64,000 nt of DNA from Branchiostoma floridae (Eukaryota > Chordata > Leptocardii > Amphioxiformes > Branchiostomatidae), in contig NW_023365731.1 in NCBI RefSeq assembly GCF_000003815.2, forward strand, positions 1 to 64,000, given 5' to 3'. How positions within the stretch are numbered: position 1 is the first letter of the stretch; each line of letters opens with the position of its first letter. Positions 1 through 64,000 of this stretch are shown piece by piece. A program made the translations under genes and the position numbers. The notes beneath the pieces were generated by a model that was not told the DNA's origin, ran no database searches, and saw only the letters and a program-made list of their open reading frames with translations.

Positions 1-705
1 GATCGTCATGGAGGAATGTCATCTGCATGCATGGTGACGTCATGTTTTTGCCACGTGAAAAGGGCAGTAACCAATCAGAGACGCATTGGCGAGTCTCAGA
101 GTGGTAACTAGTTGAAGTGGTGGTGCTAGCCTATTTTTAGAACTTGTCAGGTTGTCGCTCCGAAATCCTAATACATTGTACTTGCAGTACATTTTATTCG
201 GGATTAACCGAGTGGGTGGCGAACGTTGTGCCGGAGAGTTCCAGAGACACTTTATACAAGGTATGGTCCGGTGTTTGGTGCTGATTATTTAGTTTTCTGT
301 TGTCCGTTGTCCCAGTACACGTTTTGTATGCTACGAGTCCGGTTTTTGAACGCAGATCCCCACATACGGCACGCATAGAGAACCCGAACCAGGCCTGAGC
401 GGTCACAAGAGTGCGTATACAAGTCCGTATGAGTTGTGTATTGACATTCTTTTGCTTTTACTAGGTAAAGTTTGCTGGGAAGAAGTTGTTTTTACTTTGA
501 CTTTTGCTGTGCAGCCTGATTATGGAACGGAAAAACACGACTTTTTCGGACTCAAACATTAATTACCTAAACTAATAATGTAAATACGGAACTCCTATGG
601 ACTTGATATATCATATGGCTGACTCGTGTGACCTTCTACGGTAAGGCTGCAAGTTGCAAGGAAGAAACGTCATTATTGTCCGGGCACATCCATCCAAAAA
701 TAGGT
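1..705. other. No recognised feature
   Basis: Unremarkable DNA without repeats or coding signal that I can support. Confidence 0.5.
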
Positions 706-810
706 AATCTCCAAGCAGATGTGGCAAATGGGAAGGAGTTTAGCCGGCGGAGGAGTTATTGGCCAGAGGAGTTATTTCCCATTTGGTACAGCAAGATTTG
801 CTTGGAGATT
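706..810. mobile_element. Small MITE, AATCTCCAAGCA(G/A)AT ends
   Basis: 15-bp inverted ends with one mismatch; 105 bp. Same termini as 28607-28720 and 29150-29320. Confidence 0.7.
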
Positions 811-1324
811 GAGAACAGGGAAGTTTCATTTTTTAGCAATATACATGGAACCAAAGTACCATTGTTAGTCACGTCGGAATTACCAAGAGTGCTACCCTTA
901 CCGTAAAGTAAACGTACTCGACGGCTGATAATTTTGTTCAATAGTTCGACAAGTTATTGTTAAGTTGTTCCCTTGTTGACACTATTTGCTACTCAGTGAC
1001 AGCCAACGGGTGGGGGTTCATCATCCCTCCCATTCAATTAGCGACCTTTGTATGCTGACTGAATTGGCGGTTGGAAGCGTGCCAAGAACCCAAGGCGTCA
1101 AATAAAGGCAGCGTTACATGTTGACATTAGGTTAGATATTTGGCATATTTATTGATTTGACAGGTTAGACTATAAATAGGTGGCGCACAAAACTCTCATT
1201 TGTCAATGTTTCCCAGAGCATAGGCTATATGAGATCGTGTGTCGTTGCCGTACAGGGTTTTTAGATACGACTTTCGTGTGAGTATGCCCCGGGCCGAGTG
1301 GTGTCGGCTGTTTTGTACGGCGGA

Positions 1325-1540
1325 TAGGGACGGGTACGGCGATATTTTTAGGGTACGGCGATATTTTTTAGCGGGTACGGCATAGCGGGGCATAACGGGG
1401 TATTTTAACACGCTTTACGTGAAATTTTTTAGCCCTGATTACGCTTTACGTGAAATTTTTAGCCGTGGTTCCTTTTCTACGCGGGTACGGCGATATTTTT
1501 CAGCGAGTACGGCGAGATTTTTAGGGTACGGCGGAAAAGG
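1325..1540 (+). repeat. GGGTACGGCGATATTTTT short repeats
   Basis: At least four irregular copies of GGGTACGGCGATATTTTT around and between other repeats, in the same orientation. Confidence 0.65.
1403..1480 (+). repeat. Left copy of a 78-bp direct repeat
   Basis: Nearly identical to 2821-2898; each copy itself holds two ACGCTTTACGTGAAATTTTT boxes. The two copies bracket the foldback element at 1562-2698. Confidence 0.8.
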
Positions 1541-1561
1541 AGTTTCATGGGGGTGAATGAG

Positions 1562-2698
1562 GTCCGGTGTGACAGCGATCTCGCCCCCCCGGCGATCTCG
1601 CCCCCCCGGGGGGCGAGATCACTAGCGTTTTCGCCCCCCTTTAGCGTTTTCGCCCCCCCCCCCCCCGAGCAGCTGGTTACTACATATTACAGGTGCGCTA
1701 CCTGGTACTATACTGCACCTGGGGAGTAACGTGTATGGTGTGTTACCTGGTACCTTATGGCACCTTATTACCGTACCGTAAGATGCCTGTCATACCTCGA
1801 AAGTCGATACTATATTGTTCGGTGCAAACATGACATTGAAATGAAAAAGACAATTTTTGCAGCTGAGGTGGCATAAAAACAGTGCTACTGCGAACGTATA
1901 AATCAACACCGTCTATGGTACGGAATACGTCAGCTATATGTTTTCAATTTGTCACAGTGTTTTCTTTCTTGTGCTGGAAACATTTCCAAAGCACTAACAA
2001 AAACACACGTGAATAATAGTTTCTCATTATAAACACTATCTACGCGCAAGTTGATATAGCTGTTGCTAAATGCTACACAAACACTGGTAAAGTACCAGTC
2101 TTAAGAAACACGGGTAAATGCATCAGTTCCTAAATACTAGAAAAAACAGCCATGTTGGAGGTGAAGATATCCCTTGGCCAGGTGCATATACCAAAATGTG
2201 CGTTATTCTAATTAATACCTAATATTTGCATAATTAATAAAGACATTACATAGTTCTTTTGTTGTCACTTCATGGTAGAGACTTCATATTGGAGATATAT
2301 AGGTTGTTTGAGGACAGGTGAATACAATGAAATACATCTTATGTCAAGACTCAGGTATATGCAATAATGGGAATACAAGGGACCCAACCCTCCTTGTCTG
2401 AAACAAGTTCAACTATCTTATTACCATGTAATTACGTTAATATTGATACTATGAATGGAGTTATGTACTATCAAACTCGTGTACTTATATCATTCTGAAA
2501 CTGCATTTTGTGATTTATACCAATCAACTTCTAAAATGTCATGTAAACCCGTTTTTTTTGGGGGGGGGGGGCGAAATCGCTAAAGGGGGGCGAGGTAGGG
2601 GGGCGAGATCACTAGCCGAGGAGGGCGAGATCGCTAGCGATTTCGCCCCGGGGGGGCGAGATCACGGGGGGGGGGGGCGAGATCGCTGTCACACCGGC
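1562..2698. mobile_element. Foldback element with C/G-tract arms
   Basis: Perfect 26-bp inverted ends start CCGGTGTGACAGCGATCTCG and continue into runs of C; the right end is the exact complement. Each arm holds several GCGA(T/A)(C/T)TCGCCCC boxes separated by poly-C or poly-G tracts (1576-1665 and 2562-2696). The AT-rich core has no recognised gene. Confidence 0.7.
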
Positions 2699-2820
2699 GA
2701 AATTTAAACCTTCTGAAACGCCATTTCCTGTATTTGGAGGGCAAAACTTGCTGCCGGTAGACTTCACCACGCGCGTACGACTTACCAAAATTGGGAGTCC
2801 AGACCACGATCCACGGGGCA

Positions 2821-2898
2821 TTTTAACACGCTTTATGTGAAATTTTTTAGCCCTGATTACGCTTTACGTGAAATTTTTAGCCGTGGTTCCGTTTCTAC
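2821..2898 (+). repeat. Right copy of a 78-bp direct repeat
   Basis: Same sequence and orientation as 1403-1480, differing at about two positions. Too short and coding-free to be called an LTR pair. Confidence 0.8.
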
Positions 2899-3703
2899 GT
2901 GAAATGTACTGGATACGTTTTCCACTACGAATTACGTAAAATAACATAGCTTCGAACGAATGACGGGAAATTAAAAACGCCTAGCTGCATATCCTTGTAT
3001 AGTTAGGGAAAAGAGCATGCAGAGCCAGTGAGTAGGGGGATTCCCCTTATTTGCATACTATTACTAGCCTGACCAGGTGTTTACACAAGCTCCTGGTTGG
3101 CCAATTGTAGGGGCGTGATTTTATCTGACGTAGACGCATACACACTACAGCATATGAGGCTGTTCTATTCACCTCCCTCTCCCCTACAATACACAATTGT
3201 TTTACGCATAATTTTACACTACAAACCTTTTTTCACTGACCAACATCGCAACCAAGTCGACTTACAATCTGGCATATTTATTGATTTGACAGTGATGACA
3301 GATAGAGATGTCCAATTGGTGGCAAAGTTGAAAAATCGAAAGGGAGTAACGATGTGCTTTTAAACAGCTTGAAACCACGTTACCTGCATGAAGCTATTAT
3401 AAAGGAACCTGCGAGCCGTGCGACAGTGTAAACGCTGCGCACCCAAAGGGAAGCAACGAGGGAAGTAAGCTACTAAGGTAATACGCTGTGTTCCAGTGGT
3501 AATTTGGAACCTTTTGTACAAGAAACAGAAGAACTTGCTTCTTTTGTCGTGTGAGGACCGATATTTCCTTCTAGTCTCTCATCTTGTCTTGTCATCAAAA
3601 TAAGTTTTGTGATTTGGATACTGTTGTAGCGCGCTTTATGACCTCTGACCCCAAATACAATCATTGCAGTCTGTGACTGGCAGTCTGGTAATATTTTCTA
3701 CAG

Positions 3704-4440
3704 GGCGTCAGATGTGACCATAACATCACGTTTGTGGCAGAGTTACGGATCATCCTGACCAGTGTTTGTCCCTACTGTCAACTGAACTACAACAATACAA
3801 CTGAGAGACCACCTGGCTATAACATGGGGCATGTACACGTAAGTGAAAAACTTTCTCTGTACTTCCATTTGTATTCCATTATAAAAAAAAAAAATTTAGT
3901 TGCTATAACGCTAGTTCACCTTTATTTGTCTTGTGACCTATATCCGTTGCCTAGATAAAAAGGGTGCTTAGGGATATCAAAAGCTATATATAAAATGCTG
4001 GACATGTTTTGAAACACAATTTCTTTACAATTCTAAATGGTCAAAAAAGTGTGGCTTCAAATTCTTGACTCATAAACAAGTGATATCTCCAGAGCATATC
4101 CACATGTAGTCCCCAAATTTGGCATGTTTCCAATATTTGCTAGGTTGGCTTTAGTATCAGTGAGGTGCAAGGGAAACCTGTCTGTCAAGACACTGAGGGG
4201 CCAGGACGTTACAGCATTGAGCGTTACTATCACCCCACTACTAATGGGGAGAACACAGGCACAACAGGCTACGGTGTCAGCGAGCAGGGGAGGCCTGTTC
4301 GTCAGAACACAGAAGCACCTGGGCACTATGAGATTCAGTGTGACCACTATTCCACAACAGATTTTACTGCTGAAAACACAGTCACAGAAATAGCCTTAAG
4401 GGCATACAATGTACAGAACTGCTCGGCCATTTACTTCTAA
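3704..4440 (+). CDS. Partial cysteine-motif gene, paralogue of gene B (gene A)
   Basis: Two exons fit: 3704-3838 (AG before, GTAAGT after) and 4144-4440 (AG before, TAA stop), both phase 0. Exon 1 encodes a segment with CDHN and the SVCPYCQ motif, aligning with the CAVCPHC region of gene B (ELRIIL..VCPYC against EAQLILCAVCPHC). Exon 2 encodes about 98 residues with an internal duplication: a block with GKPVCQDTEGPGRYSIE and a second with GRPVRQNTEAPGHYEIQ, each followed by Tyr/His and TT. The first coding exon was not found upstream; it may be lost, or lie in poorly readable repeat DNA. Function unknown. With the broken RING exon downstream it mirrors gene B plus the last IAP exon, so it lies in a duplicated block and may itself be decaying, though both exons are open. 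Confidence 0.55.
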
Positions 4441-5717
4441 AAGAGGCAAGGTTCAATGTACAAATCGTATATGTGTATATTTTCATCACATATTCTCCTA
4501 TGGAGTATACCTCCTTTCCACTTAGTAGGACGGCGCTCTCGTCGCGCTCTCTCTGCGACCTACAATTTGACATATCGCTCAACGAATTGTACAGAAAAGA
4601 AACGAATCTTTTTACACTTTGCGGTTTTCTTGCCTTTTCAGTCACACCTTTAAGTTTTGTATGATATATGACCCAGTGTGAAAGTGAAGGTTACACATAT
4701 CCTATTTAGGTCACAGTGAGAGTGCAGCGCGATCGCCGTCTAGTGGAAAGGGGGCCGTAGCAGCAATGAATTGTATGAAGCTTTCCTGTGTTTTTATGAC
4801 TTATTGTTGACAGTCTGATATTATATGTAACATATCAGGTTTTAGCACAATATTAGAAAATAGAGGTAGATAATAATGTAAAAGAATTTGGTACTGTAAG
4901 GTCTCTGGTGGAAAGCAACGGCTATTTTGATAATTGAACTGATACAACAAAATAATGAAATCTAAAACATTGATTTAGAACTTGAATTCAAACTTGAAAG
5001 ACAACTCTTGCATTTGTTCATCTTTTGTATTCAATCAATATCGTGCCTTTAATCGATGAACTTTCAAACAAACAACACACACATATAATGTGGATATATT
5101 TGTGTAGCCGTCGTCGTGGTTGCATTAAAATGTGCATACAAATAGCAAATATATTCAACTGTGAATATTATTATAAGCTCGGATATTTAACAGATTTTTT
5201 CACTATGTACAAAGTTTTTCAACCATCAGTTCCGTAACTGTCTTTGGTTTGATTGTCAAATTGTCGTGTATTTCAAATTGTTTGCCAGATAATGTATCAG
5301 TTTCTGTATTCTAGAATTTTGTCTTTTTTGTAACACTTTTTTAAAAGTCATATATTGCAAATAAGTGATAATTCAGATCATGTTAGTTTTGACATGAAGT
5401 CAAATGATAATTAATTTCCTTGATGTAAAAAAAAATGTATGAAATAGATGAATTTTGACTTGGAACTCGTTCTATACATTTTCATTGTACTGTACATTAT
5501 ATGACTGTTTCTTGTTAAGTTGGTCACAAAATAATCATCCTAACTTGCGTACAGTAGCATTGTCAATGTCATGGCTATGCTACGACGAAGGAAATGTTTA
5601 AAGCATATCTTACCTTTTTATTCTACTTCACATGGAGAGATGAACATAGAATGCACGACAAGATCTCATGGCATATGGAATTGATACGATTATTGAGTTC
5701 GAAGTGCTTGTTTCAAC

Positions 5718-5890
5718 CCAAGACATGTATGTGCTGACAGAGCCGCAAATGCTGGCTCTGCATATTTTGCACCTGCGTACGCTAGCTGCACAGTTTGCAC
5801 ACACCGCCAGGTGGCCGCATGAGATGAACACAATGTTGACCTCGGCATCCATACACGATCATACAGACTATGTTACAGATCTTACAGGCT
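5718..5890 (-). pseudogene. Broken copy of the IAP RING exon
   Basis: Closely matches the last exon of the IAP gene (15416-15560). The RING stretch from MDAEVN to the last cysteine pair is readable ([14 protein letters not shown] for CPIC). Breaks: a 22-nt insertion directly after the first zinc-ligand pair (TGTAAGATCTG) puts the first CxxC out of frame with the rest, and the TAG stop has become TGG so the frame runs on into non-coding DNA. No other BIR or UBA exon is seen beside it. It is read as a by-product of the segmental duplication that also carries gene A. Confidence 0.85.
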
Positions 5891-5904
5891 TGGGGCGAGT
5901 ACAA

Positions 5905-5975
5905 GCTTCCCGGCATATATTCCTTTTCCGGCATTTTTCCTTTCCCGGCATATTTTCATTTCCCGGCGTATTCCC
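5905..5975 (+). repeat. TTTCCCGGCATATTTTC imperfect tandem repeat
   Basis: Four to five irregular units of 16-18 bp built on CCCGGCATATTTTC, beginning just after the RING pseudoexon. Confidence 0.65.
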
Positions 5976-6239
5976 GGTTAAAAATCGCTTTGCAGGGTGG
6001 ACACCTCGGACGCCGGCGAGGTTTCCCGACTCTTCCGAAGGAGTCGTACACACAGAGCCGGGAGTCTCGAAGTCAGCCTAGAGCTTTCTCTCGCTCGCTA
6101 TACGCCCATTCCTCGTTAAAGGGGCAAATTGCTGTCGCACATAAGCAGCGGGCCACAGTTTTCTTTAAAGACACAATGACTACGTATTTTGCCCTTTTCC
6201 GTTACAAGTACATGATAGTAATATGCTAAGCAATGTTTT

Positions 6240-9069
6240 CCCACCATTGTTAGTTGCCTTTTGGTCGTCCCGGGTAAGGTTTTGCTTAGAAACACGCTAA
6301 AAACACGTGTCGGAAATGCTATAAAGGTGAATATCGTGGCATTCTGATAATGAAAAGACGTTAGTTCTTTAAATTTTCAGTCATAATTTACATCAACCAC
6401 TTAGGCCGGCTTGTCACGTGTTGATGAACTTGTCGAGCAGACGACCTTTTTACGTCAGATGCCGTTTTATTCTTGTCGCCAAATTTTGTATAATTTACGT
6501 TACCGAACTTCTGTTGGGTGTAATTCGCTTACGAAAAGACATTTTCCGATAATTTTTTCACTGTTTTATCTGCTAAACAGTGGTGTTGTGTAACCAACAA
6601 ATGACAGAACACATAAAACACGAATGTTGGAAACATGACTATAACCGCCAATCTCAGGCCGTTTGTCACTTTTTTGATATAATTTACGTTACCATAATAA
6701 GTCTCTTAGAATTATAGAAAGATCATTACTTTTGTACTCATAGGAAAGAATGCTCCCAGATAAGTAATTGCCTGCAAAGTTTATCTTTCTAGAGCTGTTT
6801 GTTAAAATTTTATTCATCATTAAAAGCATAAATATAATTTACGTTACCATATAATTTACGTTACCATTTTTTTTCTTCAACATGTCATCGGATGTTCAGC
6901 AAGAGCACATCAACCAAAAATGTATTATCTGCTGTAATGTTACTGTAGGTGGGCTTGGCTTGCCATAGAGTCACAATGCAGTCTGTTTATATGTTCCTGT
7001 TTCAGTGAATTTTACGATGCTGGGACTTTTCATTTCTCATAGGAACGATGTTCAAATGATAAACCTGACATGCACCAACTTGGAAAGATGCGGGTGTTTA
7101 TATTGATATCTGATGCTTCAATAACCAACATTACACGGAATGTATAGTGCCAAATTGAATAAATGTATATTGGGTTGAACTGAACCAAAATAAACCCCTG
7201 TTGTCAAAGTAGACTCGTCCAAGTTTGTCGTCATTTTCGCGCGCTTTTTGAAGATCACACGACTGGAATGACAGAAATTCATGCTCAACACTGACTGATG
7301 AAGTGAGGTACGTTTCAAGCATGTTTGTCTTAAATAGCAACAGAGATTATGATCAGCTAATTATGAAGGTCAATGTAGTCAAGATTCGTGTCACAGAAAT
7401 ATTTCTCGTTTTACACAGTGGACCCCTTTACGTACAGACGGCGGTAAATCAGCGACACTATTTACGCTAGCGCCACGTTATCTACATTGAGGACTTGTCA
7501 TTGAGTTATAAGCTCCATAATCAAAAGCATATGGGCTGCAGAAGTTAATAGCTAACTTAAGTTAAGACTTCACTATCATTAGATGTTCCGAAGTTTTCAC
7601 ATTTGCTTGTTTAGGTTGGGAATCTTGTTAATTAGAAGCAAACTACTCTTTCAACCAGTCGTGACTGCACAGAATTGATGCACAGAATTGTTTTACATGG
7701 ACAGACACATGGTTTAAGGCAGAAAGCTATTTGTGAAACCAATCCCACTCTATAAAGTCAAGACCTATATAACGTCAGGCTTGTCATGTAATCATGTGGC
7801 ATTAGTATAAAGGGACAGGCTGCCAGGATAACTGTAGAACAGACCAGTGCCTTTACACATGCAGCTCTCTTTTGGAAAATTCACTGTTTATCGCCTTGCT
7901 CATCAACAAAAGCCTTGTTATACACATATTCCACAGTTCTTTCTGCCGGTATTATTGAACCACACGATATAAGGTGTATGGATGGACATTTTGTTAGGTA
8001 GCACATTCATTCTATATTGATGTGACATTGTGTTTGTTCCACGAACAAAGATTGTCCTGACATTAAAAAATGTTTTATAAGAAGTGCGATAACTGGTGTT
8101 TAGTTTGTTGTCTTTCCAATATCGAAAGCTTGTGCTAGAAAGGCCCAGTCCATCTGGTGCATGTTGCCATCGCATCATGTCCTGCTATTCCCAAAGACTT
8201 GATTGAAGGACGCGAGGACGAAGCGGTTCCGACCTAGAGCGTGTGATTGCGTGAATCCTTTGTTACTTAGCATGTATTTAGATAGACCCCGCCAAGATAG
8301 AGACCTTGCATATCTTGGGTGTCTTTCCGCAGAGTCCGGGTGGGTACAGGACGAACAAGATTATACGGGTATTCCGGATAACAAAGATACACTTTTTTGC
8401 TACTCTGAGTTAGCAACATGAAGATAAGAGGTCCAGCATTATAGACGAACATGACCTGATCAGTTCAAATAGAGCCAGTATGTACACTATTCGGCTTTCC
8501 TCCATATGTTAGAGATTCTGTAATTTACGTTACCACAGTTCATTGGCATTTACCTGTAGAATAGATATCGCCTGCTACCAACCATTTTCATAAATATATT
8601 CTATTGCTCTTATCCCATCCTACAGGGTGAAAATTAAGGAGTATTAAACGGTTTGTCTTCATATCAGAAAAAAAAACATATCATTTATTTAGTTTTATAC
8701 AAATGTAGCAAACTTAATAGCTAGTAATTTTGATGATTATTCCGAAACAAATGACACGGCGGTTAAACATTTCTCATTGGCGTGTAATTTGAAGGTTTTG
8801 GGTTGGAAAATTCGCTAATTTGGCTGTTGTTGATCCACTATTACTTGCTGGAACATTTCTCTGTGCTGTGTAGTAATATGCTCTTTATTACGAAATTGTA
8901 GGCAAGATGACATGGCCTACTAAAAATCAAATATCTCCAAAATTAAGCGTGTTAGCACCAGACAAAAATAGCAAAAGATAGTCGATATAAGTGGTAACAA
9001 GTTCATACCAGCAGGTAAGCGTTTTGGACAACTTTATTTTTTACAATTTTCTACCTCCAATTTTCCCAG
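6240..9069. other. Intergenic, AT-rich, dispersed motif only
   Basis: Apart from the TAATTTACGTTACC motif no gene or ordered repeat is seen. Short opposite-strand frames at 7118-7340 and 7918-8178 have no family features. Confidence 0.5.
6488..6870 (+). repeat. Dispersed TAATTTACGTTACC motif
   Basis: The 14-mer TAATTTACGTTACC occurs at about 6490, 6679, 6836 and 6852, and once more near 8521, always in the same orientation. Confidence 0.7.
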
Positions 9070-9870
9070 TTAACGAGGAATGGGCGTATAACTGTCCTGT
9101 TTCTTCGAAGCGTCCTTCAGAACCTTGTGCTCGCACACAGCCCAGTAGTTCCCCTTAACAAACGGGCGACTGGGGTCCTTTACACTAGTAGAAACACTTG
9201 TGGGTGCACAGGTTATGCCGCAAGGATTTCTTCCAGCCCATGTAGTCACTGCGGAATCCGAAGAACGTGAAATTCGTGACGGTGTATCTCCTTTATTAGT
9301 GACAGCTTCTTTTGTATAGCGATGACGACCTGGGCCAGGTAGGAGAACGGTGGTTTGGGGTAGCGGTGTGGGGTAGCGATGGTGTGCTTCCGCTCTGCGC
9401 TACCATGGCTATGGCGGCCGCCGCCGCCATGACTTCCGCCAGCAGGTCGTCCGTCTGCCAGTAGTTCTTCCACGTCTACCTTACGTTCGCAGCGTTCTTC
9501 TTTCTCGGTAACTCTTTGCGTGCCGGTTCTTAGGACTTTGGCTTTCCCAGGGTAGGCGGAAAGGGACGTACGCTTCCCCGAGGAAGCTGTCTCGGAGGAG
9601 TTGGTGTCTGTAAAAAGTACTCTACTCTGTTTTGGGCACCCGTTGGCGCTTGCTGGGGTATCAGATGTTGCTGGGCGGCTAATGATGATGATGATGATGG
9701 CTGGTCCTCAACGGCGAGAGCCCGTGCATTTCCGGAGTTGCGCAGAAAGTACTCTCCAAGCAGAGGTCAGAGTTTTGGCCTTGGCGGGGAGGCACGTACA
9801 CTTCCCCGAGGAGGCTGTCCCGGCGGAGTCGTGTCTGTCCCCACCCGTGGGCGCTTGCATATTTGCAACT
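9070..9870 (-). pseudogene. Forkhead-domain pseudogene with frameshifts
   Basis: Reading leftward, an open frame from about 9660 to 9240 contains a His/Gly-rich stretch and then the start of a forkhead domain (RYPKPPFSYLAQVVIAIQ). Near 9265 the frame breaks; recognition helix and wing continue in another frame (FFGFRSDYMGWKKSLRHNL), and after a stop near 9190 in a third frame (KDPSRPFVKGNYWAV), ending at TAA 9070-9072. So there are at least two frameshifts and one in-frame stop. The GWKxSLRHNL and KDPxxP..KGNYWAV features resemble the FoxH group, but the assignment is tentative. Upstream, two copies of a segment (about 9535-9660 and 9767-9860) show an internal tandem duplication of the N-terminal part. 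No introns are evident, so it may be a retrocopy. Assembly errors could mimic the shifts. Confidence 0.7.
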
Positions 9871-9895
9871 TATAGGGTTTTTGTGTCTCAATTGT

Positions 9896-9924
9896 ATCAA
9901 GGAGGTTAAAGAAACCTCCTTGAT
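9896..9924. other. 12-bp perfect hairpin
   Basis: ATCAAGGAGGTT, a 5-base loop, and AACCTCCTTGAT. No T tract follows; the next 100 bp begin an AT-rich dispersed repeat. Confidence 0.7.
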
Positions 9925-11029
9925 TGTATCAAGTGCAGCATCTGCTGTGAATGCACATATGATCACATATGTCAAACTAGAGTTCGGTGACCTCATACCT
10001 CCATGAATATTAAGAGCTTTTGTAAATTTCATGCAATTGACTGATACATTAACATAATTTATGCATGGTATTGTTCACCATTGACTAATGTACACTTGTC
10101 ACAATAATAAAATTTCCATCATTAATTATAAAGCGGTTTAGCAATTTTTACATAAATTATGCAAATAAGTTCCTCATTACCATATTTGGTATCTGCTTAT
10201 AATCCACCCATCATAATTAACATGTGTTACATTTATTGAAGTCCAGTTATTGAAAACAATCAAATTATACAATTTCCTCATTAATTATGCAAATTACTTC
10301 CTCATTTGCATAACATACATATCATTATGAACATCTTTGCCCAAGATTCCTTCATGCCTAATATGATGCCAATCCCTCAATCCTTTCTGCAGTTATCCTC
10401 TTTGGAATGTCTTGACAAAAACGCCCCTGCAGTTCCCAAATTAAATGTTAGGGGGCTGAAACTTGCTTCACTTTGTCATGACACAAAAAGCTATCTCCCG
10501 CTTAAATGTCAAGACCATAGCATGTCTAGAACAAGAGATACATTGAAAAAACTGCTATGATGGAATATTCTCATTAGTTATGCAAATGTGTTCCTATTTT
10601 GCATAATTAGTATCTTATCTTGTACAACATTGTCTAAGGTACCTACATACCAAAAATCATGAAAATCCGCTGTTCCCTTCTTGAGTTATCCTCTTCAGAA
10701 GTTTTTGACAAAAATGCCCCTGCTATCCCAAAACTAGACACGAGGGGGCCCAAACTTATGTGACTTCTTCCTGAGCACAACAGCTATCTAACACTCCAAT
10801 ATCGTGACCATAGTATGTTCAGAACACCCAGATAGCAAAACCGGAAGTTGCGCTGGAGTACCAAGGGGAGTCGCTAGGGGGCCCAAAATCTAATCATTTC
10901 TAACTTTCATCACACACTACCAACACACCAAGTATGAAACCAATCCACCCAACCGTTCTTGAGTTATCTTGTTTACACACACACAGACATACAACAAGAT
11001 CATCTTTAATACTGATTCTTCTTCTTCTT
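9925..11029. repeat. AT-rich dispersed repeat region
   Basis: Holds several similar blocks: TTAATTATGCAAAT boxes, CCTCATTTGCATAA, a segment with ACAAAAATGCCCCTGC-like text repeated at about 10410 and 10690, and an end with GAGTTATC(T/C)TGTTTACACACAC. Similar text recurs at 33890-34260 and 58460-58870, so it is a dispersed family. The open frame at 10306-10560 lies inside it and is not credible. Confidence 0.6.
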
Positions 11030-11403
11030 CTGTCCTTTCCATCCTGACGGACGATCAGTTCACATGGACTCGGCGGTGTGCAGCCAGACCGACCCGACTC
11101 CTGCGCAGTCTGCCACAGGTTGAGCACGTGAAGGCGTTTGTTGTGCACGGATTCTGTCTCTTTTGCTTTCTAGTGGCTCCCTTCGTCTCCAGGTCATTTT
11201 CAAGTTTCTTGGCACCTTGATGGAGTTTGTGCCGTCATGCTGCGCGGTCTTGGGCTGGTGCTCCCAATCAGCTCCAATGTTGAAAAGTTTCAGGTCGCGC
11301 CTGCAGACATCCACAAAACGGAGCTTTGGGCGCCCCCTGTCACGTTTGCCGTCTGCCAGCTGACCGTACAATGTTTGGTGTGGTAGGCTTGCGGTGGCCA
11401 ATT
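11030..11403 (-). mobile_element. 3' end of a LINE-type retrotransposon ORF2
   Basis: Minus-strand translation gives the typical end of a LINE reverse-transcriptase ORF: TLYGQLADGKRDRGRPKLRF, then DVCRRDLKLFNI. A frame change then leads to a C-terminal zinc-finger-like stretch (CGRLRRSRVGLAAHRRVH), followed by a stop and a TTC-rich tail. The upstream part is missing, so this is a 5'-truncated, frameshifted relic. The clade cannot be assigned from this piece. Confidence 0.65.
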
Positions 11404-12298
11404 TTACTCCTCTGTCGGCTTAACTCCTTCCCCAGCGTTAGCCGTTACTGTGTTATGCCACCGGAGGATTTAATATGTGTAGTTCGCGTACACAGTACTA
11501 CAATCCTTGTTGTAGCAATTTGGCCTTATGGAACCCGTACCCGTGCCTTTTCAACTCGTACTTCCGTCTTTCGTAGACGCAACGAAAAGTCGAAGTACAC
11601 AATGAACCTTGAACTACGGGTCACAGTGGATTCTTCTTCTTCACTCAGCCTTGTCCTCCATGAGGGAGCGAAGTTTACATTAAGGTCTCATTGATGAGTT
11701 TTCTTCCCATAGACTTCTATGTTATAATTCGTGGTTTACATGGGCGCGTTCATAATGAAGCTACTGTACGTGAAATTTTAGCAGATTTTTCGTTCTATGT
11801 TGAGCACATTTACCCCATATCTTGGGAAAAAATTGCCAACGTCAAATAGACACTGGTCCTTTTTTTATAGCAATTACAAACTACGATTAGTCAATCCCCA
11901 CAAAAAAAATACTTTTTCGCTTTTAGTGTACGACCGCACCACTCAGAACCCAGGATAGTGTACCTCCGACCTAGCGCGCGGCTGCAAAACTTTACCTGCT
12001 AATTTCTTCAGTTACAAACAAGCTTTCACCAATCTAACTTTTGAGATCAGTTCCGCTCGCTAAAAGGAAATTTCTCAACGCTAAAAACACGCGTCGATGC
12101 AGCCGTTTATTTTTTGGCTCGGATCTCTTTTAGGACCCACTCGGAGTAATACATCAATGAGACCTGACGGACCTGACATGCAATACCAATTTGGCCCCAT
12201 GCGCATGCCAATTGCCTGTTTTGCGCGGGAAAACCTGGGCGTAAGACTGGATGTTTCGTCAGTTTGTCGTACGTGATTGGCTTGTCAGAGAAAGGACT

Positions 12299-12310
12299 GG
12301 GGACTTTCCC
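12299..12310 (+). promoter_or_regulatory. NF-kappaB-type site upstream of gene B
   Basis: GGGGACTTTCCC matches the classical kappaB consensus (GGGRNWYYCC). It lies about 395 bp upstream of the gene B ATG, with an ATTGG (CCAAT) box at 12276-12280. Function is inferred from the match alone. Confidence 0.45.
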
Positions 12311-12704
12311 TTTGTCACAGGACTACTATACTTCTGAAATAGGGTGGGGAAAGTTGTCAGTGGTAGTGGTTACACGCCAACCATGCCAACTCTCCAAGCA
12401 GAGTTTGATGGGGGAACTTGATCGATCGTGACCTTTTTCTTATATGCTGTTTGTTTCTGTCTACAGGCCTGCTGACAAAAAGTATATGAAAAAAGAAGTC
12501 ACGAATTACCCCTGAACCTCAGTTCGGAGAGTAAACTATGCCGACCAAACAAAAATGGTAACCTGATGATAGGACCCATATTAAAGTACGCCAATACACC
12601 AAAAGTGGCAAAACGGTCCTCCCATGTAAGGATACTGTACAGTACTGATACGTGTTTATTAAAGCTAAATCTACATACTGTACATATACTAACTGCAAGC
12701 GGCT

Positions 12705-14289
12705 ATGGAAGCCAGAAACGTCGTAGTGCCAGAAGAACGTCGCCGCCAGGACTATCAGTTGGTAGTTACTTGCCCACAGAGGTGTCCCCGCTTTGACTGT
12801 GGAAGAACGTTTCGCCTGTCGGTGAGGACTGTGCCGATTGCGCAGGTGAGTTGGTATCCATCTTTTCTGTCAGTCTGCCGGTTAGCCGGGACCGGTTACA
12901 CCATCGAGTAGACCCATGGTACGTATGGGTAGACACCGATAACTAACACTGTCCTTATACGAACACAGTATGACCATGTAGTTTGTAAGTAACGTTAACT
13001 TTACGCTTTTGAAGTCAAGAAAGTCCATGCCAGTCTCGAGTTCGTTTGTTACCAACAACAAACGCGGCCGCTTTTTCGTAAATGCAATGTGGCTTCATAA
13101 TCGGGCTCGCATATATACATGTAGCCAATTGCAAAGTAAACCAGGTTCTAGGTAAATGTGTTGGGCTCTTTTACGTGTGGAGGTTATACGTTTGAGGCTA
13201 ATTAATGCATGAAGCTCCCTTATATACCTTTACCAGGAAGGTTCAGGCGGTGTACACAACTGAAGGAAGACCTTTATACTACAAGACATGTTAAGAGATG
13301 CATTCAGCAGTTAAAGAAATAGTTAACGTTAATAGAAGAAACTAACGTTGAATAACTTCTCACTTTTCAGTCGTGATGTACATAAAGGAACAGATATGTT
13401 TTATGATCGATGGTTTGTCTGGTTGCATTAGGAATATGAATTTTCTACAGAACTTAAGTGTATGAAATAGGGGAATACTAGTAGTTTTTGTACAAGCCTG
13501 TACAGTTCATTTCTCTCTACGGTATATAATCTACATTCTATCACAAAATGGAATTCGTCCTATATTATATCTAAATTCCAATATATACATAATACTAGGG
13601 TGTAATGATTGTTCATGGATGTATTGATGTGGTAATGACAATAGTTTCTCTCTTTATCTTGGCTTGGGAGTTTACACCATATGTAAAAAGGGCCTAATGA
13701 GTTCAATGGGGTTCAAGATATGTCACAAAATGATAGTCAACCATTATGTGAAAATAATGTTGTAAAAATCTTTACAGGATCTGGCTGGAGATCATGCTAT
13801 GGCTCTGAGAGAGGCACAGCTCATCCTCTGCGCCGTCTGCCCGCATTGTCAAAACATCATCAACATTCAGGCTGACCGTGCTGGTCTGTCCGAGCGTGCT
13901 GGTCTGTCCGAGCGTGCTGGTCTGTCCGAGCGTGCTGGTCTGTCCGAGCGTGCTGGTCTGTCCGAGCGTGCTGGGCTGTCCGAGCGTGCTGGGCTGTCCG
14001 AGCGTGCTGGGCTGTCCGAGCGTGCTGGGCTGTCCGAGCGTGCTGGGTTTCCTGAGCTTCCAGAGGACGACTGGGTACAGGTATGAAATACCCTTTTTTT
14101 GGTCTTTTCAACAATATTGAACAAGATTCTAGAAAAATAGCATTCCTGGAGGAAGGGTATCCCCCAATGTTTTGATTTGCCTTTCTCAATTCCGTGTTTT
14201 GCTTTTATATAGTAATGCTCTTTCAGGTTGCTGATGGTGCAAGTGACCTGCAGGGGAACCCTGTGACCCAACCCACTTCAGACAGCTGA
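12705..14289 (+). CDS. Small cysteine-motif protein with RAGLSE repeats (gene B)
   Basis: Three exons: 12705-12845, 13778-14080, 14227-14289, all phase 0 with GT..AG introns, giving 168 aa and TGA. Exon 1 has basic residues and CPQRC plus a further Cys. Exon 2 has a CAVCPHC motif (CxxCxxC) followed by nine RAGLSE hexapeptides and one RAGFPE, encoded by ten 18-bp units, then an acidic ELPEDD. Family not recognised; the clustered cysteines could bind metal. An NF-kappaB-type consensus lies about 400 bp upstream and an AATAAA at 14802-14807 could end the transcript. It is a paralogue of the gene at 3704-4440 (shared region around CPxC) and is convergent with the IAP gene. An additional 5' non-coding exon is possible. 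The repeat frame is also open in two other frames, so splice consistency is the main argument for this one. Confidence 0.7.
13877..14056 (+). repeat. Coding 18-bp minisatellite (10 units)
   Basis: Ten units of CGTGCTGG(T/G)CTGTCCGAG. The first group carries GGT, the later group GGG at the Gly codon, and the last unit is diverged (RAGFPE). Entirely inside exon 2 of gene B. Confidence 0.95.
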
Positions 14290-15415
14290 AGGGAGAACAC
14301 TGGAGAGGACACAGACAGTGCCTTAGAGCACTTTCAAGTGAGGATTGCAGTTACAGGCACAGTTACCATGAGCTTCTTTTCTTTAGGTTTGTAAGGTTTT
14401 GGTAACGTTGATATTAGTTACACAAGAAATGAAAAAGAATTAAAAATCCTGTTTCTCTTCTTTAATTTTCCTTTGGAGAAAAAAAGAGCGAGAAAAAAAC
14501 AACTGCTTAACATCAAACAACTGGAAAGGTCACCAACAAATGTAACATACACCTGTACAGGAAAATTAACACTCTGCATGCCTGACTCCATATTGTACAA
14601 TATGTTTCATAATTGCATAAAGTATAAATACATGTAAGATCTATGTACTTACATAATTACATTGACATTACTGTCCAATATGATACAGATAAAGTATACA
14701 TATACATATACATGTGCAAGACAATGTTGATTGTAATTTCCTGAAATAATAGATACCAGCCGAGTTGCTAGTCATTGCTATATGGGAAGGTACATGTCTC
14801 CAATAAAGTGAAGTGATTAGAGCTGGTCTGAAACACTTGCCTTACTAATTTAAATTTGACAACATTGTCAAGAGAATACAGTTTAGACTAGGACAGTGTA
14901 CAAGTGAACAACTTTCAGCAAAATTGTATTGTACTACTCTCCTCAACATGTTAGTTTCTAGAAAATAATAATATTTTAGAGACCATCATCAAGAAACGAA
15001 GAAAATGATAAATCTTGTACAGGAGCCTTATTCATAACCATATGCATACAGGATTTAAGTGAACGAATTATGTTGGAGCAGTAAACTTAAACTTGCATTA
15101 AGCTTACTTAGCTGCCCCTTTGTATATGTGCACTGGTGCCTTTTTGTAGATTGGTTTGTGCGACTTGACGTGTAACTTTCTGTATCTCTGTAGTAAAAGT
15201 CTGAACACGCAACATACTTAGCATGTTATTATCCTGGGTATTATCCTTAATAGTAAATGCTGGCTCAATTGTTTCCCTTGCATATCCGTTATTAGAGGCA
15301 CTAAGATTGAGGCAACAGTTACTTCTGAGGGTGGCAACCAGGCTAGCATGTCAAAGCTGACATGACCACATCCAACTAAAGAAAACATCATAAACTGTTG
15401 CAAAGGCTGATGAGT
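14290..15415. other. Convergent intergenic spacer, gene B to IAP
   Basis: AT-rich spacer between the stop of gene B and the stop of the IAP gene. It holds an AATAAA (14802-14807) suited to gene B. No further gene seen; the minus ORF at 14418-14600 is poly-A/T noise. Confidence 0.6.
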
Positions 15416-18400
15416 CTAAGACATATATGTGCGGACAGTGCCGCGAATGCTAGCCCTACATATCGGACACCTGCGTACGCTGGCTGCACAGTTGGCACAA
15501 ACCGCCAGGTGGCCACATGGGATGAACACTATGTTGACTTCAGCATCCATGCAGATCTTACAGGTCCTCTCATCCTTGTACTTGTCCAGTTCCTTCTTCA
15601 ACTGTTCAAAACTGTTGCCTTCTTCCCCTGCACAGGTGAAAAAGTATGATATTAGAAATCTATATAATAACTTTAAAAACATAAAGAGGAAGGAATACTA
15701 CATAGAGGAGGAAAGTGAAATTGATGTTGTACCAGTTTAGCTAAAAAGAACTCAATGAACAGTTAAAAGAGAAGACTTGACAGAGTTGGCAGATGCTATG
15801 TACGGCATTTACAGGTATTCACTGATAATTCCCCAAGCTCTTTTCAAAGAGAATATACAGGCTTGCCATGGAAGTTCACACCAGCAAGGTAACAACTCAT
15901 GTTCTGAACTGACAATTCCTACAGCTAAACTGATTTCATTTCAAATTTAATAGCACTCTTACAATCACAGCATAGTAAAGGGTACTGGAAGCAGTCTGTT
16001 TAAGAATTTTGACATACAAAGTTTGAATTTCTCAAAGAAAATACTGTAAGGCCTAGGGCAAAAAATGTTGTGTTTCCTTCCAGAAAAAAATAGGACGTTT
16101 TTTAGGCTGTGATACATATTACAAAGGAGGTCAACAAAATACATGTAAACTGAAAAACATGAGGGCACTTTTCTTTTAATGTCAAACTTTAATTTTGGGC
16201 ATAATGGATTAATTTATCCTTCATTAGATAGGACAACCAGTATTTTTACTTTAATAGGAAGCAGGCTGAATAAAAAAATAAACTCCACTACTCACCGTCC
16301 AAAAAAGTCTAGCATTGGCAGGTTTTTCAAGGGTACTAGGTAGGGAAGCAGGAAACGCAACATTTTATCCTAGGCCTACTAGTAACTGAAACAAAGCTTC
16401 TGATTTTACCTGCAGCAGCCGCAGCTGGTTCCTCCATGGATGCACTAGTCCCTGGTTGTGGTTCTTCTGTCCCACTGGCCCCTGCAGCTGCAGATGTGGC
16501 TGTTGCAGCCGGCTCTTCCAACTCTTTCTGTTTCTTCGCTGCCCCCTCCTCTGGGCCAGCCCCCGTCCCCCCCTGGGACGAGTGCTCCATCCTTTCTTCT
16601 TCTTCCTCGAGATCTAGCACGGCGACGACCAGCTCGTGCGCGGAGGTGTATCCGCTGCCGTGTTCCCGTAGGCGTTGCTGGACGGCGTTCCTGACTATGT
16701 TGGGATCGAACCCCATCTCCAGCACACCTGACACCACCTGGCTCTGCATCTCCACAGCAAGGGTGCTCTGGGAGGCCTGCGGTCGGGGGGCCGGTCGGCC
16801 TGCACAAATAAAGCATGATACTTTCACAATTGTGATCAATCACCTTTTCAAGATGTCAACCCTAAAATTGGACTGTCAGGTTCAGTGTACTCACTGGGAT
16901 GGATCCCCACTCATTCTGTTAAATGTGATGGCTCTTCTCCCCATCATACTAGCTAGAGTCCCTACCAAAAAGCTATGTACAGTGAAACCTGGTCTACCGA
17001 CCACCTGTGCATAACGACCCACTGTCCACTACGACCGCTGAAAAGCGGTCCCTTGAATTTTCCCATAGACGTAAGCATTAAGATTTCTGTATATGACGAC
17101 CACTGTCCAACGCGACTTCGACCGCCACTAAAGGCGACCGCATGTTACCCAAACACTGCCAAAACGACCGCGGCATGTGATTTTGTCACGTGACTTTAAT
17201 GTTCACGGCGAAAAATGAGCGTAATTGTCATAAATTATTTACCGCTATCAAACTACGCCGTGCCGAACCCGGCACTAGACATGTAAAAAAGTTTCGGTTC
17301 AAGTCCGGTTAAAACCGGAACGGCTGTAAACGCTTCTTGGACTTGGGAAAAAATAGAACTTGTATATATTCTCTTTCATGTTGCAGTATACTTGTAGATC
17401 ATCTAAAACCTTCCAAAGATCGAGAAATTTGCGTTGAGAAATGACGAAAAACATCGTGGAGGTAACTAGCGGTAATGGCGGCGAAAATATCGTAAACTCT
17501 CGCAAAAAAATCTCGCGAGATCTGTGACGTCAGGGGCAGCTAGCTATCTGATTGGCTTAGGATAAACAACAACTCAGACCGCCATTTTTGTAAGCATTAT
17601 TTTGCCCCGAAAATTACTGCCGTTTTTGGAGATTTTGCGGGCTCAAAACTCATATCAAAAGGAAGAAAAGGTATACTTGTTGTTTTTACGTCAAACACCT
17701 CTTATGTGAACGTTTTATTCTTCCGCCGATCGCGAACTTGAAGGTCGGGGATTCCCCGTGCCGAGCACATGTTTGTGCGTGTTTTGTTCTGTTTACGATG
17801 AAAACAGAGACAGACAAACTTGTTTATCTAGAAAAACTTAGTGTGTTGTCTTATTTCTCCCAATAACAACCGTTGTAGTGTTATAGTAAAATCGTCCGAC
17901 AGAATTTACGAGTACCGCCAACACACATTGTCAACAATCACTAACAATAGCAAAACAAACAGTGTGCGGCTTTCCGACTGTGGATGGCGTCCCAAGCCTC
18001 TAGCTTCAATGCAAAACACAAAACTGCGGTTTACATTTATCGACTTTGTACAGATTTCTCGGCAAAAATGTGAGTCACAAATTTTTTATCAGGACGGCCT
18101 GTGTTTGCGTTCAAGCCGTCCAAAACGAAATGAGACCGTCATTGGACGGCTGGACGCCCCTCTGGCGGAAACACTGCAGTGTGATGATGTAATGTGTGCG
18201 GCATGGAACGACCGCAGGATTGTGCCAAAGCAAACCACCATGGATGGCTTCCTGAAAAACCTCTAGATGATTATGTCTGATCTCCATTGTTTTGTATGAC
18301 TATGAGTCTAGTATGACATCAACATGGACTCTTAAATTGATGCAAGTCATGTATTTGAGATGGACAATCCCTAGAAAGTGTTGTGCATGTAATTTTTACT

Positions 18401-21400
18401 ATAATTGTTAGTGTACAATGTACTTGTGTTATGCATTTGCACACAGATAAGTAGTAACGACATGGATAATAAAGTCTGTGGAACGTATTGATTGAATACT
18501 TGTCAGTTTCTTCACTGGAAAAGTGTTGTACATGTAACTTGTTACAATAATTGTTAGTGTACTTGAACTATGCATTTGCACACATATAAGTACTAAAGGC
18601 ATGGATAATAAGTTTGTGGAACATATTGATTGAATACTTGTCAGTTTCTTTACTGCCGCCATCTTGTTTTCTATATAAAGACCACCTATGTATGAAGACC
18701 ACTTTTGCTGGGTCCCTTGAGTGGTCGTCATATACAGGTTTGACTGTAGTACTATTCATTTTCAAAGTGCTTTTCCCAAAGGCACAACAATAAAAAGGAC
18801 TCGAACCGAGAACCTTTAAATTCAACAACCTTAAGTTAACCATCCACCATAAATATGCTGACAGGGGTCGAAATACATGCAGGGCTCGAAATACTGAGTG
18901 CCTGTGCACCCAGGTGCACCCAAATTGGAGCTATGCACCCAATTATTTTCTGTGGGTGCACAGATATAGATATGTATGTAAAGATATCAAAGTATATCAT
19001 ATTCTTGACATCTAAGTGTTAGAAAGATAATAAAAATGTTTGTCATGGTACTTGTTTAAGGATTTGATAGCCTGAACTGAACTGAACTAAGTTTTACTAT
19101 TAGGTTATTACTTAGATTTAAGTGGTGCACCCAAAAATGTTTTGGTGCACCCAATTTTTCAAGCTGGGTGCACCAGTGCACCTAATCCCAAAAATGAATT
19201 TCGAGCCCTGACATGTATTGTACATATTGTAACCTGTTACTGTTGCAATTTGAGGACTAACACTCAAGGCTATGTTAAGAAATTTTACTGCCACTGTTTA
19301 CCAACATTTTTCTTCAAGACAATAAAATTAAAAAAAAAATGCTAACAGTGTTGCATTACGCTAACATCAATGAGGATGTACTTACCAGTGCCGGCTTCGT
19401 CTGGAGGTCTCATGTGCTGCTGTAGCATCTAAAACACAAAAATAAAACAGTAAGCAATTGGTAATCTGATTACTATGTTCTTCCACATTTGACATATGAA
19501 ACTTCCACAGCTTCTGTATAACTATAAGTCTATACTCAATCTATATTTCATCTTCTGGACTCTATCTTGATAAATCTCCATAGTGTTGAATGTCAGATAC
19601 AACTGACCTTGTACAAAGAGTTTTCGAGACTTATTTCCAAACTGCAAGAACGTGCTTGCATTGTCTACATTAGAAATGCCCGCAGTGTAAGTCTGTACAT
19701 TTTCTATACATCATCTTCTGGACTTTCTATCTTAATATATCTTCACTGAGGTGAGTGATTTTCATGGTATTTGATTTCCAAATGTCTAAAAAATATGTTT
19801 TTCTTTACCAGGGCAACAAAAGAATGTCCTAATCAACTCATTAAGTGTAGATAATGGTACTTGTAAAAATGGGCTGTTCGCATTGAACACCACTTCAAGT
19901 TCAAAAGGAAGTTTCAAAATTGTGTTAGAATTTGATACGAAACCAAAAGTTGGAAATCACATTTTTACTGTTTTAAGTCACAAAACAAAATCAGGGTAAC
20001 TGCTTTTTAAAGCAGTTTTAGTAGATGGTATAAAAATAAGCAAGCAGAGAAAAGGTCTACAACTGGCTAGTATGCAACCTGAATTAACAATTGTGTCCAA
20101 CAGTAGCATCTGAAACTACTATTTGACTGGGAAATCTATTCAGTCACCTTAGAAAAGTTTTTCCCCTACAGTCAAACCTGTCTACAGCGGTCACTCAAGG
20201 GACCAGGGATATGTGGTTACTATAGACAGGTGACCAGTATAGAGAAATTGCTGATCAATTGGCCACGAGCAATAAGTTACACATGGTTTCAGTACCCACT
20301 TATCTTTGCAATAGGCAGTGCACTGGTCGCAAGATGCAGTGTTTCTGTATCTACAGGACTGGAAATCGTGTGGCCGTGGCCGCGTTGGACAGGTGGCCGC
20401 TATAGACTATTTCTTGCTTAGGTCAATGGAAAAGTCCAAGGGACCAACAAAAAGTGACCGCAATGGTCAGTTGGTCGCTATACAAAGGTGGCCGCTAATA
20501 CAGGTTTGACTGTATATTTTTCGTCCCTGTCTCGCTGCCACTGGATACACAACTACATTTAAGGCCAACAGTAGCAACTGAGTATAAAAAGTGTAAACCA
20601 AACCAAACCAAACCAAAGTTGCAGGAATAGAACTCGTCACACATTCACCTGTACCTGTTGCTGTGCATGTAGGTTAGGGAAGCGAGCCTGTACTCCCTGT
20701 ACATAGTCATCCCCTCGCTGTTGGAGCAGGAACTCACACCGCGGGAACCACTTGGCGTGCTCCGTCCACGGCTCGTCACCAGGCTCCCAGTTCCGCAGGC
20801 CGCCATCGCAGTAGAAACATTTCACGTTGTCCGCAACCACTGAAATATGAATAGGAAAGTTTATTTAAAAAAACAAACTGACCAAATTTTGACTAAAGAG
20901 AAATAAACATCCATGCATAGATGGGAAATACTGTACATGCAGAGGACGTTGATGTTGATTTGATTACAGTAAATGCAGAAATTTTAACGGTTTTATGTTT
21001 GCGGTTTTCGCGTTGCCAATTCACCGCAAACTTAAAACCAACGTGAACATTTTTCCATGGCAGTAAGATGCCAACGAAAAGTCCTTTTCTGCTATTGTAA
21101 AATTAAATCCTTGCAGGTTAAATGCATTTACAGTATAGGAATTACATTAGTTTATCTCCTTGAACTCCAAAACTGATGCAAGCATGCAGATACAAGAAGC
21201 CAAAAAATCATTATGAAATTTAAGTGGTCAGGAAGGTTGAATACTAGTATATGACTGAACACATAGAGTATGGTAGTAATACCATACAATAGATTCTTAA
21301 TTTTTATCCTTTTACATTTTCTTCTTTGACCTTGGAATTGATGTTGACATTCATTCTCAAGTGATCAGGAAGGTTAAACAAATGACTAAACACACTGAAC

Positions 21401-24189
21401 AATAAATTCTTTTTTTCACACCTTGTTCTTGATTTGGGAATTTACTTCGGCATTCTGTTACATTAGTATCGTTTTCCGATGTTTCAATCCACACACAAAC
21501 AAAACCTTTTTTTAAACAAACTGATGCTTGCGTGGATGTCATCCATATAATCAAATTAACATGGCCTAACCTACAAGAAGCAACACTTACTTGTGTAGAA
21601 GAAGCCAGCCTTAGCCAGGTGCATGGGTGCCACAGCTGTGGAGGACGGCCACAGGTGAAAGGAGGACAGTCTGATCTGTTCGTCTGCCATCTGCGGATGT
21701 TTCGGTCTGGACGCTCGGTACGTTGGGACCTGCAGTCCTGGCTGGTGAATCCGTGCAGTCTGGTACAGGCCTGACGATTGGCTGGTTGGTTCCCTATTCG
21801 CGGGAGTGGACTGCGGAATGGATGGAGGGAGGTTGGGGTCTTCATCCTCGATCGGGATGTTACCGACGTTGAAGTTGAGGACAAAAGGACAGGAGGAAAA
21901 ATGGCGGCGATGTTCGTTCATGGCGCGGTCGCCTGCCTCCCAGTTGCGGAGGATTCCCTGGCAGCAGAAGCACTGCACGCGGTCGTCAGATCCCGTGTAG
22001 AAGAACCCGGCCTTGGCGAGTTCCCGCGGTTGGAGGGGCGCCCAGGCGGGCCACGTGACGTAGGAGTCCACGCGTCGCTGCTCGCTCTTGTACTGGTGTC
22101 TCGGGTCGATGTCTCTCTCGTGTGGCGTGCCAGGCCCCGGGTCGGGAATGTCGTAGGAATTCGGCAGGACGTTGTTCTGAAGGGTAAGATTTGGAGGGCG
22201 ACTAGAGGTCAACATAGAGTCAGGACTGTCCCCACCTCGAGGAGGGTTATTGTTGTCAGGTCTGCCAAGATTAGTCGTATTTGATGAAGGCTGACGGTAG
22301 CTGTTATCGTTGTTGTCGTTTATGTCAGCCTCTTTACTTCTCAGTTTTTCCCGTTGTGCGGGAGAGAGAAAATCGGCGTAGTCCCTTCCCGCCGTTGGTG
22401 CTGCTGCCGCGGCCGCTTGTGGAACGGGCGCCGGAAACATCCCCGGCGGTAGCAGTGGCTTGTTTCTGTTCTCGCGACCGTTCACAAAGTCACAGTGAGG
22501 GTACAGTCTCTCGTGTTCGCCCATGGCTGTGTCACCATACTCCCATCCCTCCACTCCGCCACCACAGGAGAAACATATCACGCGGTCCCCAGTACCGCTG
22601 TAGTAGAACCCGGCTCGGGCCATCCTGGTGGCGCTGACGGGCACGGAATCGGGGAAGTGGCGGAAGCTGGAGAGACGGATCGCCTCTTGTGTGTAGTCCA
22701 GCGCTCGTGCCATTTCTGGTGCCATGGCGGCTGTAGTCCCTCTGGTTGTACATGTTTCAACTGTTTGACCTGCCAAATGACAACAAGCAAAGAAGGATTC
22801 ATATATTAAGATTGAATCTAAGATGAACTTCAAGGTCAAATATCTATTGAACCATACAGTTTATGATAGCAATAAGTATACAGTTATGATTATGAGTAAT
22901 AATGGAAAGATGCTCAAACAAATCATTATTTTGGTCGGTAGCTTGAGGAATGAATTTACTTTACTATATGAAACCATAATTAATTTGGATTTTGGAAAAA
23001 GACCAAAAATTTCCTGGGTATGGGACTCGTTGCAATAGATGTACTGCAATTTGTCACATTTCTGGAAGAATTAAGCCATGTTAAGAAGCCTTGAATGATT
23101 TTGAGTCTCGAAAGAGCTGCCAGAATAAAGTCTGTAAGTTTGAATAAACAAACACTGAATCACTAGTTTAAGGGAATATCTCCTCATGACAAGTGTAAAG
23201 GGTCTCATTGTGCTGCAAATGATGACCCCTTTTTCACTGACAAAAGCTGAGCTATTTTCATGCAAATGCATGAATAAGATCTATCATTGAGAGTCTGTTA
23301 TAGGGTTGCATACAGCAACTGTGTGCCTCACATTTGCACATCTGCGTAACGTCTATTTTGGCACAGTAAGGTCAGATGGAGGGTGACGCAACCATCCTTT
23401 CAATCATGTTTCGGATACATCATGGGCCATTTAAAGCAGCATGAGTCAATATAACCCCATACGTGTAACAAGCTAGAAAAATACTAAGCTCGGAATGCTG
23501 AAAAGTGTTAAAAAAATGTTAAGAAACATCATGCTAAACTTGAAATACCTATACATGCTTTTATACACTTGATGGAGATATTATTACAATTACATCTGTG
23601 CATTGTGACTGCACGCACTTGAGGTCAAAATTGGGGCACCAATTTCCCAATGTGATAATGACATGCCATATGCCTGGGACAGTGTCGCAGTTGCTATTAG
23701 TATGTCTATGTTTGGGCCAAGCAAACCAGCCCAATGCCCTCTGTAAGATTCCTGTACAATTCTGGGTTTCCATGAATGTTGTCTAGAAGGAAAAATAGAA
23801 ATGCTCCATGAAAATTGAAACTGCAGGCAATGATCCTACGTCTTTCCTTGCATCTGGCAACATTAACAATTCCTGGCTTTGGACCTAACATAACATTATC
23901 ACACAGATACAAAAGAGGACAGCGAATGACAATTTAAAAGATGCTTACCAGCTGGGAGAGGTCGAGGGGGTGCCATTGATATTACGCCATCCGTGGCCAG
24001 CAGAGAACTGTCGAACGCCACAGTTCCGCCCGCCATGTTGCCTTCATTAGAATTTGGGTCACGTGTGTTGCATCCAATTGTTGGCCAAGATTTTGGGCCT
24101 GTTTGACTTTGAACATAGTTGCTTTGAGAGATGCCAGTTGGTGCGCAGTCAGGACCAACATTTGGGTCCAATCCATTGTTTGCTGCCAT
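15416..24189 (-). CDS. Inhibitor of apoptosis protein (BIR x3, UBA, RING), 6 exons
   Basis: Exons in transcript order: 24189-23949, 22769-21591, 20839-20649 (or -20655), 19428-19386, 16799-16410, 15627-15416. All boundaries are AG/GT with matching phase; 751 aa (749 with the other donor). BIR1 about 112-176, BIR2 313-377, BIR3 447-511, each with the CxxC...H...C zinc set and the GFxYT motif; BIR3 is split between exons 2 and 3. UBA about 568-614 ([11 protein letters not shown]). RING at the C-terminus with C704, C707, C719, H721, C725, C728, C735, C738. No CARD seen. The architecture is that of XIAP/cIAP proteins: BIRs bind caspases or IAP-binding motifs, RING is an E3 ubiquitin ligase, UBA binds ubiquitin chains; cytoplasmic. 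It is longer than XIAP (497 aa) because of low-complexity linkers (poly-Ala, Asn/Asp-rich) and a 110-residue N-terminus. The ATG at 24189 begins exon 1; an in-frame GTG lies 24 nt upstream. Whether it is orthologous to XIAP or cIAP cannot be told here. Confidence 0.93.
16978..18748. mobile_element. 1.8-kb element with ACAGT(C/G)AAACCTG ends and ORF relic
   Basis: Imperfect terminal inverted repeats (TACAGTGAAACCTG at the left, complement of TACAGTCAAACCTG at the right) with repeated ACGACCAC and GGTCCCTTGA motifs in both arms. An interior plus-strand ORF (17841-18266) is unrecognised; its end, [12 protein letters not shown], resembles the Q-T-T-hydrophobic-F tails of transposon proteins. A tandem duplication of about 140 bp sits at 18374-18656. 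Lies wholly in IAP intron 4, antisense features irrelevant to the host frame. Family name not assigned. Confidence 0.65.
18880..19210. mobile_element. MITE with CAGGGCTCGAAAT ends
   Basis: 13-bp perfect terminal inverted repeats CAGGGCTCGAAAT, with subterminal GGTGCACCC motifs in both arms. ACATG directly flanks both ends. The CAGGG terminus is common in hAT elements; a clean 8-bp target duplication is not visible. Lies in IAP intron 4. No coding capacity. Confidence 0.75.
20167..20514. mobile_element. MITE sharing ACAGTCAAACCTGT ends
   Basis: 14-bp inverted termini TACAGTCAAACCTGT, same family as the 16978-18748 element, with CGGTCACT/AGTGACCG subterminal arms. 348 bp, no coding capacity; IAP intron 3. 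Confidence 0.78.
20965..21135. mobile_element. MITE with TAC(A/T)GTAAATGCA ends, copy 1
   Basis: Left end TACAGTAAATGCA and right end complement TACTGTAAATGCA; the interior has paired TTCGCG and ACCGC motifs. A second copy lies at 59168-59378. TA ends suggest mariner/Tc-type mobilisation. IAP intron 2. Confidence 0.75.
21155..21566. mobile_element. Truncated member of the GGCCA(C/T)GTTGATTTGATTA family
   Basis: The right end (GGATGTCATCCATATAATCA then GGCC) and interior (GTGGTCAGGAAGGTTGAA, ACTGAACACA) match the full element at 60683-61537. The left end is degraded. Its right end lies about 24 bp inside the intron from the donor of IAP exon 2. Confidence 0.65.
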
Positions 24190-27100
24190 TTTCTCTAACT
24201 TAATATATTGCACTAAAGTTTTTGAGAAATAATAGTGATAGCTCAGAAACTACAAGAGGGTTTAAATCACTCTACAATAGTGGAAGAAGTACTACTAGTG
24301 ATTCAGAAGTTTGGAAAAGAGGTACTCAGAGGACAGAGATGAATATGGGCCCTTAAATCCAACTTGTGAATTGTGAACCCACACTGTAGTCCGACACTTC
24401 ACAATTATCTCCTTTAAAATTAGTTCTCTAACAAGAATCCATCTCCATGTAATACAGCATGGATGGATCAATGCGCCAGGTCTATACGAAACAAAGCAGG
24501 CCATTTTTTATGGCCTGCCTGGCAAAAAGCCATATGAAATAGGATTCCATGATGAAGTAAGTCCTGGAGTTGTGTAACAATGTTGATCTCTGTGTCAGTA
24601 GATGTCACTGTCAGTGTTTCCTCAGTTCGTCAGGGTCGTTCAATTCTGTTGGAAAAAAAGAAATAGATTGCTTTAATTCTTCTGAATGAGTGAGAATTTC
24701 ATTTGGTATTATTGAGCAATTGATGTCAAATATTACTAAGGCCATGACAATTCAATCAATTGGTTTTTGGAATTGCCTGTTTCTATTTTTCCAAAAATGA
24801 AAAAATAACACCTTTCATTCAGCAAATTTTCACCATTATGTTTAACTTTACCCCATACTTTTTTGGGGGAAAAATCAGCAAACCAACAAATTAATTTGGT
24901 TTGGCCTAAAACAGCAATAAATGTCAACAAAACAACAATAATGCTCTCGTCAGGACTTGCAAGCATAATTTGGCAGTTTTGAAAAATGACCCAAATTTTC
25001 CCTTTCACTTCAATACACGTATTTGAAAAATGTAATAAAACAAAGGTGCTATCAGTTTTTTTTAAAATTGTAGAGAACAGCCGTATAGTGGTGTATAATA
25101 CTAGTAGTACCTTAACATACAAACATCTGGTGCACCAATCATCCAATGTACCAAGTCAGAAATTAGGTACACAGCTCAAACTTTGGGTAGACAAAAGTGT
25201 ACCCAACGCCAGTTTCATGGGCAGAGCATAGATATACATGGCACAAATAGCATTAAATCCCAGTCACTAATTATTTATTATTGCATACCAGAACACATAT
25301 GAATGGCCCATGTTTACACAATTTTTTGCTAGCTGGGGTTAATGATCCCTCTGTAATTGTCGGTGCAACCGCTAGGAGTGTTATTTAATCAGGCTACAAT
25401 AATCATGAGGCTCAAAGTTAATATGTATATATTTCACCGATACTCTTTGTACTTGTATGTTTTGCTCCTTATGTAGTGAAATGATCTTTAAACATCAGTT
25501 GTTTTACATGTAGTAAGTCGTTTTGAGACTTTGCAAGTAAAGACATGGGAATTAATTTAAAGACCTTAGGCCTTTAAGTTTAACTCTGCTACCTTTTAAA
25601 CTTATTTTAACATGGAGGAACCTTATACCTCGACAAGGGGAGCAAGGGACCAGTCAATAGCCTACTAAGTAGGCATGTAGGCAGGCTTTTACTAGTTTAA
25701 GGCAAGCAAGTAAATGGAAATCATACCCACAGGTAGCTCCTGTACTCCTATAAAGTCTCCATGTAGTGAAACTTGAAGGTGTGTACCCAAATTTGTACTA
25801 TCCTGACCATTTAAACTTCCCTCTGTTATTCTGTGTAAACATAAACCGACCAATCGGGCTAGTACACAAACTTCCTTTGTCATTCAGTGAAAACAAAAAC
25901 CAACTGTTGAAATTTGAAATGTTATCCAATCACAGCCCAGGGTTTCTGATGAACCACAGTAAAACCTTTGACCTTAAGTTATCATATTTTGTTCATGAAC
26001 GAGACCGTTATGCAAATTCTTGTTTGCAAAGATTATTTTATAGAGTACATTATAGAAAAATAGTACAGTAAGAAAATTGATAGTTGACAGCCTTTCCACC
26101 ATGTTTACCAAAAATAACATTTAAAAAAAGAACAAAAACTAAACAAGACTATAAAAATTAAAATTACTAGTTTAGTTTAGTATGTACTGTTATCATTAAG
26201 AATTTTGCTCCATTTTTCATAAAGGTAGTTGTTGAGCAGGTGTTCCGATATTGCCAAACAGTTCATAGTGTTTGCTTGTACAGGTGAAAGGTGACCAACG
26301 GTTAGCATACCTAATTTGCATCATTGATAGCACAGAACATACCAAAAGATACCCGAGGGGTAGCCAACACAAAAATCTACGAGGGAAACTGTCATTTTCA
26401 TGAGCAAGAAAGCTAGACACCATGTATATATATTCAATGACACATAACGACCTAGAATTACAACCAATGTTGCTCATTCAAAGAATCAAACAGGACAGAG
26501 CTGTAAATATCTACTAAGCGTTCTCCCCTTTCTGATGTCCATTTACCTTGATCATGTGACTACGTTGTACCTGATTATGTCATAATGAGTCACCCTAAGA
26601 GCATGTTTGCTAACATGCGGGAAGTAACGGCGCTCCCGAAATTTGGTGATTTCGGGGATATTTGCTCGATTTCTGGGCAAAATGTGACATCTTTTGCCAC
26701 GGATTGCCTGCGGCTTGCTTCTGAATCTCATCTGTTTGTCAAAAGCTGCGTAGAACGGCCCACAAAAGACCGTTTCACCGCCCACGAGGAAGCGTTTGGT
26801 TTCCTTTGTTCGGACACAATGGATTTCCCCGTCAACGGTTTTAACCGCCAATTTCTCTACCATCAAATATCTGTACATTTGTGGAGATTTTTCCACCGTG
26901 GGCTTGAATTTGGACCTCTACTCTGTCTACCTGTCAACTGTAACACAACATCAGATGCAAGATTCGGATTTTCTTTCTGGTAAGAACATATAGGACTTGT
27001 TTTGGACTACGTGTAACGATGACGTGTACCAACATTTGTAACTGATACAAATTTACAGGGGCCTCGAAGAATATGACAGTATTGACTAAGAAACGGTATC

Positions 27101-28606
27101 TACAAAGTGCCATGAATATTCTGACTTGTTTCTTTGTATTCCAGACAATGGTATCCAGCAAACTTGTAGATTTTACCCCATGTTGTTTCATAAGCAAATC
27201 CAAAATTTTGTTATTGTTTTCGCTTACTCATGCATGTAAATGGTACACCTGGATTTCAGTTCCAAGATTTACCAAAATGTTGTTTCTTAATAAGACCTAA
27301 AACGTTTTCTTGATGTAATGCACATGTCATTATGATTGCATATTGATAAAGTATTAGTGATGCAAAAATTTTGCTGCATTTTTATCAGTAGCAACTTGTT
27401 ATGGTCTCGAGGAATTTTCCTTCACTTCCCTTTCGCCCTTGTCAAGACTGCTTGCCGAGTATCACATGATCTGTATACTAGACGCTAACGCAGTATACCC
27501 TAGTCTATGACTCTATTCTGGTCAGAATATAACATTATATTATTCTCTCTCTTTCTCTCTCTGTTCTACCATCATTCCTTTAATATTAATATTGATAATT
27601 GATGTGTCAACGGTAACGCTACATGTAGCGTTATGTTGACAAAACCCCGCCTAAATCAACGGCCAGAAGTTTGTCCTGCAAACAATGCTAGGTAAATGCC
27701 TGGGGAAGTATACCTGTCCAGGTATCATGTGACTCCAACAACACAATGTGGTTGGGGGATTTTTCTTACTATCAACAACGCATGCGCATTCTCTCCAAAT
27801 TATTAAAAGCCCCCTATCTACATGTAGACTCCGGACCTAAACCAAGGTTGTCAACAACAAAAGTGGAACCACTGTTGTCTGCAAATTCCGAGCTCAAATG
27901 CTCTCGTAGGTAAAAATATACTGCATGTATAAGGTTTCAGGCATTCGCATGGGTTCGTTGTTGACATTTTGGTGATTGGACCACGACTTGTGAACGTATA
28001 CAGCTGAATAAACAAACATATCAGGGCATTAAACGCCCCCAAAGTCAAATTCCACTTTTAAATAACGAAATGCTGCACTTTAAGACAAGACAACGTGCGT
28101 TACTGCATGCATTTGTGTTACACTTGTGCACGGCATTCTTATGCCCTTGACTACACCCCGTCGTCTTTCCTAAACCGCCATATTGGACTGTTTTCACCGA
28201 AAATTCGCTGCTACGCAGCAGCCCTTTAAACTTACCTGGGCTTTAATATCACCTCGGCGACCTCTGTGCAGGGAAAGGTTGTCACAGAGTAAACAAAACT
28301 ATTCAGTTTTTGCAGTGACCTGTAAAACACAGATAAGTAACCCCACCCCGTCAGTTGTCAACTTGCCAACGAAGAATGCTGACGTCACAATCCCACGTGA
28401 CTGAGTCCCAAAGGATCTCAAAGTAGTGCAGGGTAGTCTCAAACAACTTGCTATAACGTTACGGATAAAAGTTTGCCTAGGGTACCTAACTTGGACATCA
28501 GAGGGTTTCCTTTGCCTTGGCGTGGGATTCCTGTAAACCTTAGCGTGGACTCACACTCTCGACAATACAATGTCCGTAGGAACTCTGTTGGAGGGTAAGT
28601 ACTAGA
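24190..28606. other. Region upstream of IAP, no recognised gene
   Basis: Includes the IAP promoter side. Two opposite open frames of about 120 codons near 26552-26983 overlap one another and match no family known to me. A hairpin CAGGCCAT..ATGGCCTG lies at 24498-24518 and a long palindrome at 27605-27641. Otherwise AT-rich single-copy-looking DNA. Confidence 0.5.
27605..27641. other. 37-bp nested palindrome
   Basis: Core TAACGCTACATGTAGCGTTA (27614-27633) is a perfect 20-bp palindrome; outer arms TGTCAAC (27605-27611) and GTTGACA (27635-27641) are also inverted. Confidence 0.85.
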
Positions 28607-28720
28607 ACTCTCCAAGCAGATGTTGGTTGGGAAAATCGTTAACTTTTTCTTATATGGCGTCTTTTCCGATCAGCAGTTGGTCGGGAGTAGCTAAGTTAAA
28701 GTAGCCTCTGCTTGGAGAGT
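28607..28720. mobile_element. Small MITE, ACTCTCCAAGCAGA ends
   Basis: Inverted ends ACTCTCCAAGCAGA with flanking CTAG(T)AC-like sequence; 114 bp. A half copy sharing CTTTTTCTTATATG lies at 12388-12450. Confidence 0.7.
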
Positions 28721-29149
28721 AGCTAGTACAGGGCCAGACTCGCGGCCCTTTGAACAACTTGTGCCAGGCGGCACGGCAACTGCACTGTAACGGACTGTAA
28801 CTTGACAAAAGATTTTTAAAAAATGACAGAATTCGAAGGGGGCTTATTATTTGCCGTAAGAAAGCTCTCGACCTCGGGTCAAACACCATACTACCCGATC
28901 CCTATCCATGTGCATGTCCCAGTCTGGCAAATTAGTGGCCTCACAAAGTACAAATTCCACCTGTAACAGGTACGCCATGTAACAATGTGGCGACGTGAAA
29001 GTAACTTTCCGTAAAATCAGACTGACAAAAATGAATATTGCGTACAACGTTGTTCAAACAGACAGAATTTTGTACTATATAAACTAGTACTAGTACTTCA
29101 AATCTTATCGCACCATCTCCTCTTCCAGCAGCGGGCTGCCTCGTTGGCT

Positions 29150-29320
29150 AATCTCCAAGTAGATCCTACAATGGCATAAGATAGTACCAAACTGGCCAAG
29201 GAGTGTAGTCAGCCAAGAGGTGTACATTTGCCATGTAGCAAAACACACTCCTAAGCCGGCTTCAGTCCTCTGCCAGCTTTTGATACTATATTATGCTACC
29301 GTAGGATCTGCTTGGAGATT
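29150..29320. mobile_element. MITE with long arms, AATCTCCAAG(T/C)AGATCCTAC
   Basis: Arms of about 35 bp: AATCTCCAAGTAGATCCTAC then GGCATAAGATAGTA, inverted at the right with few mismatches. 171 bp. Confidence 0.75.
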
Positions 29321-30270
29321 ATCGTTGGCCTCTATTCAGTAACGTAGTACTATAAATAAATGACTGTACTCCAGATGCCAGGCTAGGGAGTGCCAGTGGT
29401 GGTAAGTGAACTGCATTCATTCACATACTGACGTGAAATCTGCCAGTGCATTGACTAAGGTAATACACGACATGTCATGAAGTGAATGAGAGTATATAAT
29501 CTGATTGTCCAATATTTTCGTTGACCTTTAAGTGAACTATGCTGTTACAGACGGTCTTAAAGTTTGCTCTGCCTTTATGCCGCACGAGTGCACACGTACT
29601 TTCGCCCTTCCCCCCTCCCCACATGCCCTGATCCCCCAACCGTAAGTTTCGGTACCAACCGTAAGTTTCTCCCCAGGAACTAGTACACAGCTCACAGTTT
29701 CTGTAAGTTGATCTAGATCCTTACGATTCAGCCCAAATTAAGCATTTATCAACCGGCATTAAAACTTACCCAAACTTAGTAGCAGAAGTGAAGAACTTGA
29801 GGTGGCCATAGTGCAGGTACGTGAGCACGTGGTCTTCAAGCGCGCGAAACTCACCCGGTAAGTCAACACCTTCAATGGCAAATGCAAATATAGACGTTTC
29901 CGGTGGCTAAGAACGATGATAGGGGAGGAGTATTCAGTCACTCAATAGACCTTGACTTAGCCCCGCCCACTTCCGTCAAAACGTAGACGCGAAAAGTAAA
30001 AAATAAGGAACGTAAAACTCTCTCATTGGCTACATTGCTAATTGCCATTCTCTCTTTGGTTGAAATGTTAGATTTGATGGACAGTCAGGATAGGTCTAAG
30101 GAACAAACAAGGTGCAATAGGTACATACAATATTAACAAGTCCAAGCAGACGTAAACGAAAAGAACTAGTAACACTACCAGAATGGCAACAAGGCTAATA
30201 AGTGAGTATGCAAGGTCATTAATCTTCAAGCAGCGGTTAGACCGAAAACGCAATGTTCATTGGTTTGGTG

Positions 30271-30852
30271 TACGAGGGGCGTGCAATAAGTAATGGCCCT
30301 AACCCATTTCCCATAGCAGGAGATTAATGAAACTTGGCACAGATATTAATCTTTCTCTTCATAGGAACCACCCAGAGTTATGCATTTCTCCCATCGTTTG
30401 ATGCAGCTCTGGACACCGATTTTGTAGGACACCCCAGGTTGGTCCTCCAACAGATGCCTCATCAATGGCACAAGTGGGACGACCAGGTCTGGGAGCTGTT
30501 TCCACAGACTTCCGGCCACGTTTGAATTCAGGATGCCAGCGTTTTACAAGGTCATATGATGGGGCATCATCACCATAAGTTTCATTTATTTCATCAAAAG
30601 TCTTCTTTGGTGTGCGTCCTTTCAAATACAAAAACCGGATCACTGCGCGACACTCAACTGGTTCCATTTCACACCTGGTCCATTTCGCACCTGACTAAGT
30701 TCAAACACCAGTAAATCAGAAACCACAATTAGTTCAGAGCTGTCTTTTGCAACATAACCCATAGAGATATGAATCATTACACATACAAAATTTCATTTAG
30801 ATCAGACGACTGGAAGTGGGTCAGGGCCATTACTTATTGCACGCCCCTCGTA
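30271..30852. mobile_element. Internally deleted mariner-family element
   Basis: Near-perfect terminal inverted repeats of about 30 bp begin TACGAGGGGCGTGCAATAAG at the left and its complement ends at 30852; TA dinucleotides lie at both ends, as in mariner target sites. Inside, a minus-strand ORF from ATG 30667 to 30359 encodes the helix-turn-helix N-terminus of a mariner transposase (AVIRFLYLKGRTPKKTFDEI, then SYDLVKRWHPEFKRGR and PRPGRP). The DDD catalytic part is absent, so the copy is non-autonomous. Confidence 0.85.
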
Positions 30853-33277
30853 CTCCAAGTCTAACCGTTCCTATCTCCAAGAATGGAAATTACCAACTGC
30901 GTGATGGAAAATACCATTTGTAAGTAAAAAGAAGCGCTTGTATTTTTCCAGTCATCGTGAACCTGAGGGCAGGTACATACAAGTTCACGATGACTAAATT
31001 TATTTATTTATTTATTTCATCTTGAAAACAGATGGGTAGCCCCTACAACAGTGCATAGTTGATTTCCAAGGGGGCCCATCAAACATACATGTAAAATAAT
31101 AAATACAGGACAAAAAACGTGGTTACAATCAGTCAAACTTTGAACATCCAGGGACAACATACAGTACAGAAAACATACAACCGGTGCGTCAAAACATAAT
31201 CAGTGTCCATACTCATGTCGACTAAAACAAGCCCACTGATAACATAGCATTAATTAGATAATGTTAACTCATTATAATTTTCAAGCTTGCGAAGTTTCCT
31301 GACCGCTCCTTGTTTTCGAAAGAGATAGAGATAGATCTTCCAAAAATCTGCTTCGAAATTAAGGCAAAGTAACGCAACTACACTGCACACATTACACAAC
31401 ACTTCCTATGAATTCGACCACCGATAGCCAGCATCTATAAGTAAAGGGCTGAATGAAAAGGACACAACACATCAACATTCTTGTCGGGGGTAATAGAACG
31501 ATATGACGTATAGAGGTCCTGGCAATGTGCACGTGCACTTTGCCACGTATGTAAGTGTTTACAGATCTAGACATCCGAAACAGAGACTCGTGTGCATACT
31601 GTTATTGACATAATGCTCTAGAATATTAGAATGTGTAACATTATCTTTGCTGTTAGATTCGATTCGATTATGATTAGATGTTAGACATTAGCAATGTTTC
31701 AACTCCCATGTATATACAGATTGCCATACATTGTACCTGTTACAACTGTCGCGCAATAAAGTTCTTCTTTTATAAGGGCATTGTGTATTTCAACAATTTC
31801 TGACTGTATTGTCTATAACGCTATCTAACGTCTCAGACTAAGACAAACAGACATATCACTTTGCTGCCTTAGCTGTCCTACGGATCGATCAGTGAGGCAA
31901 TTTTTTTGGGGTCTTACAGGGCCATGTTGTTTTGATTATATGGATGACAGCGCCTGGAACCCCAAACTGTTGCGAGCGTGAGAATAAAAGAAAGTTTGGC
32001 CAAAAAATGTTGCCTCCATATGTGGTCACTTGATCAAACACGCAGCTCAGAGTTTTGTATACCAAACAATGAATTCTACATTTTTGTATTTTCACACCTT
32101 CAGTGTCTTTGGAATTGATTTTGGCATTTTAAGACTTACTATCCGTTTTCCTACATCGTTTCTTTTTTACAATTTAGGACATACATTTGCTCATTTTTGC
32201 AGCTGTTTTTGTTTACGATGTACAGTTTGGTTGAAAACTATCGTTTTTGGAAACGGACGAAGATTGATGGGCGCGCGGATGCCATCCATATCATTGAATC
32301 AACTTGCATTGGCCAAACGACATCATGGCTGACCTAGCTATAGCTAGATCATCTTACAGAAAGGTCTGTTATATTGTAGAAATTTGCCTGATATTGATTT
32401 CACTCATTCTGCATGCACCCTCTCAAATAGAAATGATGTTGATTTTGTGAACACCTCTGATAGAATCACCTACACTACATTACATGTATTTCACATTCTT
32501 TATCAAAGGCAGTTTGCACAAAAGATGTCAGCAAACCTGATATTTTACATAGATTTTATCCTCTGACTCATTGAAATGGGATTCTGAATGCTATTTTCTA
32601 GTGTAGCTTAATGTTTCGTCCACTGATGATGGGTCAACCCTCAAATGATTTTTTTATGACAGTCATTCTGCAACATTTTAATCTTGATGACTCATTTTTT
32701 CCTACCTACTTGCCTATCTATCTAGTATCTACAGACAGAATAACGATTCTTCTTTTCAATTTTTTTTGGTGATATACCAAAATTAATCTTCCAACCTTCT
32801 ATCTATTTGTACGCGATTCTCCCTAGCTTCACTTTTTGCATAGCTTGGACCCCGTCATTGAAATGAATTACCGGTGCTATCTTCGAGTGACATGTAGTGC
32901 GATTACATGAACCATTTTCGAATGTCAATTTTGATGCTTTTGAAATGTCAGACCCTGAAAGAATAGACCAACACGTCAGCAATAAGAGCTCGGACGAATC
33001 GGACTTCATATACCTCCATGAAATATCTCCTTAAAATGTTTTGAGCCTTTGTGGATTTATTATTTATTTGTCTCATTGATTGTGCAAATAAAGCTGTTAT
33101 TAGTATAGTATATTGTGTGATGATGCTTTCCTCTTGTCTTGATTTCGTAAAATGCATATATTGGATGTGCGGAAGTCCTTTAATTTGGCGGAATAATCAT
33201 AAGTTATGCAAATTGTATTGCACAGTTACATAATGCCAGGGTACGCCTTTAACTGGTTTAGACATGTCACTTGTAGG
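30853..33277. other. Intergenic, no recognised gene
   Basis: Holds an inverted repeat AGTCATCGTGAAC (30950-30962) / GTTCACGATGACT (30983-30995), an ATTT microsatellite (about 31001-31019), and the MITE at 31919-32315. Nothing coding is supported. Confidence 0.55.
31919..32315. mobile_element. MITE, GGCCATGTTG.. family, short copy
   Basis: The left arm (GGCCATGTTGTTTTGATTAT, GGATGACAGCGC, TTGCGAGCG) is the inverse of the right arm (GCGCGCGGATGCCATCCATA..TTGGCC). About 395 bp, non-coding. Confidence 0.7.
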
Positions 33278-33716
33278 TAGTGGTGCATACCTAAAGCCCG
33301 GACTTGGAATTGGACCTAAAAATGTTTAGGTCCAAGTCCAAAAAAAAACCTAAATGTCCTGACTTGAGAGTCCGGACTTGCAAAAAGCTATCTGTCACTT
33401 ATATTCCCTTTTCTTGTTCTAAACCATCTAAAACCTTCCATAGACAGTGAAATTTGCACTGGAAGAAGCCAAAAACATTTTGTGTTTACACTAGCTGTAT
33501 ACAAGTTGCATGTATTTTTCACATTGCATTTCAGTTCATGCTAACATGCAATTTTATATGCACCATCCCCCCTCCCCCTCAAAAAAGAAAAATTTTTTGC
33601 GCACATAATACGCAATTATGGGTTCAGGTCCGGACTTAAAAGTCCGGACCTGAACCTGAACTGCTGGACTTGAATCCGGACCTGAACCTGAATGTGAGTT
33701 TAGGTACGCACCACTA
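33278..33716. mobile_element. hAT-like MITE with 8-bp target duplication
   Basis: Terminal inverted repeats TAGTGGTGC(A/G)TACCTAAA at both ends, flanked by a perfect 8-bp direct repeat CTTGTAGG (33270-33277 and 33717-33724). The interior is made of GGACTTG and AGGTCCGGACCTGAACCTG inverted motifs with no coding capacity. The 8-bp duplication is diagnostic of hAT-superfamily integration. Confidence 0.85.
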
Positions 33717-33889
33717 CTTGTAGGTAATTCCCACCATTAACCACTCTGGGATTATGGCACGTTTTAGATTAATTGTGCAAACCAAACCCCATTTGCACAA
33801 TCAGTATCTTGTAATGTTTCACCGTTTATGAATTATATACGCTACAGGACGGAAATAAAGTTTTTTTATTATTTTAAAACACTAGAATT

Positions 33890-34260
33890 ACAAATTTTCT
33901 CATTAATTATGCAAATCAAGTCCTAATTTGTATGTGTACATCTCTGTCTGCCCGGCCCTATCTACCTACAAGCTGCTAGGGGGCGCAGACTTAGACAACT
34001 TCTGCCTTATAATTCTATATATTTACCACCAAAAATCGACACCACAACATGTCAAGGTAAAAAGATGCAAAAAAGAACAAAAATTCCGCTGCAGTACCAA
34101 GGTTACCCACTAGGTGGCCCAAAGTTGAACTTGACCTTTGTCTTCCCAACACTATACCCACATACCAAATATCTTAGTAATCCATCCGGAGGTTATTGAC
34201 TTGTGACTGCAAAAATCCGGAAACACAAACACAGAGAGACATTCAGACAAGCAAAAAGAC
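33890..34260. repeat. Copy of the TTAATTATGCAAAT dispersed repeat
   Basis: TCATTAATTATGCAAAT, CTAGGGGGC, a CTGCAGTACCAAGG box, and an end with AAACACAAACACAGAGAGAC match the blocks at 10 kb and 58.5 kb. Confidence 0.6.
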
Positions 34261-37043
34261 ACACCTAAAACAATACGTCAATCAATTTCCATGGAGATAA
34301 CGAACCAACACGTCAGCAAATTGAATGCGTCATAGAAAACAACACAAATGTATGAGTCTACCAAAATCCCCAATTTACAAGATAAGGTATAGCCTACGGC
34401 GTCAAAATGGCACAAACAAGTCGTCATCACATCGACGTGTTTGTACATGTCTCTGAAACGTTAAGAAAGGAATGTTAAGAAAGGAATTTTATAAGGAAGG
34501 AATAAGGAATTCTCACATAAAAAAATGTAGTCTTCATTGGGTGACGTCACAGTATCGCGTGCGTGACCTTACAGTGAAAATTAAAAAAAAGGTTTTATAC
34601 CATTGAAATCTCTTTCTTGGTGGGGTTTCATTTAGAATCTTATAATATATATATCAAACTGAAACTGCCAGAGTTTCAGCACTATAAATGCTATCAGTGC
34701 CAGAGTTGGCTGCTGACCTCCAAAAAGAGCCCCCCCCCCCCCCCCCCCGAACAAGGCCGGCCGAAGTTCCTAACTTCCGGAGTTCGTGCGCTGCGCGCGC
34801 GCAAAGTTGCTACTTCGGGGGAATACGCTATTATGGATATATTCAGGTGCGGCACACAGGACATGTATATATGTGCCGGATATATCCGGGTTTGGCAGTT
34901 TAAGGGTAAACAGTTTTTTTCTTCTTCTTTGGAGGAAAAACCCTATAATTGTTGAACCGGATGTACAAAATGACATTTCACCATGACAAAGTGGAATCAT
35001 CGCCAGACGGCTGTTCTGATAGAACAGGTTAGCATTTAAGTTGCTAATGGTTTGAAGTTTTAATTCATGAGATAATGACACTTTTTCACTCCACTTTCCC
35101 ATATTTTTACATGCATTTGGTATATACACTGGAACAGTGTAACCCCCCCCCCCCCCCCCCTTCCCCCTAGTGGGCTGTTGGAGACTACATTGGACAATTG
35201 ATATTGACGTAAACGCGCGTGACCCTCAGGTGATATCCAAAGTTAAACTTATACTTCGACTTTGATAAAGGCTTGCAACGTTATACTAAGGCCAAATAGG
35301 CTACTTAAAGCAGGAGAAATGTCCTACCTAATACGTTGATCAACTGTCTGGTGGCTGAATTCACCTCAGTATCCAAGAGCGTAGAATAAAAATGACCACC
35401 AAAACCGGCGAACAAGTGACAACTAAAATGCATGTGCGTCATGATTTCGTCATCTGCGGAAAGTTACCTGACCTATTGCACGTTATAGTGGACCGGAAGT
35501 AGCACAATGTCCACCTGATCATTATCCAATGAGAGGTTATTGAACCACGAATGGCACCTTACTTGAACCGGTTTGTCGTTCCAGTATGATCTAGAAACAA
35601 TCTCGAACAAAAGCATGTTTACCCCTCCCCAACTCACCAGTCAGGTAAGTGACAAAGCAATTTTATAATTGGTTGTAGAGCTGTGTACCTAACGAATTTC
35701 AGGTGCAGGTAAAGGTACACGTTTTTAAGTACTTGGCAAGTTCGGACCTACACCTGTACCTAAAAAAATTTAACCATTGCAAGCATATGTAAGTTAAACA
35801 TGTAACTACAAGTCTTTTCTAGTGATGAATTGTCATTTTTGCATGGGAATTATATGACTCTCCAAACAAAGTTTTTTTAAGTTTCAACTGCAAGATTATC
35901 ACCATTGTCGTTGTTGATTCGGGATTTACTTACTTCTCCACTGGTCTTAAAAAGTGGCGTCAATAAGCAATTTAGTTTGTTTATGAACAGGTACACAGAT
36001 GTTTAGGTCCGGACCTGTACCTGACGGGCATTGTGGGCGTGTTTATTTCTTAGTGGATGGACAGTATAAATCTAGAAGGCCTGGATAGATTAATTTGGTA
36101 TGAAGGTAAGTCTTGACAAGACTTCGTAATGATTAGATTTTTGCCCCATTCTTTATGATTCCATGATGGTAACTGACTTGAATTTCACATGTGTGGCCCT
36201 TGCTAGTAACATAAAGTTTAACGCCATTGACTGCAAATTATAGGTGACGAAAATGCTAGAATGGTCTTCTGTCTTAAGGTAAGATTGTTTACTTGTATAT
36301 GGGCTGAGGGGATGACCAGCTAATGTAATTATGGAAATGACAAAATGAATGAGAAACGCACACGACACATCAGTTGTAATGCCGGGTTAAGATCAGCCGG
36401 CGAAGGTATGGGGTGGTGGAACTTTAGTTCCCCAATGAGTAACGACTTTGGAACCAACTTCATCAGTCAGCTCAGCGAAACAAGCACGAAGTCTTAAAGA
36501 ACATGTAAGACTCACCTGGTCATATACAGCAGAAGCATGATCGATCAAATGTACCTGATGATGTGGCTACCGAGACACAACAACAATATAGCCGGAACTA
36601 GCTATGTACACCGTACATACATAATGAAAACAAATGGATGCACCTATGAATTGCGTCTTACAGATTTCTTTATAGTTCGGTCACAGCAAATTCCATTACA
36701 TACTGTCATATTCATAGTCTTATCGAGTGGTAGACAGTTGAATTGGACTGTCTAGTAGATTATATAGTATGATCAAGGACGTTATATGGTATGAACTGTT
36801 GAATTGGACTGCTATAATAGATTATATATCATGATATTTCAGGTTGTGCATAATGTTTGCCTCAACTTCCTAGTATTATTGTAATGTAATGTGTTTATAT
36901 CTTATTGGTGGATCACGATACCAAACATATAACTGCCTGTGTACCACGTATGTTGTCTTGTTGCAATTTCAATTAATAAAAATCAACCGAAAAGTAAACT
37001 GTTTTGTCGTCCATTTTTCCTGGTGATAACCAACAACCAAATT

Positions 37044-37082
<39 letters not shown>

Positions 37083-37772
37083 GGACAGCTCAACATAGCA
37101 GTGTCTACACAAATTGTGGAGAATATTTGTAACTCGGTTGCATAGCCTTACACATATTATTCTTCATTTGTAATTTGAAACATCACGTATTTTTATCAAG
37201 AACATGCATTTTTCACTCCAGTAACACTGCTAAAATAACTGAAGCTGAAAATTACAAATTTGGTGCGGAACAAACTTCAACTTTAGGGCTGTAACTCTAG
37301 TTAGGTACTAGGTTGGGCGTCATTCTATAGCTAGTTAGTTTGCAGGTTAAACTATGTACGATGACATGACCAGGCTAAAAGTTGTGTCTTGAGTTAACTG
37401 CAGTTCAACTACGACTGGCGCGCGCTTTTTCCTCAACAAAGACCACGTCCACCTGCATCACTTCCGCAGGGCCCGGGGCTTCCCCGCGCCAACATAGTAC
37501 ACCAATCACAGAAGGGCACCGCGAGTAATAGCCAATCAGTGTCCAGTGTCCAAAGATTAGGTCATCCGTCAGGAGGGTGTACCTTGTAGACGTCGACCCG
37601 CGCAAGTATTCTCTCCGGTTGTTTACTGCCGTGCTTGGGTTTCATTTAAGCGTTAAGGTTTCAAACTGAATTGGAACTAGCAGTTTGCTAAAATCGACCA
37701 AACTGACCAAAGACATAGTTTGGAGGACTTTATTCTGGTAGTGTGGTGTAACAGGTAAGTCCCAACACGGGC
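34261..37772. other. Intergenic, poly-C tracts and simple repeats
   Basis: Poly-C runs at 34730-34748 and 35142-35160. A segment at about 35690-36020 repeats AGGTCCGGACCTG and GTACCT motifs like the hAT-like MITE at 33278-33716 and may be a relative. A CAGA microsatellite lies at 37044-37083. No supported gene. Confidence 0.5.
37044..37083 (+). repeat. (GACA)n microsatellite
   Basis: About ten GACA tetranucleotides in a row. Confidence 0.95.
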
Positions 37773-37776
37773 GATT

Positions 37777-38071
37777 TGTGTGTGTGTTTGTGTGTTCGTG
37801 TGTTTGTGTGTTGTGTGTGTGTGTGATAGTGTGTGTGTGTGCGATAGTGTGTGTGTTTGTGTGTTCGTGTGTTCGTGTGTGTGTGTGATAGTGTGTGTGT
37901 GTGCGATAGTGTGTGTGTGTGTGTGAGTGTGTGTGGGTGTGATAGTGTGTGTGGGTGTGAGTGTGTGTGTGATAGTGTGTGTGTGTATGTGTGATAGTGT
38001 GTGTTTGTGTGTGTGTGTGATAGTGTGTGTGTATGTGTGATTGTGTGTGTTTGTGATTGTGTGTGTTTGTG
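37777..38071 (+). repeat. Long GT-rich array with GATAGTGTGTGT units
   Basis: About 295 bp of GT dinucleotides broken regularly by GATA, GTTC, GTTT and GGGT interruptions. It ends about 250 bp before the assembly gap, so array collapse or gap placement here is suspect. Confidence 0.95.
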
Positions 38072-38321
38072 TGCTGGAGTTTCCTATCCCGGCACTGGTG
38101 TTGTTCCAATTAGGTTGAGCCCCAGAGGGACACCCCAGTGGTGCTTACCCGGCCAGCCCAGCCAGACTCTGGTCACATGGCTAGCATGCCAGACTTAGGC
38201 TCCACCCACCTGTCAGTGCAATCTAATATGGAGGAAATTGAAAGAAATCCTGTCGCCTAGTAACAAAGCAAGCTTTCCCCACAATTCCACGCGAATTCAA
38301 GATGGTGGATAGCGAAAAGTC

Positions 38322-38795
38322 NNNNNNNNNNNNNNNNNNNNNNNNNNNNNNNNNNNNNNNNNNNNNNNNNNNNNNNNNNNNNNNNNNNNNNNNNNNNNNN
38401 NNNNNNNNNNNNNNNNNNNNNNNNNNNNNNNNNNNNNNNNNNNNNNNNNNNNNNNNNNNNNNNNNNNNNNNNNNNNNNNNNNNNNNNNNNNNNNNNNNNN
38501 NNNNNNNNNNNNNNNNNNNNNNNNNNNNNNNNNNNNNNNNNNNNNNNNNNNNNNNNNNNNNNNNNNNNNNNNNNNNNNNNNNNNNNNNNNNNNNNNNNNN
38601 NNNNNNNNNNNNNNNNNNNNNNNNNNNNNNNNNNNNNNNNNNNNNNNNNNNNNNNNNNNNNNNNNNNNNNNNNNNNNNNNNNNNNNNNNNNNNNNNNNNN
38701 NNNNNNNNNNNNNNNNNNNNNNNNNNNNNNNNNNNNNNNNNNNNNNNNNNNNNNNNNNNNNNNNNNNNNNNNNNNNNNNNNNNNNNNNNNNNNNN
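38322..38795. other. Assembly gap (474 N)
   Basis: Run of N. It lies 170 bp upstream of the ATG of the RAG1-like gene and hides its promoter and any further 5' exon or element end. Confidence 1.
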
Positions 38796-38965
38796 ATAGT
38801 TTTGAACGATAATACTTCCTTAAAACACGTTCGAACAGCATATAGGACTTGATTAATGGGGACCCTGTGACCAAGAGCAGATGTGGGTGTGACGAATTGT
38901 GGAATTTGCGCGCACAACCTGTAACGATCATTCTGAGGCGGGCAGTGTAGAGAGCAGGCCGCACT

Positions 38966-41900
38966 ATGGCAGGGCTCCCTCCCGATATGTTCTACCTCGT
39001 GCAAAGGAATGAGATTTTGACTTTACAGAACAGGCAGTTGACAGATAGAATAGCACACCTGGAGTATCAGTTTCAACAGACCGTTCAAGAGCATAGAAGA
39101 CAGCTGGCACAAAAGGAGGTAGAGAAGAGTGCAGTACAGAGAGAGGTGGAGAGACTGGGGGAAGAGAAGGCTACAGTGCAGAGAGAGGTGGAGAGGCTGG
39201 TGGGAGAGAAGGCTACAGTACAGAGAGAGGTGGAGACGCTAAGGGCCCAGCTTCCGGAGGTCAGGGACGATGGCCAGCCCAAAAGAAAGCGAAAAAAGAT
39301 GAATGACACCGAGAAACCATATTCCGCATTGAGGCCAAGCTCCCTGCGGGGCAAGAGAGGAGACCTGAGAGAGAGATTCCTGGAGCCAGCTTTTCGCGAG
39401 TTGCCCCGCCATATTGTGAAAGCAAACGTGAGTCTACAGATAACCAGCAGTTAGTATTGATTTTTAATGGTCAGTGTTACTAATTCAACATTTGCAGTGC
39501 TATTTTGGCCACTATTAAGTTCAGTATACATGTTGTACTTAATATATGTCATCTCAACCTAGCATAGGAATGGTAAAGCATCTAAAAAAATATCTGATTA
39601 TTGAAGATATTTTCTTTTCATAGGAATATTGTGCATGTATCTCTACTCTTGCCATTTCAGGTCACGTTCAGGACTGAAGACGGCTTTTGCCTGGATGTAG
39701 AGTGGCCCCAAGGTCTCTATGACCGTAGGAACAACCCCCCTCCAGCTCAGCACGTCCCCGTCACAGGCCGTGGATACCGCCACCAGACAGAAGAGACCAA
39801 AGACCTGGTCCGGTGGTGTGTCCACTTCAAGGACCAGGCCTCTGTCTCGGATGTCTGGTGGCACGAGCTTCACATGAAGTTTCCCAAGGTCATACCACCC
39901 ATTGGTTGGGTCCGTGAGGAGAGAGTTGAGCAGAACTCCTTCCTTCCCTACCAGATGGAAGAGAACGTACGGAATGCTCCCATACATCTGTCCATCTATG
40001 TTCAGTATCTATGCATGTTGTGAGGCCATCAAGGTGTATATTTCTGAGGTGTTGTTAGAAATACAATATCCCTAATGTATGTATAATGATACTTTTCTTA
40101 GATATGGCCACAAGATGGCCCCAAATAGTAATACTAATAGGGCAGTGATCATGAGATTCTTTTGAATGTATCTTCTTTTCCACACTAAGATATAATATTG
40201 TGACACAGTTCATCTGAAATGTTCACTACAGGCCAGGGATGGAAATGGGGCGTCGCGGAGTGTCAAGGAGATAATCACCCACCATCTACAGCTGCCTGAA
40301 AACCAGCACCTGCTAGAGGCTGACGAGCCAGTGGTCAGCTTCCGATATGGTGTGGATGGCCGGCCACAAGCGAAGAATACGGTCATTGGAGCTGTGATGG
40401 CGTGCATCACACCCGTAAGGGACCTGGAGGAGGCGAGGAGACGACCTCGCTTGGTCCGAGACGAATATTGTGTTTTTGTGTATAGCGGTATGTAAGATAA
40501 TACTACATGTATTTAGAAATTATAGACATAAGTATCTGCATGCATGTATTTATACATACATACATCCTATTTGTGGTTTAATCACACCAGACATCTCAAG
40601 ATGCTTTATCAAGATTGCTTTATCTTATGTGACAGTATGTATCAGCTTCCATCCATGAATATCTTTTTTATATGTCTATGTAAATGCTTGATAAGTAATG
40701 CATGTAGAGTGCACTGCATGAAATATGAGATTTACCAAACACCTAGTACAGGGGTGCATGTCAGGGATGTACCCTGGTATAAGGCTTTATATAGGGGTGC
40801 ATGTATTACATTGTCAGAGATGTACCCTGGTATAAGGCTTTATATAGGGGTGCATGTATTACATTGTCAGAGATGGACCCTGGTATAAGGCTTTATATAG
40901 GGGTGCATGTATTACATTGTCAGAGATGGACCCTGGTATAAGGCTTTATATAGGGGTGCATGTATTACATTGTCAGAGATGGACCCTGGTATAAGGCTTT
41001 ATATAGGGGTGCATGTATTACATTGTCAGAGATGGACCCTGGTATAAGGCTTTATATAGGGGTGCATGTATTACATTGTCAGAGATGGACCCTGGTATAA
41101 GGCTTTATATAGGGGTGCATGTATTACATTGTCAGAGATGGACCCTGGTATAAGGCTTTATATAGGGGTGCATGTATTACATTGTCAGAGATGGACCCTG
41201 GTATAAGGCTTTATATAGGGGTGCATGTATTACATTGTCAGAGATGGACCCTGGTATAAGGCTTTATATAGGGGTGCATGTATTACATTGTCAGGGATGG
41301 ACCCTGGTATAAGGCTTTATATAGGGGTGCATGTATTACATTGTCAGGGATGGACCCTGGTATAAGGCTTTATTTAGGGGTGCATGTATTACATTGTCAG
41401 GGATGGACCCCTTTTTAAGGCCTTAAACAGGGGTACATGCATTACATATGTGTATAACATTGATCTGAAAATTTGGCAAGCATCGCCTACAAGTACATGT
41501 ATCCTTATTACTCATTCAGGCAAGGAGAGCTATGAGGAGCAGGTGCAGTCCGGCTCTCGTGTATTCAGAGAGATGGAGGACCTCCAACAGAACGGACTGC
41601 ACCTGAAAGTAGGAGAAGAAGAAGACGGCCAGGACAGAACAAAACATGTCAAGATTAATTGGTAAGGAGCTTCCTATCTAATGTTATCCACTCTCTACTA
41701 TTGATTCATAGGAGCCACTCAAAAGTCATCATTTTTGCATTTTGCGACTTGCAGTCGCAAAATGCCTTCTGGCCAGTGTAGTCGCCGTTGTGATGTTGAG
41801 ATGAACGGACCTGTTCAATCCATGCCAAACATTTGTATACCTGTTAAAACAGGCATTTCTTCAACATGTTCGCACTAGCGCAGTGGTAAAGTTTACGCAT

Positions 41901-44900
41901 TCTAAACCAATGCACCCGGTTCGAATCCGGGGAGGTAGTTTTTTTCAACTTTTTTTTTTCTTTTTTACATCCATTTGGCCACACCAATTTATTTCTTTGG
42001 TTAACGGATTCGCCGCTTCGTTTTTTTGCCGAATAGAAATAAAAATTAAAAAAAAACTTAAAAATGCCCCGCAACAGAGCTCACTCAAAAACAGGCAATG
42101 TGTAGTGAAATTTGCTGCAGTTCACGCAAATTTTAACAGGTGGCGTCTAGATCTGCTGCAGTTCAGGCACATATGTGAATCTCTCCATGCGCCAATATCA
42201 GGTTTAGTTACTCTGTTCTATTTATATGACATTCTAATAACTAGAAAAAAACGTTCACACACGCAAACATTGGCAAAATGCCAGCTTTTTTAAAAGCACT
42301 TGTTTAAACAACATTTTATTACTATTACAGGTACATTCTTTCCGACTGGAAGGCGCTAGCAGAGATGATGGGTCTCGTTGGGCCAACAGGTAAATGTAGA
42401 ATTACATTTGCTTGTATATTACCAGAAGCTGTTTATTTTTATTTTGATGCCTGTAGTCTAGGGATCTGAGTCACATGACTCAAGTCATACATGTTACAAT
42501 TAGTTACAATATCAAATAGCTTAAACATGTTTACTTACAAAAAATACATCACATAAATGTTGTACATCTAACAGAAGTTGTACCTTTTACAGGGAAATAC
42601 TTCTGTGTTCTGTGCTACTGCACCAAAGAGCACTTGTCACGCTTCAGTCAAGGTATGGCACTGTTCATTACTTCAGTTTGCATGCAAGTTATACCCCATG
42701 ACTTAAATTTGAGTTGTACCATATGTTCAAGTGAATGTAATATCCACCAGTAACCATCTTCTAAACATTGAGGCACAATGCAATGTTTTGCTTACTATTT
42801 GACTATTTGATCTATGGGCCTTGCACTGAAGCTGGTCCACTTTTGACTGGTTCAAAGTTACTGATAATCAAAAATGTGTATACTAGCAACAATATCAATA
42901 TTGTAATTTCAGACTTCTCACTGAGGACACATGACAAGGCAGCCCAGTGCATCCGGGACAGGGATAAGCGAGGTCACCAGAAGCTGCCTGTCATGAGTAT
43001 ACCATGGGGAAATGTTATCATTGACACCCTACACATGTATGTACTTCAATTTTGAAACAAAATGTGTCAACCAACTTTGCAATTCTTATGCATATTAATT
43101 GTAAAAGCTGTTTTACCAAGACATGCTAAGATAAGTTTTATTTTTCAGGTATCTCAGGATAGGCGGGAAGTTGCTCACTCAGGTACTTTTGACTTTACAT
43201 TGTTTGCCTCTGTACCACTACACTCAGAAAGTATTAAAAACACACATCAAGGTATCTTTGAATGTTTACTTAAACTTGGATTTTGTGCAGTGTACACATA
43301 TTAACAACATAAAGCAAGTAAACTCAAATGATAAATGACCTATTCTACTTTTAAAATGTTAAGTAGCATCCAGCAATCTGTGTCATGTCTACTATATCAG
43401 AGAAATCTATGACAAGAGAACTTCTTATCTTTCAGCTCATTGGCTGGGTCATTGACCAGAATGTCCCTGAGAAGTTGGAGCAAGCCATGAGAGATGTGGG
43501 GGTTGGGACGTTCTACTTGAGAGAGGAGGGAAACAGGCAGGGCACCAACACCTTCAAGTGGAAATCTTTGTCAGGTATGACATTTCTTCACATGTATAAT
43601 GATCAAGCACGCAAAACAAACATAAAAGCTAAGCTGTTACAAGCTTAAATGTTGCAAAAAAACCATAATATTTGGATTACGTTTAAGTTGAATTGCAATT
43701 TCAACTATAAAGGACATAGATCTAATAACTGCAACTCACTTTTACCCACATAGCAAAAGAGCTCAAGAAAGCAATAAAGATGCTGCCAGACAGACTACCG
43801 GACATTATTGAGAATGTCGGCATAACCAGGGAAGCAAAGATTGACAGCTTGCAGGGGCGGACACTTACAGCCATCCTGCAAAGCAAAGGAGCAAAGGTTC
43901 CACATAAGGTCTCAGAAAGGAAAGCCCTCCTAAAGGAACTTCTTGGAGGAGCGGAAAGGGTGAGCTGTTTCAATGTAGATGTTGTTCGACCCTTTTGATA
44001 TTTGAAAATGTGCTGAACTAATGTGTATGGCTTCACATTTCAACCCCTTTTCTCCAAATTTGCTGTTTGCCCTATGTAGATAACAGTACCTGGGAGGCCC
44101 GGTACTCGTGTGCAAATCCAAGTGGCTGACATACAAGAGATTTGGCGGGTAAGTTGGAAAATTTATACTTGGATAATTTCTTCTAAAGAAAAAGATCATT
44201 AATAAAACGCAGAACAAAGGATAGAAACAAAAATTAGAGCATGAATTTATCTATACCATAATATACTGCCCTCTTCACAGGAGTTCTCGAGAATCATGGA
44301 TATGCCCAAGGACCCAAGGCTCCATAACAACTACAAGGCAGCTGCCAGACAATGGGTCCTGAAGTTTCGAGACACCACATACCTCGAAGATTGTACGCCG
44401 TACATGCACTGTAAGTTAATTATATATACTATTATTACACATTGTTCAGAAACTATTCAATGTAAAGACAGTGTTAGTCCTTTGCTATGCATGTATAATC
44501 TTTCAACAAATAATTGAGTAACAGGTAATAAGAACATCTACTTTGACTAGAGAAATAGAACAGTAAAAAAATTCAGAGAATACTGTCTCCCACACTTGCC
44601 ATGTTTGTGCTGTGAAAGTATTTCATAAATTTAGAAGTTTTAAACCTATATATTTTTTCAGACTTTGCCTGCCATGCTGGTGACCAGCTGCAAGAGCATC
44701 CGTTCTTGCACTACGTGAATTGCGAGACAATTGAGAAAAAAAACCACGTGCAGACGAGGCGGTACCACTTGGCCACGCAGAAGGGGGGAGGTCGCAACCA
44801 CAGCAAGTGGGCCGAGCAGGTAATTTCATATGTATCTACATATGTTCATATGTTGAATTTGATACCTGCTGAAGACCTGATGTTGGAAGTGTAACACTAG

Positions 44901-45408
44901 TTCACCTGTATCCTATATCTGTTGTTTTTATAAACAGGGTACTGTATTTAATAATATCAAGTTGATATCAAACTACAAAATTTTTTAAAAATAATTTCAC
45001 CATGAAAATATTGCAATTTGAAACCACCGTCTATCGACTTGATACACATGTATCACTAAATACCTTGCTTTTAAAAGCAACGGATATAGGTTACCCACGG
45101 ATAAATATGAAGTAGCATTACAAATGGGGACAGAGTCATCATTTCTGTATTTCAATCTAATCTGTTTATACTATTTTCAGTTAATGCAGATGGAAAATCG
45201 AGAAACTTTTGCGGCCATCCATGGGATTGGGCAGAGGGAGAAGAGGAAGTGGACGAGGAGAGCCCAGCCTGACGATCCTGGGTATGGTGGGGGATCCGCC
45301 TCGGACAGCGACTCTGAAGAATCGACGGTGGGCAGCAACACCGATGAACTGGATGGTGATGATGATGATGATGACAGGATTGTATATGATGGTGAAGAGG
45401 ATGACTAG
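38966..45408 (+). CDS. RAG1-like DDE/zinc protein, 14 exons, 790 aa
   Basis: Exons: 38966-39427, 39661-39966, 40232-40487, 41520-41661, 42331-42389, 42593-42652, 42913-43036, 43149-43182, 43436-43574, 43754-43959, 44080-44148, 44281-44410, 44662-44819, 45181-45408. All introns are GT..AG and phases agree, giving 2,373 nt. Seen: a basic coiled-coil N-terminus (about 15-95, with tandem QREVERL-type heptads), a lysine/arginine patch (KRKRKK, about 107-112), and a core with D298 (VDG), D394 (LSDWK), C413/C416 (CVLC), H662/H667 (HYFACH), E687 (TIEKKN), then an acidic Asp/Glu-rich tail. Spacings D394-C413 (19) and H667-E687 (20) equal those of RAG1 D708-C727 and H942-E962; the zinc pairs have the same CxxC and HxxxxH form. 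Inference: an RNase H-fold DDE recombinase or transposase-derived protein, probably nuclear and DNA-binding. Whether it is active is unknown. The many introns favour a host gene. The ATG follows a 170-bp stretch after an assembly gap, so upstream non-coding exons cannot be excluded. Confidence 0.87.
40751..41455 (+). repeat. 53-bp minisatellite, about 12 units, intron 3
   Basis: Unit of 53 bp beginning GGGGTGCATGTATTACATTG. The first unit lacks 10 bp, the inner ones are almost identical (AGAGATGGACCC), and the last are diverged (AGGGATGGACCC, then CCTTTTTAAGG). No unique spacers. Confidence 0.95.
41737..41765. other. 13-bp perfect hairpin, intron 4
   Basis: GCATTTTGCGACT, loop TGC, AGTCGCAAAATGC. 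Confidence 0.85.
41863..41936 (+). repeat. tRNA-like relic (SINE head or tRNA pseudogene)
   Basis: Contains a box-A-like TAGCGCAGTGG, an anticodon-like stem GCATT/AATGC with a 7-base loop, and a perfect box B GGTTCGAATCC within a CCCGG/CCGGG T-stem, followed by T runs that would stop Pol III. The acceptor stem does not pair, so it is not called a working tRNA. Lies in intron 4 of the RAG1-like gene. Confidence 0.6.
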
Positions 45409-45422
45409 TTCTAGTTGTTACA

Positions 45423-47276
45423 TCATGCCTCATCTGCGGCCTCCCAGTGCACCCTCTGCCTTGTGAAGGAGAAGTTCATCTCCGCTTTCCCCACAAAGTA
45501 GAACAGCTTTGGGGTGCAACTGTCAGGTCGCTCCGACCCAGAGCTCTCCTCCCAGTTGCACCTGTGTGTTAAAAATAGAGATAAATAACAACTGTAAATA
45601 ATTATGTAGATGTTATTGTTTATGTTAAATGTGATGTACATTTACCTGTGTATTGATATTTGTAGACTTATTTGTTGAAGAGAGGAAAACCATGTGCTGC
45701 CACATCTCAACCCCAAAGTACTGCAGAACAGAAGCCTGGATTGTCCAGGCTAGTAACAGTGCTAATGATATGATGTGAATTATGACATCCACCCAAGTCT
45801 CAAAATGGTTGGTGAAATTGTATATATGATGTAATTAACGACTGCAGATATTGTTTCATTACTGTGTATATTTTATGTATGTAAGATGTGTGATAAACAC
45901 ATTGTGTCACCACAACCCTTTGTAAGCATTAGGTAGATTAGTAAATTCAGGTATTCTCATACCTTGGGCATTCCTTGTGAGAGAATGTCTCTCTCTTCTT
46001 GTACCCCCACGAGATATGCACCCCATCTATCTGGACGACACGGCACACCGTGTTTGTAGGGAAGGTCCTAACATCCCAGTTCTTCCCCAGGATTGTGTTC
46101 ATCTCCTCCATCTTGTCATATGGCAAGCTGATTGCTCTCTGTCTGGAGAAACAGTTCTCCAGGGGATGTTCCTCCAGCAATTCTTTGCACAGTGGCATCG
46201 ATAACTGCTGGAGGAACAGGGCCCTGAAGTTGTTTTCGGAGAAGGGTACGGTGACTGTCACCCTTCGCTGGTGTCCCTCATCAACGGACGCAGTGTACCG
46301 GTAGTTTAGGCTAATAGTGAAAACAAAAGAAGGAGAGACAACAGTTATAAGTTTACTTATACATCAGAATACAATTCACTTATACATCAGAATACAATTC
46401 AGTCGTATGAACGTCCCGGTGTTTGCTAAGGATGTTGTCTATCTCTGCCATATGAAGGGAAGAAAGTGTTCATTCACAGACTGAGTCATTTCAGAAATGA
46501 TGGTATTGTTGTATTATTTAAACTTGTTTACTTACTTGTCAAATATGCCCTGCTTCAGGAGCGCCAGCTCATCATTGTCATGAAAGAGTAGCTGTTCCTC
46601 CTTGAACACTGTAAGAAAATTGTATATATACTCTTACCAAAAGATGATGATGTGAAGAAGTAAAATGGGTAACAGCTAATATAGCTGGTCTGCCTCAAAA
46701 GATATGCATTGCTTTCTGTCATTGATTTAATGTGCATACAACTTTAAGTATTTTCTCTCTTAGTATGGTACACTCTACAGTCAATGCTGTTAAAACCCTT
46801 AATCCGGGTACACTCAATGACGTAAACTTTTCATTTCCCTAAGGTAAGGCCACATATTGTAGCTGCAGTGAACCCCGACTGTCAAACGTAATATGACACA
46901 CACGTTATCATAAAGTCATGTGTTATACTGAGAAGATCAAGTAATACGTTTTCTCAGTTCATCAGCAGAGTAATGACATAATGTCAAAGTAAAAGACATT
47001 ACCTTTAACCCCCGGGTGGCAGCAGTTTGCCTGTAGCTGCTTCTCCAGCTCAGGATTAAACCGGAGGTCCACCACGCTGTTGGGCCAGTCCCCTGCCCAC
47101 TTGACTATGACCTGGTTGGCATCCACTCGAGAGACGACTTCGATGATAGGCCAAGGGTCGGAGTTTTCCCGAGGCTCTCTTCTCTCTACTCGAGCCCTGG
47201 GAAAACTCCATGGCCCATACTCGAAGTCGTCTTTCGCAGCAGAACGCCTCGTTCGCGTGGACTTCCGAAGAGCCAT
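45423..47276 (-). CDS. Chromo-like domain protein, 4 exons, 277 aa
   Basis: Exons in transcript order: 47276-47003, 46608-46536, 46310-45963, 45561-45423. Introns are GT..AG on the minus strand, phases agree, total 834 nt with TGA stop. The ATG at 47276 was chosen over an in-frame GTG 24 nt upstream. Residues 1-42 are basic (RKSTRTRR). Residues 43-77 look like a chromo fold (WPIIEVVSR, then VIVKWAG, then the acidic DL..NPEL helix), though the usual aromatic cage is not obvious. The rest includes cysteines (HKECPRCNW, then DSC) that could bind zinc. No named family recognised beyond the chromo-like segment. It is convergent with the RAG1-like gene, stop to stop with 14 bp between, so the 3' UTRs must overlap. 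Inference: a nuclear chromatin- or DNA-associated protein; a functional link to its neighbour is only suggested by position. Confidence 0.78.
46357..46401 (+). repeat. Short tandem duplication, intron 2 of the chromo-like gene
   Basis: Two copies of a ~22-bp unit containing ACTTATACATCAGAATACAA. Confidence 0.8.
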
Positions 47277-47327
47277 CGTGCGTGAGTCAAGACTAGGCAC
47301 TGGGTCTTTCTAAGGCCACTAACCACT

Positions 47328-47356
47328 AGTGACCTGACCTTTCAACTCAGGTCACT
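47328..47356. promoter_or_regulatory. Inverted AGGTCA half-sites before the chromo-like gene
   Basis: AGTGACCTGA, 9 bases, TCAGGTCACT: a perfect 10-bp inverted repeat holding everted AGGTCA half-sites, 52 bp upstream of the ATG at 47276. Such half-sites are bound by nuclear receptors; binding here is inference. Confidence 0.4.
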
Positions 47357-49880
47357 TCAAGTTTTTTTATCATTAAATAGTTTTAAAGATTATTTTGTTA
47401 TTGTGTCCGACAGAATGAAAGTTTGCGATGTTATACTGGGTTAAAAGTCTGCTTGTAACACAACAAAATAGGGGGGAAAACTACACAATTGCATTTGTTA
47501 TTTCTTGTGCTACTCGCATATTTCCCGCCAAACCGATATCCTTTCCAGATGTGTCAGCCCAAGGAGGGCCTTGGTGAACATCATCTGTCACTTAAGCGGT
47601 ACTTAGCATGGGCCGCCTGGTGGGTATCCCGCCCCGCCGGGTCTGCTATCTATTCCCACATTAGACCAGAGTCCAGCGCTCAAATCTTGATAGTGTGTGT
47701 GTGCATGTGTGTGTGTGTGTGTGTGTGTGTGGTAGCAATCGACAGGTACTCGAGGAAGCCACAAGCGCTGAGCGCCGTCAATGTCTACTCACGGAATGCT
47801 TCAGAACCGGATACAGATCACACAGACCACGGACAGGTAAAGATTTGTTTTCATGCCTAAAGGCAACAACGAAATACAACTGTTACAGTGGTACAATTTG
47901 ATGACCATGTGGAAAACGTCGGTCGGAGAGTTTATCGAGACCTAAAACTAAATTCCCCATTGGATTTTAGATATAGCCTATACATAATGTATGAAAAATA
48001 CCGTCCCCTTGTTTTTATTACTACAAATATTTCAAAGGATCGATGTTTCACGTGGCCGTGGGCACTATGAAACACCAATGATATTTGAAAAAAGAAACAT
48101 CAAAGTTAAAAGATCTCCTACCTTATTCCTTTACTTCGAGGTGTGGTTATGGCTCCGTTGGCTTAAACAGAGGCCCCTTAGCCTTATTACATTTGTATGT
48201 GGTCTTGAAACCATTGTTCCCTCAACCAGAACGCCAGGTGCAGACATGACCTCACTACATTGTCGAACCACTCAAACCAACAAAGGAAATTGGGCCAGAC
48301 TTGCAGGAAAATCGTGATCGTGATAAACATGGCGACGCTAGAGTTTTGGAATTTTACTAACCTGTTGTTCTGCCCGCCAGCGGCTTGTCAGTTATTATTA
48401 TTGGCCTGTTTTCGGTGGGTAGTGCTAGTAACCGCCTGGAGCGGACCAAAGCTAACGAAACTGGACTCAAGGCTACAATTTTACACGATCCTTTGCCATA
48501 GACCAATTCATTGAATGTCAAGTACACAGTCATGTACTAATACAATGGCGTACCTGCGTTCTTTGTTCAAATCACAATCACTCACCTTTCTTTTGATCCT
48601 ATCAGAACACGTGGTGGGTGTACGTTTTAAAATGACTGCTTATTACAGCGTGCACCAGTAGACGCTTTGCTGTTCTGAATAGCGGTCTTTGTCTATACCT
48701 ACCTATTGAATATTAATGAGCACTGGAAAGCACCTGATACATTCCTGATGTTACAGGTAACAGCAAAGACTGTTGGCTTTGGCGGTCATGCATTTTGTAG
48801 AGAGCCTATCTATTTCATATTCTCGTATTACACACGGGTCCGTATTCACAAAGGGATTGTCAATCATGTATCAAGATTCTGCCTCTCCGGCATACAGGTA
48901 TTTGATAACCCGAACGACTGAGTCTGTCAACTTGACAGCAAAGGTAAGTGGTGAAGAAACTGTGCAAAACAAGTTGAACCAAAATCATAGGCTGGAATCC
49001 AGCCTTGTAAGCTTTGGTGTGCTCCAGAGCGACCTTCGGGAGTGGACCAAAGCTAACAAGGCCGGATTTTTAGGCTACCCAAATTATTGGCATGAAAGTT
49101 CGTCAGGGAACACCTACTATCAAAGACGGCGGGCTGTATCAACTTCCTGGCACTTTTGTCCAATTAGAGACGTCACGTGTCACGTGGTAACTTGAGTTCT
49201 GAGGAATATACTGCAGTAGGACAGTCGAGAGTTCAAATTTTTGCTGGAATGAAGTTTTAGCTAGTTAAAAGAAAATTACTGGAAAACTGTTGAATTGTCT
49301 CATCTAACACATTCAACACAGTGTGTTTCAGTGAATTCTTGTTTTGAAATAGCTCAGTGGGGTATAATCTATGAACAAAATATACACAAAAAAATCATAC
49401 AATTGATTAAAAATTGTTGTGTGTGAGGATATATATCTTAAGGGCTTTGAATTAGAAGAAAAAGAAGAAAAAAAAATCAATAATACACGCACACTGGGCA
49501 TAGACCATAGGGGTAAACGACAGGGCAGGATATATTTTTTAAATAATGTACATGTATGTAACATTCAGTGGAAGACAATACTTTTCAATGATCTATTTGT
49601 TGCGCTAATGGTCACTATGAAAATATACCGTTGCAGGATGTGTGTGGAAATAGTCCACAGCGCAGTTTGTCATAGCGACCTAAAGTCGCTAGATGACGCT
49701 GTTCATCCATCAGCAACAAAGGCGCTGCGAAACTACTCCCGAGGGTCGGAAAAGTTGATATTTGAACTTGTTGAGCTTTCGTATACGAGTTATCGTGATG
49801 ATGAGGTCATGATAATCTGTATAACGTCAGGCTCCTCAGCGGAAACCCAACACTGCTTAGTGCCGATATTCGTTAATTAG
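47357..49880. other. Intergenic, no supported gene
   Basis: Several open frames of 60-150 codons but none with family features or consistent splice sites. A 20-bp motif GGACCAAAGCTAAC(G/A)A recurs at about 48443 and 49034. Confidence 0.45.
47693..47733 (+). repeat. GT microsatellite
   Basis: About 18 GT dinucleotides with one CA interruption. Confidence 0.9.
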
Positions 49881-49889
49881 TAATAATTA

Positions 49890-51260
49890 TTACTTGTCGA
49901 GCAACGAAAGGGGAATCCCCGGCCTCTCCCCCAAAATATACAAGTCACTTCCTGGACTTTTCATCCTTTGTGTTATGGTATTTATTGAAATGTCTCAAGA
50001 ATTTACTTGACTTTACAACTCATTTTCCATATTATTCAATTATTGCGATCAGCAGGTTCGAAATGAAGGGTGGGGCCTGCAATTTCTAAATTATTTTGCT
50101 GGTCTGATAATACCCGTTGTCAAATACTACACAACTAGGCTTGTACACAGAAGTACGTAGGCTTGCACACAGAAGTACGTAAATATCAGCATTAAAAAGC
50201 AAAGTATCCATGTTTTAAGCCCGTTTCTATGCGTTGACCAAATCGCAAATCTGGGTATCAACCACAAGATAATGATAAGAAAATATGACATACTATCTTT
50301 AAATCAAGGGTCACAACCGGAAGAGCATTTTTCAAGGGAAACAACCAAGATAGCTTATTAACTTGCGACAAGACAACATATAAAACCGCAGGCATGTGTA
50401 CGTACCTTGTGTATGTCACATTGTAAGAAAACGGTGAGGGTTCCAGCATAATGCCTAGCTTACTCGTAGCCGAATAAGTTAGCTCCCGAACACCAGCCGA
50501 CCCTTAGCTGACTCAGGTTTGCAGTAGTTCGGGAGCAGTCTGACCAGTTTAGGCCACGCCTATCTTTTAGCGCCGAAAATGTTCCGAACTTGTCCTAACC
50601 ATCTCCCGACCAGTAAATGACTTACTCCCGGCTGTTTCCCGAATGCTAACTAACCTATCACCAACCATCCCGACCTCTAGCCGCAGACTGCCGAATCACT
50701 CCTGACTGGTCCCCAACCGATTGCTAACCCTCTCACGACTTGAATGGACATAATCAGTGATTTTCAAAAGAGTGGTCATTTTCGTTTTTAGTCAAAATAA
50801 TCTTTTCTTCTATTAGTATTTTGTAAACATCACCACGAGATCAAATTTGGATCACAAATAGCTCCAATACGGCATTTATGATTCTTTCTGTTTTTGACTG
50901 GATGTCGCTCGTGTGAAGTTCGGGGGTGATTCGCCTACGTCCTGGTAATAGTCATTTTCCTTGGGAGTGAGTCAGCAGAGATTTGTGTACGGTCTTGGGG
51001 TGAGTCGTGGGTAGGTTGGAAACAAGCTGTAAGTAAGCAGTGTTTATGTCGAGGTTTAAGATGACTGCTGACTTACGACCGAACACCAGCCGAACACTAG
51101 CCAACCGTGTCGAACACCAACAAAATCCCCAACCAACCCATTCCAGACCTGCCGTGCAGAGCCGAATGTTTTGAACATTTCAAACCCCATCATTAGCCCA
51201 TGGCTACTTCCTGTCAGCCAATGAGAAGTCCCCAATTCTGTGGCTTTATCCACGAAGAAG
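49890..51260 (+). repeat. Diverged local duplication, copy 1
   Basis: Blocks at 50035-50130, 50215-50290, 50318-50445 and 51190-51235 match blocks at 54660-54740, 54835-54920, 55240-55350 and 55675-55715 in the same order and orientation (for example AACATATAAAACCGCAGG and CCCATGGCTACTTCC). Copy 1 uniquely carries a CCGAAC/CCCGACC-rich stretch at 50460-50760. Confidence 0.65.
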
Positions 51261-54200
51261 AAAATGTGAATTAGACTAAAAGACGCAGAAGTGTTACTTA
51301 CTGTCTTAGCCTACACGTCGATTGGCCTCCTGGTGGGCTGAATTCACCCAAGTGGTCTGACTTTACAAACCCAAGAGTATTACATGTGTCACTTCAAACC
51401 AGTCACTACTAGTTCTTTTTTTTTGCAAAACATCGCAGTATGACCGGAAATGGATTACGCAATGCTTGCTTTAATCTCACCATCCCGATCCTGAAGGTAT
51501 CAAAGGTTACTGAAGGTTGTAAAGGTGAATGACCACACGTAACATTCGTCTGACGTCATCAGGAAGGTACAACCGCACACCTCTGGAGCAAAGAATCTGT
51601 CAGTTCTGTAACCTGAACAAGGCTGAAGATGAAGCCCACTTTATATTAGATTGTAGTTTATATAGGTAAGATAGAAGTATTCTTTTTAGCTATATTATAG
51701 GAAAGTTGAAAGTTGAAAAATTCATTCTCTTATGAGTTTTGATTAAACGACATTATACAAATGCAAACACATCTCAAGCAAAAGGGAGAGTTTAATCCTT
51801 CTGCATGAGGTGGCGGAACTCTGTTTATTTATTCGAAATTTTTCAGTCATCTTGAACATAACCCCGGGAATACTGTTCTGTTGAGAATTCAAGTCCATGA
51901 AACGTGAATAAATTCAGGTTGGTAAATGACTAAATGACAAAGTTCTTTATCTATGCTACAAAATTTCACGCCTGGAAATGCATTCTTAACGATACAGCAG
52001 CGACACCTAGCAGCAGTGTGAGGTAGTACCTGTCATATTATTGCTTTGAGGAATGAAAGTGACAGTCACTGAACCGTCGGCTTTCATTGTCATTCAGTGA
52101 GGGAAATGTTTTCACTCCTTACGCCACTAGAATACCTAAATACAAAATGTACCTGTGTTTCACATAGACTAGTACCCATCGCTATCGACTTGGGAAACAC
52201 ATTTGCACATGAGCTTCATTTACCGCTATTTGACAAAAATACTACTAACGTTACAGGTATCTTGGTAGGCCAGAGTGTGCATAGTAACAATCATTAACAT
52301 ACAAAGGTATCGAAGATCTGGACAGCCTGGCGACATTTAATGACCATGCTATATATATATGTGCATGTGTATATACACAGGTAGACAGAGGACAAGAACA
52401 CGTGGTAGTCTTACGTTGCCACATCAACACGTCATCCAGTAAATAACAAACAAGCAAACAAACAACTGTAAAATCAACTCTCATATTTAACTTCACCGGG
52501 TGCCATAATACCGCCTTATAAAAATTGTTATAACAGTTACAAGTAGAAGCCAGTTAATTGCACAACGGATAATCGCACACTTCTGTTAATTGCACGAAAT
52601 CCCCAAATCCCATGGCAGTGCAGTCCAGCTTAATAACTTCGCTTTGTTGCACCATTCGGATAATTGCACGACATGCACTGGCAAATTGGGTGTGCAATTA
52701 AGCGGCTTCTACTGTAGAGGCCTTCTTTAGACTGTCTTGAACACCTAAATATTCGAAGTGTACATGACTTTGTATATACCTTAGCAAGTTATAGTGCTGC
52801 ATTGGTACATCTCTTTTAATCACTATAATGCATGCATTTTTTTCTCATGTGGCTGTATTATGACTATGAGAGTTCATGTTAGCTGTTAATGTTATCGCGG
52901 TGCCGACACAAACTGTAGGGAACATACTGCAATTGGCGTAGCCGTATCTCTTCTCATTTCCTAAAGCCCGTCACATGTTACATATCAACATCTGCAAAAG
53001 CATACCTTTTTTTCTTCCAACTTAGCTGTCTTATGGTGGGTGGGGGTGGGGGTAACAAGTGTGCATCATGAAACGATGGTCGGTACGCGGTAGTTAGAAA
53101 TTCGTCAGGACTGTTCCAGTCCTATACGAGCGATCGCGATGATGTCACGGTGACGCCGTGGTAGGCAAAAAGCAGGTGTTTGGGAAAAGATTGATTTACA
53201 TATCAACCAGTAATGTGATCTGCTAATTCAAATGTCAATTTTTGATCCAATCTACTGACATCCTGGTAGGCACCAGTTCGGATATAAACAACAACAGCGA
53301 TCGCTAGTATGGACCGGACAGGGACGCCATTGTTACTCGGACTCATGGCCAGGTGCACTACAGCTGGCGAGCATGACGTCACCCCTTTAGCCTCAAACTA
53401 ACAAACACTTTCGAGAATACACGTGGTATTTGAAGCGCAGAATTAACAAAATGAAGATATGGCTATGTCAGTCCCATAGCCCTATAGCAGAGATGTCTTT
53501 AGCTAAAACAAGGAGGATATTAAGCACATTGCTTAGGGTGTGAATAGACGCTAAGGTGAGGTATAAAGTCTTCGAATACTAGCTTTCTTTGTTACGTTTG
53601 TTACATGTGACTACTCTCTAATACGTCCTCAAAATTCACCTACCGGGACTCTTGTCATGCCAGTTCTATATAAGTCTGACTGTTGTGCCACTGAAGACAT
53701 TTCAAGGTTGACTGTAACGTTACCGTGACACAGTTAATAGTTCCATGGCTCCATATCAGACCGCGTTTTGGGCTTTGTAGGACCCTCAGCTCTAGCGGAA
53801 AGTACCGTATATGGTCACCTTGACTCGTGTTGCACTCACAGCACTACTAATGGATTCGCTGATGTCAACGACAAGGCATGCATAGCTAACATTACGGTAT
53901 ACAGTTCAAGCTCAGTTGTCAACTGAACCGGACCTGTGGTATCAATTTCAGCTTGGGCCTACGTATATTTGATATAGATGATTGTTGGCAAAATTGCTTG
54001 AAGACGAAGAAGCCGAACATGAAAAATTGCAAACATTGATCACGTAAATGACCGCAATAGAACCGTATGCTTGAATGTCGTGTCGTGCTCTTATCCCACC
54101 ACTTTGTCTGCAGTGGAGATCTAAATTGCTGGGTGGCGCTGTGACTATATAAGTAGAACAGCGGGTCTATTATCGGAGAGCAAAAAACATGTCTTTGTAT

Positions 54201-54499
54201 TGGCCAAGCAGAGCACTACCGAGGCTACATGGAGCGTAAAAAAGAGGAGCATGGAAATGTACACAAGAAAAGGAGGGTCAATGGTAAGTTTCCTGGTAAA
54301 TAATTTCCCCCAATTTCCACACATTCAGCGCCGAAAAGAGTTGTGTAAAGTATCATTGACATGAATAAATATGAAGGTGTCATCTCAGGTGTTGAACCTT
54401 TTAATGAGAGTTGTCGTTTTAATGTGAGAACAGTTGGTCTAAAAGACATACACGCACCAGCGGAAACCGAACGATTTTTAGTGGCGACCATTGCACGGC
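51261..54499. other. Intergenic, MITE only
   Basis: Apart from the MITE at 52538-52716 I see no gene or ordered repeat. The minus ORF at 54225-54491 has no recognisable domain. Confidence 0.45.
52538..52716. mobile_element. 179-bp MITE with TACA(A)GTAGAAGCC ends
   Basis: Arms: TACAAGTAGAAGCCAGTTAA at the left and the complement of TACAGTAGAAGCCGCTTAAT at the right, with repeated TAATTGCAC(A/G) boxes. TA at both ends. Confidence 0.8.
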
Positions 54500-55750
54500 A
54501 CGAAATGGAACCATGAGGGGAACCCTAGGGAACCCCCCTCAAGAATAATGTACAACTCACTTCCTTGACTACCAAGAAGAAGCCCTTCCCTTTGCCTTAT
54601 GAGGCTCATGGAACAATGAAGACTTTTATCTTTTAAAAAAAATGTCCTTATATTTCAATTAATTGATTTCCACTTCGAAATGAAGGGGTGGGGTGGAATT
54701 TGAGTTTCTTGTCTTTTACCCATTGTCAAACAAAAGACACCAAGGCCTGGTTAGGCGGGGGTCACGCGTAATCCAACGCACACGGAAGTAAACTACAGGA
54801 TACTTTAGTAGTATTAAAATACAACTTTGTATATCAAAAGCCTGTCTCTATGTGTTACTTTTGACGAAATCACAAAACTGGGTATCAAGCAAGAAGATAA
54901 TGGTAAGGAAATATGACATGTTAATTATTATCCATCCATAATCACAATGTGTCGTCGTGTGTAACGTTGTTGCGTGTTGGGCTCATGATCTGTAGGTCCT
55001 GAGTTCGATACTGATCACCGTGTCCCCGACGCTGTGCCCTTGGGAAAGGCACTTTGCATGACCTTCCTCACTCCACCTAGGCGTAAAAATGGGTACCCGA
55101 CTTCGGTTTGGGGAGGTAAAAGACTACATTTGCCTTCTGCCTGTACTTTGTATGTGTGGCACTGTTAATATATGTTACTAAAAGTGCCACATTGTACTCG
55201 TCTGTCCCAAAAGCAAACAAACAAAACACACACACACAAAAAATGGAAGAGCATTTGTCAACGCAAATGTACAGCCACGGAGAACATATAAAACCGCAGG
55301 TATGTGTACCTTGTATATGTCACACAATAAGAGAACGGCGAAGGCTCCATTTTAGATATACCAACACATTCCACCGAATGACATGCCCTGAGACGTTACC
55401 ATGTCACATAATTCATGGGAAAGAGGAAGTCCGGAACACTAGCATCAGCAAGGACACTGACCTTGAAGTAGACAGGACGAACCAGGCGATCATAGACAGA
55501 GACTTCCAGGTAGACAACACAACTAGAGACTGCAAAAGCTCGACACTGACAAGGAAACAAGTGAACAATCAAGCTAACGACGTACATCGGGTCATTTATT
55601 CACGGCATTTCCGTGTGCTTTAAATTTCACGGATTCCAGGAAAAGGATCAATGCCCCCAAATACCCCTCCTTTAACCCATGGCTACTTCCCCCCAGCCAA
55701 TGAGAAGTCCCAATTTCCTGTCGTAGTGACTATGAAAAAGTGTGAAACTA
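54500..55750 (+). repeat. Diverged local duplication, copy 2, with SINE insertion
   Basis: Partner of 49890-51260; the matching text is interrupted at about 54940-55240 by a SINE and adjacent A-rich DNA. The open frame 55156-55623 spans the junction and is not judged a gene. Confidence 0.65.
54955..55180 (+). mobile_element. tRNA-derived SINE
   Basis: The tRNA-like head includes GTCCTGAGTTCGATACTG (box B like). The body carries GTGCCCTTGGGAAAGGCACT, CCTCACTCCACCTAGGCGTA and ATGGGTACCCGACTTCGGTT, a conserved central block known from many marine animal SINEs. The 3' limit is uncertain. Confidence 0.75.
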
Positions 55751-57382
55751 TTTTATGCAAATGAGACAAAACTGTGTGACCTATCTTGGACCTCCTCTAT
55801 TGGGACTAGACTTATGCCAAGTGAAAACTGACCAATCCCTGCTCAACCCACTCTGACTTCTAATTTTTCAGAAGAATATGGCCTGACACTAGCCAGACAG
55901 AAGGCCACAGAAATCTTGTGATGAACTAGGAAAACCTCGAGGATGTATGTCACGGGCTAAATAGTTAATACCAACTTGTCACACACGTCAAAGGAAAACC
56001 ACAAGAATGGTGGGAGCGTCCCATGGGGATATCCCCCTATCTTAAGACGATGCGTAATAAATAAATATGCCACCGGACGGAAGGACTTAGATGACCAGCA
56101 GGATTTAGATGACCGGTCACGATAGTCTACAGGTGGTATCTTACAGCACTTGGGGCACCGGTGCGGCACTGCGAGGTTCGAAGATTACACAACGAATTTC
56201 AGAGATAAAGAACGAATTTTCTTACGTTTTGTGTATATTGTTGTCATACTCTTACATATTACACTCTTAGATATTACGCAATATGTAAATTATGAAAAAT
56301 CGGCGAAAATGACACAACAGTGCCACAGTGATCGAACCCCACAGTGCCGCTCTGGTGCCCCAAGTGCAGTGAGATGCCACGTTAAGAACCGGGCTTACTC
56401 ATCGTTAATACGCCACAGCAGTCGTGACTAACGCTGTCAAGAGTAAGGCTGAGTTTGAGACTAAACAGTATACTGTTCAGTGTCAGCAACCCTCCCTATG
56501 GAAAATGAAGGGAAGTGACATTTCCCATGTTTATTAATATCCACCCCAGCAAGAGTTCGGAGACCTCATACCCCCTTCAAATGTTAAGAGTTTCCTGATC
56601 TTTGTTGTTATTTTATATTGTCTCATTGCAAATAAGGCTGTAAGTAGCGTAATCTATTTCAAAGGATGGCCTTCTCTACCAAAATAAAACATGTTGTATG
56701 CGTGACAGTCAAATGGCAAAATCCCACTTCATAATGAATTATTCAAATAACTCACATTAACAATACTCTATGTATGGCGATGTGCATCTTTAACTAACTT
56801 ATTCATGTCACAAGAATAAGATTCACATCATTTACCAAGAAATATGGCACGTTCACATCAACTATTTATCTGGACTCTAATTTGCACCATTGACACCTTA
56901 TATATAGGTATATTCCATCTGACATAAAGTACAAATGCAATACATTATTAAAGGCTCTAGTATGGCAAGCATTGCAATGATAATTTTTCTCAGGAATGAT
57001 GAACATTTAAATTTGATTTGCATAATTTAAATCTAATTGTATACATTTTTGTGTAACATACCTGCATGCCGAATACCATGGGCATTCATGGTTCCTTTTT
57101 TTTCAGTTACTCTTTTAGAAAATTCCTGTGCAGTTCCAGAGCGATCTGCCATGGGGCATAATTGACCTACTTCTTCCCGATCGAGATATCCACATGCTAT
57201 ATGATCACAATCCATCCAGAGGTTCTTACGTTTTGCTCACCACATATACTCGTATGCGGAAACACAAACAGACACAACCCTCTTGGGAATGGCATAGCCC
57301 ACAAGGGTGGCAAGAGTGTACTTGAATAACCTGATCCTTGCCTGGCCTGAGGGGCAACAGAACCCGTAAGCACTAACCCGTA
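55751..57382. other. Intergenic, no supported gene
   Basis: AT-rich; a GTGCGGCACTG/CAGTGCCGCTC partial inverted pair (56160 and 56342) brackets about 190 bp and may be a small MITE. Part of 56540-57300 resembles the dispersed repeat of 10 kb. Confidence 0.45.
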
Positions 57383-58448
57383 AAGCCCCGGTCACAAAGC
57401 GCGTACGATTTCTTGCGATGTATATATTCCGCATATCGTACGATGAGCGCAGTAAATCGCAGCAAAATCGTAAGCAAAATCAGCCATCGCAACGCATCGG
57501 ATGATGTACAAAATTTTTCCAGCGTCGCACGATTTTTCACTTGTGTCTCTTCTGTATAGCCGTCTGACGGCTTTTGTGCTTCTTTAACCAACAAAATGTG
57601 GACTAAGCTGTTGAATACCTTCCTATAACATCTTTAACTGTAATAATACATTAAAAAAGACCATGACAACAAGAGTATTACAAGCAAAAGTTCAAATCAA
57701 GCGTGAGTACTGGTATTGCTATCTTGGCCTGCTTGCCGGCTCTACGTGTCAGGCTCTTTCGAAGATCGTATCATGATATGCTATCAACAAAAAGATGCCA
57801 TCATACAAAAATCATATCATAAGCATTATATCATATAGATTTCTGACTCATAGAGCCTGCCTTTATGTTCGAGTTGTCCCCATGGTTATTACGACTATTG
57901 TAAACTTACCCAAGACCGACGAGAGCTGAGATTTTATCTAATTATAAACTCACGTGCATGAAGCGATCAAACAATTGTCTGCATCACCTGTGCGGGGCGC
58001 GCTGTTCTCTGGTTGCGACTGTGGCAGTTGCGATTGATATATTTTCCCTTTTCGTCAATATCGACAATATCAGGGAAAACTGAAAGCATCACAACATGCT
58101 AAAGATTCATAAATCTATAACCTCATCAGTAGACAAAAATTGCCGTAATGAAGTCTGCTATGGGGGCAAATAAAATCTTACGACGATAGCGAAATTTTGA
58201 ACATGTTCAAAATCCATTTCAGCTCTATTTTTCACCATACGACGCTCCCCGATTTACTTCGATTCACTGCGATTGACGCAGGCACGCTCTTATGACCTCA
58301 TCGTACGATGCACTACGCGCTTTGTGACCACGGCTTTATATACTTAAACCATTGCTTCCGATTTTCTTCCGACTTACGACGCGCTGCGCTTATCCTGCGC
58401 ATCGGAAGGAATCGCAAGGAATCGTACGCGCTTTGTGACCGGGGCTTA
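57383..58448. mobile_element. 1.07-kb foldback element, AAGCCCCGGTCACAAAGCGC ends
   Basis: Long inverted termini read AAGCCCCGGTCACAAAGCGC then GTACGAT at the left, inverted at the right. A second inner copy of the right terminus (GCGCTTTGTGACCACGGCTT) lies near 58317-58336, so the right arm is duplicated. CGTACGAT and ATCGCA boxes are spread through the arms. No coding capacity seen. Confidence 0.75.
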
Positions 58449-58459
58449 AGATTGTAACC

Positions 58460-58880
58460 TTCTCATTATATGCCATATCTACAAAATGTAATTAATCTTA
58501 ATTTGCATCTCATTATGTACATATTCTTCTAATCTACCTGTATACCAAAAATCACAAAATATCCGTCTTTACTTTAGTCAGCCATCCTCCTTGAAAGATT
58601 TTTGCATCACTTCTTTCTTCTAAAGCTACCACCCACCAAAAAATCCATACCACATCATGTCCACGGCCAAAGATATGAAAATAGGAAGTCCTGTTGCAGT
58701 ACCAAGATCAACCGCCAAGAGGCCAAAAATCGAACCCGTTTGGTCAACAACACCTACATACGTACCAAACATCATCGCAGTCGCGCAAAACGTTCTGGAT
58801 ATACAGTACCAGACACACACACATGCACACATTCATACACGCATGCCCAGTTGAACTATACCTCCATTTTCATGGAGGTG
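58460..58880. repeat. Third copy of the dispersed repeat with terminal hairpin
   Basis: Contains CTCATTATATGCC, TTGCATCTCATTATG, GTTGCAGTACCAAGATCA and a CA-rich end, followed by an ACCTCCATTTTCATGGAGGT hairpin (58860-58879). Confidence 0.55.
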
Positions 58881-59167
58881 ACAACTGGTAATCTGTATAA
58901 CACAAAATCCGCTGTTCGGGCCGTAACTGGCTCCTCAAGTGGACCAGTCGCTATAAGTGCGACTTAACCGGGCTATAGTAGGTAACTGGCATTTGAGAAT
59001 GATTGTTTGATAGTGCGGCTATATCGGTCTTGGGCCCTGAGTTTACTTAAATATTGAAATATCCAGACATGGTGCACACTTGATCGATACGTTTTCTTGA
59101 ACGTTTGTACAGTGGAAGTTGCCGTATCAATTTCTGTACATATATAATCGACATCTGTTATGCAACT

Positions 59168-59378
59168 TACTGTAAATGCAGAAATGTTCGTGGTGGATTA
59201 ATGTTCGCGGATTTCGCGGCGACCGCTTCACCGCGAATTTAAAACCACCGCGAACATTTTTCATTACAGTAAGAGACTACAGTGCATGGTACTATCGCGA
59301 AATTAAATCCACCGCGAAAAGTCCATTTTGCCGCTACCGCGAAATTAAATCCCCACGAACTTAAATGCATTTACAGTA
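59168..59378. mobile_element. MITE with TACTGTAAATGCA ends, copy 2
   Basis: 13-bp perfect inverted termini; the interior repeats CGCGAA(A/T)TTAAA and CACCGCGAA in both orientations. Better preserved than the copy at 20965-21135. Confidence 0.8.
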
Positions 59379-60682
59379 TGTGCCAATTTTCCTATCTCAT
59401 GTTCTGTTTTCCATAATCCACAAATAAGAATACTTGCAGTCAGTGAGTCGTTGTTGGGGCAACCCAGATGTTTTGAAGATTAAAAAAAATAAATGGTATC
59501 ATTAGCCGCCAGATTGCAATATTTGATCTGTACTTGAGGCATAAATTACATGGTATTACCTGATGTTTGACAGGCTTTCGTTGATGCAGTCACGTAGTGG
59601 TTTTAAAAGCATTAATTCCGTGTTGATATGTACACACAACGTTAGATAAATATCACTTGTCAGTGTTTAGAAAGAAAACCCTGCTTGTGGACGGATTTTG
59701 TAAATCAAATTGTATATGTGCCCAAAGTTTTAACGGGTTTCTTGATCCTATGTTATGGATCTAAAATGGACAATTCGTGGACTTGCGAAACAAAAACGCA
59801 GAAATGAAACGCAAAAAATACGTATGTTCTGCCCATCTCTTATTGGATGTATACGTACAATTTGTGTGGGCAGTCTGGAGCAGTCTATAGTCCAAAATAT
59901 ATTTCTTGACAGACAGACAGAAACATTCATCGATATACAAAAGGTATGCAAAGATAACAACAACAAGTAGATTGACTGTACCAACCTTCTGTGTTCATAC
60001 ACCACCACCAACACCGACTACCTAAAGATTGTTAGTCGGCTTGAAGAACAGATTCGACCGAGTACCCAGAAAGGAGACGTCGACATTACTTGCCCCCTTC
60101 GTGCCCGTTATGTGAAATATACAGGTGTTACTGACGCAACTCCTCTCTTTAAACCGGGAGTTTTTCTTAAGTCTTGTTGTTACAAGAAAGCTCTTTACGT
60201 CAGTCAGTCATGGGAGTCACCTATTATATTACCCATACCTGTTGGTGACATCATCGATTTGCATACATAATAAATGCAATTCAAATAATTGTCTACATCG
60301 ATAGAAAAATAAACCAAGCTGGGGGTACTGAAAAGAGTTTGATTTTGACTGTTCAAGCGTAAGGGACTTTTAACATAGGTGTTTTGTCAAAAATGGTTTG
60401 CATACCAAACGATGAAGCAATAACCCGTGGGTTGAGTAAAAAGGAGACGCAAAAGCTGAAAGATTTTCATTTCTTCATTCTACTATACTAGTATGTAGTG
60501 GGCGTATTTACGTATACTTTGAAATGGCGCCAGTTGTGTCGTGATCTTTCTGTTAGCCAAAGAATAAATACATGGATAACAAGTAGTACGCATCATTTGC
60601 GGGCAAACGCAGAACATTTCCCTCTACGACGCAGTGGCTATTTTTTCTCATGAAAAAGCGACTTGGCTATTGTCTCTTGATA

Positions 60683-61537
60683 TGGCCATGTTGATTTGAT
60701 TATATAGATGACATCCTCCGGGAACTCTAAAATTGATGCGAGCGAGCGAATAAAAAAAAAGTTTGGCCAAAAATAAAAGTTGCCTTCAGTATGAAATCAA
60801 AGTGGCCAGGAAGGTTGAACATAGGACTAAACACACATAGTATGGTATACCAACAGTTAGGTGTAGGGACCAGTACATCATACGGGTGCAAAACATTTTT
60901 TTCTTCTTGGACCAATCCGAAAAAAACAGACCTGAAAAAAAAAAAGAGGAACAGGTTTCGCCAATTACAAAATGGACACACTATGTCGGCAGCCATTTGG
61001 GGTCTAACCGGGGGGCCAAGAAGACAACAAGAGCGAAGTCAAGTAGAGTGTAGTCAATTGCACCAAGTTTCTACAGTCAAGGGTACAGAGACAGTTAGCC
61101 TTTATTACATGGAGATGGGATTTTAAAATGCAGTGGCATGGGAGTCCAATAATCCACCAAACAGATTCCTTTGTAGCAAAATTGACCAATAACCATTGTT
61201 TTGAGTATTGCCAGTTCTTAAGTTTCCACAGACAATCAGGTCCAGGTTCATGTCCGGACCTGGAAATTTCTGTACTGGTACCTCCCCCAACCAACAATAG
61301 ATTTTTTTCTTTCTGTCCTTTCACATCTTATTCTTTGACTTTAGATTCATTTTGGCATTCTATGGCATTAGTTATCTGTTTTCTGATACTTTTTTTTTCA
61401 ATCTACGGAATATTTGTGCTCATTCTACAGCTGCTTTGCACAATTTATTGTGTGGTCGAAAAGTTTTTTTTTGTGGAAATGGCCAAAAATTGGTGCGAGC
61501 GCGGATGTCATCCATATAATCAAATCAACGTGGCCTA
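60683..61537. mobile_element. MITE, GGCCATGTTG.. family, long copy
   Basis: Inverted termini: GGCCATGTTGATTTGATTAT then AGATGACATCC at the left; GGATGTCATCC then ATATAATCAAATCAACGTGG at the right. The interior holds AGGTCCAGG/CCGGACCTGG motifs and no convincing ORF. Further degraded ends near 62190-62260 and 62505-62545 look like the same family. Confidence 0.75.
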
Positions 61538-61949
61538 TACTGCGCACTACCTTTGGAAACCAGCAGGCGACGCTATTGAAACGTGGTACTAGTACTAGTA
61601 TCGCATCCTTTTATAATCAGTTTTATGTAGCCGTTCTTGTTTCGCTCAGCATAATACTTTCCTGTGGAAATGTCTTTTATCATTTTTTTTTTGGGGGGGG
61701 GGGCAATTTTCGACTCCAAAGCCCACGAGATGAACGCAAATGAATACTGTATTCATATGTATCTTCAAACACACAAATGCTCTGTAGTTTTTGTAACGTT
61801 TTTGTAACAGGTAGGGCTGTTTTCTAGAGTCAGAACCTTACTACAGCCAAATGTGTCCTTCACCTCAGAAAAGACACAAACACCGGCGAAAAAAGCTGAA
61901 GTCACACTAAGTAGGTTACAAAAGCGGAAGTTGGATAACATTACCATAC

Positions 61950-62062
61950 CGTGATATACTCGTAGCCGCTTCACCTTCATGCACTTCAGTGAGAGTGCCT
62001 CCAGTGGCTCACCTCTCCAGTTTAGTCTCCAATGATGTCTGTCGTTTTTGATGATCCCTTGT
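61950..62062 (-). CDS. Possible isolated coding exon
   Basis: On the minus strand a pyrimidine-rich acceptor (TTTTATTCTCAG) precedes a 113-nt open stretch with DRHHWRLNWRGEPLEALSL and KCMKVKRLRVYH, followed by a GTATGG donor. No partner exon or family recognised. It may be a terminal piece of a gene lying outside the window, or chance. Confidence 0.25.
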
Positions 62063-62099
62063 CTGAGAATAAAACAAATTTTTTCCATATAGTCACCGA

Positions 62100-63922
62100 G
62101 TCTTTGAGCATGGTCGGCTGTATAGTTTGCCTACACGGAACCTCTCTTTATAACTGCGATTCGGTTTCTTGACAGACAGGAAGGCCCCACTGAGTTAGTT
62201 TTATGGATGGCATCGACGCTCGCATTGATTTTCGCCTGTTCTAAAAAAAAAAAACTGTGGCCCCATGTCACCTAATTTGCATATCTGGAGGGCATATGGT
62301 CAGGGCATGGGGCTACAGTGCCCTTGTTCCCCTCTTCAAACAAGAATGGCAATAAAAGTATTATTAGAATGGCGAGGATTGTCTAGTACGGTCTTACTAG
62401 AGGTGAACATAAGATAAACCATGCCTTGGAATTAAAGAATGGACTGGATGTTTAGTCCTGTGGTTTTCTTGGATTTTTTGCCCTTACGCATTAGTTTTGT
62501 TGTCTCCAGAGGATGCCACTCATAAAATTAAGTCAATGTGGCCTAATAAGGTAGGCCTCATAAGGGTGAAAATGCGGAAGGACTTTAGGGAACGAGAACC
62601 CAGGAGAACCCCCGGGTTTCCCTCAGGTCATGCGGTTATCTTGTGTGCATGTACTTATGTAGCAATAGCGGAACTGTGCGCCTTCCCCACTCTTTCAGAT
62701 CGGAGACCAAAAAGAGGAAGTAAGCTCTCCGCAGCACGCATGCGCAATGGAAAGTGAAAGTGATCCCGCGCCAGTTAGCTCACTGAAAAGCTATTCTTCC
62801 ATTGGTCACGACAGAGAAGAGAGACATTATCATATGTATAGTACATGATTAACAATAATGCAAGAAAAATCACCCCAGCTTCTTTCGACCTGTACAATGA
62901 ACAGTGCACGACGGTCATAAGGACTAAAACCCTTTCCTGTAACGTGAGTCCAGTCGGGTGAGCAGCCGGGATTTTAAATCCAAATCTCTTAGAGGTAGGC
63001 ACGCCATACAATTAATGTTGGGGAAAATGTTGTTTTCGTCAGTTTTACTATTCCCCGGGGATGCTCCGGTTTATCTTCACATTAGTGGGACAAATGAAAG
63101 CCGATGGGCCATCAGGGGGGATACATGCCGTTTCTGTCGACATGTCACAGACAAAAATGGCTTTGAAAAACTGTCCGAGCGAGAATTAGAAGGGGCTCGC
63201 GCAGGTAATTTCATGTTAAAGCAGGAGTGTACAAACTTGTACTTCTCGTCCACGGTAGTAACCAACCGGAGCCCTCAATCTCACGAGATGAGCGGGGCAA
63301 AAAAGAAGGAAATCTTCAGATCGTGAGCAAACATTTAATCAATTCAGAGTCAACATCATGATGTTTAATCAGCGGAGATACACACCCGACCGAGGAATTC
63401 CACACGAATGGTGGCCATGCAAGGCCAGGTCACAGTGCCTTGCATTGTGACAGAAAGTACGCGCCTAAGCATATTCAACTTCAGTCGATCCTAGTCTCTC
63501 TCACACTACATCTAACCACTAGTAACTATAGGGAGAAGGTTTGTTAGGGAATTTTGACCACCATGTAGTGTTTCATTTGCCTGTCGCAATGGTATCCTTC
63601 CCTTCCCAGACTGACTGATCAATAGATCACCCTATCCGATTTTTGCCGAATTCTACTATCCATACCCCAATGGGAAGGCCTATTGGAGACCGGCTTCGAC
63701 AACGCATTGTATCAAGCGATATGTGAACTTGTAACCAAGGTGGTTGTGACAACGTAGATGTAGAGCATTCTATACTTACGAGCAACGGTCGACCCCTGAC
63801 AAAAATTCCCTGCTTTGGAAGGTCTTGGGATGCTGCCAGGAATGCTGCGGATGTTATAGGATTATAGGAAAGTGCTATCTGGAAAATAAACCACGATCAT
63901 GTCCAGCAAGTCAGTACATCTG
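62100..63922. other. Intergenic, possible small exon at 63018-63199
   Basis: A frame from ATG 63018 runs with a DTCRFCRHVTDKNGF stretch (a CxxC resembling zinc-finger-associated domains) to a GCAG|GTAATT donor at 63204. No second exon is in the window; weak support. The rest is unremarkable. Confidence 0.3.
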
Positions 63923-63995
63923 ATTCTCCTCAAGCAAAGAAATCCACACCTACGCTGATCATCAGCGTCAATATTGTGGGGATTTTGAGGAGAAT
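63923..63995. other. 73-bp foldback, hairpin-precursor-like
   Basis: ATTCTCCTCAA pairs with TTGAGGAGAAT; after a 6-base bulge AAATCC.CAC pairs with GTG.GGATTT, and ACGCTGA with TCAGCGT around a TCA loop. The form suits either a tiny MITE or a microRNA-like precursor. Confidence 0.6.
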
Positions 63996-64000
63996 GCTGC

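Follow-up and report, generated by a model that had tools for sequence, protein, structure and literature searches.

The window, i.e., the whole 64,000-base stretch of DNA analysed here, comprises bases 1-64000 of contig C173 (145,703 bases) of a lancelet assembly of 513,431,437 bases in 431 contigs. It carries a RAG1-type transposase gene with an intact reading frame (38966-45408, forward strand), which is one half of a two-gene family. The other half is a partner gene on the reverse strand (47276-45423) that is convergent with the transposase gene and comprises four exons encoding 277 residues, the stop codons of the two genes being 14 bp apart. The 14-exon structure proposed in an initial annotation of the transposase gene was confirmed: the exons (2373 nt) encode 790 amino acids plus a stop codon and contain no internal stops, 13 of 13 introns are of the GT-AG type and the reading frames join throughout. 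The features are listed below together with the evidence on which each assignment is based; C2 and C14 denote other contigs of the assembly that carry divergent copies.

Transposase gene and its surroundings
38322..38795, no strand: 474 N immediately 5' of exon 1, which would conceal any left terminal repeat there
38966..39427, +: exon 1, start codon, coiled coil and basic stretch (Pfam coiled-coil matches below cut-off)
39661..39966, +: exon 2 (homologous exon in the C2 copy)
40232..40487, +: exon 3, DG motif with D298 (conserved in the C2 copy and in 3/3 fragments covering D298)
40759..41447, no strand: 53-bp satellite in intron 3, 13 copies (repeat)
41520..41661, +: exon 4 (matched in the C2 copy)
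42331..42389, +: exon 5, D394 (kept in C14)
42593..42652, +: exon 6, C413xxC416 (both Cys kept in C14)
42913..43036, +: exon 7, DxxH with D466 and H469 (kept in C14; aligned with the IDALH block of mouse RAG1)
43149..43182, +: exon 8 (gene model)
43436..43574, +: exon 9 (gene model)
43754..43959, +: exon 10, counterpart of the C14 HeH/SAP domain (alignment to C14)
44080..44148, +: exon 11 (gene model)
44281..44410, +: exon 12, H662 close to the exon end (gene model)
44662..44819, +: exon 13, H667, E687 and N690 (gene model and C14 alignment)
45181..45408, +: exon 14, stop codon preceded by an acidic tail (gene model)

Partner gene
47003..47276, -: exon 1, aligned to the chromo-like part of the C14 partner (alignment)
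46536..46608, -: exon 2 (gene model)
45963..46310, -: exon 3, WGY block and start of the HxxCPxC block (alignment)
45423..45561, -: exon 4 with the stop codon (transposase stop at a distance of 14 bp)

All seven residues singled out initially (D298, D394, C413, C416, H662, H667 and E687) are present in the spliced protein at the positions given for them. A DxxH motif (D466/H469) is located between CxxC and HxxxxH; the intron following exon 7 interrupts the codon of M470. The acidic tail encoded by exon 14 is devoid of cysteine. With regard to the N-terminus, the earlier description as a coiled coil and not a RING agrees with the Pfam results, as all 12 listed matches are to models of the coiled-coil type, every one below its cut-off, and a RING is not among them. 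The second gene, the DxxH motif and the genomic relatives described below extend the initial annotation.

Relationship to the RAG1 catalytic core

The spacing of the key residues in the window transposase (D394-C413 = 19, CxxC, HxxxxH, H667-E687 = 20) is the same in the two vertebrate RAG1 proteins compared, just as had been reported. The pattern D-x18-C-x2-C ... H-x4-H-x19-E, with halves 60-400 residues apart, occurred in 12 of 40,000 shuffles of the window protein, but as a post hoc choice it called for an independent test. Exact spacing also fails as a mark of kinship, the role originally assigned to it: HzTransib exhibits D-16-C and H-22-E as opposed to 19 and 20 in the window transposase, and BbRAG1L, in which the D of DEK precedes the C by 19 residues in the alignment, exhibits H-23-E.

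Profile-profile comparison, the check that the initial annotation had suggested, provided positive evidence. When the family profile was aligned with a RAG1 profile consisting of mouse, zebrafish and BbRAG1L sequences using hhalign, a score of 48.5 was obtained (232 columns, 86.5%) that was reached by 0/200 column shuffles (mean 15.1, maximum 25.0; reversed profile 13.8). In the same procedure, the accepted relationship between Transib and RAG1 scored 43.3, a value reached by 0/100 shuffles. Less favourable scores against the RAG1 profile amounted to 28.7 (9%) for the window sequence alone and 32.8 (24%) for the C14 sequence alone, and to 33.4 (17.7%, reached by 0/100 shuffles) for an alignment extended to exons 3-4; against one Transib sequence the family profile yielded 1.1%, which is not significant. 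At one junction, the C14 row of the alignment carries V in place of the I encoded by the spliced sequence.

A search of unselected PDB sequences pointed weakly in the same direction. When a two-member profile (window and C14) was run against 177,635 PDB sequences, RAG1 ranked first, represented by a single protein in three constructs, presumably from zebrafish, with weak E values of 0.09, 0.26 and 0.26. The match is composed of two collinear segments (independent E 33-69, neither of them significant alone) that are free of gaps over the catalytic and zinc residues and align D394 with the YDEK aspartate (D708 in mouse RAG1 numbering), E687 with the glutamate of GNESGN, and the CxxC and HxxxxH motifs with their RAG1 counterparts. 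On the opposing side, C14 alone retrieved RAG1 only in third place (E 1.1), a five-row C-terminal profile found nothing in PDB, and the window protein alone found no transposase in either Pfam or PDB. In Pfam, PF12940 (RAG1) was the sole match of the C14 C-terminal piece (E 0.0084, 14.7 bits vs. a cut-off of 25), and a rescan of five separate members produced a match for one of them, to RAG1 only (E 0.006); the window protein did not match PF12940 at E values up to 10. In addition, H469 aligned with the IDALH histidine of mouse RAG1, by count H795, which is named as an active-site residue (PMC7204232), and D298 is linked to RAG1 D600 by the DG motif and by position only. From these sequence comparisons we conclude that the window protein is a distant homologue of the RAG1-type core, roughly as far removed from it as Transib.

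A DDE triad whose second D and last E enclose the motifs C(2)C and H(3-4)H is given by Kojima (2025) as the signature of the CMCT clade that unites EnSpm/CACTA, Mirage, Chapaev, Transib, RAG1, Plavaka, ESTA and Lanisha (PMC12730594). The window transposase contains both motifs between these two residues, and they are common to the clade and the window family. Since the signature is clade-wide, the residues mark the whole clade and not RAG1. Of the original assignment as RAG1/Transib-like, distant homology to the RAG1 catalytic core is thus upheld by the profile comparison, and affiliation with the RAG1 lineage proved too narrow. Transib, which consists of one gene, shares with the window family the DDE residues along with CxxC and HxxxxH as well as an LH motif located C-terminal to CxxC (STLH vs. 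DTLH), and differs in the spacing given above. Resemblance to RAG1 and RAG1L (ProtoRAG, RAGL) encompasses the DDE residues, the split C2/H2 zinc set, DxxH, the mouse-type spacing and the collinear profile match and, in the case of RAGL, extends to the presence of introns and of two genes in convergent orientation, convergent RAG1L-RAG2L pairs being the known arrangement of RAGL transposons (PMC7204232). In contrast to RAG1 and RAG1L, the window family has a chromo-like partner without a Kelch match, an N-terminal coiled coil without a RING match and an HeH/SAP insert (in C14), remains below the PF12940 cut-off and has no CAC-type ends among the flanking sequences searched. The C-terminal tail Cx2Cx3GHx4C, described for invertebrate RAG1L in the same source (PMC7204232), is absent from the window transposase with its acidic, cysteine-free exon 14.

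The partner gene and copies of the pair in the genome

The partner proteins of the window and of C14 are 34% identical, which equals the figure for the transposase core, and have a WGY ... HxxCPxC block in common; the C14 partner was ended before the close of its open frame such that its C-terminus is uncertain. Chromo was the sole Pfam match of the C14 partner (E 0.1 for the whole protein, 0.022 for the N-terminal piece), and 11 of 11 matches in PDB were to chromo-domain proteins (LHP1, CBX7, CBX2, MPP8; best E 0.1). As the weak Pfam and PDB matches agree, a chromo-like fold is likely for the C14 partner and, by alignment, for the window partner, with no single match being significant. In Pfam, DUF6657 was the only match of the window partner (E 0.046), and the chromo-like piece of this protein had no match; Kelch was matched by neither of the two partners.

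Four divergent copies of the convergent pair are present, each on a contig of its own, namely C173 (the window), C14, C2 and C3. The pairs on C173 and C14 were read directly, and those on C2 and C3 were placed by match coordinates, their partners being matched over three exons without stops. Per-exon matches range from 55 to 76% among C2, C3 and C14 and amount to 34% relative to the window. No partner for the copy on C16 was found among the matches listed. Partner matches also occur on C11 and C10, contigs on which no match to the transposase is recorded.

The C14 core, located on another chromosome, is 34% identical to the window core and keeps D394, C413, C416, D466, H469, H662, H667 and E687 with the same D-19-C, CxxC, HxxxxH and H-20-E distances. 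The conservation of these residues in relatives, on which the initial annotation had staked its proposal, is thereby borne out in C14, the only divergent copy whose core was read. D298 is kept in the C2 copy, the remainder of which is interrupted by an assembly gap. When introns of C14 and the window gene were compared by eye, most core introns were found at the same position, which argues for spread as DNA; C14 lacks the exon 5/6 intron of the window gene, and two introns near H662 and E687 differ. Also as judged by eye, the C14 transposase frame meets a stop in exon 11. C14 exon 10 encodes an HeH/LEM domain (PF12949, 39 bits vs. a cut-off of 28.9; SAP below its cut-off), and window exon 10 gave no Pfam detection of HeH or SAP, though it aligns with its C14 counterpart.

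The distribution of closer relatives was established from two lists of genome matches, both of which are lower bounds. The C-terminal half of the protein found 49 listed places, of which seven are in the window gene itself, 38 on contig C6 (spanning 19.78-28.04 Mb of this 28.09 Mb contig) and four on C165, and the N-terminal half found 24, distributed over the window (3), C6 (17), C245 (2), C425 (1) and C2 (1). A query consisting of two C2 exons retrieved 17 places on C2, C425, C14, C3, C16 and C6. Near copies were examined in 27 regions, none longer than 10 kb, picked from matches of the C-terminal half only. Matches were present in 26 of them, the whole gene in none, the fullest covering 444 of 790 residues, and an in-frame stop occurred inside the matched part in 10 of the 26; the window copy is whole, in contrast to all 27 regions. 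Where these broken copies cover a site, the residues are partly kept (D298 in 3/3, D394 in 3/3, H662 in 6/10, H667 in 9/11 and E687 in 10/11), so that conservation holds here only in part; C413 or C416 is covered by none of the near copies examined.

Affiliation, mobility and proposed mechanism

Taken together, the gene is probably the transposase gene of a DNA transposon family of the RAG1/Transib/CACTA type that comprises two genes, is rich in introns and has a low copy number. Within this frame, we tentatively consider a separate RAG1-type branch with an independent convergent two-subunit layout, in which a chromo-domain reader would replace the Kelch/PHD protein RAG2 and the core would carry an HeH/SAP insert. 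Equally conceivable, and likewise short of an even chance, is membership in a lineage of the clade that has been named before, i.e., EnSpm/CACTA, Mirage, Chapaev or another Repbase family. Chapaev elements have been reported in lancelet and sea anemone (PMC4411706), but RAG1 is the only one of the Pfam transposase models matched by window or C14 pieces at E values up to 10, and no apt description of a convergent chromo-like partner was found among the passages, titles and abstract openings consulted. DUF1280 has been assigned to Chapaev and DUF1258 together with Transposase_21 to CACTA (PMC3985635); no Chapaev or CACTA model was matched at E values up to 10 in the Pfam copy used, which may lack these models. 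In the literature searched, the coverage of which excludes Repbase Reports and most subscription journals, no published description of the window family was recognised. A large unnamed family of proteins from cnidarians, sponges and Rhizophagus, which may contain similar DG, SDWK, CxxC and IDxLH blocks, possibly comprises relatives; if this kinship is right, the family is widespread and not a novelty of lancelets. No relatives were confirmed in viral contigs or in bacterial and archaeal genomes, and NCBIfam yielded no match; in PHROGs, nine families were each matched by one of two members, the best (E 1.3e-05) being unnamed.

Domestication, already raised in the initial annotation, would imply that the window copy is a pair of host genes that has lost its mobility and works for the animal, possibly in the rearrangement of DNA or the control of chromatin. 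We consider this unlikely. Both window genes are open while none of the 26 matched near-copy regions is whole, a state that is compatible with domestication, and neither inverted repeats nor target duplications of a convincing kind were found around the window pair; part of the left flank, however, is concealed by the 474-base assembly gap. Elements of the CMCT clade end in 5'-CA..TG-3' and generate target duplications of 2-5 bp (PMC12730594). A scan of 34000-52000 for inverted repeats gave 76 inverted pairs, 25 of which were listed, and comparison of 36000-38965 with 47277-50500 revealed GT-repeats and one 18-bp inverted match (17/18; 36949-36966 and 50363-50380) that scores 15 compared to a maximum of 14 in 30 shuffles. 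This match was rejected as an element end as it has no CA..TG ends and no adjoining matching duplication and recurs in no fetched locus. Relative to the window gene, dN/dS was 0.14-0.32 in 7 of the 24 tested loci (dS below 1), values that refer to the best-matching pieces, which may extend into introns, and that include two loci, L026 and L027, with equal counts that look like duplicates. Such low ratios, consistent with domestication, indicate that the protein was constrained during the divergence of the copies but suit a working transposase and a host gene alike, and dN/dS cannot separate the two. Further pairs on other chromosomes speak against domestication, for which there is no positive evidence; the dispersal of convergent two-gene copies over several chromosomes favours a transposon.

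It is very improbable that the two genes are chance neighbours that form no unit. In favour of this view are their status as separate genes on opposite strands and the partner matches on C11 and C10, two contigs for which no match to the transposase was recorded, but convergent pairs in four copies on four contigs contradict it unless all four are assembly artefacts, and the per-exon similarities among the copies likewise stand against it. A chance arrangement of RAG1-like residues, to which the low overall identity and the missing Pfam RAG1 match of the window protein might point, is the least probable of all given the rarity of the pattern among shuffles, its retention in C14 and a profile score above all 200 shuffles.

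For the two-gene transposon that we favour, a mechanism may be proposed on the basis of RAG1 and Transib. D298, D394 and E687 would bind two metal ions within an RNase H fold, and a zinc site formed by C413, C416, H662 and H667 would brace the domain around an inserted helical or HeH-SAP segment that contacts DNA. The coiled coil may dimerise the transposase. The element ends would be cut through nicking and hairpin formation and then be joined to the target. The chromo-like partner with its conserved HxxCPxC block could act as an accessory subunit tying the complex to modified chromatin, a role that would parallel that of the RAG2 PHD finger through a different fold. The acquisition of a chromatin-reading partner by a transposase en route to V(D)J recombination has yet to be explained, and a related transposase family with a convergent chromo-like partner of its own would provide a second case with which a habit of the clade can be weighed against an accident of one lineage.

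Matches of the RAG1 model on contig C165, three of them beside copies of family exon 13, were discarded as proof of kinship, as the DNA concerned consists of broken RAG1L genes adjoining a family fragment: a query pieced together from these RAG1L fragments matches amphioxus RAG1L (6b40) with an E value of 6.5e-50. Matches of the RAG1 model are present on C6 as well. The lancelet genome that carries the window family also contains remains of RAG1L.

Family copies and RAG1-like remains elsewhere in the genome

With regard to copies of the transposase gene, 55 of the 63 listed matches outside the window, obtained by genome searches with the C- and N-terminal halves of the protein, fall within the last 8.3 Mb of contig C6. 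The search with the RAG1 model placed two further matches, both with stops, in the same end region. The strongest match of the genome to this model (E 5.6e-40) resides on contig C11 and contains six stops that may reflect either introns or decay.

C6:19.78-28.07 Mb (assembly G000): cluster of family matches, transposase-half searches
C11:1543383-1544420 (assembly G000), minus strand: RAG1-model match

On contig C165, exon 13 of the family adjoins remains of RAG1L genes in four repeated segments (L031-L034), and the two look as if they had been duplicated as one unit.

Inverted match around the gene pair

The transposase gene and its convergent partner are flanked by an inverted match with arms 13.4 kb apart, scoring slightly above 30 shuffles; neither element-like ends nor a duplication were found at this match.

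36949-36966 and 50363-50380: 18-bp inverted match, 17/18, either side of the gene pair

Other possible coding features and tandem repeats in the window

Two further features lie on the minus strand; the first, a set of open frames, resembles an IAP gene with BIR, UBA-like and RING parts, and the second, a fragment, resembles the N-terminus of a mariner-type transposase.

15419-22860, minus strand: IAP-like open frames
30362-30694, minus strand: transposase-like fragment

Tandem repeats include a satellite within the transposase gene and an 18-bp repeat that lacks stops in more than one reading frame.

40759-41447: 53-bp satellite, 13 copies, 97% matching, intron 3 of the transposase gene
13877-14046: 18-bp unit, 9.4 copies, 99% matching
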